Source: Beroe forskalii
Lineage: Eukaryota > Ctenophora > Nuda > Beroida > Beroidae
Assembly: GCA_011033025.1 (NCBI GenBank)
Contig: WFMF01000320.1
Location: 1 to 64,000, forward strand
Length of the DNA stretch: 64,000 nucleotides
Direction: 5' to 3'
Positions 1 to 64,000 of this stretch are shown piece by piece. Both the position numbers and the translations under genes were made by a program. The notes under the pieces are model-generated. The model did not search any database. It was not told the origin of the DNA and worked only from the letters and a program-made list of their open reading frames with translations. Within the stretch, counting starts at the first letter, position 1; each line of letters starts with the position of its first letter.

Positions 1-900
1 TAGTTTTCGAAAACAAAAAAAAAACCCCGTTCTTTAAATTCAAAACTATTAAACTAAATATCTTTTCTAATAGATCATTATGCGGGATATTTGTATATAG
101 AGTCTTAAAATCAAAACAATCAATACGATTCCTGAATTACAGTTACTTAGCATTTCAAGATCTTTACGTAATTTAAAATTGTTATCAGCTATCCAATAAC
201 CGCTAGTGTTTCTGAATTTAAACTCATAGTTGACTTTACGTTTACAATTAATCTGAATATCTTTTAATATAGGTGATAATATTTTAGCTAATAATTTAAG
301 TGAGGAACGGCATGATGCCGCAATATATCTACTACCAACTGGAGATTTATGAAATTTTTGCATCATATAAAAACTAGGGAGTTTCTTACTACTTTCTTCT
401 ACTTCAATACCATATTTCTTACAAAATTCTACATATGTTCATTGATTAAATCACTCTCACTATCATCACACTGTTCGTAAGTGTCAGTGCTCTGCAATTC
501 ATTTAAAATATTTTCAACGTAATATTTCTTACAAATAATACTTACATTATTACCTGCTTTATCTACTGGAGCTAAAACAAATTTACTCTGAAAATCTTCC
601 CAAAATAATTTATTTTTAAATTAATGATTCCCTACGTCCTTCAAAATTTATACTTTCTGAAGAAATAAATTTATCAATGTCTTCAATTACATTATTTTTC
701 CAAGTTTCAAAATACGATTTTGCTACGCTATGTTTAATACAAATTTTACTAATATAACTCTCAATATCTCTCTTAATGCTTTTAACTATGTTATCTCTAC
801 TACAGTATAACGTTTCTATGAATATATTCCATCCAAGTCTGAGCTCCTGTGCGTTTACTACTTTTACTAGGGAACTAGAAGTTTTAGCCTTATAATTTAT
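1..900 (-). pseudogene. Penelope-like reverse transcriptase, degenerate
   Basis: On the minus strand, broken frames together resemble the reverse transcriptase of Penelope-like/GIY-YIG type retroelements. Segments in order are SKICIKHSVAKSYFETWKNN (about 750-700), FVLAPVDKAGNNVSIICKKY (about 590-530), KFHKSPVGSRYIAASCRSS (about 360-300), YWIADNNF, and, in another frame near 110-60, DCFDFKTLYTNIPHNDL. The P-x-HK, FV-P-DKA-NN and DFKTLYTNIPH blocks are typical of the family. Frame breaks lie near 125, 440 and 620, so the copy cannot make a full protein. It also runs off the left edge, so its 3' part is not visible. Assignment to Penelope-like rather than another RT class is inference from motif wording. 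Confidence 0.7.
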
Positions 901-1089
901 ATCCTTAGATCGCCCTGATTCTTGTTGCTTCTAAAATTATGGTATATTTATCTGATCAGTGGGTCCTTCCCGAAACCGAATTGCAGATTTTCATTAAAAT
1001 TTTGACTTAAGTCCATTTTTGACAAACGTATGTTTCGGAAAGGACCTTATGCAATATGCAGCATGTAACATAACAACAACACTCGACAG

Positions 1090-3584
1090 TTGATGCTGAT
1101 AGACCACCGTACACCGAAAACGAGCTTATAGTACTTGATGAGCTGGAGGAGATGTATGACACCCTTCCTACTCCTTCCCCTCCTGCAGTTGTAAAGGTAG
1201 AGAAAACACTGCAATCAGTACATATGGAAGTAATTTTCTGGAAATTTTGAGCAAAATATCATTTGTTCTCTAATCAGCTGATTGATAGTGATAGATAACA
1301 ATGTAGTGATTTGAGAATAAGGTAATGAAGAGTGAAGTCACAATTTTCTACTGTTCTTCTACTCCGTGAAGAACAGTATAAATCAGTCTAAAATCAGTGT
1401 AAATGAGTCTAAAAGCCCCATCTTTGCAGAGTGTGATTAAGGGCGAGGCGGAGTACGACTACGACGCAGCGAGGGAGGACGAAATTTCCTTCGTAGAGGG
1501 CGACATTCTCCTCATTATCAACAAGGTAGGTAATTGAGATTAACAAGGTAAGTCCTTGAGATAAACAAGGTATGTCCTTGTAATTAACAAGGTAAGTCCT
1601 TGAGACTAACAAAATATTGAACTTACAAAATCCTCGACAAAGTGGGTCCTTGAAATAAACAAAATGTATGTAGACATACTGCTAAACCCACAAGGTAATA
1701 CCTTTAATATTGTTTAACAAAATTTATGCAGACAATTTATAATACAGTCCATATCGTGAAGCTATAATGTCAATACTTCAACGCCAAACTTAGTGAAGAC
1801 GCTGTAAATGTTCGTCTTATCATGCGACGATACGCCTCAATTCTGAGTGAGACAACATACCTTATACTAACAAAATTATTCAGGACACTGAGATTACTTT
1901 CACCTTATTTAAGCGATCGCGTTAAACCCAAAACCTGGTTTCTAAGATTCCTGCATTTCCTGTAACAAGACCCTCGCAGGAAGTATACGATGGTTGGGGT
2001 TCAGGGGAGCTAAACGGGAAACGAGGACTATTCCCTAACAACTACGTGCGTTTCTTTGAGGAGAAAGAAGCACAGCCTCCTCAGAACATGACATACAAAT
2101 CGGTAGGTCTGAACTTCAAGTCAACAGATATAGTTCCAAATGCATAGTCAAATTCATGATTGGAAGGAATTTAGAAGAAGTTGTGGTGGCCACATGATTT
2201 ATCTTGAATTCATATGATTCATCTTGCGAAAAAAATACTAAGTAACTCACTAAATAAATAGTGTAAACTAAATTAAAATGATTTCACAAATTATACATCG
2301 ACATCAAACATATACATCAAATTGGCACACAGATTGCCGAAACATCATTTAAATAATATCGTTAACTCCTAAAGTCCTAAATTCAGCGTATTCTACATTC
2401 TACTCATATCCTAAATTGTTCAAAAATCACATCAAGCATCAAATAAACCTTAATAATCGCACATTTTTCAGGTCAGACCAAAGTCAGTACACGAGCTGTC
2501 AGCTTTGAGAAACGTGCAGACCGTTCCAATGAGCCTGATGAACCCCGATCCTAATCCCCACAAGTCTGCTTTACTGCAAGAGAAACCGTCCCAGAAATCT
2601 GTAACTATTGGGAGCTACGTCAAAGTGATCAACATGGAATCTCCAGAACATTCCACATCGGACGACTCACCAGAACCCATTTATGATACAATCACGATGT
2701 CTCCCACGTCTGACAATAATCCCACATTTGGCAATGAATATGTAGACACTTCCAGACAGGAAGAATCCCCTGTAGAACCAGCCCCGCCAACCTACAACGA
2801 AACACTTCAAAGTTCACAAGCTTTCGAGACAACACCAGATCCATCACCTTATGAGGACTTTGAACCCCTCTACGACACAATAGGTATCATCACTCCACCT
2901 TCTAACTCGGAGTCGGCTCACACTCCATCTGATCCTGAAGCAACCTACAGTTCAGCAGCTGAAGCAACCTACAGTTCAGCAGCTGAAGCAACCTACAGTT
3001 CAGCAGTTCAAGCAACCCCCTGTTTAGTCGCCTCTGACCCCACCTCAGCCTATTCTTGGTATAATCCATCGCCAGAAGCAGAGGACCAGCAGTCGAATTA
3101 TTCGGCGAGATCTGAGAATCTGGTAAGTTCTTCTGTTCCAGGATCCGGGAACTCTGATGCACAGCCAGCAAATCCAGAGCCAGCTGCAGTTGTTGAGGAG
3201 GTTGCAATGCGACCGAGGAGGTACAGCAGCACCATGCCGAAACCGGGAGAGAGATCTAGTAAGTACTGGATAGTGAAGGAAGACCAGATTCCTGAGCACG
3301 AAGCCACCATGGCTGAAGTAGAGGAGCTGAAGGGGCAGGTGAAACTGCTGACTGAGAAGTGTGCTCGGTACGAAGCGTCCTTTGCACAGTTCAAGAAGAA
3401 GCAAGCCAGTCAGGAAGAAGTTATCAACGGGCTGGTATCTCGGTTGGCGGACTGCCAAGCGGACACCTTCAAAACGAACAAACGCATCCTCCTGATACAA
3501 CGAGTACTAGACGACGAGGCCAGCACGAGGAAGCAGCTGGAGGTCCAGGTGAAGAAGCTTCAGAGGGAAGTGAAGCTCCTGTGA
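1090..3584 (+). CDS. SH3-domain adaptor with C-terminal coiled coil (3' part of gene)
   Basis: Four exons join in frame: 1090-1196, 1430-1525, 1980-2102 and 2472-3584 (stop TGA). The three introns have GT-AG ends and are all phase 0. Exon 2 gives AEYDYDAAREDEISFVEGD and exon 3 gives YDGWGSGELNGKRGLFPNNY; together they are one SH3 domain with the ALYDY-like start, the Trp and the PxxY end. The long last exon codes a Ser/Pro/Thr-rich linker with two YDTI motifs (possible phosphotyrosine or SH2-binding sites), a triple EATYSSAA repeat, and a terminal charged coiled coil of about 90 residues. SH3 plus C-terminal coiled coil recalls the CIN85/CD2AP endocytic adaptors, but I cannot assign orthology. 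The visible protein is about 478 residues. Exon 1 starts mid-protein (acceptor at 1088-1089), so the true start lies further 5' or is unrecognised. Confidence 0.88.
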
Positions 3585-3649
3585 GACAGGGTTCAGAGCT
3601 TCATTATACACGAGGTGACTGGGGATTAGTGATATCAGACTCCTGATGA

Positions 3650-3910
3650 TCAGTGATCAGTGACCCCTTCACTATCAGTGTCCGAGTCCTCAGGGACCAT
3701 CACTGCGAGAAACTTCTTAGCTTGCGAGGGAATGGAAATGGAGTCCTCAAACGGCTTCAGAGATACGTTGATAGCTGCATTCATCAAGTCCTCATTAACT
3801 TTGACACGGTAAAGTCTGTGACAGTCAAGAATTATGGCGATAAGCAATGCAGTAGAGATGAACAGTGCCAAGCGCTTCAGGTTAGAAACGAAAAAAGACA
3901 AACGAAACAA
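3650..3910 (-). CDS. Possible small membrane-protein exon (uncertain)
   Basis: An 86-codon open frame lies opposite the 3' flank of the SH3 gene. It has one hydrophobic stretch, LALFISTALLIAIILDC, followed by a polar region ending in an acidic tail (PEDSDTDSEG). There is no in-frame ATG at its upstream end, so it could only be the last exon of a gene whose other exons are not seen. I recognise no family. It may be a chance frame, and only its composition (one plausible membrane segment plus an acidic tail) argues for it. Confidence 0.2.
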   Translation of the reverse strand: MFRLSFFVSNLKRLALFISTALLIAIILDCHRLYRVKVNEDLMNAAINVSLKPFEDSISIPSQAKKFLAVMVPEDSDTDSEGVTDH

Positions 3911-4620
3911 CCCGTGTTGAGGCGAAATGATTTAATTTGAACGATGGGAGATTCGAGATTGAAGTGTTATTGAGTTCTTGATAAATAACTATTATTTCAA
4001 ACGGATGAAGCTGATTTACTGATTTTCAAACACACTACAAATTATACTCACACGAGCTCCACACACACCGACAAAGTGTTATCATGAAATATGCAAAGTG
4101 TGTTATATTCAATGAGCCCCTAGTCACTGCCTCTGGACTTCTGGAACCTCATGGAAGCTGATATACACGAAAGTATACCACCTTATTAATTAACGTGTTA
4201 ATAACTTGCTAATAATGGCTGAAAAGATGCCGACTCGTCTAACAGGCCTAAGTTGCCGTTAATTGATGAGGTGCTTGAAAAGAAAAGGTTTATTTGTTAA
4301 ACCCCATCTTACAATTTATCCGGTCGACGGTCGTGTACAGGGCAGAGTTGAGCAACCGAAACTACAATGTCAAACCACTAAACCATGTACGGTAGGCATA
4401 ATTTTGACTGAGCCGCACTTTAAAATCGTAGCATGTCTGGGATCTGAACAGACATGGATCCACAGGGGTGTGGGGAGGGCGTGTGCACGCCCCCACCAGA
4501 AAACAAGGGAAGTGCATTGAGGTCGGGGGATTGTGATTTTTGAAAATTGGATGCTTGTGATGAATTCAAGATGCCGAAAAAGATATACTTAGTTATAGAA
4601 CCCTCTGCAGTTTTCATGCG
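3911..4620. other. Intergenic, nothing recognised
   Basis: I see no conserved coding block, RNA gene or clear repeat here. Confidence 0.5.
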
Positions 4621-4780
4621 GGTCTATAATATATAGACACTTGCCTAATCGGGTCCATATTGGTTTAGACCCTCGCCCTACGGGCTCGGGCCAAAACCGG
4701 ATACCACCCTCGGGCTTACGCCCTCGGGCAGTATCCCAAAATGGACCCGATAGGCGCGTGTCTATCTATTTTATAGTTAG
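4621..4780. mobile_element. Short fold-back (MITE-like) element
   Basis: The ends are inverted copies: tatagacacttgcctaatcg followed by ggtccatattgg on the left, against ccaaaatggacccgatagg and cgcgtgtctat on the right. The middle is a GC-rich near-palindrome of repeated ccctcg/cgaggg words. No coding capacity. It is most likely a non-autonomous DNA element; the superfamily cannot be given. Confidence 0.6.
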
Positions 4781-6400
4781 GACCAATTGAGACAGTGGCA
4801 CCCCCTCCGTTACTTTTCATTCTGTAAAAATTAAAAATCTACCTTGCTAGCTACCTCTTCAGTCAGCAAACGGTATATCACCGTAAAATGTCATCATGGC
4901 TGGTTCTTCTTCAGACCTTACAGTGCTTTCATAACGTGTAGATGCACATTATAAGTTTATATAAGCACGTAAAAGGCACGTACTTCTTTAACCTGTCATG
5001 TGTCATGTATTACTAATCCTAACACAACTAATTGTTAGTGTATCTGACAAGTGTAGCTGACTTTTGTCTTTAAAGTAGTCAGTGTCAAAGTGTTGTATTG
5101 GACGCTGTTGGACAAAAGCGCACTGCCCAGCAGCATTGACAAGGGCGAGGGAGCCAGGAATCAAACCCAGAGAGCAAAGGCTATTCAAATGCTCTCTGTT
5201 TGCATCCTTTTCTCTGAAAAAACTTAAAACCGGACTAAACAAATGACAATGATTTTATGTAGGCGGAATCATATTTACTGAACACTATATAACAATGCAA
5301 CGTCAGAGTCAGAAAGTCAAAACGTACGACATATTAAATATTGTTGTGCCTGTATTTATACCGACGCGCAGTGAAAACGCACTGAAATTACCAGCTGAAG
5401 AATTTAACGTGACATGCTGTGCCAAGGTAAAATCCCAGGGCAGGTCCTTCAGGATGGACACTTCAGGAAATTTACTCTTTAACTCAACAATCTCATGAAT
5501 TAGAGAATTAATAAAGGTCACAACTAAATTGTTATATTGTGGATTTATTTCTTATATATCAAGCGACGCAAGAGATCGCAAGGCATAATATGCCGGATTA
5601 TTCCACGAAATTTGTGCCACAAAATCAAGCGTAGCCGCGTATTCATGGCAGGATCACCCCATGTCTTGTGTTTCTCCAGACAAGACTTTTGTGTTTACAA
5701 CACCAAACAAAAGCTAGGATAATAATATGCCCAGACGGAATTCGTTGGAAAACGCAAGGCGGAGAATCAATGCTGGGGTAGGGTATATACGTATATGTAA
5801 AGACGTTGCTGGATACTACATGCTATTCACGGTAAAGAAGTTTAATGTCATGAATTTGGTCTTATGATACCATGAATGTGGGAGCTCTTTAAACGATTCT
5901 AAAGTAATACCGGTTAGTGCCGTAGGTGAAGATTTCCAGAAAAATACCTTCTTCAACACTGAAAGACACGCCTGTACGTCAAATGTGTTTAAATCAATAC
6001 TACGCATTCATCAATATAATATGACTATGCGTTATAAATATCTTCATATTTCAATTCTCTCTGGTCAGTACGAAATATTCATTGGGGAGTTCAGGTCTGA
6101 TAATTGTAAAAACATGATTTTGGGATACGAGTTGGCCAGGACGTGTACCAACATGAACATTGCCCACAGCCCAAGTTTACCTCAATGTTTCTTCATGATT
6201 CATGAACTCCATGAAAAGATATCATACCTGCTTTACCACCCGGCTCCCAGGTAAAAGGTGGCGAAAGATTGGTGGTCGGTGGATATTGCACTAAAAATAC
6301 CCACTAGACTTTTAGGCGAAACCATTTTAACTGTCCTGTTATGAACTTGTTGTGGTGGTGGCCATTGTCAGCGATATGTGCATACAAAATATATAGAACT
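4781..6400. other. Intergenic, mostly unassigned
   Basis: No gene is recognised. On the minus strand near 5170-5140 the text gggtttgattcctggctccc resembles a degenerate Pol III B box of a tRNA-derived SINE, but no matching A box is clear. The short open frames do not resemble known families. Confidence 0.35.
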
Positions 6401-6870
6401 AGCAGGCCCGTTGGGCCTGCTAATACACAGCTCACTCGGCGCTGCTTCGCAGCACCTCGTTCGCAATTTTCAACCAATGCAATTCAAACTTATGAAAAAA
6501 TTTCACTCCATCGAAAAATTCAAGCCAGAACCAAAGTTATGCACTCCAGTAGAGTAGTGTAACAAAACCAACAAAGCAAGAAATGAAATTCACACACTTC
6601 ACATGTTACCATAGCAACGCAAGCACTTTCCGCACTCTGCACGTGCATGCCGACACAAACCCATACACACATCGACACAGTGCCCATACACACGGTTTTT
6701 CCATTCTAATCTATGATGCCGACACAGAGTCCCACACACACGCCGACACGAATCCCATACACACATCGACACAGTGCCCATACACACGGTTTTACCATTC
6801 TAACCTATGATAACGACACAGAGTCCCACACACACGCCGACACGAATCCCATACACTCAATTTATTTTAT
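6401..6870 (-). mobile_element. Helitron-like non-autonomous element, copy 1
   Basis: Read on the minus strand, the element ends in a perfect hairpin, gcaggcccaacgggcctgc, that runs into CTAG followed by T. This is the 3' signature of Helitrons. Internally it has an island rich in 'cagcacctcg', a block shared with the copy at 10812, and a minisatellite of cgacac-catacacac words (6650-6860). The low-coordinate end is defined by the hairpin; the high-coordinate end is approximate. Family assignment is inference. Confidence 0.5.
6640..6865. repeat. Internal minisatellite of Helitron-like copy 1
   Basis: About three imperfect copies of a 40-90 bp unit built from 'cccatacacacatcgacac', 'agtgcccatacacacgg' and 'gttttaccattctaa'. 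A near-identical array lies at 11040-11265, so it travels with the element. Confidence 0.75.
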
Positions 6871-8155
6871 ATTAAAGATTATATACGATAACAATAAGCA
6901 AGAGGCACACAAAACAAACATAACGTGTAAAGCTTTTAGCACAATATATGTCCTAATATTCATCTAAACCATGTCGTTACAATGACCCCGTTATAACTCG
7001 CATTACACATAATATAGCTTTGAATATCACTCAGTAATATAAGACAGCTCCGAGTTGTCTCAAGATTCACAGTAAAATTATAAAACAGCTCATGTATTCA
7101 TAGACATATCCATGTTGCGAACCAACAGTACACGATACTAAAACCTAGGTGACGGACCTTCAGGCAGCTTCACTGAAGCAGTGAAGCTGTGAAGCGGTGA
7201 AGCAGCAATGAAGTATAGCTTCAGTTGCAAAAAGATAGATGGAGCTCCCTGGCTCTAAGCTGTCTCCATATCATTTTGTTAATGATTGAACTGAGAGAAT
7301 CAATTTTAACTTCAATCGTGAAATGGAAATTTTTTTATAGCTTATTGTTGGGTTTCACCTGGTTAAAACTACAGCAACCACATTATACACAGCATTCACG
7401 CGTTGAGAGGTTCTGCAATCTGCAACACAATACGTCAAGTTATTTCCCCAGAAAGTTTACCATATTAATTTGTCTGTGTTCCCGCAACACAACCTCTTCG
7501 AGATTTTACGTTACATTCTTGTTCGCTGCCTCCTAAGTCCTATGTGGGGCAGATGATGACTGAAAAATCGCTTATCGGCGCCGATTGTAAGGTCAGCATC
7601 TGCCCTATGTCGAAAGTATTTAAAAATTTAGGTGCACCAGTAAATGGGAGTCGAATAAAGAAAAGGAGTCGCGTGTTTTCATTTTGTCGAAATGATTGAA
7701 CTCGACCTGTTCTTTACGGATCACGGGTGCAGCCCTTCTGTACTGTGGTTTATAGATTAAAATAGTCAGGTTGGTGAAGTCAGTTTTTGTAATTTTACAC
7801 AGACATGCCTTATACTATGATTTGATTTACCATAACGTACGTATTTCTATTGCTCTATTTCTATTGCCGAGCAAACGTGTTCCACAGTTCCTAAGACAAG
7901 TCTTGTCAAGGATTATAAACTCTGAACATTTACCTATGACAGGAACAAAATCATCACATCCTCGTGGTTGCCAATAATAAGCAACATTCTTGCAGCACGG
8001 CTAACCTATGCTAATTTTCTGAAATCTTACAAGCAATTCCTAACTTTGGTCTAAGTAAATCCCTACTCTACTAAAAAGTAAAAAAGGATACCTTCAGTTA
8101 CTAAAAACTCTTTAAGATGCAATCTTACTATGATTGTGCAACCAATGATTTATTA
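6871..8155. other. Intergenic, nothing recognised
   Basis: No conserved coding segment is seen. A small direct repeat of 'gaagc(a/g)gtgaagc' lies at 7170-7215. Confidence 0.4.
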
Positions 8156-8158
8156 TAC

Positions 8159-8335
8159 GCTTAGAGCATGGCTGGGAATGCGCTAATAAAAATTATTGCA
8201 CGAGGAGAAGACGAGTGCAATAATTTGTATGTCACACACTTGCAGGCCGAGTGCGACAATGCCAAATTGTGCACGAGGCGAAGCCGAGATGCAATAATTA
8301 TTAGCGTCATGACCATTTGCCATGCTCTTAGTGTA
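8159..8335. mobile_element. Fold-back element
   Basis: Inverted ends: left ttagagcatggc and gcgctaataaaaattattgc, right gcaataattattagcg and gccatgctcttag. Further mirrored 'gcacgagg'/'cgagtgc' words lie inside. About 175 bp, with no coding capacity. Confidence 0.6.
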
Positions 8336-8428
8336 ATTAGCCAATGTGAGGAGTGCAATATTACTTATTATTGCACGCCTACAAGTACCCTCAAAATTGG
8401 CTAATACTGATAAACGGTATACTACTAA

Positions 8429-8696
8429 CCAAAAACCAAAAAGGATTTGGTTGTGGTGGTCCGCGGCGGTTTTAAGGCGTTCTTCACGGTAAAACCCATG
8501 ATATGGAATAGAACGCGACGGTTAAAACTGCTGCAACGTCACTTCAAAATGTACAGCTTTCACGAAACTATTATGCTTCGAAAAAGTGCCGTTGCGGCAG
8601 TTTTAACAATGCGTTCTATTCCATATCATGGGTTTTACCGTGAAGAACGCCTTAAAACCGCCGCGGACCCCACAACCAAATCCTTTTGGTTTTTGG
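8429..8696. mobile_element. Long-armed palindromic (fold-back) element
   Basis: Two arms of roughly 105 bp are nearly perfect reverse complements. Left-arm words ccgcggcggttttaaggcg, ttcttcacggtaaaacccat and gatatggaatagaacgc reappear reversed as gcgttctattccatatc, atgggttttaccgtgaagaa and cgccttaaaaccgccgcgg. A spacer of about 60 bp separates them. The outer ends are ccaaaaaccaaaaagg and cctttttggtttttgg-like. No coding capacity. Confidence 0.85.
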
Positions 8697-9525
8697 AAAA
8701 ATATCATCCTTTTTCTGTGCTCAGATATTGAAATTTGGCGTCAAATCGCGCGTACAAAATTCGCGTTACCTAGCATTACTGATGACGTCACAATAACGTC
8801 ATAAAATTAGATAAGCTATCTGAGACCCATTCATCTGCAAACTTGGGACTATGACCGACAACATATCCAAAGATGAAGTTCTGGGATGGTCCCGTTCTCT
8901 CACAATCATCCTTACCGTTTTTGCTTTTTTGCGATTTTTTCGTATCAAAGTGTTTCAAACAATTGCAAATATCTCAATAATGCCGGATGGCCCGGAACTT
9001 TTCGACCCCATTTTTGGAAAGTACATTAAATTTCCCTTCTGCATTATCATAAGCATTTTTACTTATCTCAAAAGCTTCATGCCGAAAAATTGCGCTGAAA
9101 AACGCCAATTTTCGGGAAATCAAAATATGAAATTCACGACTTTTTGACGTCATAATGACGTCATCAAAATGACGTAAGATGCTTTTCAAAGGCAATTTTC
9201 TCAAGTTCTATCTTTCTACTTTCCAACGCTGGGTCGATGAGCTCTGTATCTTTTACGGTTCTCGAGATATGGCTTTTTAAAGAGGGTACACTTTTCGCCT
9301 AAAAATGTTCTCTATTGGTATGTTATTGTCGTAACCCTTTTTAACAAGAACAGCCTCAATTTTGGCGATTTCAAGTAGTAATAACTCAGCCATTTTTGAA
9401 TGAATTGATCTCAAATTTGAAACTCCAGCCTTGGCACAGCGAAGGCGAAAACTCAATTTTCAATCGATTTGATCGTCGGGAAGGTTCCGTAAAAAATTTT
9501 GAAATTTGGCGAATCCACAAAAACA
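8697..9525. other. Unassigned, repeat-like text
   Basis: No gene is recognised. The wording (imperfect mirrored 'gacgtcataatgacgtcat', 'gagatatggctttt') resembles the element-rich stretches elsewhere in the window, so it is probably old repeat. Confidence 0.35.
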
Positions 9526-9919
9526 TATATATGGGGGCTGGCAAGCGCAGCGATGCGCATCGCGTGTACGATTCAGTGCGAATAAGTTGTCATAACTTGG
9601 GCATCTTTTATCCAATCGATCTGAAATTTTGACAGTTGCACCTTTGACCCTCAAACATGCGACGTATCGATTTTGGTGGAAATCCAATAACGGGAAATTG
9701 CCCAAATTTCTTCGTGAAATGTGGGGAAATACATGAGAAATTTCTCGTTAGAATCGCCGTCCAATGCTCGCCCTCGGACCCTTCGGGTCCTCGGGCTCGC
9801 AGATCGGGCCTTCGGCCCTCGCTCTGTTAGGTTCGCCGTCCAATGCTCGCCCTCGGGCCCTTCGGGCCCTCGGGCTCGCAAACCGCCGCGGGGGGCTTGC
9901 CAGCCCCCTGATGTATCTG
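9526..9919. mobile_element. Inverted-repeat element with GC-rich hairpins
   Basis: The ends are inverted copies: tatatgggggctggcaagcg on the left and gcttgccagccccctgatgta on the right. Near the right end are two GC-rich stem-loops (9767-9830 and 9838-9890), each starting cgccgtccaatgctcgccct and containing paired ccctcgg/ccgaggg words. No coding capacity; long open frames here are by-products of the GC-rich palindromes. Confidence 0.55.
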
Positions 9920-10811
9920 AAAAACAGCATGATCATTGATATTTTGTGTTGTACTAACATTACAACAAACTAAAACACAAGGTTAATCGTCCTTACTTTA
10001 AGTTTCATGGGTAAATTCATGCCCAATCGTCAGAAGACAAGTAACATGAAAATAATGGCAAAATGATCCCGATCTACTCCTTTATAAAATCCATCGTTAT
10101 TAAAGTTCAGCAATAAATCGAAATAAAAGATTCGTTTTTAAAACAACCCCACTTTGAAAAAAATTAAACATTTAAACACTTTTAGGTCTCAAGTTAAAGC
10201 AAAATACCGTCGGCTGAGTATTCGTATTAGTATCACGAAAGTTACTACTACGAGCCGCAGCCGAGAGTGTACTTTACTAAAACTTAAAAACCATAAAGTG
10301 TAAAAATGTAAAATTATAATTCTCTCTATAATAACAAGAATTGCGCCTGCAGGCTCAAATCTTGTTTGTCTGATGTTCCTGTATGCAGGCGCTTAATTTC
10401 CCTCCCCCGTGGTGATTGATGTCACCTTTGCATCATGAAACAACACGCAGTCGTTCGCAGTAAGAGTATAAATGTTGCTCCACTGCTGCGCGCGAGCACC
10501 GAGAAAATGCATTGGCACGTGCCATTTCTTCTAAAATTCTTGCGCGTGCGTTCTCAGTACCAAGTTGTTGTACTCAGTTCGTTGTAGATTTCGCGCCATT
10601 TTGTTGAATTGGTTTACGTTTCGCATCAGATTGTGCCACTGTTCATTGATGCGCTGTATTTTCCTGAAGCAGCTTCATTAAGCCTCAAATCACCTATACA
10701 CTTTGCCATCAGTGCCATCTAGAGGGAAATTTTCAAGTCAATTAGTTATTGGCTGAGTGATCATCAAGGCATTGAAATTTCGTACCTTGATGTGGAATTT
10801 ATGAAATTTAA

Positions 10812-11270
10812 GCATAGACTAGCTGGCCCGTTGGGCCTGCTAATTAATATACAGCTCTCTCGGCACTGCCCTCGTTCGCAATTTTCAAACAATGCAATTG
10901 GCACTGCATCGAAAAATTCAAGCCAGAACCAAAGTTATGCACTCCAGTAGAGTAGTGTAACAAAACCAACAAAGCAAGAAATGAAATTCACACACTTCAC
11001 ATGTTACCATAGCAACGCAAGCACTTTCCGCACTCTGCACGTGCATGCCGACACAAACCCATACACACATCGACACAGTGCCCATAAACACGGTTTTTCC
11101 ATTCTAATCTATGATGCCGACACAGAGTCCCACACACACGCCGACACGAATCCCATACACACATCGACACAGTGCCCATACACACGGTTTTACCATTCTA
11201 TCCTATGATAACGACACAGAGTCCCACACACACGCCGACACGAATCCCATACACTCACTTTACTTTATAT
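10812..11270 (-). mobile_element. Helitron-like non-autonomous element, copy 2
   Basis: Same family as the copy at 6401. On the minus strand it ends in the hairpin gcaggcccaacgggccagc followed by CTAG and T. The body from 10890 to 11265 matches copy 1 nearly base for base, including the cgacacaaacccatacacac minisatellite. A 5' deletion removes part of the 'cagcacctcg' block. Confidence 0.5.
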
Positions 11271-11276
11271 TAAAGA

Positions 11277-11640
11277 CTAGCAGGCCCGTTGGGCCCGCAA
11301 ATACACAGCTCACTCGGTGCTGCTACGCAGCACCTCGTTCGCAAATTTCAAATTCACCAAATACTTCTTACCACACCAGAAAACTCCGATCCGTTCAAAG
11401 TTATAATCAAAACACCGTTAACAGAGATCGCCGACCATGCACCCGCAACGTAATCAAAACACCGTTAACAAAAACAGAGGTTGAGCTAGCGCAAATACCT
11501 TCACTGCTACGCAGCACCTGTTCACCATATTTACCCGCACAAAAAATTCCAATGCGCGCGCGTTCCGAAGATGTTTCCGCCGTTACGAATTCAAATGAAC
11601 GCGCAAAACAACAGAGGTTGCGAAACGAAATTATATTAGC
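11277..11640 (-). mobile_element. Helitron-like element, copy 3
   Basis: Starts at its low-coordinate end with actagcaggcccgttgggcc, the reverse complement of hairpin plus CTAG-T. It then has the shared tcactcggtgctgctacgc block and a body unlike copies 1 and 2 (g-rich 'accgttaacagagatcgcc', gcgcgcgttcc). It abuts copy 2 and copy 4, forming a head-to-tail row. Confidence 0.45.
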
Positions 11641-11645
11641 TCAGA

Positions 11646-11900
11646 CTAGCAGGCCCGTCGGGCCTGCATGCAGTTCAAATTACTCGGCACTGCTACGCAG
11701 CACCTCGTTCGCAAATTTCAAATTAACTAAATAAAATTTTATACCGCATCAAAAAATTCCAATCAGATCAAAAGTTATAAAGCTCCGAAATTAAAACATC
11801 ATTAAACAGAAATGAACGCGCGCGCAATTAATCTGCACGTGCAACTTTCCCCATTGCGCGCGCGTTGCCATGGGGCGTGACGTACGGAGAAAAAACACGA
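11646..11900 (-). mobile_element. Helitron-like element, copy 4
   Basis: Begins actagcaggcccgtcgggcc at the low-coordinate side, followed by tactcggcactgctacgcag and a body with 'gcgcgcgcaattaatctgc'. The high-coordinate end is not defined. Confidence 0.45.
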
Positions 11901-12249
11901 AATGCGAAATTATAAGTAAGATGTTAGATTATGACACTGATTTAATGATAATGATTTTCTATACACTCAGGACTTTATAACAGTTGTTCACTTTCAAATT
12001 TCATGCTTTCGTTTTCTGTTTCAATGCTGTCGCTTGTTCCGAAAAGAAATATTTGTCTTTCACATCGACCATAGTATTTCTCGAACTTAGTTGAATTCAG
12101 TATACAGTCGAATAGTTATGTAGTTTGGCACTAAACTAACTACAGAACCAACCCATAGCCCGAGTTGCTCCTAAGATTTTAAGACATACGAAATCTTCAT
12201 CAGCCCTTTAGTTTAGAATGAATCGTAATTTAGGAAAGTTTGAGCTCGT

Positions 12250-12560
12250 GGCACGGATGGGCCTATTCAGCCTATAATATTTACATTTTCGACAATCAAC
12301 AAATTAAGAATTTTGTGAATTCGGTGGGGGGGGGGGACGGACGGACGGACATGGGACATTTTCGCGACTGATATTATAAAGGAGCAATCCGGGCACTTTC
12401 CAGAAATTACAGTAGTTGTATTGCAAACCTGGACCTCATATACACATATCCTATTTCTCACCTTCCCAAACCACGATCTCTGCCAACCCTCTCGTTTGCC
12501 TTTTTGTATTCACAAAAAGGCCAATGGGGAGGGAAAAAATTTGCGTTTATGTTGGCACTT
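12250..12560 (+). repeat. Dispersed repeat, related in inverted orientation to 16960-17250
   Basis: Contains ggacggacggacggac, aaggagcaatccgggcactt, acagtagttgtattgcaaac and ccaatggggagggaaaaaa. All reappear in reverse complement at 16960-17250. No coding capacity; family unknown. Confidence 0.7.
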
Positions 12561-12946
12561 AGAAATAAATGTTTAATGTGTTTAAATGTTTAATTTTTTT
12601 CAAAGTGGAGTTGTTTTGAAAAGGAATCTTTTATTTCGATTTATTGCTGAACTTTAACGATGGATTTTATAAAGGAGTAGATCGGGATCATTTTGCCATT
12701 ATTTTCATGTTACCTGTCTTCTGACGATTGGGTATGAATTTACCCCTTGAAACTTAAAATAAAGACGATTAACCTTGTGTTTTAATTTGTTGTAATGCTA
12801 GAGCACTTTGTGAAATTGAATTTCAACACGCTTGTACTAACATTATTGACATGAATTGATCAGATTGCATCACCTGCTGCAGTTTGTAGATAAAAATGCT
12901 TAATACGCATGGAATTAATTTTTCATTCTTTCACTTTATAGTCATG

Positions 12947-13110
12947 ACTAGCAGGCCCGTTGGGCCTGCAAACACACTGCTCACTCGGCGCAGCTACGCA
13001 GCAACTCGTTTGCAAAATTTAAACACTACCATTCAAATTAATTGGATACTTTTTACCGCATCAAAAAATTGCAATCAAATATTCAGTTTTATGAAGGAGC
13101 AGAGCGAAAA
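12947..13110 (-). mobile_element. Helitron-like element, copy 5 (fragment)
   Basis: Starts actagcaggcccgttgggcc and continues with tcactcggcgcagctacgca, as in the other copies, then loses similarity within about 150 bp. Confidence 0.45.
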
Positions 13111-13389
13111 ATAGTTCGACGATTAGTCTCAGTTGTGCTAAACCACGTGACTTTTGTTCCGTTTTTGTTCCGCAGGATGATGTCAATTCTGACAACTGAT
13201 ACTCATACTGGACAATTTTGTTTTGATCACATTGATCCAGGCCAGAATCAATTTTTCGTAATCTGCTTCACTTACCTTTCAAAAGTCGGTACTCAGGGTA
13301 CTCGCGAGTACCGGGAAATTTTTTTGATCTACCGGGAAATTTTCTGAAAATATGAAATTTTCGAAAATTTTGAAAAGTCACAAAGCAAA

Positions 13390-13910
13390 GTGGCAACGAA
13401 TCTTCCCACTTCCCGGTAGTAAGGAATCTTCCCACTTCCCTGTGGCAACGAATCTTCCCACTTCCCGGTAGTAAGGAATCTTCCCACTTCCCAGTGGCGA
13501 CGAATCTTCCCACTTCCCAGTGGCAACGAATCCTCCCACTTCCCGGTAGTAAGGAATCTTCCTACTTCCCAGTGATAACGAATCTTCCAACTTCCCAGTG
13601 GGAACGAATCTTCCCACTTCCCGGTAGTAGGGAATCTTCCTACTTCCCTGTGGCAACGAATCTTCCCACTTCCCAATGGTTAGGAATCTTCCCAATTCCC
13701 AGTGGCAACGGATCTTCCCACTTCCCGGTAGTAAGGAATCTTCCCAATTCCCAGTGGGAACGAACCTTCCCACTTCCCAGTGGCAATGAACATTCCCAAT
13801 TTCCAGTGGCAAGGAATCTTCCCACTTCTTGGTACTAAGGAATCTTCTCACTTCCCAGTAACTAGGAATCATCCTAACTTCCAGTGGCAGCGAATTTTCC
13901 CAGACCCCAG
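13390..13910. repeat. Minisatellite inside Mutator-like copy A
   Basis: Imperfect units of about 29-30 bp alternate between 'gtggcaacgaatcttcccac' and 'ggtagtaaggaatcttcc' forms. Most frames stay open through the array, which gives spurious reading frames on both strands. Confidence 0.9.
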
Positions 13911-13939
13911 ATATAAAGTTTAGAGGAGCTTTGGATGCA

Positions 13940-14510
13940 AGTTTGATATATAATTAGGAGTTCGCCTGCTAGTTGCCTCAAAATTGACAGCAAAAATCCT
14001 AAGATAACGCTGTTTCTATCTGCTTAAAACGTCTGGCTTGCTGGAGGCTGCTGCCCCCAGACCCCTGCCCATAGCTGTTGGACTTAAGTTTATATCAGTT
14101 TTCCATGCTATTAGCTTCAAAATTGGCAGCAAAAATCCTAAGATAACGCTGTTATTATCTACTTAAAACGTCTGGCTTTCTGGGGGCTGCCGCCCCAAGT
14201 CCCCTGCTCATAACTGTTGAACTTACGTTTATATCAGTTTTCCATGCTATTAGTCTCAAAATTGGCAGCAGAAATCTTAAAAAGACGATGTTCCTATCTA
14301 CTTGAAACGTCTGGCTTGCTGGGGGCTGCCGCCCCCAGACCCCTGCTCACAACTGTTGGCATTACGTTTGCATCAGTTCTCCATGCTGCTAGCCTCAAAA
14401 TTGGCGGCTAAAATCGTAAGAAAACGATGTTCCTATCTACTTGAAACGTCTGGATGGCTGGGGGCTGCCGCCCCCAGACCCCTGCTTATAATTGCTGTTG
14501 GGCTTACGTT
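13940..14510. repeat. Tandem repeat of about 125 bp inside Mutator-like copy A
   Basis: Four to five units, each with 'ctatctacttgaaacgtctg', 'gctgggggctgccgccccca' and 'cctcaaaattggcagcaaaa'. The ggggctgccgcccc core is itself a small hairpin. The same array occurs at 33680-34190. Confidence 0.9.
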
Positions 14511-14689
14511 TATATCAGAGCTTCAGGATTTGTCCATGAATCATTCATATCTTGAATATGATGGAAAATATTTGCTCTCAATGGGCACTTCGCGAGCGAA
14601 GCGAGCGGTCCACAAAAAGCATAAAAATTTGATTTGGTGGGAAAAAATGTGGTGAGTACCGGGAAGAAAAATACTTTTGAAAGGTAATC

Positions 14690-15255
14690 TGCTTCACCTA
14701 TATTCAATTTGAATAGATGTTACACTTTTGTAAACCTTAGATTGCTCTAAACGTTCAATTTCAAAATTATAGTTACTACTGTAATCACCAACTAAGCATT
14801 AATTACCGACGGACCTCTGCCACAGTTTTATGAAAACTATCCATCTGAAATAACCTCCGTTATGTCCGTTCTCCATCTTAAGATCTTGTTTTTGAAGTAA
14901 AGAAACGTCAAATTTTCAAAAACTACAGCACAGCTTCTAACAGTAGTAGCGTAATAGAAAGCACTCGCATAGAACTGATCATAATCTGCACGTGCACTAA
15001 AATTGGTTTCCATAGCAACGGCACCAATTTTGCATTCGTTTCTCTTGATATTTTCTTGGCAAGCTCAAATTTAATTCGGTGCGGAAGCACAGACAAAACA
15101 TAATTCACGTGCTCTTACGAAATTTTATAGTCATGATATGCAAAATCTTGAATCAAGTTGGTTTTGATAATTTGATCCTGCATGATTACGTGCTCTAATT
15201 TACCTCATTTTGATTTACGCTACGGATGATAAATGGTTGTAGAATAGGGATTTAT
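14690..15255. other. Intergenic, nothing recognised
   Basis: No coding block, RNA gene or clear repeat is seen. Confidence 0.4.
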
Positions 15256-15483
15256 TCGTCAATTTAATCAGAAATAGGACGAGTAGAGTGGTTACGAACA
15301 TCTTCAATCGTAACACTCAAAACACCGTGTTCTTGTAATATTTCAATGAATATATCATTCATCAATCATCAAAGTCATACATTCTGAGAAGTTTATTGGT
15401 TAGAACATACAACTGACACGCAACATATTCATATCACTTACCTAGTTCTTATCTTAACTAAATCAATAAATAATTGAAGTTAA

Positions 15484-16322
15484 TTTTTTTTTAATTTTTT
15501 ATTTTTTTTAATTTTTTTTTAGTAATATCAATAAAATACAATAAAATATCATCTTAACAATGTAAAATGTCAGTATATCATAGTAATATCTCCACTCTCC
15601 GCTTGACGTGTTGTCTGAGGGAGGTGAAGTCTTATCATAACACTAACACATTTTCTCCAAACGCTTATCAATAGACCGTTCAAAGCCATCGAATGCCTCC
15701 TTCAGTTCAAGCAGCACTGCTTCTGCCATCCTCTGATCAATATCAGAGTCGTTCTCCTCTGACTCTTTAAGTCTTTAGTAGTTCTGTAGCGCTGCAGGTG
15801 CTCTCTGCTGCAGACCTCCCCGTTCTTCAAGTAGTGGTACTGCTGAGGTTCCGTCCGTACCTTCTCCTTCAGCGCTGCCACAAGCTTCCTCCTCTCCTCG
15901 CGCTCAGCTGGAGTCCTGTCAGGACTGATGAAGACCTTGCCGAATCTCTCTGAGTTCTTTAGCTTACTTGAATTCCGGAGGACTGAGTGAGCTGATGTCC
16001 GATCAGTGAAACAAACTCTGACGGGTCTGCTGATGTCAGGTCTTTTCCTCCCAATTCGACTGCATGAAGTACCAGACCTGCTGGTGTCATGTGAGGGAGC
16101 AATCTCTTCCAACAGTTTTCCAACACTCTCGTGAAGCACGTTCTCCCCAACTTCTTCTGGCATCCCAAACATAACAACGCACCTTTCACGCTCCTCACTC
16201 TTGACTGCTGTCTTGACCGCATCTTCTAGCTTCTGTGTTGTGATACTGTCTGATCGGATTCCTTTCTTTACCGCATCACTGTAGCTCTTAATTTCTGATT
16301 GGGCGGTCTGCTTGAAGATTGT
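15484..16322 (-). mobile_element. Non-LTR retrotransposon insertion with poly(A)-like tail
   Basis: A minus-strand insert bounded by the perfect 13-bp target duplication taattgaagttaa (15471-15483 and 16323-16335). On the minus strand it ends in an A-rich tail (plus-strand T-rich run, about 15484-15522). It contains the C-terminal part of an ORF1-type protein and then a 3' region, with no ORF2 reverse transcriptase. The opposite arm of the host element keeps the uninterrupted site (about 17915-17950). Confidence 0.8.
15702..16320 (-). pseudogene. LINE ORF1-type protein (RRM/L1-ORF1-like), 5'-truncated
   Basis: One frame stays open on the minus strand from the insertion edge to a stop at 15702, about 205 codons. 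Segments in order: SEIKSYSDAVKKGI, AVKSEERERCVVMFGMPEEV, SRIGRKRPDISRPVRVCF, SVLRNSSKLKNSERFGKVF and ISPDRTPAEREERRKLVA. The order V(V/M)FG(M/L)PE, RxGR...RPVxVxF and (F)ISPDRTPAERxxRRKL is the RNA-binding ORF1 core common in invertebrate LINE families. The N-terminus is missing at the insertion edge, consistent with 5' truncation during reverse transcription. It has no start codon of its own and is not expected to be functional. Confidence 0.75.
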
Positions 16323-18129
16323 TAATTGAAGTTAAATTAATTTATTAGAAATGCACTGTATCTATTGTACGACAATCTATTGTCTGCTAGTGCCTTATAT
16401 TTTAGTCGGGTGAAAATACAGTCGGAATTTTTATAGTCGTGAAATGTTAGTCACAGAGGGAACTGGGCATATGGTCGGCTGAAATTTTAGTCGGCATTTT
16501 TGGTGATTTTAGCCTAGCAAATTTCGATTTTCAAAGCGTTTTTCTTTAAATTTATTTTATTTCCGATTATCGAAAATCATAAATCTGAGTATGGCTGACT
16601 GAATCAATCCCTACAACCTTCTTTATTCCTACCGAATTATCTCAAATGCTAGAGTGACGTCATATCAATCCATTTTCAGACCGGGTTGCTCTCTCATAAT
16701 ACTGAATTGCATGCTGAATTGCAAAAAACTAGAAAAATTATCCTTGGAAAACTAAAGTCTGCGATTTCTATGGTCGGTAATAGTTATGGTTTGCGAAATT
16801 TATAGTCGAAATTCGAATTTTGACTAAAAAGTAGGCCGACTATATTTTCGGAGGTTAAGGCCTATTTTTTAGTCAAAATTCGAATTTTGACTATAAATTT
16901 CGCAAACCATAACTATTACCGACTATAGAAATCGCAGACTTTAGTTTTCCAAGGATAATTTTTTCCCTCCCCATTGGCCTTTTTGTTTTACAAAAAGGCA
17001 AATAGGAGGGTTGGCAGAGATCGTGGTTTTGGAAATTTAGAAATATAGGATATGTGTATAGTCACAATACAACTACTGTAATTTCTGGAAAGTGCCCGGA
17101 TTGCTCCTTTATAATATCAGTGATGTCCGTCCGTCCGTCCGTCCGGCGTCCGTGCCTTTTAACAAAATTTCGCAAAATCACGAATTTCTATATTTTAAGG
17201 CAGTCGGTTGTCGAAAATATTAACCTTATAGGCTGACAAGGCCCATCCGTGCCATATATATGCTCAAACTTGTAGATAAATTCTACATGAACTTTGTATG
17301 TACAAACGCACGCGCAAGAATTTTAGAAGAAATGGCACGTGCCAATGCGTGGTCGCGCGCAGCATGCGAATCGGACCAAAATCTTTACTGTACGACTGCA
17401 TGTTGTATTTTGATGCTAAGGTTACATCAACTCATCAAGCACCGCGGGGGAGGGAAATTAAGCGCCTGCATACGACTTACGGGAACAACAGACAAACGCA
17501 ATTCTCAGACAGGCACAATTCTTGTTCTAGTTTTTTGCAATTCAGCATATTATGAGAGAGCAACCCGGTCTGAAAATGGATTGATATGACGTCATTCTAG
17601 CATTTGAGATAATTCGGTAGGAATAAAGAAGGTTGTAGGGATTGATTCAGTCAGCCATACTCAGATTTATGATTTTCGATAATTGGAAATAAAATAAATT
17701 TAAAGAAAAACGCTTTGAAAATCGAAATTTGAGGCTAAAATCACCAAAAATGCCGACTAAAATTTCAGCCGACCATATGCCCAGTTCCCTCTGTGACTAA
17801 CATTTCACGACTATAAAAATTCCGACTGTATTTTCACCCGACTAAAATATAAGGCACTAGCAGACAATAGATTGTCGTACAATAGATACAGTGCATTTCT
17901 AATAAATTAATTTAACTTCAATTATTTATTGATTTAGTTAAGATAAGAACTAGGTAAGTGATATGAATATGTTGCGTGTCAGTTGTGCGTTTTAACCAAT
18001 AAACTTCTCAGAATGTATGACTACGATGAATGATATATTCATTGAAATATTACAAGAACACGGCGTTTTGATTGTTACGATTGAAGATGTTTGTAACCAC
18101 TCTACTCGTCCTATTTGTGATTAAAATGG

Positions 18130-18358
18130 ATGATAAATGATAAGAGTGATATTTTGAACAATTTCAATAACCTGCACGTAACCCAGTGTTTTCAAAGAAT
18201 GGCGTGTTTCATGAAGCATGAAACCTTGTATTGCAGTAGCAGCATGTAGTTGTGTGATTATTGTAGTTTTTATCCTCCCCTGGAACTAATGTGTTTTTGC
18301 ATTGTTAGATTGTTGTAGAAATAACCCCCTTATTTCTCCTGTATAGCTCAGATATACC
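18130..18358 (+). promoter_or_regulatory. Upstream flank of the PHM-like gene
   Basis: This is the 230 bp between the fold-back element and the PHM start codon. I see no clear TATA box or initiator, so the promoter is placed here only by position. The large fold-back element ends directly upstream. Confidence 0.2.
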
Positions 18359-18969
18359 ATGTCTCGTCTTCGCTCCTTTACCTGTCTCTTACTTATTACC
18401 CTGGCAACGTTAGAGGAATCGAGCAGTGCGGGACGCCTCAGTGAGAATGCAACAGGTATTGACAATGTCCCTGAGGAAACCAATAAGGACGATGATGTCA
18501 CTGTCAAAGAAGAGGAAGTGATAGAGCTCCGCATGCCGAATATTACAACGGAGGACCATGATCAGTACCTAGTTACCCCGATAAGAGTGGATTATCAGGA
18601 TGCCTATATCGTGGGCTATAATCCTAAGGTCTCAAGTATTTCCCTGTCTTTTCATTATTTAGCTGCCTATATTTGTGGACTTTTTTGACGAAAGCATTGA
18701 AACTTCGTCACGCATTCGAATTTTTATAGTCCTGAATATATGTCCTGACATATTATTATTGATCTATTCGGTTCATTAGATTCCCCATCTTAATTCCCAG
18801 GCTTGACATACTTAAAGAAATTGCCCCAGGCTTCTGCTGAGGCAGTTCACCACATCCTGATATATGGGTGCAGTGCCCCACACAGAGTAGACGAGCCCTA
18901 CTGGGTGGTAGGGGATATGGGAGGCATATGTGATTGGCAGGGCAACATTAGCACTATTCTGTGGGCATG
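18359..18969 (+). CDS. PHM-like copper monooxygenase, 5' exons 1-2
   Basis: Exon 1 (18359-18628) starts with ATG and a signal peptide (MSRLRSFTCLLLITLATLEE), then an acidic linker and ELRMPNITTEDHDQYLVTPI, the start of the peptidylglycine alpha-hydroxylating monooxygenase fold. Exon 2 (18830-18969) follows in phase 0 and gives GYNP|KASAEAVHHILIYGC, with the HH pair that binds the first copper. It continues to ILWAW and ends in phase 2. PHM hydroxylates the C-terminal glycine of peptide precursors in the secretory pathway using copper, ascorbate and oxygen. Related DBH-like enzymes share the fold, but the HH context and the LQVHY motif in the next exon fit PHM best. The next exon lies 10.4 kb away, across a repeat-filled intron. 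Confidence 0.85.
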
Positions 18970-19210
18970 GTAAGTCGAAAGTTTGACATGTTTGATGTTT
19001 CATCATTTTATTTATGTACCGACTATCTTTCCCCAGCAACCTATAGTATTACTGGGGGGGGGGGGGCAACCCCCTCACTTATGGCGGATATAAAAAATCG
19101 CCAATTGGGGGTTTAATTTTGGGGGGTTTAGGAGAATTGAGGGACTTAGTTCTGGGTTTCAGAACAACCTTATTAACTATAAATCTACAGTCACATGAAA
19201 GAAACAAGTA

Positions 19211-19714
19211 CCTTAGTACACTTAAGAACGGCACCACGTAATTTGCGCGCACTTTAAGATCGGCGCACTTAATTAGTGCGGTTTTTTATGAGATCAAAAA
19301 CGATGTGTAAATATGAATAAAATTTGAAATTTTCCTCTTGATTGCGAGACATCATATTTAATATTTATAGGACCAGCAATATACAATTTTGCAATTATGG
19401 CAAGAAACAAATTTTCAACAGTAATAAGTTGTAGTACTACAGTACAGAAGTGCTGTAGTTTGGACCGTGCATATCTCAGAATGACAACATAATAATTTCA
19501 TTCTTTAAACTATTGAAGTTTTAGCTGAAGGTCATGATTCATTAATTCATGCCCGAAAAAAGCCAAAATCGGAAAAAAACCGCAAAAGTCATAAAATTGT
19601 TCACTTAATTAGCATACACTTAATTTTACGCGCACTTAATTACTGTACACTTAATTGGTGCGTTTTTTTCCAAACCGCACTAATTAAGTGACGCCGTTCT
19701 TAAGTGTACTAAGG
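19211..19714 (+). mobile_element. Tc1/mariner-like short element, copy A
   Basis: 504 bp with perfect 22-bp terminal inverted repeats, ccttagtacacttaagaacg-gc, flanked by TA on both sides (19209-19210 and 19715-19716). TA target duplication fits the Tc1/mariner superfamily. Internal subterminal repeats 'cacttaatta' recur. No transposase. A nearly identical copy in the opposite orientation lies at 54839-55343. Confidence 0.85.
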
Positions 19715-19734
19715 TAACTGATATTTTGTCAAAA

Positions 19735-20330
19735 TTGAGTTATATATACTAGTCGGTTCCCGTCCTACGGACGGCGAATGATGGCAGCCGCATGAGCTAA
19801 CGGCCACATGTCCCTTTGACAGTGATTTGACCGTGCGAGTTTGGAGGGGAAAATTCGAAACTTTAATTTCTGCGGAAAAAAGCTTCCCACGCCCCCAACG
19901 GTAACCCAGTATTGCCGACAATATTCTCAAAACCTTTACTCATCATAAGTAACTCCATAGCGAAGGAATTTCGAAAAAATTCGAAACTTTATTTTTTGCG
20001 AAAAGAAGGGCGCGGCCTCCCACGCCCCTCAGGGTGACCCAATAATTCGGACAAAATTCTCAAAATTTTTATTCATCATAAGGAACTCGATGACGAAGGA
20101 ATTTTGGAAAAATTCGAAAGTTTATTTTTTTTTCCAAAAAAAAGGGCGTGGCCTCCCGCGTTCCTCAGGGTGACCCAATAATTCGGACAAAATTCTCAAA
20201 ATTTTTATTCATCATAAGGAACTCGATGGCGAATGAATTTTGAAAAAATATTCGAAAGTTTAATTTTTGCGAAAAAAAGGGCGTGGACCCCCAATCCCCT
20301 CAGTTTGGCCGAAAAATTATCTCGGTATTT
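19735..20330. repeat. Tandem repeat of about 130 bp
   Basis: Three to four imperfect units containing 'gggcgtggcctcccacgccc', 'ctcagggtgacccaataatt' and 'attcatcataaggaactcga'. The unit diverges toward both ends. No coding capacity. Confidence 0.8.
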
Positions 20331-20505
20331 TTCTAATTTATTATTAATACTCCAGTAGCTAGCCAAAGTTGAGTAGGCCTTTCGAGGTCCAGAGAATTTC
20401 TCATCGGAATTTGTTAGTTCAAATGATAAAAATCAACTTTGAGGGGAGTAGAAATTTTCAAATAGTGGCGAACAGGTGACCACGCCCACTTTTTGTCATT
20501 TAATT

Positions 20506-21908
20506 GACACGCGTATCCAAAAATTCATATCTCGGGCTAGGAAGGTCGTAGAGACTTGATCTTTAGCTCAAACGAATCGCAGTGGCCACGTTTATATTAG
20601 ACTTGTTAACAAACATATGGCCTAAAATGCTCCTGAACCGAGTTACAGGCCAAAAAGCATTTTGAGCTGATGCGATGGCTCAAAATTGATAATTTGTTCA
20701 TATTTTGGGCTAGGAAGGTCGTAAAGACTTCGTTCATGGCTCAAAAGAACCGCAATTGGCATGTTTATATACAACTTGTGAATAAACATATGCCCTGAAA
20801 TGCTCAGAAACTAAGTTATAGGCCAAAAACTGATTTTTCGGCATTATCGCTGTGAAATATTTGGCAAAAATTAGTTGCAGAATCCATAGTTTGATGTGGA
20901 AACCAAAATTTTTACCGTCGAAATCTTCTTGAAACATCCCTTGTGTGATAAAGAGGGATTTTGGGGGTCTGAAATAGTCAGAATGGCTATGTTGAGCAAT
21001 TAAGCAACTGGATTAAACCCCCATTTAATTGACACGCTTGACCAAAAATTCATATCTCAGGCCAGGAACGTCGTAGAGACTTGTTTTTGGGCTCAAACGA
21101 ATCACGATGGCCATGTTTATGTTATACTTGTTGACAAACATATGCCCTAAAATGCTCCTGAACCAAGTTACAGGCCAAAAAGCATTTTGAGCTGATGCGA
21201 TGGCTCAAAATTGATAATTTTTCATATTTTGGGCTAGGAAGGTCGTAGAGACTTCGTTCATTGTTCAAAAGAACCGCAATTGGCATGTTTATATACAACT
21301 TGTGAATAAACATATGCCCTAAAATGCTCAGAAACTAAGTTATAGGCCAAAAACTAAGTTATAGGCCAAAAACTGATAAATCGCTGTGAAATATTTGGCA
21401 AAAATGAATGCATAATCCATGTTTCGATCTGCAAACCGATAATTTGCCCTTCGAAATGTACTTAAAAGATCACCCCCGTGACGAAAAAAAGATTATTGGG
21501 GTCTAAATTTTGGTTTGCAGATCGAAATATGGATTCTGCATTCATTTTTTGCCAAATATTTCACAGCAATAAAGCCAAAAAATTAGTTTTTGGCCTATAA
21601 CTTAGTTTCTGGGCATTTTAGGGCATATGTTTATTCACAAGTTATATATAAACATGCCCATTGCGGTTCTTTTGAGCTTTAAACGAAGTTTCTACGACCT
21701 TCCTAGCCAAAAACATGAACAAATTATCAATTTGGAGCCATCGCATCAGCTCAGAATGCTTTTTGGCCTGTAACTCGGTTCAGGAGCATTTTAGGCCATA
21801 TGTTTGTCAACAAGTCTAATATAAACATGGCCATTGCGATTCGTTTGGGCCCAACATCAAGTCTCTACGACCTTCCTGGCCCGAGATATGAATTTTTGGA
21901 TACACGTG
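20506..21908. mobile_element. Fold-back element of 1.4 kb abutting the minisatellite
   Basis: Left-end text cacgcgtatccaaaaattca and tatctcgggctaggaaggtc is mirrored at the right end as cgaccttcctggcccgaga and tgaatttttggatacacgtg. The left half repeats a 'ctaggaaggtcgtagagact' module three times, and the right half carries it once or twice in reverse. Mirrored 'aaaccaaaa/ttttggttt' words meet near 21490. The right end stops exactly where the 15-bp array starts. Confidence 0.75.
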
Positions 21909-24900
21909 GTAAACTGTCGCAGGGTAAACTGTCGCAGGGTAAACTGTCGCAGGGTAAACTGACGCAGGGTAAACTTTCGCAGGGTAAACTGTCGCAAGGT
22001 AAACTGTCACGGGTTAAACTTTCGCGGGGGTAAACTGTCGCAGGGTAAACTGTCGCAGGTTAAACTGTCGCAGGGTAAACTGTCGCAGGGTAAACTGTCG
22101 CAGGGTAAACTGACGCAGGGTAAACTTTCGTAGGGTAAACTGTCGCAGGGTAAACTGTCACGGGTTAAACTTTCGCGGGGGTAAACTGTCGCAGGGTAAA
22201 CTCTCGCAGGGTAAACTGTCGCAGGTTAAACTGTCGCAGGTAAATTGTCGCTGGGTAAACTGTCGCAGGGTAAACTTTCGCAGGGTAAACTCAAAACTGT
22301 CGCGGGGTAAACTGTCGCAGGGTAAACTGTCGCAGGGTAAACTTTCGCAGGATAATATGGCGCAGGGTAAACTGTCGCAGGTTGAACTGTCGCAGGGTAA
22401 ACTGTCGCAGGGTAAACTGTCGCAGGGTAAACTGTCGCGGGGTAAACTGTCGCAGGGTAAACTTTTGCAGGGTAAACTGTCACAGGGTAAACTGTCGCAG
22501 GGTAAACTGTCACAGGGTAAACTCACTAAACTGTCGCAGGGTAAACTGTCGCAGGGTAAACTGTCGCAGGGTAAACTGTCGCAGGGTAAACTGTCGCAGG
22601 GTAAACTGTCGCAGGGTAAACTGTCGCAGGGTAAACTGTCGCGGGGTAAACTGTTGCAAGGTAAACTGTCGCAGGGTAAACTGTCACAGGGTAAACTCAC
22701 TTAACTGTCGCAGGGTAAACTGTCGCTGGGTAATTTGTCACAGGGTAAACTCACTAAACTGTCGCAGAGTAAACTGTCGCAGGGTAAACTGTCGCAGGGT
22801 AAACTGTCGCAGGGTAAACTGTCGCGGGGTAAACTGTCGCAGGGTAAACTTTTGCAGGGTAAACTGTCAGGGTAAACTGTCGCAGGGTAAACTGTCACAG
22901 GGTAAACTCACTAAACTGTCGCAGGGTAAACTGTCGCAGGGTAAACTGTCGCAGGGTAAACTGTCGCAGGGTAAACTGTCACAGGGTAAACTCACTTAAC
23001 TGTCGCAGGGTAAACTGTCGCAGGGTAAACTGTTGCAGGGTAAACTGTCGCAGGGTAAACTGTCGCAGGGTAAACTGTCGCGGGTAAACTGTTGCGGGGT
23101 AAACTGTCGCAGAGTAAACTGTCGCAGGGTAAACTGTCACAGGGTAAACTGTCGCAGGGTAAACCGTCGCAGGGTAAACTCTCGCGGGGTAAACTGTCGC
23201 AGGGTAAACTGTCGCAGGGTAAACTGTCGCAGGGCAAACTGTCGCAGGGTAAAATGTCGCGGGGTAAAATGTCGCAGGGTAAACTGTCGCAGGGTAAACT
23301 GTCGCAACTCGCAGGGTAAACTGTTGCATAGTGAACTGTCGCAGGTAAACTGTCGCAGGGTAGACTGTCACAGGGTAACATGTCGCAGGGTAAACTGATG
23401 CAGGGTAAACTGTCGCAGGTAAACTGTCGCAGGGTAAACTCCCAGGGTAAACTGTCGCAGGGTAAACTGTCGTAGGGTAAACTGTCGCAGGTAAATTGTC
23501 GCTGGGTAAACTGTCGCAGGGTAAACTGTCACAGGGTAAACTGTCGCGGGGTAAACTGTCGCAGGGTAAACTTTCGCAGGGTAAACTGTCGCAGGGTAAA
23601 CTGTCGCAGGGTAAACTGTCGCAGGGTAAACTGTCGCAGGGTAAACTGTCGCAGGGTAAACTGTCACAGGGTAAACTGTCGCAGGGTTAACTCACGAAAC
23701 TGTCGCAAGGTAAACTGTCGCAGGGTAAACTGTCGCAGGGTAAACTGTCACAGGGTAAACTGTCGCAGGGTAAACTGTCGCAGGGTAAACTGGCACAGGG
23801 TAAACTGTCGCAGGGTAAACTCACGAAACTGTTGCAGGGTGAACTGTCCCAGGGTAAACTGTCTTGGGGTAAACTGTCTTGGGGTAAACTGTCTTGGGGT
23901 AAACTGTCGCAGGGTAAACTGTCGCAGGGTAAACTGTCGCAGGGTAAACTGTCGCAGGGCCAAACTGTCACAGGGTAAACTGTCGCAGGGTAAACTGTCG
24001 CAGGATAAACTCACCAAACTGTCGCTGGGTAAACTTTCGCAGGGTAAACAGTCGCAGGGTAAACTTTTGCAGGGTAAACTCACTAAACTGTCGCAGGGTA
24101 AACTGTCGCAGGGTAAACTGTCGCAGGTAAACTGTCGCAGGGTAAACTGTCGCAGGGTAAACTGTCGCAGGGTCAAGTGTCGTAGGGCCAAGTTTCGCAG
24201 GGTTAACTGTCGCAGGGTAAACTGTCTTGGGGTAAACTGTCGCAGGGTAAACTGTCGCAGGGTAAACTGTCGCAGGGTAAACTGTCGCAGGATAAACTCA
24301 CTAAACTGTCGCAGAGTAAACTGTCGCAGGGTAAACTGTCGCAGGGTAAACTGTCGCAGGGTAAACTGTCGCGGGGTAAACTGTCGCAGGGTAAACTTTT
24401 GCAGGGTAAACTGTCAGGGTAAACTGTCGCAGGGTAAACTGTCACAGGGTAAACTCACTAAACTGTCGCAGGGTAAACTGTCGCAGGGTAAACTGTCGCA
24501 GGGTAAACTGTCGCAGGGTAAACTGTCACAGGGTAAACTCACTTAACTGTCGCAGGGTAAACTGTCGCAGGGTAAACTGTCGCGGGTAAACTGTTGCGGG
24601 GTAAACTGTCGCAGAGTAAACTGTCGCAGGGTAAACTGTCACAGGGTAAACTGTCGCAGGGTAAACCGTCGCAGGGTAAACTCTCGCGGGGTAAACTGTC
24701 GCAGGGTAAACTGTCGCAGGGTAAACTGTCGCAGGGCAAACTGTCGCAGGGTAAAATGTCGCGGGGTAAACTGTCGCGGGGTAAACTGTCTTGGGTTAAA
24801 CTGTCTTGGGGTAAACTTTCGCAGGGTAAAATGTCGCAGGGTAAACTGTCGCAGGGTAAACTGTCGCAACTCGCAGGGTAAACTGTTGCATAGTGAACTG

Positions 24901-27900
24901 TCGCAGGTAAACTGTCGCAGGGTAAACTGTCGCAGGGTAAACTGTCGCAGGGTAAACTGTTGCATGGTAAACTGTCGCGGGGTAAACTGTCGCAGGGTAA
25001 ACTGTTGCAGGGTAAACTGTTGCAGGGTAAACTGTCGCAGGGTAAACTGTCACAGGGTAAACTGTCGCAGGGTAAACTGTCGCAGGGTAAACTGTCACAG
25101 GGTAAACTCACTAAACTGTTGCAGGGTGAACTGTCCCAGGGTAAACTGTCGCAGGGTAAACTGTCGCAGGGTAAACTGTCGCAGGGTAAACTGTCGCATG
25201 GTAAACTGTCGCAGCGTAAACTGTCGCAGGGTAAACTGTCACAGGGTAAACTGTCGCAGGGTTAACTCACGAAACTGTCGCAAGGTAAACTGTCGCAGGG
25301 TAAACTGTCGCAGGGTAAACTGTCACAGGGTAAACTGTCGCAGGGTAAACTGTCGCAGGGTAAACTGTCACAGGGTAAACTGTCGCAGGGTAAACTCACG
25401 AAACTGTTGCAGGGTGAACTGTCCCAGGGTAAACTGTCTTGGGGTAAACTGTCTTGGGGTAAACTGTCTTGGGGTAAACTGTCTTGGGGTAAACTGTCGC
25501 AGGGTAAACTGTCGCAGGGTAAACTGTCGCAGGGTAAACTGTCGCAGGGTAAACTGTCACAGGGTAAACTGTCGCAGGGTAAACTGTCGCAGGATAAACT
25601 CACCAAACTGTCGCTGGGTAAACTTTCGCAGGGTAAACAGTCGCAGGGTAAACTTTTGCAGGGTAAACTCACTAAACTGTCGCAGGGTAAACTGTCGCAG
25701 GGTAAACTGTCGCAGGTAAACTGTCGCAGGGTAAACTGTCGCAGGGTAAACTGTCGCAGGGTCAAGTGTCGTAGGGCCAAGTTTCGCAGGGTTAACTGTC
25801 GCAGGGTAAACTGTCTTGGGGTAAACTGTCGCAGGGTAAACTGTCGCAGGGTAAACTGTCGCAGGGTAAACTGTCGCAGGATAAACTCACTAAACTGTCG
25901 CAGGGTAAACTGTCGCAGGGTAAACTGTCGCAGCGTAAACCGTTGCGGGGTAAACTGTCGGAGGGTAAACTGTCACAGGGTAAACTGTCACAGGGTAAAC
26001 TGTCGCAGGGTAAACTGTCGCAGGGTAAACTCACTAAACTGTCGCAGGGTCAACTGTCGAAGGGTAAACTGTCGCAGGGTAAACTGTCGCAGGGTAAACT
26101 GTCGCAGGATAAACTCACCAAACTGTCGCTGGGTAAACTTTCGCAGGGTAAACAGTCGCAGGGTAAACTTTTGCAGGGTAAACTCACTAAACTGTTGCAG
26201 GGTAAACTGTCGCAGGTAAACTGTCGCAGGGTAAACTGTCGCAGGGTAAACTGTCGCAGGGTCAGGTGTCGTAGGGCCAAGTTTCGCAGGGTTAACTGTC
26301 GCAGGGTAAACTGTCTTGGGGTAAACTGTCGCAGGGTAAACTGTCGCAGGGTAAACTGTCGCAGGGTAAACTGTCGCAGGGCAAACTGTCGCAGGGTAAA
26401 ATGTCGCGGGGTAAACTGTCGCGGGGTAAACTGTCTTGGGTTAAACTGTCTTGGGGTAAACTTTCGCAGGGTAAAATGTCGCAGGGTAAACTGTCGCAGG
26501 GTAAACTGTCGCAACTCGCAGGGTAAACTGTTGCATAGTGAACTGTCGCAGGTAAACTGTCGCAGGGTAAACTGTCGCAGGGTAAACTGTCGCAGGGTAA
26601 ACTGTTGCATGGTAAACTGTCGCGGGGTAAACTGTCGCAGGGTAAACTGTTGCAGGGTAAACTGTTGCAGGGTAAACTGTCGCAGGGTAAACTGTCACAG
26701 GGTAAACTGTCGCAGGGTAAACTGTCGCAGGGTAAACTGTCACAGGGTAAACTCACTAAACTGTTGCAGGGTGAACTGTCCCAGGGTAAACTGTCGCAGG
26801 GTAAACTGTCGCAGGGTAAACTGTCGCAGGGTAAACTGTCGCATGGTAAACTGTCGCAGCGTAAACTGTCGCAGGGTAAACTGTCACAGGGTAAACTGTC
26901 GCAGGGTTAACTCACGAAACTGTCGCAAGGGTAAACTGTCGCAGGGTAAACTGTCGCAGGGTAAACTGTCACAGGGTAAACTGTCGCAGGGTAAACTGTC
27001 GCAGGGTAAACTGTCACAGGGTAAACTGTCGCAGGGTAAACTCACGAAACTGTTGCAGGGTGAACTGTCCCAGGGTAAACTGTCTTGGGGTAAACTGTCT
27101 TGGGGTAAACTGTCGCAGGGTAAACTGTCGCAGGGTAAACTGTCGCAGGGTAAACTGTCGCAGGGTAAACTGTCGCAGGGTAAACTGTCACAGGGTAAAC
27201 TGTCGCAGGGTAAACTGTCGCAGGATAGACTCACCAAACTGTCGCTGGGTAAACTTTCGCAGGGTAAACAGTCGCAGGGTAAACTTTTGCAGGGTAAACT
27301 CACTAAACTGTCGCAGGGTAAACTGTCGCAGGGTAAACTGTCGCAGGTAAACTGTCGCAGGGTAAACTGTCGCAGGGTAAACTGTCGCAGGGTCAAGTGT
27401 CGTAGGGCCAAGTTTCGCAGGGTTAACTGTCGCAGGGTAAACTGTCTTGGGGTAAACTGTCGCAGGGTAAACTGTCGCAGGGTAAACTGTCGCAGGGTAA
27501 ACTGTCGCAGGATAAACTCACTAAACTGTCGCAGGGTAAACTGTCGCAGGGTAAACTGTCGCAGCGTAAACCGTTGCGGGGTAAACTGTCGGAGGGTAAA
27601 CTGTCACAGGGTAAACTGTCACAGGGTAAACTGTCGCAGGGTAAACTGTCGCAGGGTAAACTCACTAAACTGTCGCAGGGTCAACTGTCGCAGGGTAAAC
27701 AGTCGCAGGGTAAACTGTCGCAGGATAAACTCACCAAACTGTCGCTGGGTAAACTTTCGCAGGGTAAACAGTCGCAGGGTAAACTTTTGCAGGGTAAACT
27801 CACTAAACTGTCGCAGGGTAAACTGTCGCAGGTAAACTGTCGCAGGGTAAACTGTCGCAGGGTAAACTGTCGCAGGGTCAAGTGTCGTAGGGCCAAGTTT

Positions 27901-29110
27901 CGCAGGGTTAACTGTCGCAGGGTAAACTGTCTTGGGGTAAACTGTCGCAGGGTAAACTGTCGCAGGGTAAACTGTCGCAGGGTAAACTGTCGCAGGATAA
28001 ACTCACCAAACTGTCGCTGGGTAAACTGTCGCAGGGTAAACTGTCGCAGCGTAAACCGTTGCGGGGTAAACTGTCGGAGGGTAAACTGTCACAGGGTAAA
28101 CTGTCACAGGGTAAACTGTCGCAGGGTAAACTGTCGCAGGGTAAACTCACTAAACTGTCGCAGGGTAAACTGTCGCAGGGTAAACTGTCGCAGGGTAAAC
28201 TGTCACAGGGTAAAATCACTAAACTGTCGCAGGGTAAGCTGTCTTGGGGTAAACTGTCTTGGGGTGAACTGTCGCAGGGTAAACTGTCGCAGGGTAAACT
28301 GTCGCAGGGTAAACTGTCGCAGGGTAAACTGATCGCAGGGTAAACTTTCGCAGGGTAAACTGTCGCGGGGTAAAATTTTGCGGGGTAAACTGTCGCGGGG
28401 TAAACTGTGGCAGGGTAAATGTCGCGGGGTAAACTGTCGCAGGGTAAACTGTCGCGGGGTAAACTGTCTTGGGGTAAACTGTCGCAGGGTAAACTGTCGC
28501 AGGGTAAACTGTCGCAGGGTAAACTGTCGCGGGGTAAACTGTCGCAGGGAAAACTGTTGCAGTGTAATCTTTCGCAGGGTAAAATGTCGCAGGGTAAACT
28601 GTCGCAGGGTAAACTGTCGCGGGGGTAAACTGTCGCAGGGTTAACTGTCGCAGGGTAGACTGTCGCAGGGTAAACTGTCGCAGGGTAAACTGTCGCAGGG
28701 TAAACTGTCACAGGGTAAACTGTTGCAGGGTAAACTGTCACAGGGTTAACTCGCTAAACTGTCGCAGGGTGAACTGTCCCAGGGTAAGCTGTCGCGGGGT
28801 AAGCTGTCGCGGGGTAAACTGTCGCAGGGTAAACTGTCGCAGGGTAAACTGTCGCAGGGTAAACTTTCGCGGGGTAAACTGTCGCGGGGAAAACTGTTGC
28901 AGGTTAAACTGTCACAGGGTTAACTCGCTAAACTGTCGCAGGGTAAACTGTCACAGGGTAAACTCACTAAACTCTCGCAGGGTAAACTGTCTTGGGGTAA
29001 ACTGTCGCAGGGTAAACTGTCGAAGGGTAAACTGTCGCGGGGTAAACTGTCGCATGGAAAACTGTCGCAGGGTAAACTGTCGCAGGGTAAACTGTCGCAG
29101 GGTAAACTGT
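21909..29110. repeat. Giant minisatellite, 15-bp unit, about 480 copies
   Basis: The consensus unit is ctgtcgcagggtaaa. It runs for 7.2 kb with few interruptions. Common variants are ctgtcacagg, ctgtcttggg, ctgtcgcggg, cttttgcagg and ctcactaaa. Because the unit is a multiple of three and five of its six frames lack a stop, long open frames (up to 630 codons) appear on both strands with translations such as LSQGK, CRRVN, LPCDS, YPATV and FTLRQ. These are not genes. The array lies inside an intron of the PHM-like gene. Higher-order copies are listed separately. Confidence 0.98.
23299..27930. repeat. Higher-order repeats of about 1.6 kb within the 15-bp array
   Basis: Marker variants recur at regular offsets. 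The text 'ctgtcgcaactcgcagggta' followed by 'aactgttgcatagtgaactg' occurs near 23305, 24864 and 26508. The text 'gggtcaagtgtcgtagggcc' occurs near 24171, 25760, 26262, 27391 and 27873. The spacings of about 1,570-1,640 bp, with insertions of about 490 bp, show block duplication on top of single-unit slippage. Confidence 0.8.
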
Positions 29111-29244
29111 CCTAGGCATTAACTGATAAGCAGTGTGATTAGTTGAGTGTATTGGTACTGACACTTCTATTGCACTGATAATAAGGCGTGATATGATGGT
29201 AATGTAGCAGTAGAAGTAGAAAAACATTGGGGCCTGGTTGGGGG

Positions 29245-29318
29245 CTGCGCTGGTTAGTTGGTTGAGTGGATAAGATCTGTACCTGTCATTCATGACATCC
29301 AGGGTTCGAGTCTCGGGG
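29245..29318 (+). ncRNA. tRNA-like sequence with A- and B-box motifs
   Basis: The text ggttagttggttgagtggat resembles a Pol III A box, and ggttcgagtctc, about 45 bp downstream, matches the B box. The anticodon arm does not fold into a standard tRNA, so this is more likely a tRNA pseudogene or the head of a tRNA-derived SINE than a working tRNA. It lies 135 bp after the minisatellite. Confidence 0.45.
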
Positions 29319-29407
29319 AAATCCTCACTCATAATAGGATGTAGCTCGTTAATAATGACTTTAACTTGATATTTCTTCTATCCTTAATTGACTCATTTCA
29401 TTTCCAG

Positions 29408-30023
29408 GGCGCTGGATGCACCTGATTTTACGATGCCAGAAAACGTTGCTTTCCACATTGGAAGCAATGCCAACATAAACTTCCTACTTCTCCAAGTACA
29501 CTACAAGTACAAGATCGATAGCGGTGAATCTATATCTTTAATAATACAAAGGAAAGAGGAGGAATTGCTCAGTGCCCTCCGCCCTGTATGAATAACTGCA
29601 CCAAACGCCGCAATTTTTTGCAGGGTGATAGAAAAATGGTATTCGGTGTCGACGATCATTTAAAAATTCGCATTTAGGCTTTACTTTTTCTCGTAATTAA
29701 CGTCCAATGTTGGAAAAAGCGTCGCAAAAACAATGTTGAGAATTGTTCTTAATTCATAAGCTGTGTGCGTTGGTTGGTGACATGACGGAAGCTGCAAGTG
29801 CACGTGCACATCACTGTAACGAGGCAGTGCCATTTCTTTGTTCGCTCTCTTTGCATTAGACTGCGCCTGGACAAAGTGGCACACGGATTACGGATCTATG
29901 CCCGTTTCAACTGTTAAAAATACTTATTACGTTATGGATGGAATTTTCGAGTTCGGCCCGGGAAAAGTTTACGACAGAACAGTTATCAAAATGAATTACA
30001 AGAAAGGTGCCAAAAATACAAAG
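29408..30023 (+). CDS. PHM-like copper monooxygenase, exons 3-4
   Basis: Exon 3 (29408-29585) completes the split Trp codon and gives ALDAPDFTMPENVAFHIG and NINFLLLQVHYKYKIDSG. The LQVHY histidine is the third ligand of the first copper site, so all three are present together with the HH in exon 2. Exon 4 (about 29877-30023, donor AAG|gtatga) gives TYYVMDGIFEFGPGKVYDRT, which aligns with the PHM segment PY-AGIYxxG...IPP, though more weakly. The second copper site (HTH and the Met ligand) and any PAL lyase domain are not seen, so further exons lie downstream and are not recognised, or the gene is incomplete. Confidence 0.72.
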
Positions 30024-31035
30024 GTATGACCATTATTCTGTTGTTTAATAAGTTCATGATTTAAACCAATTTAAGGAGAACAGTAGAAAACTTTTGTACA
30101 AAGATTTATGCGGTAAAACTATTTCACGTCATGCCAACTGTCAATGTAGATTGCACATTTATTGTATGTACGTGGTTTTTGAAGCCACATGCGCGCACAA
30201 CCGTGCGCGCATTTTGAAAAGTTATATTTGCACATTTTGACCCATGAATTTGCAAAATTTTACTCGATAGTGTCGCGCGGCATTTGACATTGAATGTGCG
30301 TGCCATTGACCGCGACCACAGACAATATGATTTTATTGATTTTGGTTTCATTTTTTAAATAATTTAGATGTGACCCTATTGAAAAATAGAAAAATTGTAA
30401 GCAAAAGTGTGAAGTCCACTCGGGCAAAATCGCAAACAAATTACCTTAAGCAATTTAGCGGATTTTTGAAGGTTTTTAAGTATATAAATAAATAAAGAAT
30501 ATAATAAAGGAGCACATGAGTCAAAAAGAGCAAAATTAAATGTTGAAATAGGACCTAGCCACTGTGGGGGCTAAAATGGTGAATTATCCACCACTAGCCC
30601 CCTGTAGGTCCCACTTAAGAATTAGCCTCCTACCAGTTTCAGGGCTGTGCAGCGGGGCAGGAAAGTGGGGAAACATCCCTGGGGCCCCAAACCAGAAAGG
30701 GCCTCTTTCTGACTTTGAAATGTTGAATTTATATCCACTGTGCAGGTTTCATGAAGATGTTACAGCAACATCAAATTTTGATCCAGAGTTTCTGAATAAA
30801 CATAGTTTGTGGTATCTCTTACCATCTTACCATGTGCAGATGTATAGATAGATGTATGGTGATTTGCTTTTATTGGAAACAAGAATAAGGTTCACTTACA
30901 CTGGGCTCACAATTAGGAGCATATTAGATAAATTAATTAATTAATTACACTGCAGAGCTATAGGTACAGCATTCTACATTGCAGCTTTCAAGGGACTAAT
31001 AAAATCGAGTAAGATAAGCTGTTTCCATCATACCT
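30024..31035. other. Non-coding, nothing clearly recognised
   Basis: No conserved coding block is seen; missing PHM exons could be hidden here. Words 'ggggccccaaaccagaaagg' (30680) and 'gggcccggtttgggacttcc' (31498) look like fragments of one dispersed repeat. Confidence 0.35.
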
Positions 31036-31037
31036 AA

Positions 31038-31176
31038 CAGGGGCGTGTCGAACTCATATGTCTTTGGCTTTTTCCATCGCGGCAGGGTAATTGTCTGTGA
31101 CTCACTGCCTGTTAATTACAGGCAGTAAGCTCTTTTTTCCCCGCGCATGAAAGCCAACCGAGTTCAACACGCCCTG
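31038..31176. mobile_element. Short fold-back element
   Basis: Inverted ends: left aggggcgtgtcgaactc with ttggctttttccatcgcgg, right ccgcgcatgaaagccaa with gagttcaacacgccct. A central palindrome ctgcctgttaattacaggcag lies between them. About 140 bp, with no coding capacity. Confidence 0.7.
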
Positions 31177-31700
31177 GTATTTTACATGAGTTTTAAACTT
31201 ACAACACAACACATATTAAATTAACTAACTGAGGATAGCATGGCTCTGCTCCTCGGAGATCCTGAAGATGATTCATAGCTTTTCATAAAGTCAATCTTAA
31301 AGTTATGTTTCGAAACTGTCAGTTGATATTGTGGAGTAGTTATTTGGCTTGAATCATAATTGTTACTTTCAATGAAAAACAGCAGTTTTATCAAATACAT
31401 TTTACATCTATGGATTTGAATTTAAAGATATTTGTTCTTTCGAAATCTGAATTGTCAAAAAATAGGATGTTATTTGAAAATCTAGGAAGTAGGAAGGGCC
31501 CGGTTTGGGACTTCCCCGGGGCCTCAAGATATCACTGCATGGCCCTGACCAGTTTAACCCCTACCAGTTTGATAATAATGCATTTTCGTGGAAGCTATAG
31601 TGGTAGGAATAGAATCAAATAGGGCTGATTGTACCTAAAAAGACAAATTTATGGCGAGCCTCTGCAACAATGGATTCAAATCTAAAACAGCAAGACTCTT
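31177..31700. other. Non-coding, nothing clearly recognised
   Basis: Apart from the possible repeat fragment near 31495-31580, I see nothing here. Confidence 0.35.
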
Positions 31701-31709
31701 GCATAAAAA

Positions 31710-31939
31710 CATTAAAAAATATTCACATACAACCTGTGCCACCAGCCATATAAGCCCCCACCAGCAGCCATTAGCCCCCTCAGCAACTGCTAGCCCCCAC
31801 AAGCAACAATTAGCTCCCACTAGCCACCACCAGTAACTATTAGCCCCCACCATCTGCTACCACCAGCAACATGAGTGCCCACCAGCAACCACCAGTCACC
31901 ATTAGCCCCCACTAGTAACCTTAGCCCCCACCAGTAACC
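31710..31939. repeat. Minisatellite 'ccaccagcaaccattagccc', left block
   Basis: Imperfect 20-25 bp units of ccaccag-caac(c/t)attagccccc. The array is interrupted by Mutator-like copy B and resumes at 34352. Confidence 0.85.
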
Positions 31940-32059
31940 TTACCTTTCAAAAGTCGGTACTCCGGGTACTCGCGAGTACCGGGAAATTTTTTTGATCTTC
32001 CGGGAAATTTTCTGAAAATCTGAAATTTTCGAAAATTTTGATAAGTCACAAACCAAAGT

Positions 32060-33620
32060 GGCAACGAATCTTCCCACTTCCCGGTAGTAAGGAATCTTCC
32101 CACTTCCCTGTGGCAACGATTCTTCCTACTTCCCGGTAGTACTAAGGAATCTTCCCACTTCCCTGTGGCAACGAATCCTTTCACTTCCCGGTAGTGAGGA
32201 ATCGTCCTACTTCCCAGTGATAACGAATCTTCCAACTTCCCAGTGGGAACGAACCTTCCACTTCCCGGTAGTAAGGAATCTTCCTACTTCCCTGTGGCAA
32301 CAGATCTTCCCACTTCCAATGGTTAGGAATCTTCCCAATTCCCAGTGGCAACAGATCTTCCCACTTCCCGGTTGTAAGGAATCTTCCTACTTCCCTGTGG
32401 CAACGAATATTCCCACTTCCCGGTAGTAAGGAATCTTTCTACTTCCCTGTGGCAACGAATCTTCCCACTTCCCGGTAGCAAGGAATCTTCCCAATTCCCA
32501 GTGGCAACAAATCTTCCCACTTCCCGATAGTAAGGAATCTTCCTACTTCCCTGTGGCAACGAATCTTCCCACTTCCCAATGGTTAGGAATCTTCCCAATT
32601 CCCAGTGGCAACGGATCTTCCCACTTCCCGGTAGTAAGGAATCTTCCTACTTCCCTGTGGCAACGAATCTTCCCACTTCCCGGTAGCAAGGAATCTTCCC
32701 AATTCCCAGTGGCAACGAATCTTTCCACTTCCCGGTAGTACTAAGGAATTATCCCACTTCCCTGTGGCAACGAATCCTCCCTCTTCCCGGTAGTGAGGAA
32801 TCGTCCTACTTCCCAGTGATAATGAATCTTCCAACTTCCCAGTTGGAACGAATCTTCCCACTTCCCGGTAGTAAGGAATCTTCCTACTTCCCTGTGGCAA
32901 CGAATCTTCCCACTTCCCAATGGTTAGGAATCTTCCCAATTCCCAGTGGCAACGGATCTTCCCACTTCCCGGTAGTAAGGAATCTTCCTACTTCCCTGTG
33001 GCAACGAATCTTCCCACTTCCCGGTAGTAAGGAATCTTCCTACTTCCCTGTGGCAACGAATCTTCCCACTTCCCGGTAGCAAGGAATCTTCCCAATTCCC
33101 AGTGGCAAAGAATCTTCCCACTTCCCGATAGTAAGGAATCTTCCTACTTCCCTGTGGCAACGAATCTTCCCACTTCCCAATGGTTAGGAATCTTCCCAAT
33201 TCCCAGTGGCAACGGATCTTCCCACTTCCCGGTAGTAAGGAATCTTCCTACTTCCCTGTGGCAACGAATCTTCCCACTTCCCGGTAGCAAGGAATCTTCC
33301 CAATTCCCAGTGGCAACGAATCTTTCCACTTCCCGGTAGTAAGGAATCTTCCCAATTCCCAGTGGCAACGAATCTTCCCACTTCCCGATAGTAAAGAATC
33401 TTCCTACTTCCCAGTGGCAACGAATCTTCCCACTTCCCAGTGGTAAGGTATCTTCCCCCTTCCCGGTAGTGAGGAATCTTCCCACTTCCCAGTGGCAATG
33501 AACATTCCCAATTTCCAGTGGCAAGGAATCTTCCCACCTCTTGGTACTTAAAGGAATCTTCTCACTTGCCAGTAACTAGGAATCATCCTAACTTCCGGTG
33601 GCAGCGAATTTTCCCAGACC
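32060..33620. repeat. Minisatellite inside Mutator-like copy B
   Basis: About 1.56 kb of 29-30 bp units, three times the length of the array in copy A. Blocks of several units (for example 'cttcccaatggttaggaatc' plus neighbours) recur at roughly 250-300 bp, showing higher-order duplication. Confidence 0.9.
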
Positions 33621-33679
33621 CCAGATATAAACTATAAAGTTTAATAGAGCTTGATATATAATTAGGAGTTCGCCATGCT

Positions 33680-34190
33680 AGTTGCCTCAAAATTGACAGC
33701 AAAAATCCTAAGATAACGATGTTTCTATCTACTTAAAACGTCTGGCTTGCTGGGGGCTGCTGCCCCCAGACTCCTGCACATAGCCGTTGGACTTAAGTTT
33801 ATATCAGTTTTCCTTGCTATTAGCCTCAAAATTGGCAGCAAAAATCCTAAGATAAAGCTGATTCTATCTACTTGAAACGTCTGGCTCGCTGGGGGCTGCC
33901 GCCTGGGGGCTGATCATGCTATTAGTCTCAAAATTCGCAGCAGAAATCTTAAAAAGACGATGTTCCTATCTACTTGAAACGTCTGGCTTGCTGGGGGCTG
34001 CCGCCCCAGACCCTTGCTCACAACTGTTGGAATTACGTTTGCATCAGTTCTCCATGCTGCTAGCCTCAAAATTGGCGGCTAAAATCGTAAGAAAACGATG
34101 TTCCTATCTACTTGAAACGTCTGGATGGCTGGGGGCTGCCGCCCCCAGACCCCTGCTTATAATTGCTGTTGGGTTTATATCAGAGCATCA
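33680..34190. repeat. Tandem repeat of about 125 bp inside Mutator-like copy B
   Basis: Four units matching 13940-14510, with the gctgggggctgccgccccca core and 'ctatctacttgaaacgtctg'. Confidence 0.85.
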
Positions 34191-34351
34191 GGATTTGTCC
34201 ATGAATCATTCATATCTTGAATATGATGGAAAATATTTGCTCTCAATGGGCATTTCATGAAATGAAGCGAGCGTCCACAAAAGCATAAAAATTTGATTTG
34301 GTGGGAAAAAATGTGGTGAGTACCGGGAAGAAAAATACTTTTGAAAGGTAA

Positions 34352-35105
34352 GCCAGTAACCATTAGCCCCCACCAGCTACCATTAGCCACCACCATCTGC
34401 TACCACCAGCAACCATAAGCCCTCACCAGCAACCACTAGCCACCACCAGTCACCAGTAGCCCCCAACTACAACGATTAGCCCCAACAGCAACCATTATCC
34501 CCAACAGCAACAACCAAAAATTTTGTTTCTCATCTGGTTGCTATTGGGGGCTAATGCTGGTTGGTGGCCATGGGAGCTAGGTACAGTGGCCAGTGGAGGC
34601 TGATGCAGGTCAATGGTTGCTGGTGGGGGCTAATGGTTGCTGGTGGAAGCTAATGGATGCTTGTTGAGGCTGCTGGGGGCAAATGCTTGCTGCTGGGGCC
34701 GTGGTTGCTGTTTGGGGCTAATAGTTACTGGTGGGGGCTAATGCTTGCTGGTGGGGGCTAAGAGTCACTGGTGGGGGCTTATGGTGTCTAGTGGGGGCTA
34801 GTAGTTGCTGGTGGTGGCTCATAGGGGCAGGTGGTGGCTGAAAGGGGCTAATGGTAGCTGGTGGGGGCTGCATGTGGTGGCTAGTAGGGGTTAATGGTTG
34901 CTGACCTAGGCTACATGTTGCTGGTGGGAGCTAATGGTTGCTGGTGGGGGCTAATGGTGGCTGGTGGGGGCTAATGGTGGCTGGCAGGGGCTTATGGTGG
35001 CTGGTGGGGGCTAATGGTTGCTGGTAGGTCCTAGTGGTCACTAGAGGGGGCTGATAGTGACTGGTATGGGCTAATGGTTGCTAGTGGGGTCTGTGGTTGC
35101 TGGGT
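34352..35105. repeat. Inverted minisatellite arms around 34525
   Basis: 34352-34515 continues the ccaccagcaaccattagccc array. After a short spacer, 34535-35105 carries the reverse complement units (gctggtgggggctaatggtt). The two strands of one minisatellite therefore face each other and could form a large hairpin. Confidence 0.85.
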
Positions 35106-35245
35106 ACCCCTAACCACAGAGTATACCCCTGATTATTTATTCGATCATTGTATAATCAATGTATTAATTTTCCTGTGTAGCAGTGATAATTGTGATTGCA
35201 ACTCAGCAACAGATACACTTTTATAAAACCTACTCATATTCCTAG

Positions 35246-35309
35246 GAGGGCAGTCACATCTCTACAGTAACAGCTCATTTTACAGATGGCTCTGAAAAGA
35301 ATAACAAAA
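35246..35309 (+). CDS. Candidate small exon
   Basis: Acceptor cctag at 35241-35245 and a strong donor aaaa|gtaagt at 35310. The open frame between them reads GSHISTVTAHFTDGSEKNNK. It has coding-like composition but no family I recognise. It could be an upstream exon of the kinase-KEN gene, which lies in the same orientation 1.9 kb downstream. Confidence 0.3.
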
Positions 35310-36845
35310 GTAAGTTTTCATCAAACCTCAATTCAATTCACCTCATGACAAAACCACTCAAAATAGGAAATACTAATATCTGGTTTTGAAATAATTGAAT
35401 AGATATAGGTTAAGTATCTTCTTTTGCAGGTAAAGTAGTTTAAAGTTTATTAATATTAGACAAATCAAACACTTGCAAATATGGGGGCCAAGTATTCTGT
35501 TTGCATGGCTTTTAAAATGAAAATATCATGAAGCAGAGACCATTTTTGCATGTTTTAAGATTATCAATTTGATTGATCAACCAATTTTTTATTTCATAGT
35601 ATCATATGTTATGACATCATAAATTTGAAATGATCCTATAATGGTTCTTTTTGAATTTGCCATAAATCTAAATGAATCCAGATAAATTCATATGAATTTC
35701 TTAACTAACTTTTTTTTGTACTTTAGTGAATGCCATCTGAATTATATAAGAAGTTTGCCAAATTCATGTGTATTCACTGTGAATTCTTGATGAATAGTTC
35801 TGTTACCATAGTTCAATAAATTTGGGCAAATTGACATTCATATGAATTCAGCCTTCAGGTTGGTGAATTTTGGTGAATCTATGAATTCAAGTTCACCTGG
35901 AAGTGAACTTTCATTTGAACTGCAAGGTGAACCACTACTACTAAGAACTGCATCAAACCCTGTTGAACTTCATAAGAAATTTAACAAATTTGAGTTCAAC
36001 AAATTGAGGTGAAATCTCTATACTAGTGAACTGTAACATTTTCAGTCAATTTATGGCAAACTGAAGCCTGCATTGAATTCCTATGAACTGATTCACGTCC
36101 ATTCAGTCAAATTTGGTGAACCATTCATTCACCATCAGTTCATGGTGATTTCATGGGAACTTGGTAAGCTTCATATGAAGTTCATAAAATGTATTCAAAT
36201 GGAGTTCACTATGGTTTTTCTTTCCTGGATCCTCTGGTGCTGGCATCCTTGAAAGCTTGAACGAGTTTTTCTTACTTTTAATAAATGTTGTCTTTAATTT
36301 CAAAATCCGAGGAGTTGTTTGGAAAAGAGAGATTAGGGGACAGTGAAATTTTGGGCCTGCAATGTCAGAGATTGGCATTTGATCGCTGATCATATCTCAA
36401 ATGGACCTGTTTTGTATCAATTGGGTCTGTGGTGTCTCAGATGGGCCTGTGATGTCTCAAATGGGCAAGTATCACATCAAATGGGCCTGTGACATGAATC
36501 AATTAATGGTCCAGTGACAGTGCAGCATGGATCAATTAATGGATATTGGACATGAATCCTTGCAAATTGGCCAGTGCTGTGGCAAATTGACCAGTACTGT
36601 CTCAATTCTCAAAATGGCTTGTATTATCTCAAATTGGCCTGTGATGCCTCAATTGAACCTGTATTTGTTTTTTTCCGCCAAAAGTGGGCCTGTGGCGAAA
36701 AAAATTTGCCTGAACGACAAAAAACCTAGCATCCTAGGGTGGTCATGTGGCTACCAGAAAACAAAAACCTTTGACTTCACCAAAGTATGCTAAAAAAATA
36801 GTGGACTGGTAATAAGGAATTCAAAATAAGTATTCATGTAACATG
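35310..36845. repeat. AT-rich, internally repetitive spacer
   Basis: 35600-36200 is crowded with imperfect 'ttcatatgaattc' and 'ggtgaa' words. 36395-36660 has loose repeats of 'ctcaaatgggcctgtgatgt', about 22 bp. No coding segment is recognised. Confidence 0.5.
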
Positions 36846-36849
36846 TGTA

Positions 36850-37175
36850 CCTTTCACAGGAGCTACAGGATTTAGGCAGGTACCCCCCTGTATATCATAA
36901 CCTCTAACATGTGTACCTTTCACAGGAGCTACAGGATTTAGGCAGGGACCCCCTGTATATCATTACCTCTAACATGTGTACCTTTCACAGGAGCTACAGG
37001 ATTTAGGCAGGGACCCCTGTATATCATTACCTCTAACAATGTACCTTTCACAGGAGCTACAGGATTTAGGCAGGGACCCCTGTATATCATTACCTCTAAC
37101 ATGTACCTTTCAGGAGCTACAGGATTTAGGCAGGACCCCCTGTATATCATAACCTCTAACATGTGTACCTTTCAC
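36850..37175. repeat. 62-bp minisatellite carrying exon-like splice signals
   Basis: Five to six units of acatgtgtacctttcacag, gagctacaggatttaggcag and gtacccccctgtatatcat. Each unit looks like a pyrimidine-rich acceptor (tttcacag), a 20-bp exon-like core and, in the first copy only, a gt donor. The last unit merges into the kinase-KEN exon region. Confidence 0.85.
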
Positions 37176-38024
37176 CGAATAATCCAATGGACTGCCCAGT
37201 AACGTTCCTGGATGAAAAGCTTCCCTCCAGAGGTGCCTTTGGAGGTGATCTAGATATGAACGATAACCATGTGAAAATGACAGCACACGCTCTTGAAGCC
37301 ATGGGAGATATCTACCTTTGGGAAGATCCTGGACTCTGTATTCAATAGCGCGACAGTGCTTGATAAAGTGGACGGGATCCTGCTTCACTCACTTGTGAAG
37401 GAAATGTTGGTGGTGAGCCCCTCTGAGCGGATAACCTGCGATGAAATCATAAACAGCCATCCGTACGTCACAGTTCAACAGAGGGGGAATGGTTTGGGGA
37501 AGGCTGAAGCGAGGATCGATTACATCAAGGACATGTACGATACGCTACAGGCTGAGAATAAGGGAGTTCCCAATTGGAGGCAAAACATCGAACTGAGCGT
37601 CATGTCCGTGTTCAGTAAGTTCATTCCGTGGAACGGGCCTCCGAGCTCCTTCGGCGACCGGATATTCGAGGAAATGAACAGACGAGCGCAGAAGAAGTAC
37701 GATGCGAACTCGTTCGTTGATCTGTTGCGATTAGTGAGGAATCTGCGGGAACACCCGATTGAGGGCAATAAACTGAAACCACTCCGGGATGAAATAGCGG
37801 GCGATGCGTTCGGTCAGAGCTACCCGTGTATCATACCCTTGGTTTACATATTCGTGGAGTGTCAGGAATCTTCAGACATGCTTCTGGGGCTGCTGTCAGA
37901 GGTCATGTTCGAAGCAACGGCCGGGAAGGAGCAACCGAAGAAAAAGAAGAAGAAAAAACAGAAGAAGAAGAAATTCAGGGCTAATCAGGAAGTTGAAATA
38001 GACGAATTATATTGCCGTGAATGA
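37155..38024 (+). CDS. Kinase-KEN protein (IRE1/RNase L type), 3' end, with a frameshift
   Basis: The first part gives MTAHALEAMGDIY. A +1 or -2 shift at about 37312-37317 continues it as FGKILDSVF, restoring the DIYxFG pattern of a kinase F-helix. Then follow LLHSLVKEMLVVSPSERI and TCDEIINSHPYV (kinase subdomain XI) and a KEN-type RNase domain with NWRQNIELSVMSVFSKF, SFVDLLRLVRNLREHP and YPCIIPLVYIFVEC. The RNxxEH pattern is closer to RNase L than to IRE1 as I recall them. A lysine-rich tail and a stop at 38024 follow. Known relatives are dimerising kinase-like RNases that cut RNA in stress or defence signalling. Upstream kinase and sensor exons are not recognised and the 5' exon boundary is unclear. 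The frameshift may be an assembly error or a real lesion. An AATAAA lies at 38196. Confidence 0.78.
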
Positions 38025-38593
38025 CATCTAACAACATCATACCATGAAGTTTGCATCAGTTACCAATAGAATTACTTTCATAGAACGTTTTTTAAAGAAA
38101 TCAGTAATAAATTGAACTTTCAGTTTGACAAATTATACATTTAGTGAAAGATTAATTTTTGTCGCGATTATCTCTTATTGTTTCTTAGCTGTCATAATAA
38201 AGTAATAAGGCCCAAAATGCAACACGTTTTGTTTCGGAATCAATACAACAGGTTGCAGGTCCCGCTGGTTCCAGAAAGAAGCTTTGCTTCTGCCACATTC
38301 ACTGCAACACAGCAGCAGCTAGCCTCATTACCTCCCTTATATGGAATAATTGCCGCATTGTCATTGCCTTTTAATAAATGAGCAGTATCAGGTAACGTGT
38401 TAGTCACATGAGGTGCTGTGATGCACTATAACATTCATCAAGTGACTTCTCACGGGGGTGATTTAATACACCGGCTAGATGTGCTGCTGACACTAGTGTT
38501 GTTACTCAAACTGAATACAAGGAAATATTTTACTAGCTCCTTTAGAACTGCTGCCAGCCTTTCATCCTCAGTTTTAAACTTTACAACACTACT
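38025..38593. other. Intergenic between kinase-KEN and DONSON 3' ends
   Basis: The two genes converge here. It holds AATAAA at 38196 for the plus-strand gene. I searched the minus strand for the missing DONSON C-terminus and did not find it. Confidence 0.4.
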
Positions 38594-41500
38594 TTATACA
38601 ATCAAATTGAGGTAAGATTCCGTTCCATGTGTATCTGAGTCTCTTCGGAGCTCAGACTCACATCTTTTGGTTTGTCTTCCATTAGGAGGACTCTGGAAAA
38701 TTTAAGAATATAAAAATATGGCTCTCGAAAGCGTCACCTCGGTTTGATCATCAAATCACAAAGACAGTAAATAATGCCTGGTATTGTCGGACAGGACCGA
38801 GTCTGAAGTTATAAGTACCTGGTTGTGTCGGATGGTGGCTCCCACAAAGACACTGGGAGAAAGGAGTGTTGGCGGGATGCCAGCGAATTCTCCCACTGTC
38901 GGCACCAGATTCCTATTGTTGAGGAGGTAGTTGAAGAGGCCTTGCACGTGGGTACCAGCCACTCGAACCAGCGACCTGATGCTGTGATCTGAAGAGTAGT
39001 CAAGAGTTAGGCAGCGAGGTTGACATCATCAACTGACAACTCCTACAGCTATTATAACCAGATGAGGCAGTGCGATTAGCTACAAAACACTATCATTAGG
39101 GTATTATTTCAACGTTACAAGGCTCAGTTGATCAGGAATTAGGAGTAAGCCTGGTCGAAATGTGCATTGGACCTGATCAAAATGGGATCAGTAACTCCTC
39201 TCACCTAGTTTTAGTCTGCCAGCAGCCCTGAGCTTCACTACTGAGGGATCCAGCTCACTGTATCGCTTACTGTCGATTCCCAGACTGTCCAGGAAGTCTC
39301 TTGCTTCTCCTGTGTCTTCGTTCTCCTCTGAGTTTACAGGTTTAAGCAGTGCAATCAATCAGTGTAATTAAGCAGTGTAATTAAGCAGTGTAAATACAGT
39401 TTAAAAACTTTTAAATACCTTGTGTACTTCTGAGTGACATGTTTAGATGTAGTTTGAGACCGTACAGTGTAAAGAATATAAATACTTAGTACTTTTTAGT
39501 TTTGTAGATATACTTAAGATGAGGCGCTCATTGTGATAAATCGCTTTAAAATTAACCGAGTGAAGTAGTGATTAGTGATAATATTACTGTCTGCATGGTA
39601 AATAATCAAATACCAGACATTCCACAGTGTTACCTTGGTTCTCCTGTTCGACTGAATCCGCACTCAGCAGCTCGTGAGCAAGAGGCATCGTGAACTCGAT
39701 ATCTGAAACACAACCATTTCACCGCTAACAAATAGCAATATCCACTAGCTGATCACTACACATATCTAATTTAAATCACCCTACAAACCCAGGAAACACC
39801 ACGCCGGCAGCCCTGACAACCTAGGAAACATCACGCCGGGTACCTCACAAACCCAGGAAACACCACGCCGGCAGCCCTGACAACCTAGGAAACATCACGC
39901 CGGGTACCTCACAAACCCAGGAAACACCACGCCGGCAGCCCTGACAACCTAGGAAACATCACGCCGGGTACCTCACAAAACCAGTAAACACCACGCCGGC
40001 AGCCCTGATAACCCAGTAAACATCACGCCGGTATCCCTGACAACCCAGGAAACATCACGCCGGCAGCCCTGATAACCCAGGAAACATCACGCCGGCAGCC
40101 CTGGCAACCCAGTAAACACCACGCCGGCAGCCCTGAAAACCCACCTTCCAGTTTAAGAGAGTCCCTGACACCGTAAGTTGTGGGGACCATGTCAGCTAAC
40201 AGCTCGTTATCTGACACGCGGAACAGCACTGTAGTGGCGTGGCTACACAGGTAGAAATAGGGACAGTGTCGGGACTTGAGGAGGCCAAAGACACTCTCAA
40301 AGGATGCGCTCCTGAGGAATTTGGTTAGTGGTAAACACTGGACCGAGGTTGGATTTATTTATCACAAAACCTGTTTTTCTATACCCTATACTCATAAATT
40401 GCAACAGTGCATGCATGTACTGTACTGCATATAGGGTTCTGTATAGTACGTATGAGATCAGACGGTATGAAATCTACATGATATTGTGTGCGAACGTGCG
40501 TGCGCGGCGTTTGTTTTGGGAAAATTCAATCAAGATATCATTGAAATGTCTTCGCGCGTTACGTGAACTATCGGCGGGAATCAAGATTGTGACAGGCCCA
40601 ATAATTTCTGCATCCATGTTCAGTAATCTATGTCGCTGCCACGTATTGAGGGCATTAAAAGTAGCTTCTCACGCACACTCGCCCAACTGAGATTAAAAAT
40701 GAATCTTAAATTTCAATTGTTTCGAATTGCTTATAATATTAGAAATAATTAGTTTTCTTAGAAAAGCAGCAGACGAACAGCAAACACCGTCCTAGTGATT
40801 GAAATGTTTTTACTAATAATAGAGTTCAGCTGCAATCCTTAGATTTCAACAGTGAAGGATTCAACCTCGTTATATGTGAGTATACTCCCTGTAAACTGAA
40901 TAAAACCCACCATTCATTCACCAGTCCTGTGAGTGCTTCTTGCTTCAGCACGGTACCATCTGACTTACTGAAACGGTATCCATTATGTCAGTGGATTAGA
41001 AACAGGTAGGTATCGTAAATTGATGTTAACAATTTCAATTTCATCTTGCTACCTATAAACATTCATCATTGAGTCAAAGTAAGGAATTTATTTTTCCATT
41101 TTCCATTAACACTCGTAAAGTCGTAAGGGGTTCTCATCAGACCTGATTGCTGGATAGTCTCTGGGAAACAGTCTCAGCCACGGGACATTGGGATGGATCC
41201 AGTAAGAAAGGGCACATCTGATACCCTCCCTGTCATTCATATCACTCTGATGAGGGGAGGGAGTCGAATCAATAACGAGTTAACGGTACTCATTGTTACA
41301 ATTAACCTATAACACCGAAGAATTTAGAAGGAATCCAACGTTATCATAATCATATCGGGTTTATTTTACCGTTCGGAAAGGAAAATAATCACAGATTTAA
41401 ATGACTGAAATTCAAACCGAGTTAGCGTGGAGACCCCTTGCTGCAAACATTGCAGTGCATCTGGCCTCTTCACTGGGTTTGAGGGAAGTAGGGGAGCACC

Positions 41501-42811
41501 ATTTGAGGGAGGAACTGCTCTGTATCTTGTAGTCCGTCTTCAGAGACCAGTCACAGGGTAAAGTCTTCAGAGACCAGGGCAGGGTGGGGTCTGGTGCTGC
41601 GTTGCTGTGCGACCCAGGATGCTGCCATAATGTGGTTAGGGGTGGTACTATGTGTCATTGAATGGATAATACGTTAGGGGCGCAATAGGCACAACTCCCA
41701 AAAGTCAATAAATATATAGCTGTATAGGTAATCACACATTCTCGATACGAAAGTACATTAGTCCTATTCTAGTATGTGGTCGTTCAATTCTCAGATAAAG
41801 GCAATATAGGAATTATTGTTCAGCACGTAACATCTTGAAAATTTAAGACTGAGTTCCACGTAAAAGTAACAACCACATTAAGTTGCTAACACAGAGTACC
41901 AAGGACTTACCTTTTGAGTTTGCTGTGACAGGGAAAATCTGGTAAAACATAGGTTGTATCGATCACAGCCTGAAATTTTAATCCACTGACGCATTGAGAG
42001 ATAAACAAGAAAAAGACTCACAGATTTTTAGTGCATATTGAATACTATGAATTTTTGTTATGACTTGGAATCAATTCTGAATTTACCAATTATTTTCGAT
42101 TGGTATATATTATTCTATTATTGAGTGATTGGGTGGCTGAAAAAGAAAATGACTGAAAGATTGACTTGAATTGGCTGACTGATTGACAAATATATACGGA
42201 ACTTGAGTACTGACTAACCTGGTGTGATTTAGGTTTACTCAGAATACTGAAGATATCGTTTGCTGTGGAAAGACTCTTTTCTTTTATTTGAAGTAGGTTC
42301 TGTGTCTTCTTTGAAGTTTGAAAAGGATTCATGAGCTGCCTCTTGCAAACCTGAATAAGAAATATGTCATAATTAGAGCTCTCTTTCAGTAGCATGGCTT
42401 GAGGAAGAAAGCGTGTCCATTGTCCCTGTTAAGCCGTTAGACTTTAGAAAGTTAGATTTAAGAATAAACAGACAGGTTTTTGTTTTTCATCGCATTCTTC
42501 ATCGCATATGACCAGATATAAAACTACAACACTAAATTTCTAACTCAATAGTCAATACCTTGGAAAATTCAATCTGAGAATATGATAACCTCATCGCCAT
42601 GGCAGTAAGACTTCTTCTGTTTCGTGGTTTTGTTGTATGGATCAATCTCTGATCTGTGACCGTTTCCTAATCTCTTCCTTTTCAGTTTCATCATTATCGG
42701 GGGCTTCAGGACTTTATTGTCACCCATACTAGCTTTTGAGGGAGTGAAAGAAGTTATTGGTGAATCGATGTCTTTTAACCTACCTGCTTGAATAGTTGAA
42801 TATTGCGACAT
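38594..42811 (-). CDS. DONSON: DONSON, replication-fork protein
   Basis: Ten minus-strand exons join in phase: 42811-42590 (ATG), 42350-42219, 41969-41911, 41604-41418, 41246-41143, 40967-40911, 40311-40145, 39702-39634, 39327-39205 and 38988-38819. A possible last exon is 38692-38594. Matching segments to human DONSON include LPCDWSLKT, ALSYWIHPNVPWLRLFPR, SASFESVFGLLKSRHCPYFY, TTVLFRV, PTTYGVRDSLKLEDIEFTMP, GLFNYLLNNRNLVPTVGEFA and GIPPTLLSPSVFVGAT. DONSON is nuclear; it helps load the CMG helicase and protects stalled forks. The product would be about 430 residues (462 with the last exon) against about 566 in human. The usual C-terminal hundred residues after the GAT motif are not found; the candidate last exon is in phase and ends in a stop but is not similar. 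Exon 4 repeats LPxxWSLKT (LPWSLKT, then LPCDWSLKT). Confidence 0.93.
39786..40138. repeat. 31/62-bp minisatellite in a DONSON intron
   Basis: A two-part unit, cccaggaaacaccacgccgg followed by cctaggaaacatcacgccgg and gtacctcacaaa, repeats about eleven times as 31-bp halves. It sits in the intron between the exons ending at 40145 and starting at 39702, right against the donor of the former. Confidence 0.92.
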
Positions 42812-42879
42812 GAAAAGTAAATGTATGAAAAACAAAATTTGATTTTGAGATCTTGATGTTTCGATTCTTATTTTCATTT

Positions 42880-43314
42880 ATTTACTTGTATAAAATCATA
42901 CGAAGCAGCAAACTTGTGACCACTGAACCACAATCATTTATACATCATCGGATAGATTAGAAAGAGATGAGCTCACTGCCGTTATTAAACTATTAATTGA
43001 AATAGTTTCAACAATCAATATAATTAACAATCAAGATAATATCAAATCAATCAAATTCACGTGGTTTAATTAGCTGTTAATCTGTGTCTTTATTTTAAAA
43101 AAGCTATAAACAAAAAATGTTAAAAATTAAAGGAGTTCCGAGTTTATAAACATAATAAATAGGTATCCAAGAGTACAACTCCCCCTACAGTAGCACAGTA
43201 GTGGTCAATGGAGCTTATAGTAGCAAATTATATTAAAAAACTTTCATACCATCTAAACATGAGTCTCATGTATGATGTACATACGAATCACGAGTATCAT
43301 CAGTCCGTTGCAGG
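42880..43314. other. Intergenic, possible DONSON upstream region
   Basis: About 430 AT-rich bases between the divergently placed DONSON 5' end and the first BTB copy. No motif is recognised with confidence. Confidence 0.3.
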
Positions 43315-44900
43315 TCAGTTCAATTTGATATAAACAACTGGCCTTAATAAACTGTATGAGGATAACTCGTACAACCCCCACTTAAAAATTTTAGCACCAA
43401 ACGCATCAGGTTGAACCTTCCGCACTGGGACCCCTTGCCAAGTTACAGGAAATTCAAATCCATTGTTACCAAGGATAGTAAAGTGCATGTTAGTTGCAGA
43501 AAAACACTCCCCGTGGAAATGTAGATCAGCCGGGTAATCCTCGGGTTTTGTCAGAAGTTAAATATCGAATGTCTGGTCTCCATCCTCACCAAGGCCTGTA
43601 GACCTTAAAATAAATCCACACTTGCCACTTCTATCACAGCAGAGTTCTGGAGGCTTATCATTAAAAATGAATGTAAAATCTTTATCTTCCTCGAAAAATT
43701 GCAGTTGACTATATGCCGAACTTGAACATACCCGCACATAGCCATCTGAAGTTGTAAGATTAACTGCTCCACTATCCTTCAGACTGTTAACTAAACTTTT
43801 CAAATTATTACTGCCCCGGGAATGGGATATCTTGGTGATATAAGGTAAATATAACGGAGACAAATTCTGCTCGGATATAGCTTTACCTAATGCAGCTATA
43901 AACTTTTCAGTGTTGATTTGTCTACCTTTGGTTTGAATCCAAAAATATGCAGCATCAAACATCATTAGACTAGTGAATTCAATCTGCGATGCCATTAGAG
44001 ATTCAACGAAATCAGAAAAATTATCATCTTGCTGCAAAATATCTCCATTCTGAAAAAGATTGGGAAGCTTGAACTTTGTAACTGCAACATTGTCATTTAA
44101 AATTTCTTGTGGATAATGAGAAGCATAATTCTTAAACAGTTGAAGCACTAATCCATGATCTTCCTCCGACGACATTTTGACAGTTTCAAGGCAGTTAATT
44201 AGTTTCAAATACAAAGTATTATTTTTCTTAGAACATGGGGAAACAGTGATATTTTTCAGCAAGTATCTGCTATTCGAATCAAGTTCATAACAATTTCTTT
44301 CAAAATTAGCAATCAGTGATTCTAATAAAATAGCCCCCTGATCTCCAGTTATTTTCATCGCAAAATTCAATTCAACCTGTGTTCTCGCTGAAAAATCACA
44401 TAGAAATTCCCTGAGAAAATAAGTGTCACTCTTTGTGATTTCCTGAGAAAATTTCTCGATTGCCATATCAATAAGTCTCATCTTCTTCAGATTAGTTGAA
44501 ACCCATAATGCCTCTTTGACAACAAACAGTTGATCTTCATAAGCACCCAAATCAACAGAATCGAGAAATTCAAAACATTTGTCAACCAGCCACGACACCT
44601 CAAACACAGTGGACATCTTGTTCATTCCCCCGAAGTTATCTTTAGAAATCTTCTGAGGTTCTCCAGAATAGCAGGATTCTATGAAGTTCTGCACCACTTC
44701 TCTACTGAAGTCCTGGACATCTAGAGAAGTTTGAAGGAGCTCAGTAGTGAGCTTGTCAATGACAGGACTGTTGTAAGACACAATGACAGAGTTAGCAGTA
44801 ATTGCTTCACCGTCAGAGACAAAAACTTTAGGTTACCATGGGAGGGGGATCCGAGGTACTTCATCCCAAAATCCATGGGAACTTGCACTTTTGGGGCCAT
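43315..44900 (-). pseudogene. BTB-domain gene, tandem copy 1, broken
   Basis: Homologous over its whole length to the intact copies at 45698 and 48089. Two lesions are visible. Near 44820 a T is gained and two bases are lost (ctaaagtttttgtctctg against ctaaagttttgtctctctg in copy 2), shifting the frame after codon 25. At 43558-43560 a lysine codon has become TAA. Downstream of the stop the frame stays open for 80 more codons to the expected end at 43315. Few lesions mean recent inactivation, or one error plus one real mutation. Protein features are those given for copy 2. Confidence 0.85.
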
Positions 44901-45697
44901 TGCTACCTGGTTAACAGGAGATAATAATTGCATGAAAAATCCAAAATACACTATAACCGTGGTAGCACGACCTAGTTTACGCTTTTACACTACATCATGC
45001 CCAGGCGTTGGGCAGCCTATTATGGTTTTTCAAGGCACTAATTCGAATTGATATAATATGATATTATTATTGTCAATCAAAATTTCTCAGACAAATCACC
45101 AACCACTGAAATAGCTTCAACAATGAACGGTATTAAAAGAAGATAATATGGGATCAATTAAATTCACGTGGTTCAATTGACTGTAAAACTGTGATTCCAA
45201 AAATCTATACCTAAACAAAAGTTATTAAAAAGTTAAAAGTAGTTCCGAGCTTATAAGCATAAAATATCCAAGTGTTTATATGATTCCACATTACATATCA
45301 AAATATGAAATAGTGTATGTGAAAAGAATGATTTTTTTAATTACAACACTACTTTATACAATGTATCAAGTAGTGTTGTATGTAAAAATCATGATTGTAT
45401 AATATACACTCAAATTTGAGGTTGATGACGGAGTATTCCCGATGTCAGTTCATTAAATCATATATTTTATTTATTAAAATCAACTTCCTTTATTTTGTGG
45501 CAGAGAATATAATCATCATTAATCAGTAAGAAGAATGAATTGCAGCTTTACAGAAGAACAGAAAAGCAGTAATAAGTAGTCAATGGAGCTAAGAATTAAA
45601 GGATATTATAAAAGCTTTCATTACTTACCTAAAATACCAATCAAATGTTGTTTCCCTAAAAATCAATACTAACGAAAATTGACATCTCTCTTCATTC

Positions 45698-47281
45698 CTA
45701 TCCATGTCGCTTAAATTTGATATAAACAACTGGCCTTAAATTCAAAGAGGAAAACTCCCAACAACCCCACTCAAAACTTCTACCACCAGTCCAAGAAGTT
45801 AGAGCCATCCGCACTGGGACCCTTTGCCAAGTTACAGGATATTCGAATCCATTGTTACTAGAGATAGTAAAGTGCATGTTAGTTGCAGAAAAATACTCCC
45901 CGTGGAAATGTATATCAGCCGGATAATCCTCGGGTTTTGTTAGAAGTTTGATATCGAATGTCTTGTCTCCATTTTTACCAAGGCCTGAGGACTTTAAAAT
46001 AAATCCACACTTTCCACTTCTATCACAGCAGAGTTCTGGAGGCTTTTCATCGAGAATGAATGTAAAATCATTATCCTCCTCGAAAAATTGAGTAGTTGTA
46101 TATTCTGAAATTGAGCATACCCGCACATAGCCATCTGAAGTTGTGAGATTAAATGATCCACTATCCTTCAGATTTTCAACAAATCTTTTCAAATTGTTAC
46201 TGCCACTGGATAGATTGGTGATATAAGGTAAATATAATGGAGACAAATTCTGTTCTGCTATAGCTTTACCCAATGCAATTTTAAATTCCTCAGCGTTGAT
46301 TGATCCATCTATAACAATCCAAAAAAATGCAGCATCAAACATCATAAGACTAGTAAATTCAATCTGCGATGCCATTAGAGATTCAACGAAATCAGAAAAA
46401 TTATCACTTTGATCCAAAATATCTCCATTCCGAAAAAGATTGGGAAGCTTGAACTTTGTAACTGCAACATTCTCATTTAAAATTTCTTTTGAATGACGAG
46501 AAGCATAATTTTTAAACAGTTGAAGCACTAATCCATGATCTTCCTCCGACGACATTTTGACAGTTTCAAGGCAGTTAATCAGTTTCAAATACAAAGTATT
46601 ATTTTTCTTGGAACATGGAGAAACATTGATATTTTTCAGCAAGTATCTGCTATTGGCATCAAGTTCATATGAATTTTTTTCAAAATTAGCAATCAATGAT
46701 TCTAATAAGGTAGCCTCTTGATCTCCAGCTATTTTCATGGCAAAATTCAATTCTACCTGTGTTCTTGCCGGAAAATCACATAAAAATTCCCTGAGAAAAT
46801 AAGTGTCACTTTTTGTAATTGCCTGAGAAAATTTCTTGATCGTCATATCAATTAGTCTCATTTTCTTCAGATTAGTTGAAACCCATAATGCCTCTTTGAC
46901 AACAAACAACTGATCTTCATAGGCACCCAAATCAACAGAATCGAGAAATTCAAAACATCTGTCAACCAGCCACGACACCTCAAACACAGTGGACATCTTG
47001 TTCATTCCCCGGAAGTTATCTTTAGAAATATTCTGAGGTTCTCCAGAATAGCAGGATTCTATGAAGTTCTGCACCACTTCTCTACTGAAGTCCTGGACAT
47101 CTAGAGAAGTTTGAAGGAGCTCAGTAGTGAGCTTGTCAATGACAGGACTGTTGTAAGACACAATGACAGAGTTAGCAGTAATTGCTTCACCGTCAGAGAG
47201 ACAAAACTTTAGGTTACCATGGGAGGGGGATCCGAGGTACTTCATCCCAAAATCCATGGGAACTTGCACTTTTGGGGCCAT
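45698..47281 (-). CDS. BTB-domain protein, tandem copy 2
   Basis: Single-exon gene of 527 codons; the start is the ATG giving MAPKVQVPMDFGMKYLG, shared by all three copies. Residues about 18-120 read as a BTB/POZ domain: HGNLKFCLSDGEAITANSVI (as in DVxF...F-AHK-VL), NSPVIDKL, then VVQNFIESCYSGE (as in F--LL-F-YTG) and LVDRCFEFL. Residues 120-230 look like a helical BACK-like region (YFLREFLCDF). The C-terminal 150 residues (GYVRVCSISEY, DRSGKCGFIL, HFHGEYFSATNMHFTISSNN) are unfamiliar and probably beta-rich. BTB proteins usually dimerise and many recruit cullin-3, but no Kelch, MATH or zinc-finger partner is present, so the role is unknown. The gene lacks introns. An upstream in-frame ATG at 47314 would add 11 residues. 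Confidence 0.85.
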   Translation of the reverse strand: MAPKVQVPMDFGMKYLGSPSHGNLKFCLSDGEAITANSVIVSYNSPVIDKLTTELLQTSLDVQDFSREVVQNFIESCYSGEPQNISKDNFRGMNKMSTVFEVSWLVDRCFEFLDSVDLGAYEDQLFVVKEALWVSTNLKKMRLIDMTIKKFSQAITKSDTYFLREFLCDFPARTQVELNFAMKIAGDQEATLLESLIANFEKNSYELDANSRYLLKNINVSPCSKKNNTLYLKLINCLETVKMSSEEDHGLVLQLFKNYASRHSKEILNENVAVTKFKLPNLFRNGDILDQSDNFSDFVESLMASQIEFTSLMMFDAAFFWIVIDGSINAEEFKIALGKAIAEQNLSPLYLPYITNLSSGSNNLKRFVENLKDSGSFNLTTSDGYVRVCSISEYTTTQFFEEDNDFTFILDEKPPELCCDRSGKCGFILKSSGLGKNGDKTFDIKLLTKPEDYPADIHFHGEYFSATNMHFTISSNNGFEYPVTWQRVPVRMALTSWTGGRSFEWGCWEFSSLNLRPVVYIKFKRHG

Positions 47282-48088
47282 TGCTACCTGGTTAACAGGA
47301 GATAATAAATGCATGAAAAATCAAAAATACACTATAACCGTGGTAGCACGACCTAGTTTACGCTTTTACACTGCATCATGCCCAGGCGTTGGGCAGCCTA
47401 TTATGGTTTTTCAAGGCACTAATTCGAATTGATATAATATGATTATGATTATATTATTATCAATCAAAATTTCTCAGACAAATCACCAACCACTGAAATA
47501 GCTTCAACAATGAACGGTATTAAAAGAAGATAATATGGGATCAATTAAATTCACGTGGTTCAATTGACTGTAAAACTGTGATTCAAAAAATCTATACCTA
47601 AACAAAAGTTATTAAAAAGTTAAAAGTAGTTCCGAGCTTATAAGCATAAAATATCCAAGCGTTTATATGATTCCACATTACATATCAAAATATGAAATAG
47701 TGTATGTGAAAAGAATGATTTTTTAATTACAACACTACTTTATACAATGTATCAAGTAGTGTTGTATGTAAAAATTATGATTGTATAATTTACACTAAAA
47801 TTTGAGGTTGATGACGGAGTATTCCCGATGTCAGTTCATTGAATCATATATGTTATTTATTAAAATCAACTTCCTTTATTTTGTGGAAGAGAATATAATC
47901 ATCATTAATCAGTAAGAAGAATGAATTGCAGCTGTACAGAAGAACAGAAAAGCAGTAATAGTCAATGGAGCTAAGAAGTAAAGGATATTATAAAAGCTTT
48001 CATTACTTACCTAAAATACCAATCAAATGTTGTTTCCCTAAAAATCACTACTAACGAAAATTGACATCTATCTTCATTCCTATCCATG

Positions 48089-49687
48089 TCACTTAAATTT
48101 GATATAAACAACTGGCCTTAAATTGTAAGAGGAAAACTCGAAGAAACCCCACTTAAAACGTCTACCACCAGTCCAAGAAGTTAGAGCCATCCGCACTGGG
48201 ACCCTTTGCCAAGTTACAGGATATTCGAATCCATTGTTACTAGAGATAGTAAAGTGCATGTTATTTACAGAAAAACACTCCCCGTGGAAATGTATATCAG
48301 CCGGATAATCCTCGGGTTTTGTTAGAAGTTTGATATCGAATGTCTTGTCTCCATTTTTACCAAGGCCTGAGGACTTTAAAATAAATCCACGCTTTCCACT
48401 TCTATCACAGCAGAGTTCTGGAGACTTTTCATCGAGAATGAATGTAAAATCATTATCCTCCTCGAAAAATTGAGTAGTTGTATATTCTGAAATTGAGCAT
48501 ACCCGCACATAGCCATCTGAAGTTGTGAGATTAGATGATCCACTATCCTTCAGATTTTCAACAAATCTTTTCAAATTGTTACTGCCACTGGATAAATTGG
48601 TGATATAAGGTAAATATAATGGAGACAAATTCTGTTCTGCAATAGCTTTACCTAATGCAGCTTTAGAATTTTCAAAGTTGGTTCGTCTGGCCGCTTTGAA
48701 AGTTATCCAATAATACATAGCATCAAAAATCATCAGACTAGTGAATTCAATCTTCGATGCCATAAGAGATTTAAGAAAATCGGACAAAGAACCACTTTGA
48801 ATCAAAGAAGCGTCATTGAGAAACAAATTGGGAAGCTTCTTCTTTATATCAGTGATATCTTTATTAACTACAACATTCTCATGTATATTATCTTGTGAAT
48901 GACGAGAAGCATAATTCTTTAACAGTTGAAGCACTAATCCACAATCATCCTCCGAAGACATTTTGACATTTTCAAGACAGGTAATCAGTTTCAAAAACAA
49001 TGCATTATTTTCATTGGAAAATGGCGAAACACAGATATTTTTCAGCATGTATCTGCTATTGGCATCAAGTTTATAAGAATTTCTTTCAAAATTAGCAATC
49101 AATGATTGTAATAAAATGCCTTCCCGATCTCCAGTTATTTTCAATGCAAAATTCAATTCAACCCGTGTTCTCGCTGAAAAATCACATAGAAATTCCCTGA
49201 GAAAATAAGTGTCACTCTTTGTGATTTCCTGAGAAAATTTATCGATTGCCATATCAATAAGTCTCATCTTCTTCAGATTAGTTGAAACCCATAATGCCTC
49301 TTTGACAACAAACAGTTGATCTTCATAAGCACCCAAATCAACAGAATCGAGAAATTCAAAACATTTGTCCACCAGCCAAGAAACCTCAAACACAGTGGAC
49401 ATCTTGTTCATTCCCCGGAAGTTATCTTTAGAAATATTCTGAGGTTCTCCAGAATAGCAGGATTCTATGAAGTTCTGCACCACTTCTTTACTGAAGTCTT
49501 GGACATCTAGAGAAGTTTGGAGGAGCTCAGTAGTGAGCTTGTCAATGACAGGACTGTTGAAAGACACAATGACAGAGTTAGCAGTAATTGCTTCACCGTC
49601 AGAGAGACAAAACTTTAGGTTGCCATGGGAGGGTGATCCGAGATACTTCATCCCAAAATCCATGGGAACTTGCACTTTTGGCGCCAT
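48089..49687 (-). CDS. BTB-domain protein, tandem copy 3
   Basis: Single-exon gene of 532 codons, starting MAPKVQVPMDFGMKYLG. Architecture is as in copy 2. The N-terminal 180 residues and the last 170 are nearly identical to copy 2, but the middle (KDITDIKKKLPNLFLNDASL) differs by substitutions and a short insertion. This uneven pattern suggests sequence exchange between copies. The upstream flank has three copies of 'cgacctagtttacactacat'. Confidence 0.85.
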   Translation of the reverse strand: MAPKVQVPMDFGMKYLGSPSHGNLKFCLSDGEAITANSVIVSFNSPVIDKLTTELLQTSLDVQDFSKEVVQNFIESCYSGEPQNISKDNFRGMNKMSTVFEVSWLVDKCFEFLDSVDLGAYEDQLFVVKEALWVSTNLKKMRLIDMAIDKFSQEITKSDTYFLREFLCDFSARTRVELNFALKITGDREGILLQSLIANFERNSYKLDANSRYMLKNICVSPFSNENNALFLKLITCLENVKMSSEDDCGLVLQLLKNYASRHSQDNIHENVVVNKDITDIKKKLPNLFLNDASLIQSGSLSDFLKSLMASKIEFTSLMIFDAMYYWITFKAARRTNFENSKAALGKAIAEQNLSPLYLPYITNLSSGSNNLKRFVENLKDSGSSNLTTSDGYVRVCSISEYTTTQFFEEDNDFTFILDEKSPELCCDRSGKRGFILKSSGLGKNGDKTFDIKLLTKPEDYPADIHFHGECFSVNNMHFTISSNNGFEYPVTWQRVPVRMALTSWTGGRRFKWGFFEFSSYNLRPVVYIKFK

Positions 49688-49709
49688 TGCTATCTCAGTT
49701 AGTTAATGA

Positions 49710-51835
49710 ATGAAAAATTCAAAATACGCCAAAACCGTGGCGCCACGACCTAGTTTACACTACATTATGTCCAGGTGTTATGCACGACCTAGTTTACACT
49801 ACATTATGTCCAGGTGTTATGCACGACCTAGTTTACACTACATTATGTCCATACCAGGTGCTATGCAGCCTATTTTTAATTGATATAATATAATATGATT
49901 ATATTATCAATCAAAATTTCTCAGACAAATCACTAACCACTGACCTGAATCAGTAAAGCAACACAAAGACTTATATTCTTATATTAAAAACAAACAATTT
50001 ACTGTATCACATTTCAACCATCAAATACAAATCATACATAATATCATGTTTCATAATGCTTTGAAGCAGTGCTTCTGCTTAAGTTTTATTAGACCTCAAA
50101 ACACGTGAAGTATGATTTATTAATATGAGCTCTTTCACAGTATGTACGAAATTGAAAGGCAATTTACATGGGTCCAGAAAATGGTTGAAATCCAAATAAA
50201 CACGCTGTTTAAAAGCCAATGCTATTGAAAAGTATCAGCAAACGCCAAACAAAGGTTCAATAGCTTTTCCCACCTTATACACTTGATGACATTCCAAAGC
50301 AATTTCTCTCACTTTTTAAAAATCTTTTTACGGAGACATAAACTCTTCAGCCCTCCATATTATTGTCCCAACATTCGCTTTGACCATTTTTCAATTCCCA
50401 TAAAGACATCGTAACATGCCTGGGAGGTCTCTGTAGTATTATATCATGGGTTATGATGACGAATGTAGCTAAATGATGGCAGTTTCGAGACTGGTGCTGT
50501 AAAAGGATATGCTGACATAGGTAATATATAGTAGAGTAGTAGGTAATCCCGCATAAATGTCCTAGAATAGGTAATCAATACGATTTTTTAATTATATTAT
50601 ATTATTTTATATTTTAGATGTAGTGAATTCAATGTCATATCTACTTTCTGATGTATTCTAGATGTTATATTCCTATGAGTATAAAGAAAATCATGAAAGC
50701 ATTACCCCCACAGCGATTATTATCATGATTCTAATCTCAGTGGCAGACTCAGGTTCTAACTTAATTGCTTGATTTTTGACTGCAAATATATTAAAATTTC
50801 TATTAAAACTTGATTAAAGATTTTTCCATTACAATTATAATCTTCTTTATCAAAACAATCACGGCCATTTTGCTGTTGGTTGGGTGGAGATGTGACAACG
50901 GTTGCCCTCCAAGTACCAAACAGTGGGTGACCTTCGACACATGTCTCCATGCAACTGATATCGTTCGGGCTGTGACATGGAAATTAAACTTTGTGTACAA
51001 TTGTCAAAAACCAGATCTATACTCCATTCATGAGTCTGACACAATTATGAACTTGTAAACTAGGTGTAATCTATGAATGGTGGGTGGGATATAAAATATA
51101 AATTGATTTTGTCGAAAATAATAAAATTTTAGTTTGATTGATTCTAAATTCTTCAAATTCACATGTTTCTAATCTAGTGATATCATGTTTTTCCATCATT
51201 TCCCAAAAAAACGGTCTTCTAAATCAGTTCAATTCAATTTCATTGAATTTGTTTCATTTGAAATTTAACACTGACTGGCGGCACTCGACAGTTATCTAAA
51301 TCACTTGTACCTATCTGCTCATGATCGTGTATTCGCGATTTCAATACAGCCGGCAGCCCATTGTCGTTGGTAGGTATACCAGCTTTATATCTCTTCATCA
51401 TGTTATCAATGGGTCTCCAATGAGATATCTCAGTACATAGAGAGGTGTATATATCTATTGTGAAGTGTCATTAACGGCCCAGGTTCAGTTCCTAGGAAAA
51501 GGGAATGAAAAGAGAGCAGAATGAAAATCGTTTCCGCATTTCATACAAATCCTGTCACGTGTAAGTGTATAAAGCTGATCTATTACTCTATTATATGCGA
51601 CATGATGATGAGCCATAGGATCAATACCTTATGATGAGAACGTAGCATCAATAGCCTAAGCTATTTGAATATTGGTGCATAAATATAAGTATAATAAGAA
51701 TCTAGATGATGAACGCCAGTATGGACATTGGACGTGTCGACCAGCTTAATTTGAAGAATATTGCACTGCTGAGAGTATTTCTCTGGAGCTCACTTTGTTC
51801 AACAACTCCACGTTCAGTAATTGAAATAATCGCAA
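49710..51835. other. Intergenic; only short repeats recognised
   Basis: A threefold direct repeat of 'gcacgacctagtttacacta' and 'cattatgtccaggtgttat' lies at 49745-49865. I recognise no gene in the rest. Confidence 0.4.
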
Positions 51836-51839
51836 ACTG

Positions 51840-51968
51840 AATTTACCACTTCTAGAACCCCGAGTCCAGCAAGAGGAATTTATCACTTCCCAGAACCCCG
51901 AGTCCAGCAAGAGGAATTTACCACTTCTAGAACCTCGAGTCCAGCAAGAGGAATTTACCACTTCACCC
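51840..51968. repeat. Tandem repeat of about 42 bp, three copies
   Basis: Units of 'gaatttaccacttctagaac' plus 'cccgagtccagcaagag'. Confidence 0.85.
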
Positions 51969-54240
51969 GAATCCAGTGTCACCACCATGTCCTCAGAAAT
52001 TAGGCAATTTGAATTAAAAAGAGACATTATGCACCAACATCCAATAGACAACTTTGTTTTGTTAATCATTCAATGCTGAATAACACAATCAAAGACAGCG
52101 ATTTAATTGGTTCCCGTATAATTATTGATTGTAGGCCAGTGTCATGGTAAAATGTGTGAATAAAGATCCTTAAAGGTTTACAAACTGCCTAGGCAATATT
52201 TTATGCTTTATCACATTTTTCAAGCTTTTCTAAGTAAGCGATTTCGGTCAGTAGGCTTTTAAATTTTGCCCCGAATATTTTTAGAATCACAGAGCAGTAT
52301 AACCCCAGCCACTCTTACTCCGGGAGCCAATCAGAAGGCTTCATTCCCCAGCAAGTGAGCTAATCGATGCTTTTCAAAGGGGTGCCCACACACTAGACAC
52401 TAATAATCAGGGCATGTGGACAGGGCATTATAACACTGAGTGAGGAGAGAGAGTGAGGAGAATACGGAGGAGGGAGAGAGGAGGAGCCCCTATTGTCATT
52501 CTACGCTGTGTGTTTGTATGTAGATGTGTCTGATCAATGATCTCAGCTTGTGTGTAACACAGCTACACACGACGATTTAATCCCTCCTTTTTACAGCTCC
52601 TTCCCTTCTCCTGTCTACGCTTCATTAACCTCTCACAGCTGCTGCCAGTAGTTTTACCTCCCTCCCATGGGGGTGTATGTCTTTGTGGTTAAGCAAGAGA
52701 TTGTAATCAACTCATGATCCAGTCTACCCCCCCTCTCTCTAATTGCCACACAATGCAGCGAATCACCAGGAAACTCTCTCGGGGAAGCAGAGAGTAGCCA
52801 GAGAATAGGGCCAGGTCATGGGTGCCAGGAAACCGCTCCTCCTCAAAGCCGTTCATTCTTCTCTCCTCTCTCTTTGGTTTGTTGGGGCCGCTTGGGTTTG
52901 TGCTCAGCGTTCGTGGGATGGGGTCCACACTTGTTTACAGTTTCTTCTCATTGGAATGCAGTATGAACCTGGATATATCTGTACTTTATGAGATTTCAGA
53001 TATCGATGATATTTCATTGATATTTCATTGATATTTTCATAGATGATATTTCATTGATGATGGTTAAGTTAGAACTTTTTCATATCCCCTCAAATGTTTA
53101 CAATGCTGAATCGCAGAAATGGTATCCCGGCTGACGACAGAACTTGTCCGAAATGAAGTCTGTCCCGAATTCATGTCCGAATTCTCCGATGGGTGGATTG
53201 GAAATGTACCAGATCCTGATTGAAACCCCCAGTATCCTTTTGAAAGCAATGTAACCGAGAACTTGTGCAATGTATGTATGTGTACGCCTTGGTTGTCTTC
53301 GTCCTGGGTCCAAGTGTTTTACCGGTGTGTGGGTTGAATACTCCTAGCTCAAAGTTCTTAGAATTCCCCTGGTTAATTTTGTGAAATCCATGATAATTAT
53401 ATAGATTTTGACAAAATTCTGTCCTATTTCTCTCATTTTCTCTCAAATTTTTCACAAATCACCCCATGATTATGTTACTAACCAATTACTCACTATAAAT
53501 ATTTAATGTAACTAAATTTCATGTATGATACTTCACTAATACTGAAACGACGCAAATATTTTGAATTTTGATAAGTTTTGTTGTGAAACTGCTATTAAAA
53601 CGAGCGGCTTTCAAAAGAAATCTTATTGAAATATGTTCATCCCCTATAGTGATTGCAGTATATTAATACGTAATTTACGGTTCGTAATAATGGCTCGCCC
53701 CTTCGGTGCTCGACATTATTACTCGCCGTATTACTAGTGCACTAACCACATTTCCATTTCAGGCACATTGAAAGGAGCCCAGCAGCCACACTGTCGGTTG
53801 CATAATACCTCACGTATCCTTTTGAATCAGTTCAGTGTTTGAATGTTTCAATACGACCTGTCATACGTGTCTGTGTCCTAAATATGTTCTCATGTTGTCA
53901 ACTTGTGTGTTCTCCTGTACCGTTGTTAATGAATATAACGTCTGATGTGGGACTCCTGCAGTGACTTAGTTCATCTAGTTACTCGGGAATACTATCCCAA
54001 TATCCCCAAATACTCCAATTCAACTCTATGTTTGATAATATGTGCAGTAATTGCCGAGTTATTCGTCAATTCATTCCCACTTTCCTATAGTCCCCAACCC
54101 AGGCAAAATCCCAAAAACCCAAATAACCAGATACAACCTGTAAGGAAATCAAATATTAATTTTAAAAAAATCGTGATTTTATATTTTGAATGTAAATCAT
54201 ATGTTGATATATATTCTATGCACTAACATTGCTTGTCTAC
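51969..54240. other. Intergenic or 5' region of the lectin-like gene
   Basis: A purine-rich tract (52440-52490) and a pyrimidine-rich tract (52580-52660) are present. A possible acceptor tttccatttcag lies at 53750-53762. Earlier exons of the downstream gene, including a signal peptide, should lie here, but I could not identify them. Confidence 0.35.
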
Positions 54241-54244
54241 CAAG

Positions 54245-57200
54245 ATTTGGGGCAGTATTCCAACATTGCTACGGATGCGGCTATAGTTGACCAAGATGAT
54301 GTACAAGACATCTACAATCCTCTGATTGACAATGTCATGGAGAACGGATATACCTTCACTTCGACAGAACCGGTACCTGGAATAGTCAAAGATGATAAAA
54401 AATATTACAAATTTACACTTATGTTGGGTGACTGAATCACGTCAAAATCCAGAAATACATGTTTTCTGAGCACTTTTACGACGACTGGCACATGTTATTC
54501 AAAATCTCCTGTTTTTCAAAAATCTCTCGTATCCTTTTCAACTAATCCCATATCAACATCGTATCTAATTGGTCATCCCCGAAGTGAAATTTGGTCATCC
54601 ATTTTTTGAATTTTTTTTCGGTAACAAAAAATATATTGATTTTTAAGCTTAAAAACTCAATGGTATTCAGGAAATTTGATCGAATATTGCAGACAAATAG
54701 ATTATGTTATAATCAACAATCATTCATTATGTTAGTTTCTACAAGGTTGGCTGACATGGGCATAGGTCATAGGTAATAAATTAAAATGTATTATACCTAC
54801 CTGTGGGCGAACTTCGACATGTTAGAACAAAAGAGCTACCTTAGTACACTTAAGAACGGCGTCACTTAATTAGTGCGGTTTGGAAAAAAACGCACCAATT
54901 AAGTGTACAGTAATTAAGTGCGCGTAAAATTAAGTGTATGCTAATTAAGTGAACAATTTTATGACTTTTGCGGTTTTTTTTCCGATTTTGGCTTTTTTCG
55001 GGCATGAATTAATGAATCATGACCTTCAGCTAAAACTTCAATAGTTTAAAGAATGAAATTATTATGTTGTCATTCTGAGATATGCACGGTCCAAACTACA
55101 GCACTTCTGTACTGTAGTACTACAACTTATTACTGTTGAAAATTTGTTTCTTGCCATAATTGCAAAATTGTATATTGCTGGTCCTATAAATATTAAATAT
55201 GATGTCTCGCAATCAAGAGGAAAATTTCAAATTTTATTCATATTTACACATCGTTTTTGATCTCATAAAAAACCGCACTTATTAAGTGCGCCGATCTTAA
55301 AGTGCGCGCAAATTACGTGGTGCCGTTCTTAAGTGTACTAAGGTAGTATCAAAACAACACTGTGAAGTTTTTCGTGGTTCATGTGCTTGATAAATTTATT
55401 CGCATACTATACAATTGAGAACATTCCCATTCGCCCATATCAGCGTATCTATTCGGTCCCAGCCAAGTAAGATCACTCAATTATACCCCACACGCGAAAA
55501 ATAAGCGGTTATTTTCAACAATTTGACAGTGCACACAAAGTTGATGGCGTCATTGCGACTGCCTATTTATTCTGAGCATATATTATGTGATATCATGATG
55601 CCTCTGCGCTCAAGAGCTCAAGGATGACCAAAATCATAGAGATACATTATGATCAAATCTAATTAGCTTGCCAACGTTAATATATGATTTTCTGGCTTTA
55701 CGGAGGTGAGAATCGCAAATCTCACCTCCAGAACTAAAAAGTATCACTTACATAGATCAAAGTAGAAAATATATAGCGTTTGGTAATCACATTCCTGGTC
55801 ATCCAGCAGAGCTTTGTATCCGTTAATAGTATCTGCTGCAGCTTTAATAAATTGATAGCTGTTCTGTTTAACCTTTTACCGTCACTAATTCAATACATTG
55901 GAACACTATAATGATGTAAAACTCATCCGCCTACTGTTCGTACTTACCTTTATATCTTTCATTATAATAGCTGAGAGCAATGCTTCTATGTTTTCAACGT
56001 ATTTCTAAAGCGCGATAAAAGAATTGTATGGGGATTTCGCTGTCCTATTTACTCATTGAAAATTAAGAAAACCAAGCAGCAAATTTTTAATTAAGTAATT
56101 AAGTCATGACGTTTTGGTCATCCCCATATGGTCATCCGTTCTCAATGATATTGATCAGGGTTCAACTTGCTCCCAAAGCGAAACCATGTACAGTTATCTC
56201 ACATCACTCTGAACATTTCTCACAAAACTCAATACATTTCGCAGATCACGCTTTACATATCCTTCCCGACGCCTTCTGATGGAGATGATAGCTACGGTGT
56301 CAACAAAGTGCTGATCTACGGGAAGAGAATAGGCGATGTGAACGGCTGGCAGGTATATAATGATTTATTTGATTATACACTAATATTAATTTGATTTTAC
56401 TACCTATCATACTTAGACTTGGGAGTGATTGGGCAAAGTTCATTTATTAACTTATTTGAAATTTTGACCGATTAAGACACTTTAGATTTGGGACTGATAA
56501 CTGATATCAGGACAATCTAATTTCGTAAATAATTTGAAATATTGACCTATTAAGCCATGATTTAGTTCAAAGGTAGTCAGTCTTCCATCTTAGTTCTTTG
56601 AATAAATGAAACTAAAACAACGAATCCCCGCTCATCAGGTGTACTACAAGGCCATACCACGGAACGGGGAGGAGTGGCCCTGTGGGAGAGACGATGCCGG
56701 CAGCGCCACACCCACAGAGGGCGCCGCGTCCACGAAAACAGTCGGTTTCTTTGAGTCCGAAGTGGGGTGTGGCGCCAATGCTCAGACGAAACAGATAATT
56801 CTGAAGCACAACAGCCCCCAGAATCTAGTGGTGAATGAGATCAAGATAGCCGGACTGCCGTCTAATAAGTACGACTGTGAGAAGGGCTGGAAACCAGGCA
56901 CTCAGACCTGCGTTAGGTGTCCCGAGGGTGAGATTGAACATTAATTTAAAGTTTAGATTAATTCAGCTGACAAAGTTAATCACAAGATTGCTGAAAACGT
57001 TTTCATCGAAGGTTTTCATCATTCCTAAATAAGTAAATAAGGCTATAGTGAGAGCTCTCTAATTTTCGCCCCTCAAATTTTCAGTTTATCTGAGTCCATG
57101 TGTATTGTGTATCCCTGCAGCGATAACAGACTTGTCTCCCCAGGACAGAAGGGGGTGCATGAGCAAAACAAAGACCCGGTCTGTGTGATGTGTGAAGCAG

Positions 57201-58480
57201 GGTGGTTCTCCACCTACATGGATGATTACGATCCCATACTCGAGTGCACCGAGTGCAAAGCTGGTAATTCAGCGCGTTCAAACTTGCATTTGTTTGCCAT
57301 GTCTTTCAGATTCAATTTTCATTGCCACCCCAAATTACATCAAGTGTTACAGGACTGCCAATAAATTCGCCCAAAAGTTAATAATCTTACCCACAAATAT
57401 CTGGAAATTGAATGTTTTAAATATACCCCCATAACCCTCCCTACATTAAAGTGGTAATTCCACACCCAAGTGTGTATTTACCGTATCTAACCCTCCCTAC
57501 AGGTCAGTACTCCGCTGAAGGGTCTGCAGAGTGTACGGAGTGTGAGAAGGGCACCTACCAGAGCAACCCCGGGAGCTCAGAGTGTGTACCTTGTGCAGCA
57601 GGCACCTACCAGGACCTCACTGGGAAAACATCTTGCAAGGTAACCATTCACTGGATATAATATTAACAGACAAGTTTCACAGAAACGAAATATCCGGGCC
57701 TGTATTCTTCGAATTATCTGAAGAGTAAAAGGGGTCAAGATTTTTGGATAACCCTGCATATCATTTATGGGTAGCCTTGTTAACAGTATTTATTTAAGAC
57801 TATGTACTTTCCTCAGCACAACCAAGAAGCTTCCTTATACTCTTATATAACCACAGTGGGAAAATATTTTCTTCCTGTGATAGTGCACTGTAAAACCCAT
57901 TTTCAGGAGTGCAGCCGAGGCTTCTTCTCCCCCCAGGGCTCGCAGTCCTGCATCCCCTGCCCCGTGGGCACTGTGGCAGGCAGTGAGGGCAGCAGGTAAA
58001 CAATATATTTATTCAGGTAAACAATGTTGATTTATATTTTCTTGGCACTAAACAATTGATTAATTAATAGGATAAATATCCACAATTCAAAACGTTTGCG
58101 GCCCAAAGTGCCCATCTATACAATTACACATTGGTAATATACTGTTACAACACACTATGGAGGTGTGGATTGGTGAATATTTCTCAGTAAGCCGAGTGCA
58201 ATATGATAAATCCTCACCAATACATGGTGTAGTAATAATATTATTCAACGATCCGAGCAAAAAGTTGAGAGAGGTATGCTCCGTAAACTGGATTTAAAAC
58301 TCGGCCAAGGGGCCGAGCCAAATGATATAAAGTATTTAAACCATCACCCATCCAGTGAGTGTACGCAGTGCCAGGTGGGGGCTGGCACCAAGTGACCAAG
58401 GCCAGGAAGCGTGCATCAAGTGTAAAGCAGGCTACTACTCTGTGGAAGAGGGCTCCCAGTACTGTATGCCCTGTGATAAG
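54245..58480 (+). CDS. Secreted or membrane protein: lectin-like domain plus Cys-rich repeats
   Basis: Exons: 54245 to about 54420 (3' end uncertain), 56245-56352, 56639-56927, 57144-57263, 57503-57639, 57907-57995 and 58356-58480. Phases agree from the second exon on. The first three give SNIATDAAIVDQDDVQ, NPLIDNVMENGYTF, GVNKVLIYGKRIGDVNGWQ, WPCGRDDAG and NLVVNEIKIAGLPSN, in the order of an F5/8-type or fucolectin-like carbohydrate-binding domain. The rest are GCC2/GCC3 or ephrin-receptor-like Cys repeats: CVMCEAGWFSTYM, CTECEKGTYQSNPGSSEC, CVPCAAGTYQDLTGKTSC and CIPCPVGTVAGSEGSSEC. The last exon has one extra base at 58390-58391: frame 1 meets TGA, whereas removing one A would continue as SDQGQEACIKCKAGYYS. 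The gene is open at both ends in this window; no signal peptide or membrane segment is seen. Likely cell-surface or extracellular. Confidence 0.75.
54839..55343 (-). mobile_element. Tc1/mariner-like short element, copy B
   Basis: 505 bp, flanked by TA, with the same perfect 22-bp inverted ends as copy A at 19211. It is almost the exact reverse complement of copy A: I noticed one substitution in the stretch I compared (cacttattaagtgcg against cacttaattagtgcg) plus a T-run length difference. It lies in the first visible intron of the lectin-like gene. Confidence 0.85.
55344..56240. other. Intronic sequence, nothing recognised
   Basis: No exon, RNA or repeat recognised. Confidence 0.4.
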
Positions 58481-58671
58481 GTGGGTGGGCACTGGTATGA
58501 TATCATCTAGTCATGATGAGTTGATGGTCAGTGATATATCTTGAGTAACTGATCTACAGCGAACAGTATGAAAACTGATTTAATATAACTAAATATTGAA
58601 AGATCTGCAACATTTAGCTACATTTAGCTGTACTCATTATTACGCATTAGAAAAACAGTTCCTCTTAGCGT

Positions 58672-61260
58672 CTCCACTGCCCCCAGGGTCACTACACTCC
58701 ACTGCCCCCAGGGTCACTACACTCCACTGCCCCCAGGGTCACTACACTCCACTGCCCCCAGGTCACTACCTCCACTGCCCCCAGGGTCACTGCACTCCAC
58801 TGCCCCCAGGGTCACTACACTCCACTGCCCCAGGGTCACTACACTCACTGCCCCATGGTCACTACACTCCCTGCCTTTAGGGTCTACACTCCCACTGCCC
58901 CAGGGTCACTACACTCCACTGCCCCAGGTCACTACACTCCTGCCCCCAGGGTCACTACACTCCACTGCCCCAGGGTCACTACCTCCACTGCCCCCAGGGT
59001 CACTACACTCCACTGTCCCAGGGTCACTGCACTCCACTGCCCCCAGGGTCACTACACTCCACTGTCCCAGGTCACTACACTCCACTGCCCCCAGGGTCAC
59101 TACACTCCACTGCCCCCCAGGGTCACTACACTCCACTGCCCCAGGGTCACTACACTCCACTGCCCCAGGGTCACTACACTCCACTGCCCCAGGGTCACTA
59201 CACCCACTGCCCCCAGGGTCACTACACTCCCACTGCCCCCAGGGTCACTACACTCCACTGCCCCCAGGGTCACTACACTCCACTGGCCCCAGGGTCACTA
59301 CACTCCACTGCCTCCCAGGGTCACTGCCCCCAGGGCTCACTACACCCACTGCCCCTAGGGTCACTACACTCCACTGCCCCCAGGGTCACTTTACTCCACT
59401 GCCCCAGGGTCACTACACTCCACTGCCCCCAGGGTCACTACACTCCACTGCCCCAGGGTCACTACACTCCACTGCCCCCAGGGTCACTGCCCACTCCACC
59501 CCACCGCCCCACTCACTCCCACTGCCCCCAGGGTCACTACACTCCACTGCCCCCAGGTCACTACACTCCACTGCCCCCAGGGTCACTACACTCCACTGCC
59601 CCCAGGGTTTACACTCCACTGCCCCAGGGTCTACACTCCACTGCCCCAGGGTCACTACACCCACTGCCCCCAGGGTCACTACACCCACTGCCCCAGGGTC
59701 ACTACACTCCACTGCCCCCAGGTCACTACACCCACTGCCCCAGGGTCACTACACTCCACTGCCCCCAGGGTCACTACACCCACTGCCCCCAGGTCACTAC
59801 ACCCACTGCCTCCCACTACACCCATTGCCCACTACACTCCACTGCCCCCAGGTCACTACACCCACTGCCCCAGGGTCACTACACTCCACTGCCCCCAGGG
59901 TCACTACACTCCACCGCCCCAGGGTCACTACACTCCACTGCCCCAGGGTCACTACACCCACTGCCCCCAGGGTCACCACTCCACTGCCCCAGGGTCACTA
60001 CACTCCACTGCCCCCCAGGTCACTACACTCCTGCACTGCCCCCAGGGTCACTACCACTCCACTGCCCCAGGTCACTGCCCCCAGGTCACCCACTGCCCCA
60101 GGGTCACTACACCCACTGCCCCCAGGGTCACTACACTCCACCGCCCCTCAGGTCACTACACTGCCCCAGGGTCACTACACTCCACTGCCCCAGGGTCACT
60201 ACACCCACCGCCCCAGGGTCACTACACTCCACTGCCCCAGGGTCACTACACTCCACTGCCCCCAGGGGGTCACACTCCACTGCCCCCCAGGTCACTACAC
60301 TCCACTGCCCCAGGGTCACTACACTCCACTGCCCCCAGGGTCACTACACTCCACCTTTAGGGTCACTACACTCCACTGCCCCAGGGTCACTACACTCCAC
60401 TGCCCCAGGGTCACTACACTCCACTGCCCCAGGGTCACTACACTCCACTGCCCCCAGGTCACTCCACTGCCCCCAGGTCACTACACCCACCGGGTCACCA
60501 CCAGGGTCCACCCACCCCCCAGGTCACTACACCTGCCCCCACTGCCCCCAGGGTCACTGCACTCCACCACACCCACTGCCCCAGGTCACACTCCACTGCC
60601 CCAGGTCACTACACCCACTCCACTGCCCCAGGGTCACTACACTCCACTGGGTCCCAGGGTCACTACACTCCCACTGCCCCCAGGGTCACTACACTCCACT
60701 GCCCCAGGGTCACTACACTCCACTGCCCCCCCAGCCCCAGGGTCACTACACTCCACTGCCCCAGGTCACTACACTCCTGCCCCCCCGACCACTACACACT
60801 CCACTGCCCCAGGGTCACTACACTCCACTGCCCCAGGTCACTACACCCACTGCCCCAGGTCCTACACTCCACTGCCCCAGGGTCACACTGGCACACTCCA
60901 CTGCCCCCAGGGTCACTACCTCCACTGCCCCAGGGGCACTTACACTCCACTCCCTGCCCAGGGTCCTTACACTCCCCTGCCCAAGTCCTCCTCACTGCCG
61001 GGGCACCCCCACCTTCCCCCGGGACCCTCCTGCCCCAAGTCCCCCTCCCCCCCTTTGGGGCTCACTCACCCCAGGTCACTACCTCCTGCCCCAGGGTCCT
61101 CCCCACTGCCCCAGGGGCACTACCCACTCCCCCTTTTCCTCCCAGGGTCACTACTCCCCCCAGCCTCCCCTGCCCCAGTCCTCCTCCACTCCCCGGTCTT
61201 CACCCCCAGGGTCCTCATCCCACCTTGTCCCACCCTGCCCCGGCATCACTGGGCACCCCC
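58672..61260. repeat. 25-bp minisatellite, about 100 copies, decaying at its right end
   Basis: Consensus unit actgcccccagggtcactacactcc. Units lose or gain one or two bases often, so frames change along the array and its long open frames are not genes. From about 60950 the units degrade into C/T-rich text. It starts 190 bp after the last recognised exon of the lectin-like gene, so it is probably intronic or just 3' of it. Confidence 0.95.
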
Positions 61261-61401
61261 AGGGTTTTCCTCACCCCAGAGCCATCCCATTCCTTGCCCA
61301 GGACTATTAGGTTTATTTATGCCCCGGTCCTACTCTTTTCATCCCAAATGGGTTTATTTCCCCCTTCCTATGGAGAAATTACAAACGTCGGGCCTGCAGG
61401 G

Positions 61402-62950
61402 GTTTTCCTCAAGTCCAATTGTGTTAGAGTATTTTCTGAATTTTTAATCAGTATCTCGAGGGGTCCTCCCATTAATAAAGTTACTAGTTAACTCATGAAA
61501 TTTTGCAGGTCTGTACAGTTTGATCCAACTAAGAAAATGCTGCTTTCAGAATTTTGAATTTCGGCCATTTTCGATTTACAGCCTCTTAAAACCCCATTTT
61601 TGGCCTAAAATGGACTTCTTTGTCTATAGTTGTCCACAACGACCAAAAATAAGGCTGAAAACTGCTTTTTGTTTGACTGCCTTCCAGGGAGTGTACTAGA
61701 ACCAAATAATGATGCATTTAATCACAGAGTTTTCCTCAAGTCCAATTGTGTTAGAGTATTTTCTGAATTTTAATCAGTATCTCGGGGGGGGGGGTCCTCC
61801 TATTAAAGTTACTAGTTAACTCATGAAATTTTGCAGGTCTGTACAGTTTGATCCAACTAAGAAAATGCTTTCAGAATTTTGAATTTCGGCCATTTTCACG
61901 ATTTACAGCCTCTTAAAAACCCCATTTTTGGCCTAAAATGGACTTCTTTGTCTATAGTTGTACAACGACCAAAAATAAGGCTGAAAACTGCTTTTCCCCA
62001 TTTGACTGCCTTCCAGGGGTGTACTAGAGAAATAATGATGCATTTATTCACAGAGTTTTCCTCAAGTCCAATTGTGTTAGAGTATTTTCTGAATTTTAAT
62101 CAGTATCTCGGGGGGGGTCCTCCTATTAATAAAGTTACTAGTTAACTCATGAAATTTTGCAGGTCTGTACAGTTTGATCCAACTAAGAAAATGCTGCTTT
62201 CAGAATTTTGAATTTCGGCCATTTTCACGATTTACAGCCTCTTAAAAACCCCATTTTTGGCCTAAAAATGGACTTCTTTGTCTATAGTTGTCCACAACGA
62301 CCAAAAAATAAGGCTGAAAACTGCTTTTCCCCATTTGACTGCCTTCCAGGGAGTGTACTAGAACCAAATAATGATGCATTTAATCACAGAGTTTTCCTCA
62401 AGTCCAATTGTGTTAGAGTATTTTCTGAATTTTAATCAGTATCTGGGGGGGGGTCCTCCTATTAAAGTTACTAGTTAACTCATGAAATTTTGCAGGTCTG
62501 TACAGTTTGATCCAACTAAGAAAATGCTGCTTTCAGAATTTTGAATTTCGGCCATTTTCACGATTTACAGCCTCTTAAAAACCCCATTTTTGGCCTTAAA
62601 ATGGACTTCTTTGTCTATAGTTGTCCACAACGACCAAAAATAAGGCTGAAAACTGCTTTTTCCCATTTGACTGCCTTCCAGGGAGTGTACTAGAACCAAA
62701 TAATGATGCATTTAATCACAGAGTTTTCCTCAAGTCCAATTGTGTTAGAGTATTTTCTGAATTTTAATCAGTATCTCGGAGGGGGGGGGTCCTCCCATTA
62801 ATAAAGTTACTAGTTAACTCATGAAATTTTGCAGGTCTGTACAGTTTGATCCAACTAAGAAAATGCTGCTTTCAGAATTTTGAATTTCGGCCATTTTCAC
62901 GATTTACAGCCTCTTAAAACCCCATTTTGGCCTAAAAATGGGGGGGGGGT
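61402..62950. repeat. Satellite of about 330 bp, nearly five copies
   Basis: Copies of 'gttttcctcaagtccaattg' start at 61402, 61729, 62055, 62391 and 62723 (spacing 326-336). Each holds a G-run of variable length, 'gttactagttaactcatgaa' and 'tttacagcctcttaaaa'. The short repeated open frame in it (MNFGHFHDLQPL) is not conserved between copies. Confidence 0.93.
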
Positions 62951-62989
62951 CCTTCTACTAAAGTTACTAGTTAATGATAATTGTTGCAG

Positions 62990-64000
62990 AAAAGTACCCA
63001 CGGGTGGGGGATCCTCATTTTTCAGCTCATTCGGCCAAAGCTTTTCGATTTCGGGTCTTGGGTGCCTCAGAAAATATGAAGACACGCATGGATCACTGTT
63101 TTGAGAGGTAAAAATAGGGTTTTTTGGATTTTACAGGAAAAAAAAGGAAAACTGGCGAATATCATTGGTTCATGGTTTCAGGCGCATAATTTATGACCAG
63201 ATACACTTCTATTTGACCACCCATGAGACATCTACGTCCAATAAGGGGCGAAAAATGCAGTTTTAAGCCCAAAAACGCGATTTTAACCCCCCCATAACAG
63301 ACAGAAAATGGCTGATTTCGGGATTCTGAAGTATGGTATGTCTTTCTTAGGTCGTCCATGGATGGCGTGCAAATTTCCAGCTCAATCGGCCAAAGCTTTT
63401 CGAATTCGGATCTTAGGTGCCTCAGAAATAAAGACACGCATGGATCACTGTTTTGAGAGGTAAAAATAGGGTTTTTTGGATTTTACAGGAAAACAAAGAA
63501 AAACTGGCGAAAATCATTGGTTCAGTGGGTTCAGGCGCATAATTTATGACCAGATACACTTCTATTTGACCACCCATGAGACATCTACGCCCAATAAGGG
63601 GCGAAAAAAGGCAGTTTTAAGCCAAAAAACGCGATTTTAACCCCCCATAACAAACAGAAAATGGCTGATTTCGGGATTCTGAAGTATGGTATGTCTTTCT
63701 TAGGTCGTCCATGGATGGCGTGCAAATTTTCAGCTCAATCGGCCAAAGCTTTTCGATTTCGGATCTTGGGTGCCTCAGAAATGAAGACACGCATGGATCA
63801 CTGTTTTGAGAGGTAAAAATAGGGTTTTTGGATTTTACAGGAAAACAAAGGAAAACTGGCGAATATCATTGGTTCATTGGTTTCAGGCGCATAATTTATG
63901 ACCAGATACACTTCTATTTGACCACCCATGAGACATCTACGTCCAATAAGGGGCGAAAAAATGCAGTTTTTAAGCCCAAAAACGCGATTTTAACCCCCCC
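62990..64000. repeat. Satellite of about 353 bp, nearly three copies, running off the window
   Basis: 'cagctcaatcggccaaagct' and 'aagacacgcatggatcactg' recur near 63030, 63380 and 63732. Copies differ by few substitutions. Its start truncates the last copy of the preceding 330-bp satellite. No coding capacity. Confidence 0.93.

Follow-up and report, generated by a model that had tools for sequence, protein, structure and literature searches.

The 7.2-kb tandem array described here is probably an intronic minisatellite of a dispersed 15-bp family, enlarged recently in blocks of about 1.5-1.65 kb within intron 2 of a PHM-type copper monooxygenase gene, one of several in this genome. The window (the whole 64-kb stretch of DNA that was analysed) lies on the contig here designated C382, and Tandem Repeats Finder places the array at 21908-29111 of its forward strand, with a length of 7,204 bp, a period of 15, 497.7 copies, a score of 9503 and the repeat unit GGTAAACTGTCGCAG. 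Wrap-around segmentation divides it into 498 units, of which 199 match GGTAAACTGTCGCAG exactly; 425 of the 7,198 aligned bases (5.9%) are substituted, and shorter units of 10 bp and 14 bp turn up repeatedly. The initial annotation was right that the array is real, but its 480 copies at 21909-29110 become, by both methods, about 498 units within the limits given above. Made up of short units in tandem, the array is a minisatellite, and chance is far from accounting for it. For the exact 30-base dimer, the 216-Mb genome gives 105 matches (100 forward and 5 reverse), with 100 in the 64-kb window alone and none for the backward control.

Exact copies of 597, 462, 353 and 306 bp recur inside the array at spacings of 1,645, 1,631, 1,589 and 3,220 bp. 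Because these internal copies are exact over lengths of up to 597 bp, they point to recent duplication of array blocks of about 1.6 kb (1.5-1.65 kb). Intronic minisatellites and VNTRs are, as a class, composed of short tandem units, show block duplications and lie in introns, and the window array resembles that class in all three respects. It differs from the class in being long (7.2 kb, 69% of its intron) and a member of a dispersed family, and variation in its length is only hinted at.

Exons and intron of the host gene

Exon 1 (18359-18628, forward strand, as are exons 2 and 3 and the intron between them) has a start methionine and a hydrophobic N-terminus that appears signal-peptide-like by eye, is open throughout, and ends AAG|GTCTCA; it is homologous to exon 1 of a paralogue on contig C468, with an identical donor position. 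Exon 2 (18830-18969) encodes VHHILIYGC, which contains two of the three Cu-H histidines, and ends at the donor GCATG|GTAAGT. Intron 2 (18970-29407) is followed by exon 3, which extends from 29408 to about 29521 and supplies the third Cu-H histidine, in LLQVHY. At the join between exons 2 and 3, ...GGGCATG|GTAAGT ... TTTCCAG|GGCGCTGGAT, a split tryptophan codon is restored, which agrees with the earlier claim that exons 1-2 and exon 3 join in phase; the claim that all three ligands of the first copper site are present also holds, the His-His pair being completed by the histidine of LLQVHY. Intron 2 is 10,438 bp long, and the array fills 7,204 bp of it, or 69%, close to the 70% of a 10.4-kb intron estimated before.

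The exons proposed in the initial annotation are real, with adjusted limits: exon 2 starts at 18830, and the PHM homology of exon 3 ends near 29521. An exon 3 running to 29585, as had been proposed, is rejected on comparison of the window with contig C175 and with dispersed copies (13 of 15 copies were aligned, L045 and L049 being left out), since a dispersed repeat, probably a transposon, begins at about 29531 and accounts for the last 55 or so bases (29531-29585) of the exon as first drawn. This repeat covers 29531-29845 on the forward strand, its 3' limit being approximate. Past exon 3 the window frame enters the repeat and meets a stop at 29589-29591. Where C175 has GATAG|GT and C468 has GACAG|GT as the donor that follows exon 3, the window has GATAGCGGTGAA.

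The window protein scores 62.1 bits against Pfam model PF01082 (Cu2_monooxygen; cut-off 30), and phmmer matches it to rat PHM with an E-value of about 5e-15, dopamine beta-hydroxylase being weaker at 0.0034. Both queries still held ten residues that the corrected model assigns to intron 1, and the alignment with rat PHM has a ten-residue gap exactly at those residues. VHHIL and LLQVHY both align with rat PHM. A match to PF01082 and the three Cu-H histidines, two of the marks of a PHM-type monooxygenase, are found together in the window gene. According to PMC6123673, the Cu-H ligands of PHM are H107/H108/H172, and both coppers are reportedly required, for substrate binding and for a competent conformation.

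On contig C468, exons 1-3 follow one another as they do on C382, with the same splice phases, and intron 2 there is 979 bp long and free of the array. Comparison of the two loci gives dN 0.29 and dS 2.09 over 170 codons, and dN 0.20 and dS 2.18 over the 122 codons of the conserved part, for a dN/dS of 0.09-0.14 with dS near saturation and with both frames open. Because silent sites are near-saturated and the frames have stayed open, purifying selection has acted on exons 1-3 at both loci through most of the time since the two separated. Judged from sequence comparison, intron 2 is real. The shared exon order and phases, the purifying selection and the short, array-free intron 2 of C468 all support the earlier placement of the array within an intron of a PHM-type gene.

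Second half of the gene and its broken assembly

In whole-genome searches, PF01082 has a single match, on C468; the splitting of genes into exons hides other loci from this search, the window's own exons included. PF03712 has five matches, on C175, C411 and C558, and none on C382. The window protein finds nine matches in the genome (three on C382, three on C468, two on C175 and one on C411), C382 and C468 being the only contigs to match exons 1-2, and a second-half peptide from C175 finds four, on C175 and C411 only, with nothing on C382. Only C411 has the middle exon entire; this exon is represented on C468 by a 17-residue stub (E 0.3), and was not found when searched for on C382 and C175. 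C175 has second-half exons near 179,536-179,366 and 175,940-175,815. The HTH and CNFYMMYY motifs of its second half are intact, and these exons adjoin a blended copy of the array locus; the HTH and Met motifs we take to be Cu-M ligands. A further PHM-type gene was detected on C558 with a rat PHM query (three matches below 1e-5 and one of 0.007 in 18 kb); in the 18 kb examined, no His-His exon of this gene turned up.

The window gene thus resembles rat PHM, or peptidylglycine alpha-amidating monooxygenase (1OPM and relatives), in its N-terminal domain and its Cu-H ligands, but differs in that searches with PF03712 and with the second-half peptide found no C-terminal Cu-M domain on C382, and in that the genome has another PHM-type gene. 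The initial annotation spoke of an enzyme needed to make amidated peptides; that description is not supported, with only the N-terminal copper domain found on C382 and the other gene of this type present on C558. PAM-like genes are described across metazoa, sponges included, in PMC6529398.

Two PHM-type paralogues, C382/C175 and C468/C411, both appear to be split over contigs that overlap around exon 3. The overlap of C468 and C411 has a first block of 799 matches, 4 mismatches and 3 gaps (1, 8 and 39 bases) and a second of 808 matches, 35 mismatches and 19 gaps, with the divergence at the start of the block; a 1.85-kb insert separates the two blocks on C411. It looks like one locus or two alleles. 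The simplest reading, from the sequences compared, is that each contig pair represents one gene, cut in assembly around repeats. A split enzyme encoded at two loci, in two paralogous pairs, is disfavoured, as each half is matched once and the C468/C411 overlap resembles one locus or two alleles. We infer that C175 carries the second half of the window gene, with the assembly broken around long tandem arrays, and that C382 shows the 5' half only.

On C175, as in the window, an array is followed by a SINE-like element, by exon 3 and by the dispersed repeat; next on C175 come a 32-bp minisatellite and the second-half exons. The stretch common to C382 and C175 is 90% identical, with 65 mismatches and 19 gap events, 16 of them single-base. 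The differences are clustered, 59 of 83 neighbours being three or fewer columns apart (random mean 26.7, maximum 38 in 1,000 trials), and some of the patches on C175 are 9-mers of the neighbouring 32-bp minisatellite. Within C175:181-184.7k, 10 of the 20 listed shared runs of at least 10 bases fall on one ascending chain that corresponds to window positions 29187-30048 and lies between array units, and the same window-downstream sequence recurs on C175, much cleaner, 2.05-2.13 kb later. The number of shared 10-mers in the blended stretch is 58, compared with 6-18 in 15 equal control stretches of C175. Elsewhere in the genome, the matches listed for the window's right flank (29798-31600) are confined to short pieces and to a dispersed repeat close to the end of the flank, and the blended pieces of C175 are not among them.

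This blend of array and downstream sequence in two registers is most likely an assembly artefact, because a read consensus formed in two registers would give such a pattern; we know of no natural process that gives one. C175 is probably not an independent second array locus, and its broken exon 3 is therefore weak evidence for a pseudogene. A second, older array locus with a decayed exon 3 was considered and rejected, given the clustering of differences, the mostly single-base gaps, the 9-mer patches, and the ordered pieces of window-downstream sequence inside the array. Counting against that rejection, mismatches outnumber gaps, which taken alone is also compatible with true divergence. The blend hints at variation in array length. 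Such variation had been predicted in the initial annotation, and the internal copies at 1.5-1.65 kb and the C175 registers 2.05-2.13 kb apart are consistent with it, but an assembly slip could give the same picture.

Amphioxus "mirages", as presented in PMC3087553, are minisatellites across exon-intron boundaries, and haplotype length differences and an aberrantly assembled case are reported there. The window array is, like those, a minisatellite at an intron; unlike mirages as so described, it touches no exon, starting 2.9 kb after exon 2 and ending 296 bp before exon 3, and its 15-bp unit spans no exon-intron boundary. The 32-bp minisatellite of C175 (C175:179,524-181,036) has a unit in which a 3' splice site is joined to the initial 19 bases of an exon from the second half of a PHM gene (CCCCCAG|GAAGAAGAAGACATGACCC), the exon start being placed by comparison with C411. 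It contains 42 core copies, a count made approximate by noise, is partly blended with other sequence, and is by its anatomy a mirage in the amphioxus sense.

The 15-bp family and neighbouring repeats

The 15-bp family occurs at no fewer than four further places, on C980, C201, C469 and C914 (with a second dimer pattern on C980 and a GCGG variant on all four); these searches used exact dimers only, and the family may be larger. Array sizes are 105 units on C980, 19 on C201, and 6+2 on each of C469 and C914, whose arrays lie within one larger duplicated block. Each of the five arrays, that of the window and the four others, terminates in ...GGTAAACTGTC or a variant close to it, a common end phase that amounts to four independent sites, C469 and C914 being related. 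A GATCC|GGGG start is found at C469/C914 and C201 and is absent from the window, and no target-site duplication was seen by eye around the family arrays.

On its left the window array abuts a palindromic dispersed element (20508-21908, left limit provisional) with arms at 20508-20930 and 21486-21908 that are 90% complementary, and matches to this element, partly overlapping one another, number at least 189 genome-wide. Pieces of this element, 50 bp in length, lie beside the 15-bp repeats on C980, and none were found in the 2.5-2.7 kb examined of each of C201, C469 and C914. Directly 3' of the array is the SINE-like dispersed element (29112-29370, forward strand), a copy of which on C329 has, by eye, a 14-bp direct repeat on both flanks.

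Other repeats and frames occur in the window. At 13389-14518 and again at 32058-34143, an identical 26-bp minisatellite is followed by the same repeat of about 139 bp, which makes this another minisatellite-bearing repeat. A 24/48-bp array lies at 58672-60982 within a stop-free frame of 939 aa, which is at most a putative coding frame. Three tandem, very similar long frames occupy 43558-49702 on the minus strand, and a BTB domain is present in the single frame that was scanned (45698-47320). The frame at 37281-38024 has a Ribonuc_2-5A domain, a domain found in IRE1 and RNase L.

Competing readings and significance

One idea is that of a mobile minisatellite, whose arrays would be inserted as units with fixed ends (...GATCC|GGGGTAAA and ...GGTAAACTGTC|) and then grow, here to 7.2 kb in the PHM intron, with a length differing by about 140 units between chromosomes; we consider this very unlikely. 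Exons 1-2 and the palindrome might have been wrongly joined, at the array, to an array and exon 3 from elsewhere, an assembly error to which we assign a low probability. On C175 other DNA stands to the left of the same kind of array and exon 3 (a dispersed repeat with at least 40 matches, itself included, among 1,250 candidates of which 40 were scored), and in both pairs, over the stretches compared, the contigs with N-terminal and C-terminal halves overlap around exon 3 and otherwise have dispersed repeats and a single 92-bp piece in common. Set against such a join, exons 1-2 of the window paralogue are matched once, as is an intact exon 3, they meet in phase, all three exons match C468 as a unit, and the C175 blend repeats the order of array, exon 3 and the sequence that follows as far as 30.05 kb. 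The join of palindrome and array is seen only on C382, a different dispersed repeat preceding the array on C175; this counts against the reading we favour, an intronic minisatellite enlarged in place, and the array may have been misjoined on its left side.

Unlikely, though deserving more weight, is the reading that the window gene keeps just the 5' part of a PHM gene, as a truncated copy that no longer makes a working enzyme. It comes into question because the donor after exon 3 is altered and no middle exon is found on C382 or C175, and it fits both the lack of PF03712 and second-half peptide matches on C382 and the frame that runs into a dispersed repeat and stops. Exons 1-3 are nevertheless open and constrained, though the constraint measured by dN/dS could predate truncation, and the second-half exons with intact motifs on C175 lie beside the blended copy of the locus. 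On another reading the array regulates the gene, the AG and GTAAAC of its units acting as decoys for splicing or as a brake whose strength depends on array length: the array has 294 occurrences of AGGGTAAAC, 380 of GTAAAC and 315 of GCAG, and most units contain AG plus GTAAAC. The 15-bp unit, however, has no pyrimidine tract, and the same family is found at four other places, and we regard such regulation as highly improbable.

On the favoured reading, an intronic minisatellite, the array would have been seeded from the dispersed 15-bp family and would have grown by unequal exchange or replication slippage in an intron tolerant of length, to be removed by normal splicing. It most likely would have no function of its own and no regulatory role. 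The exons of a conserved gene would thus have remained under selection as a dispersed minisatellite came to occupy the greater part of one of its introns. Arrays of this kind can both break an assembly and blend its sequences, and a gene can then look split in two. If variation in array length is confirmed, the locus would offer a natural test of the effect of a multi-kilobase intronic repeat on splicing.
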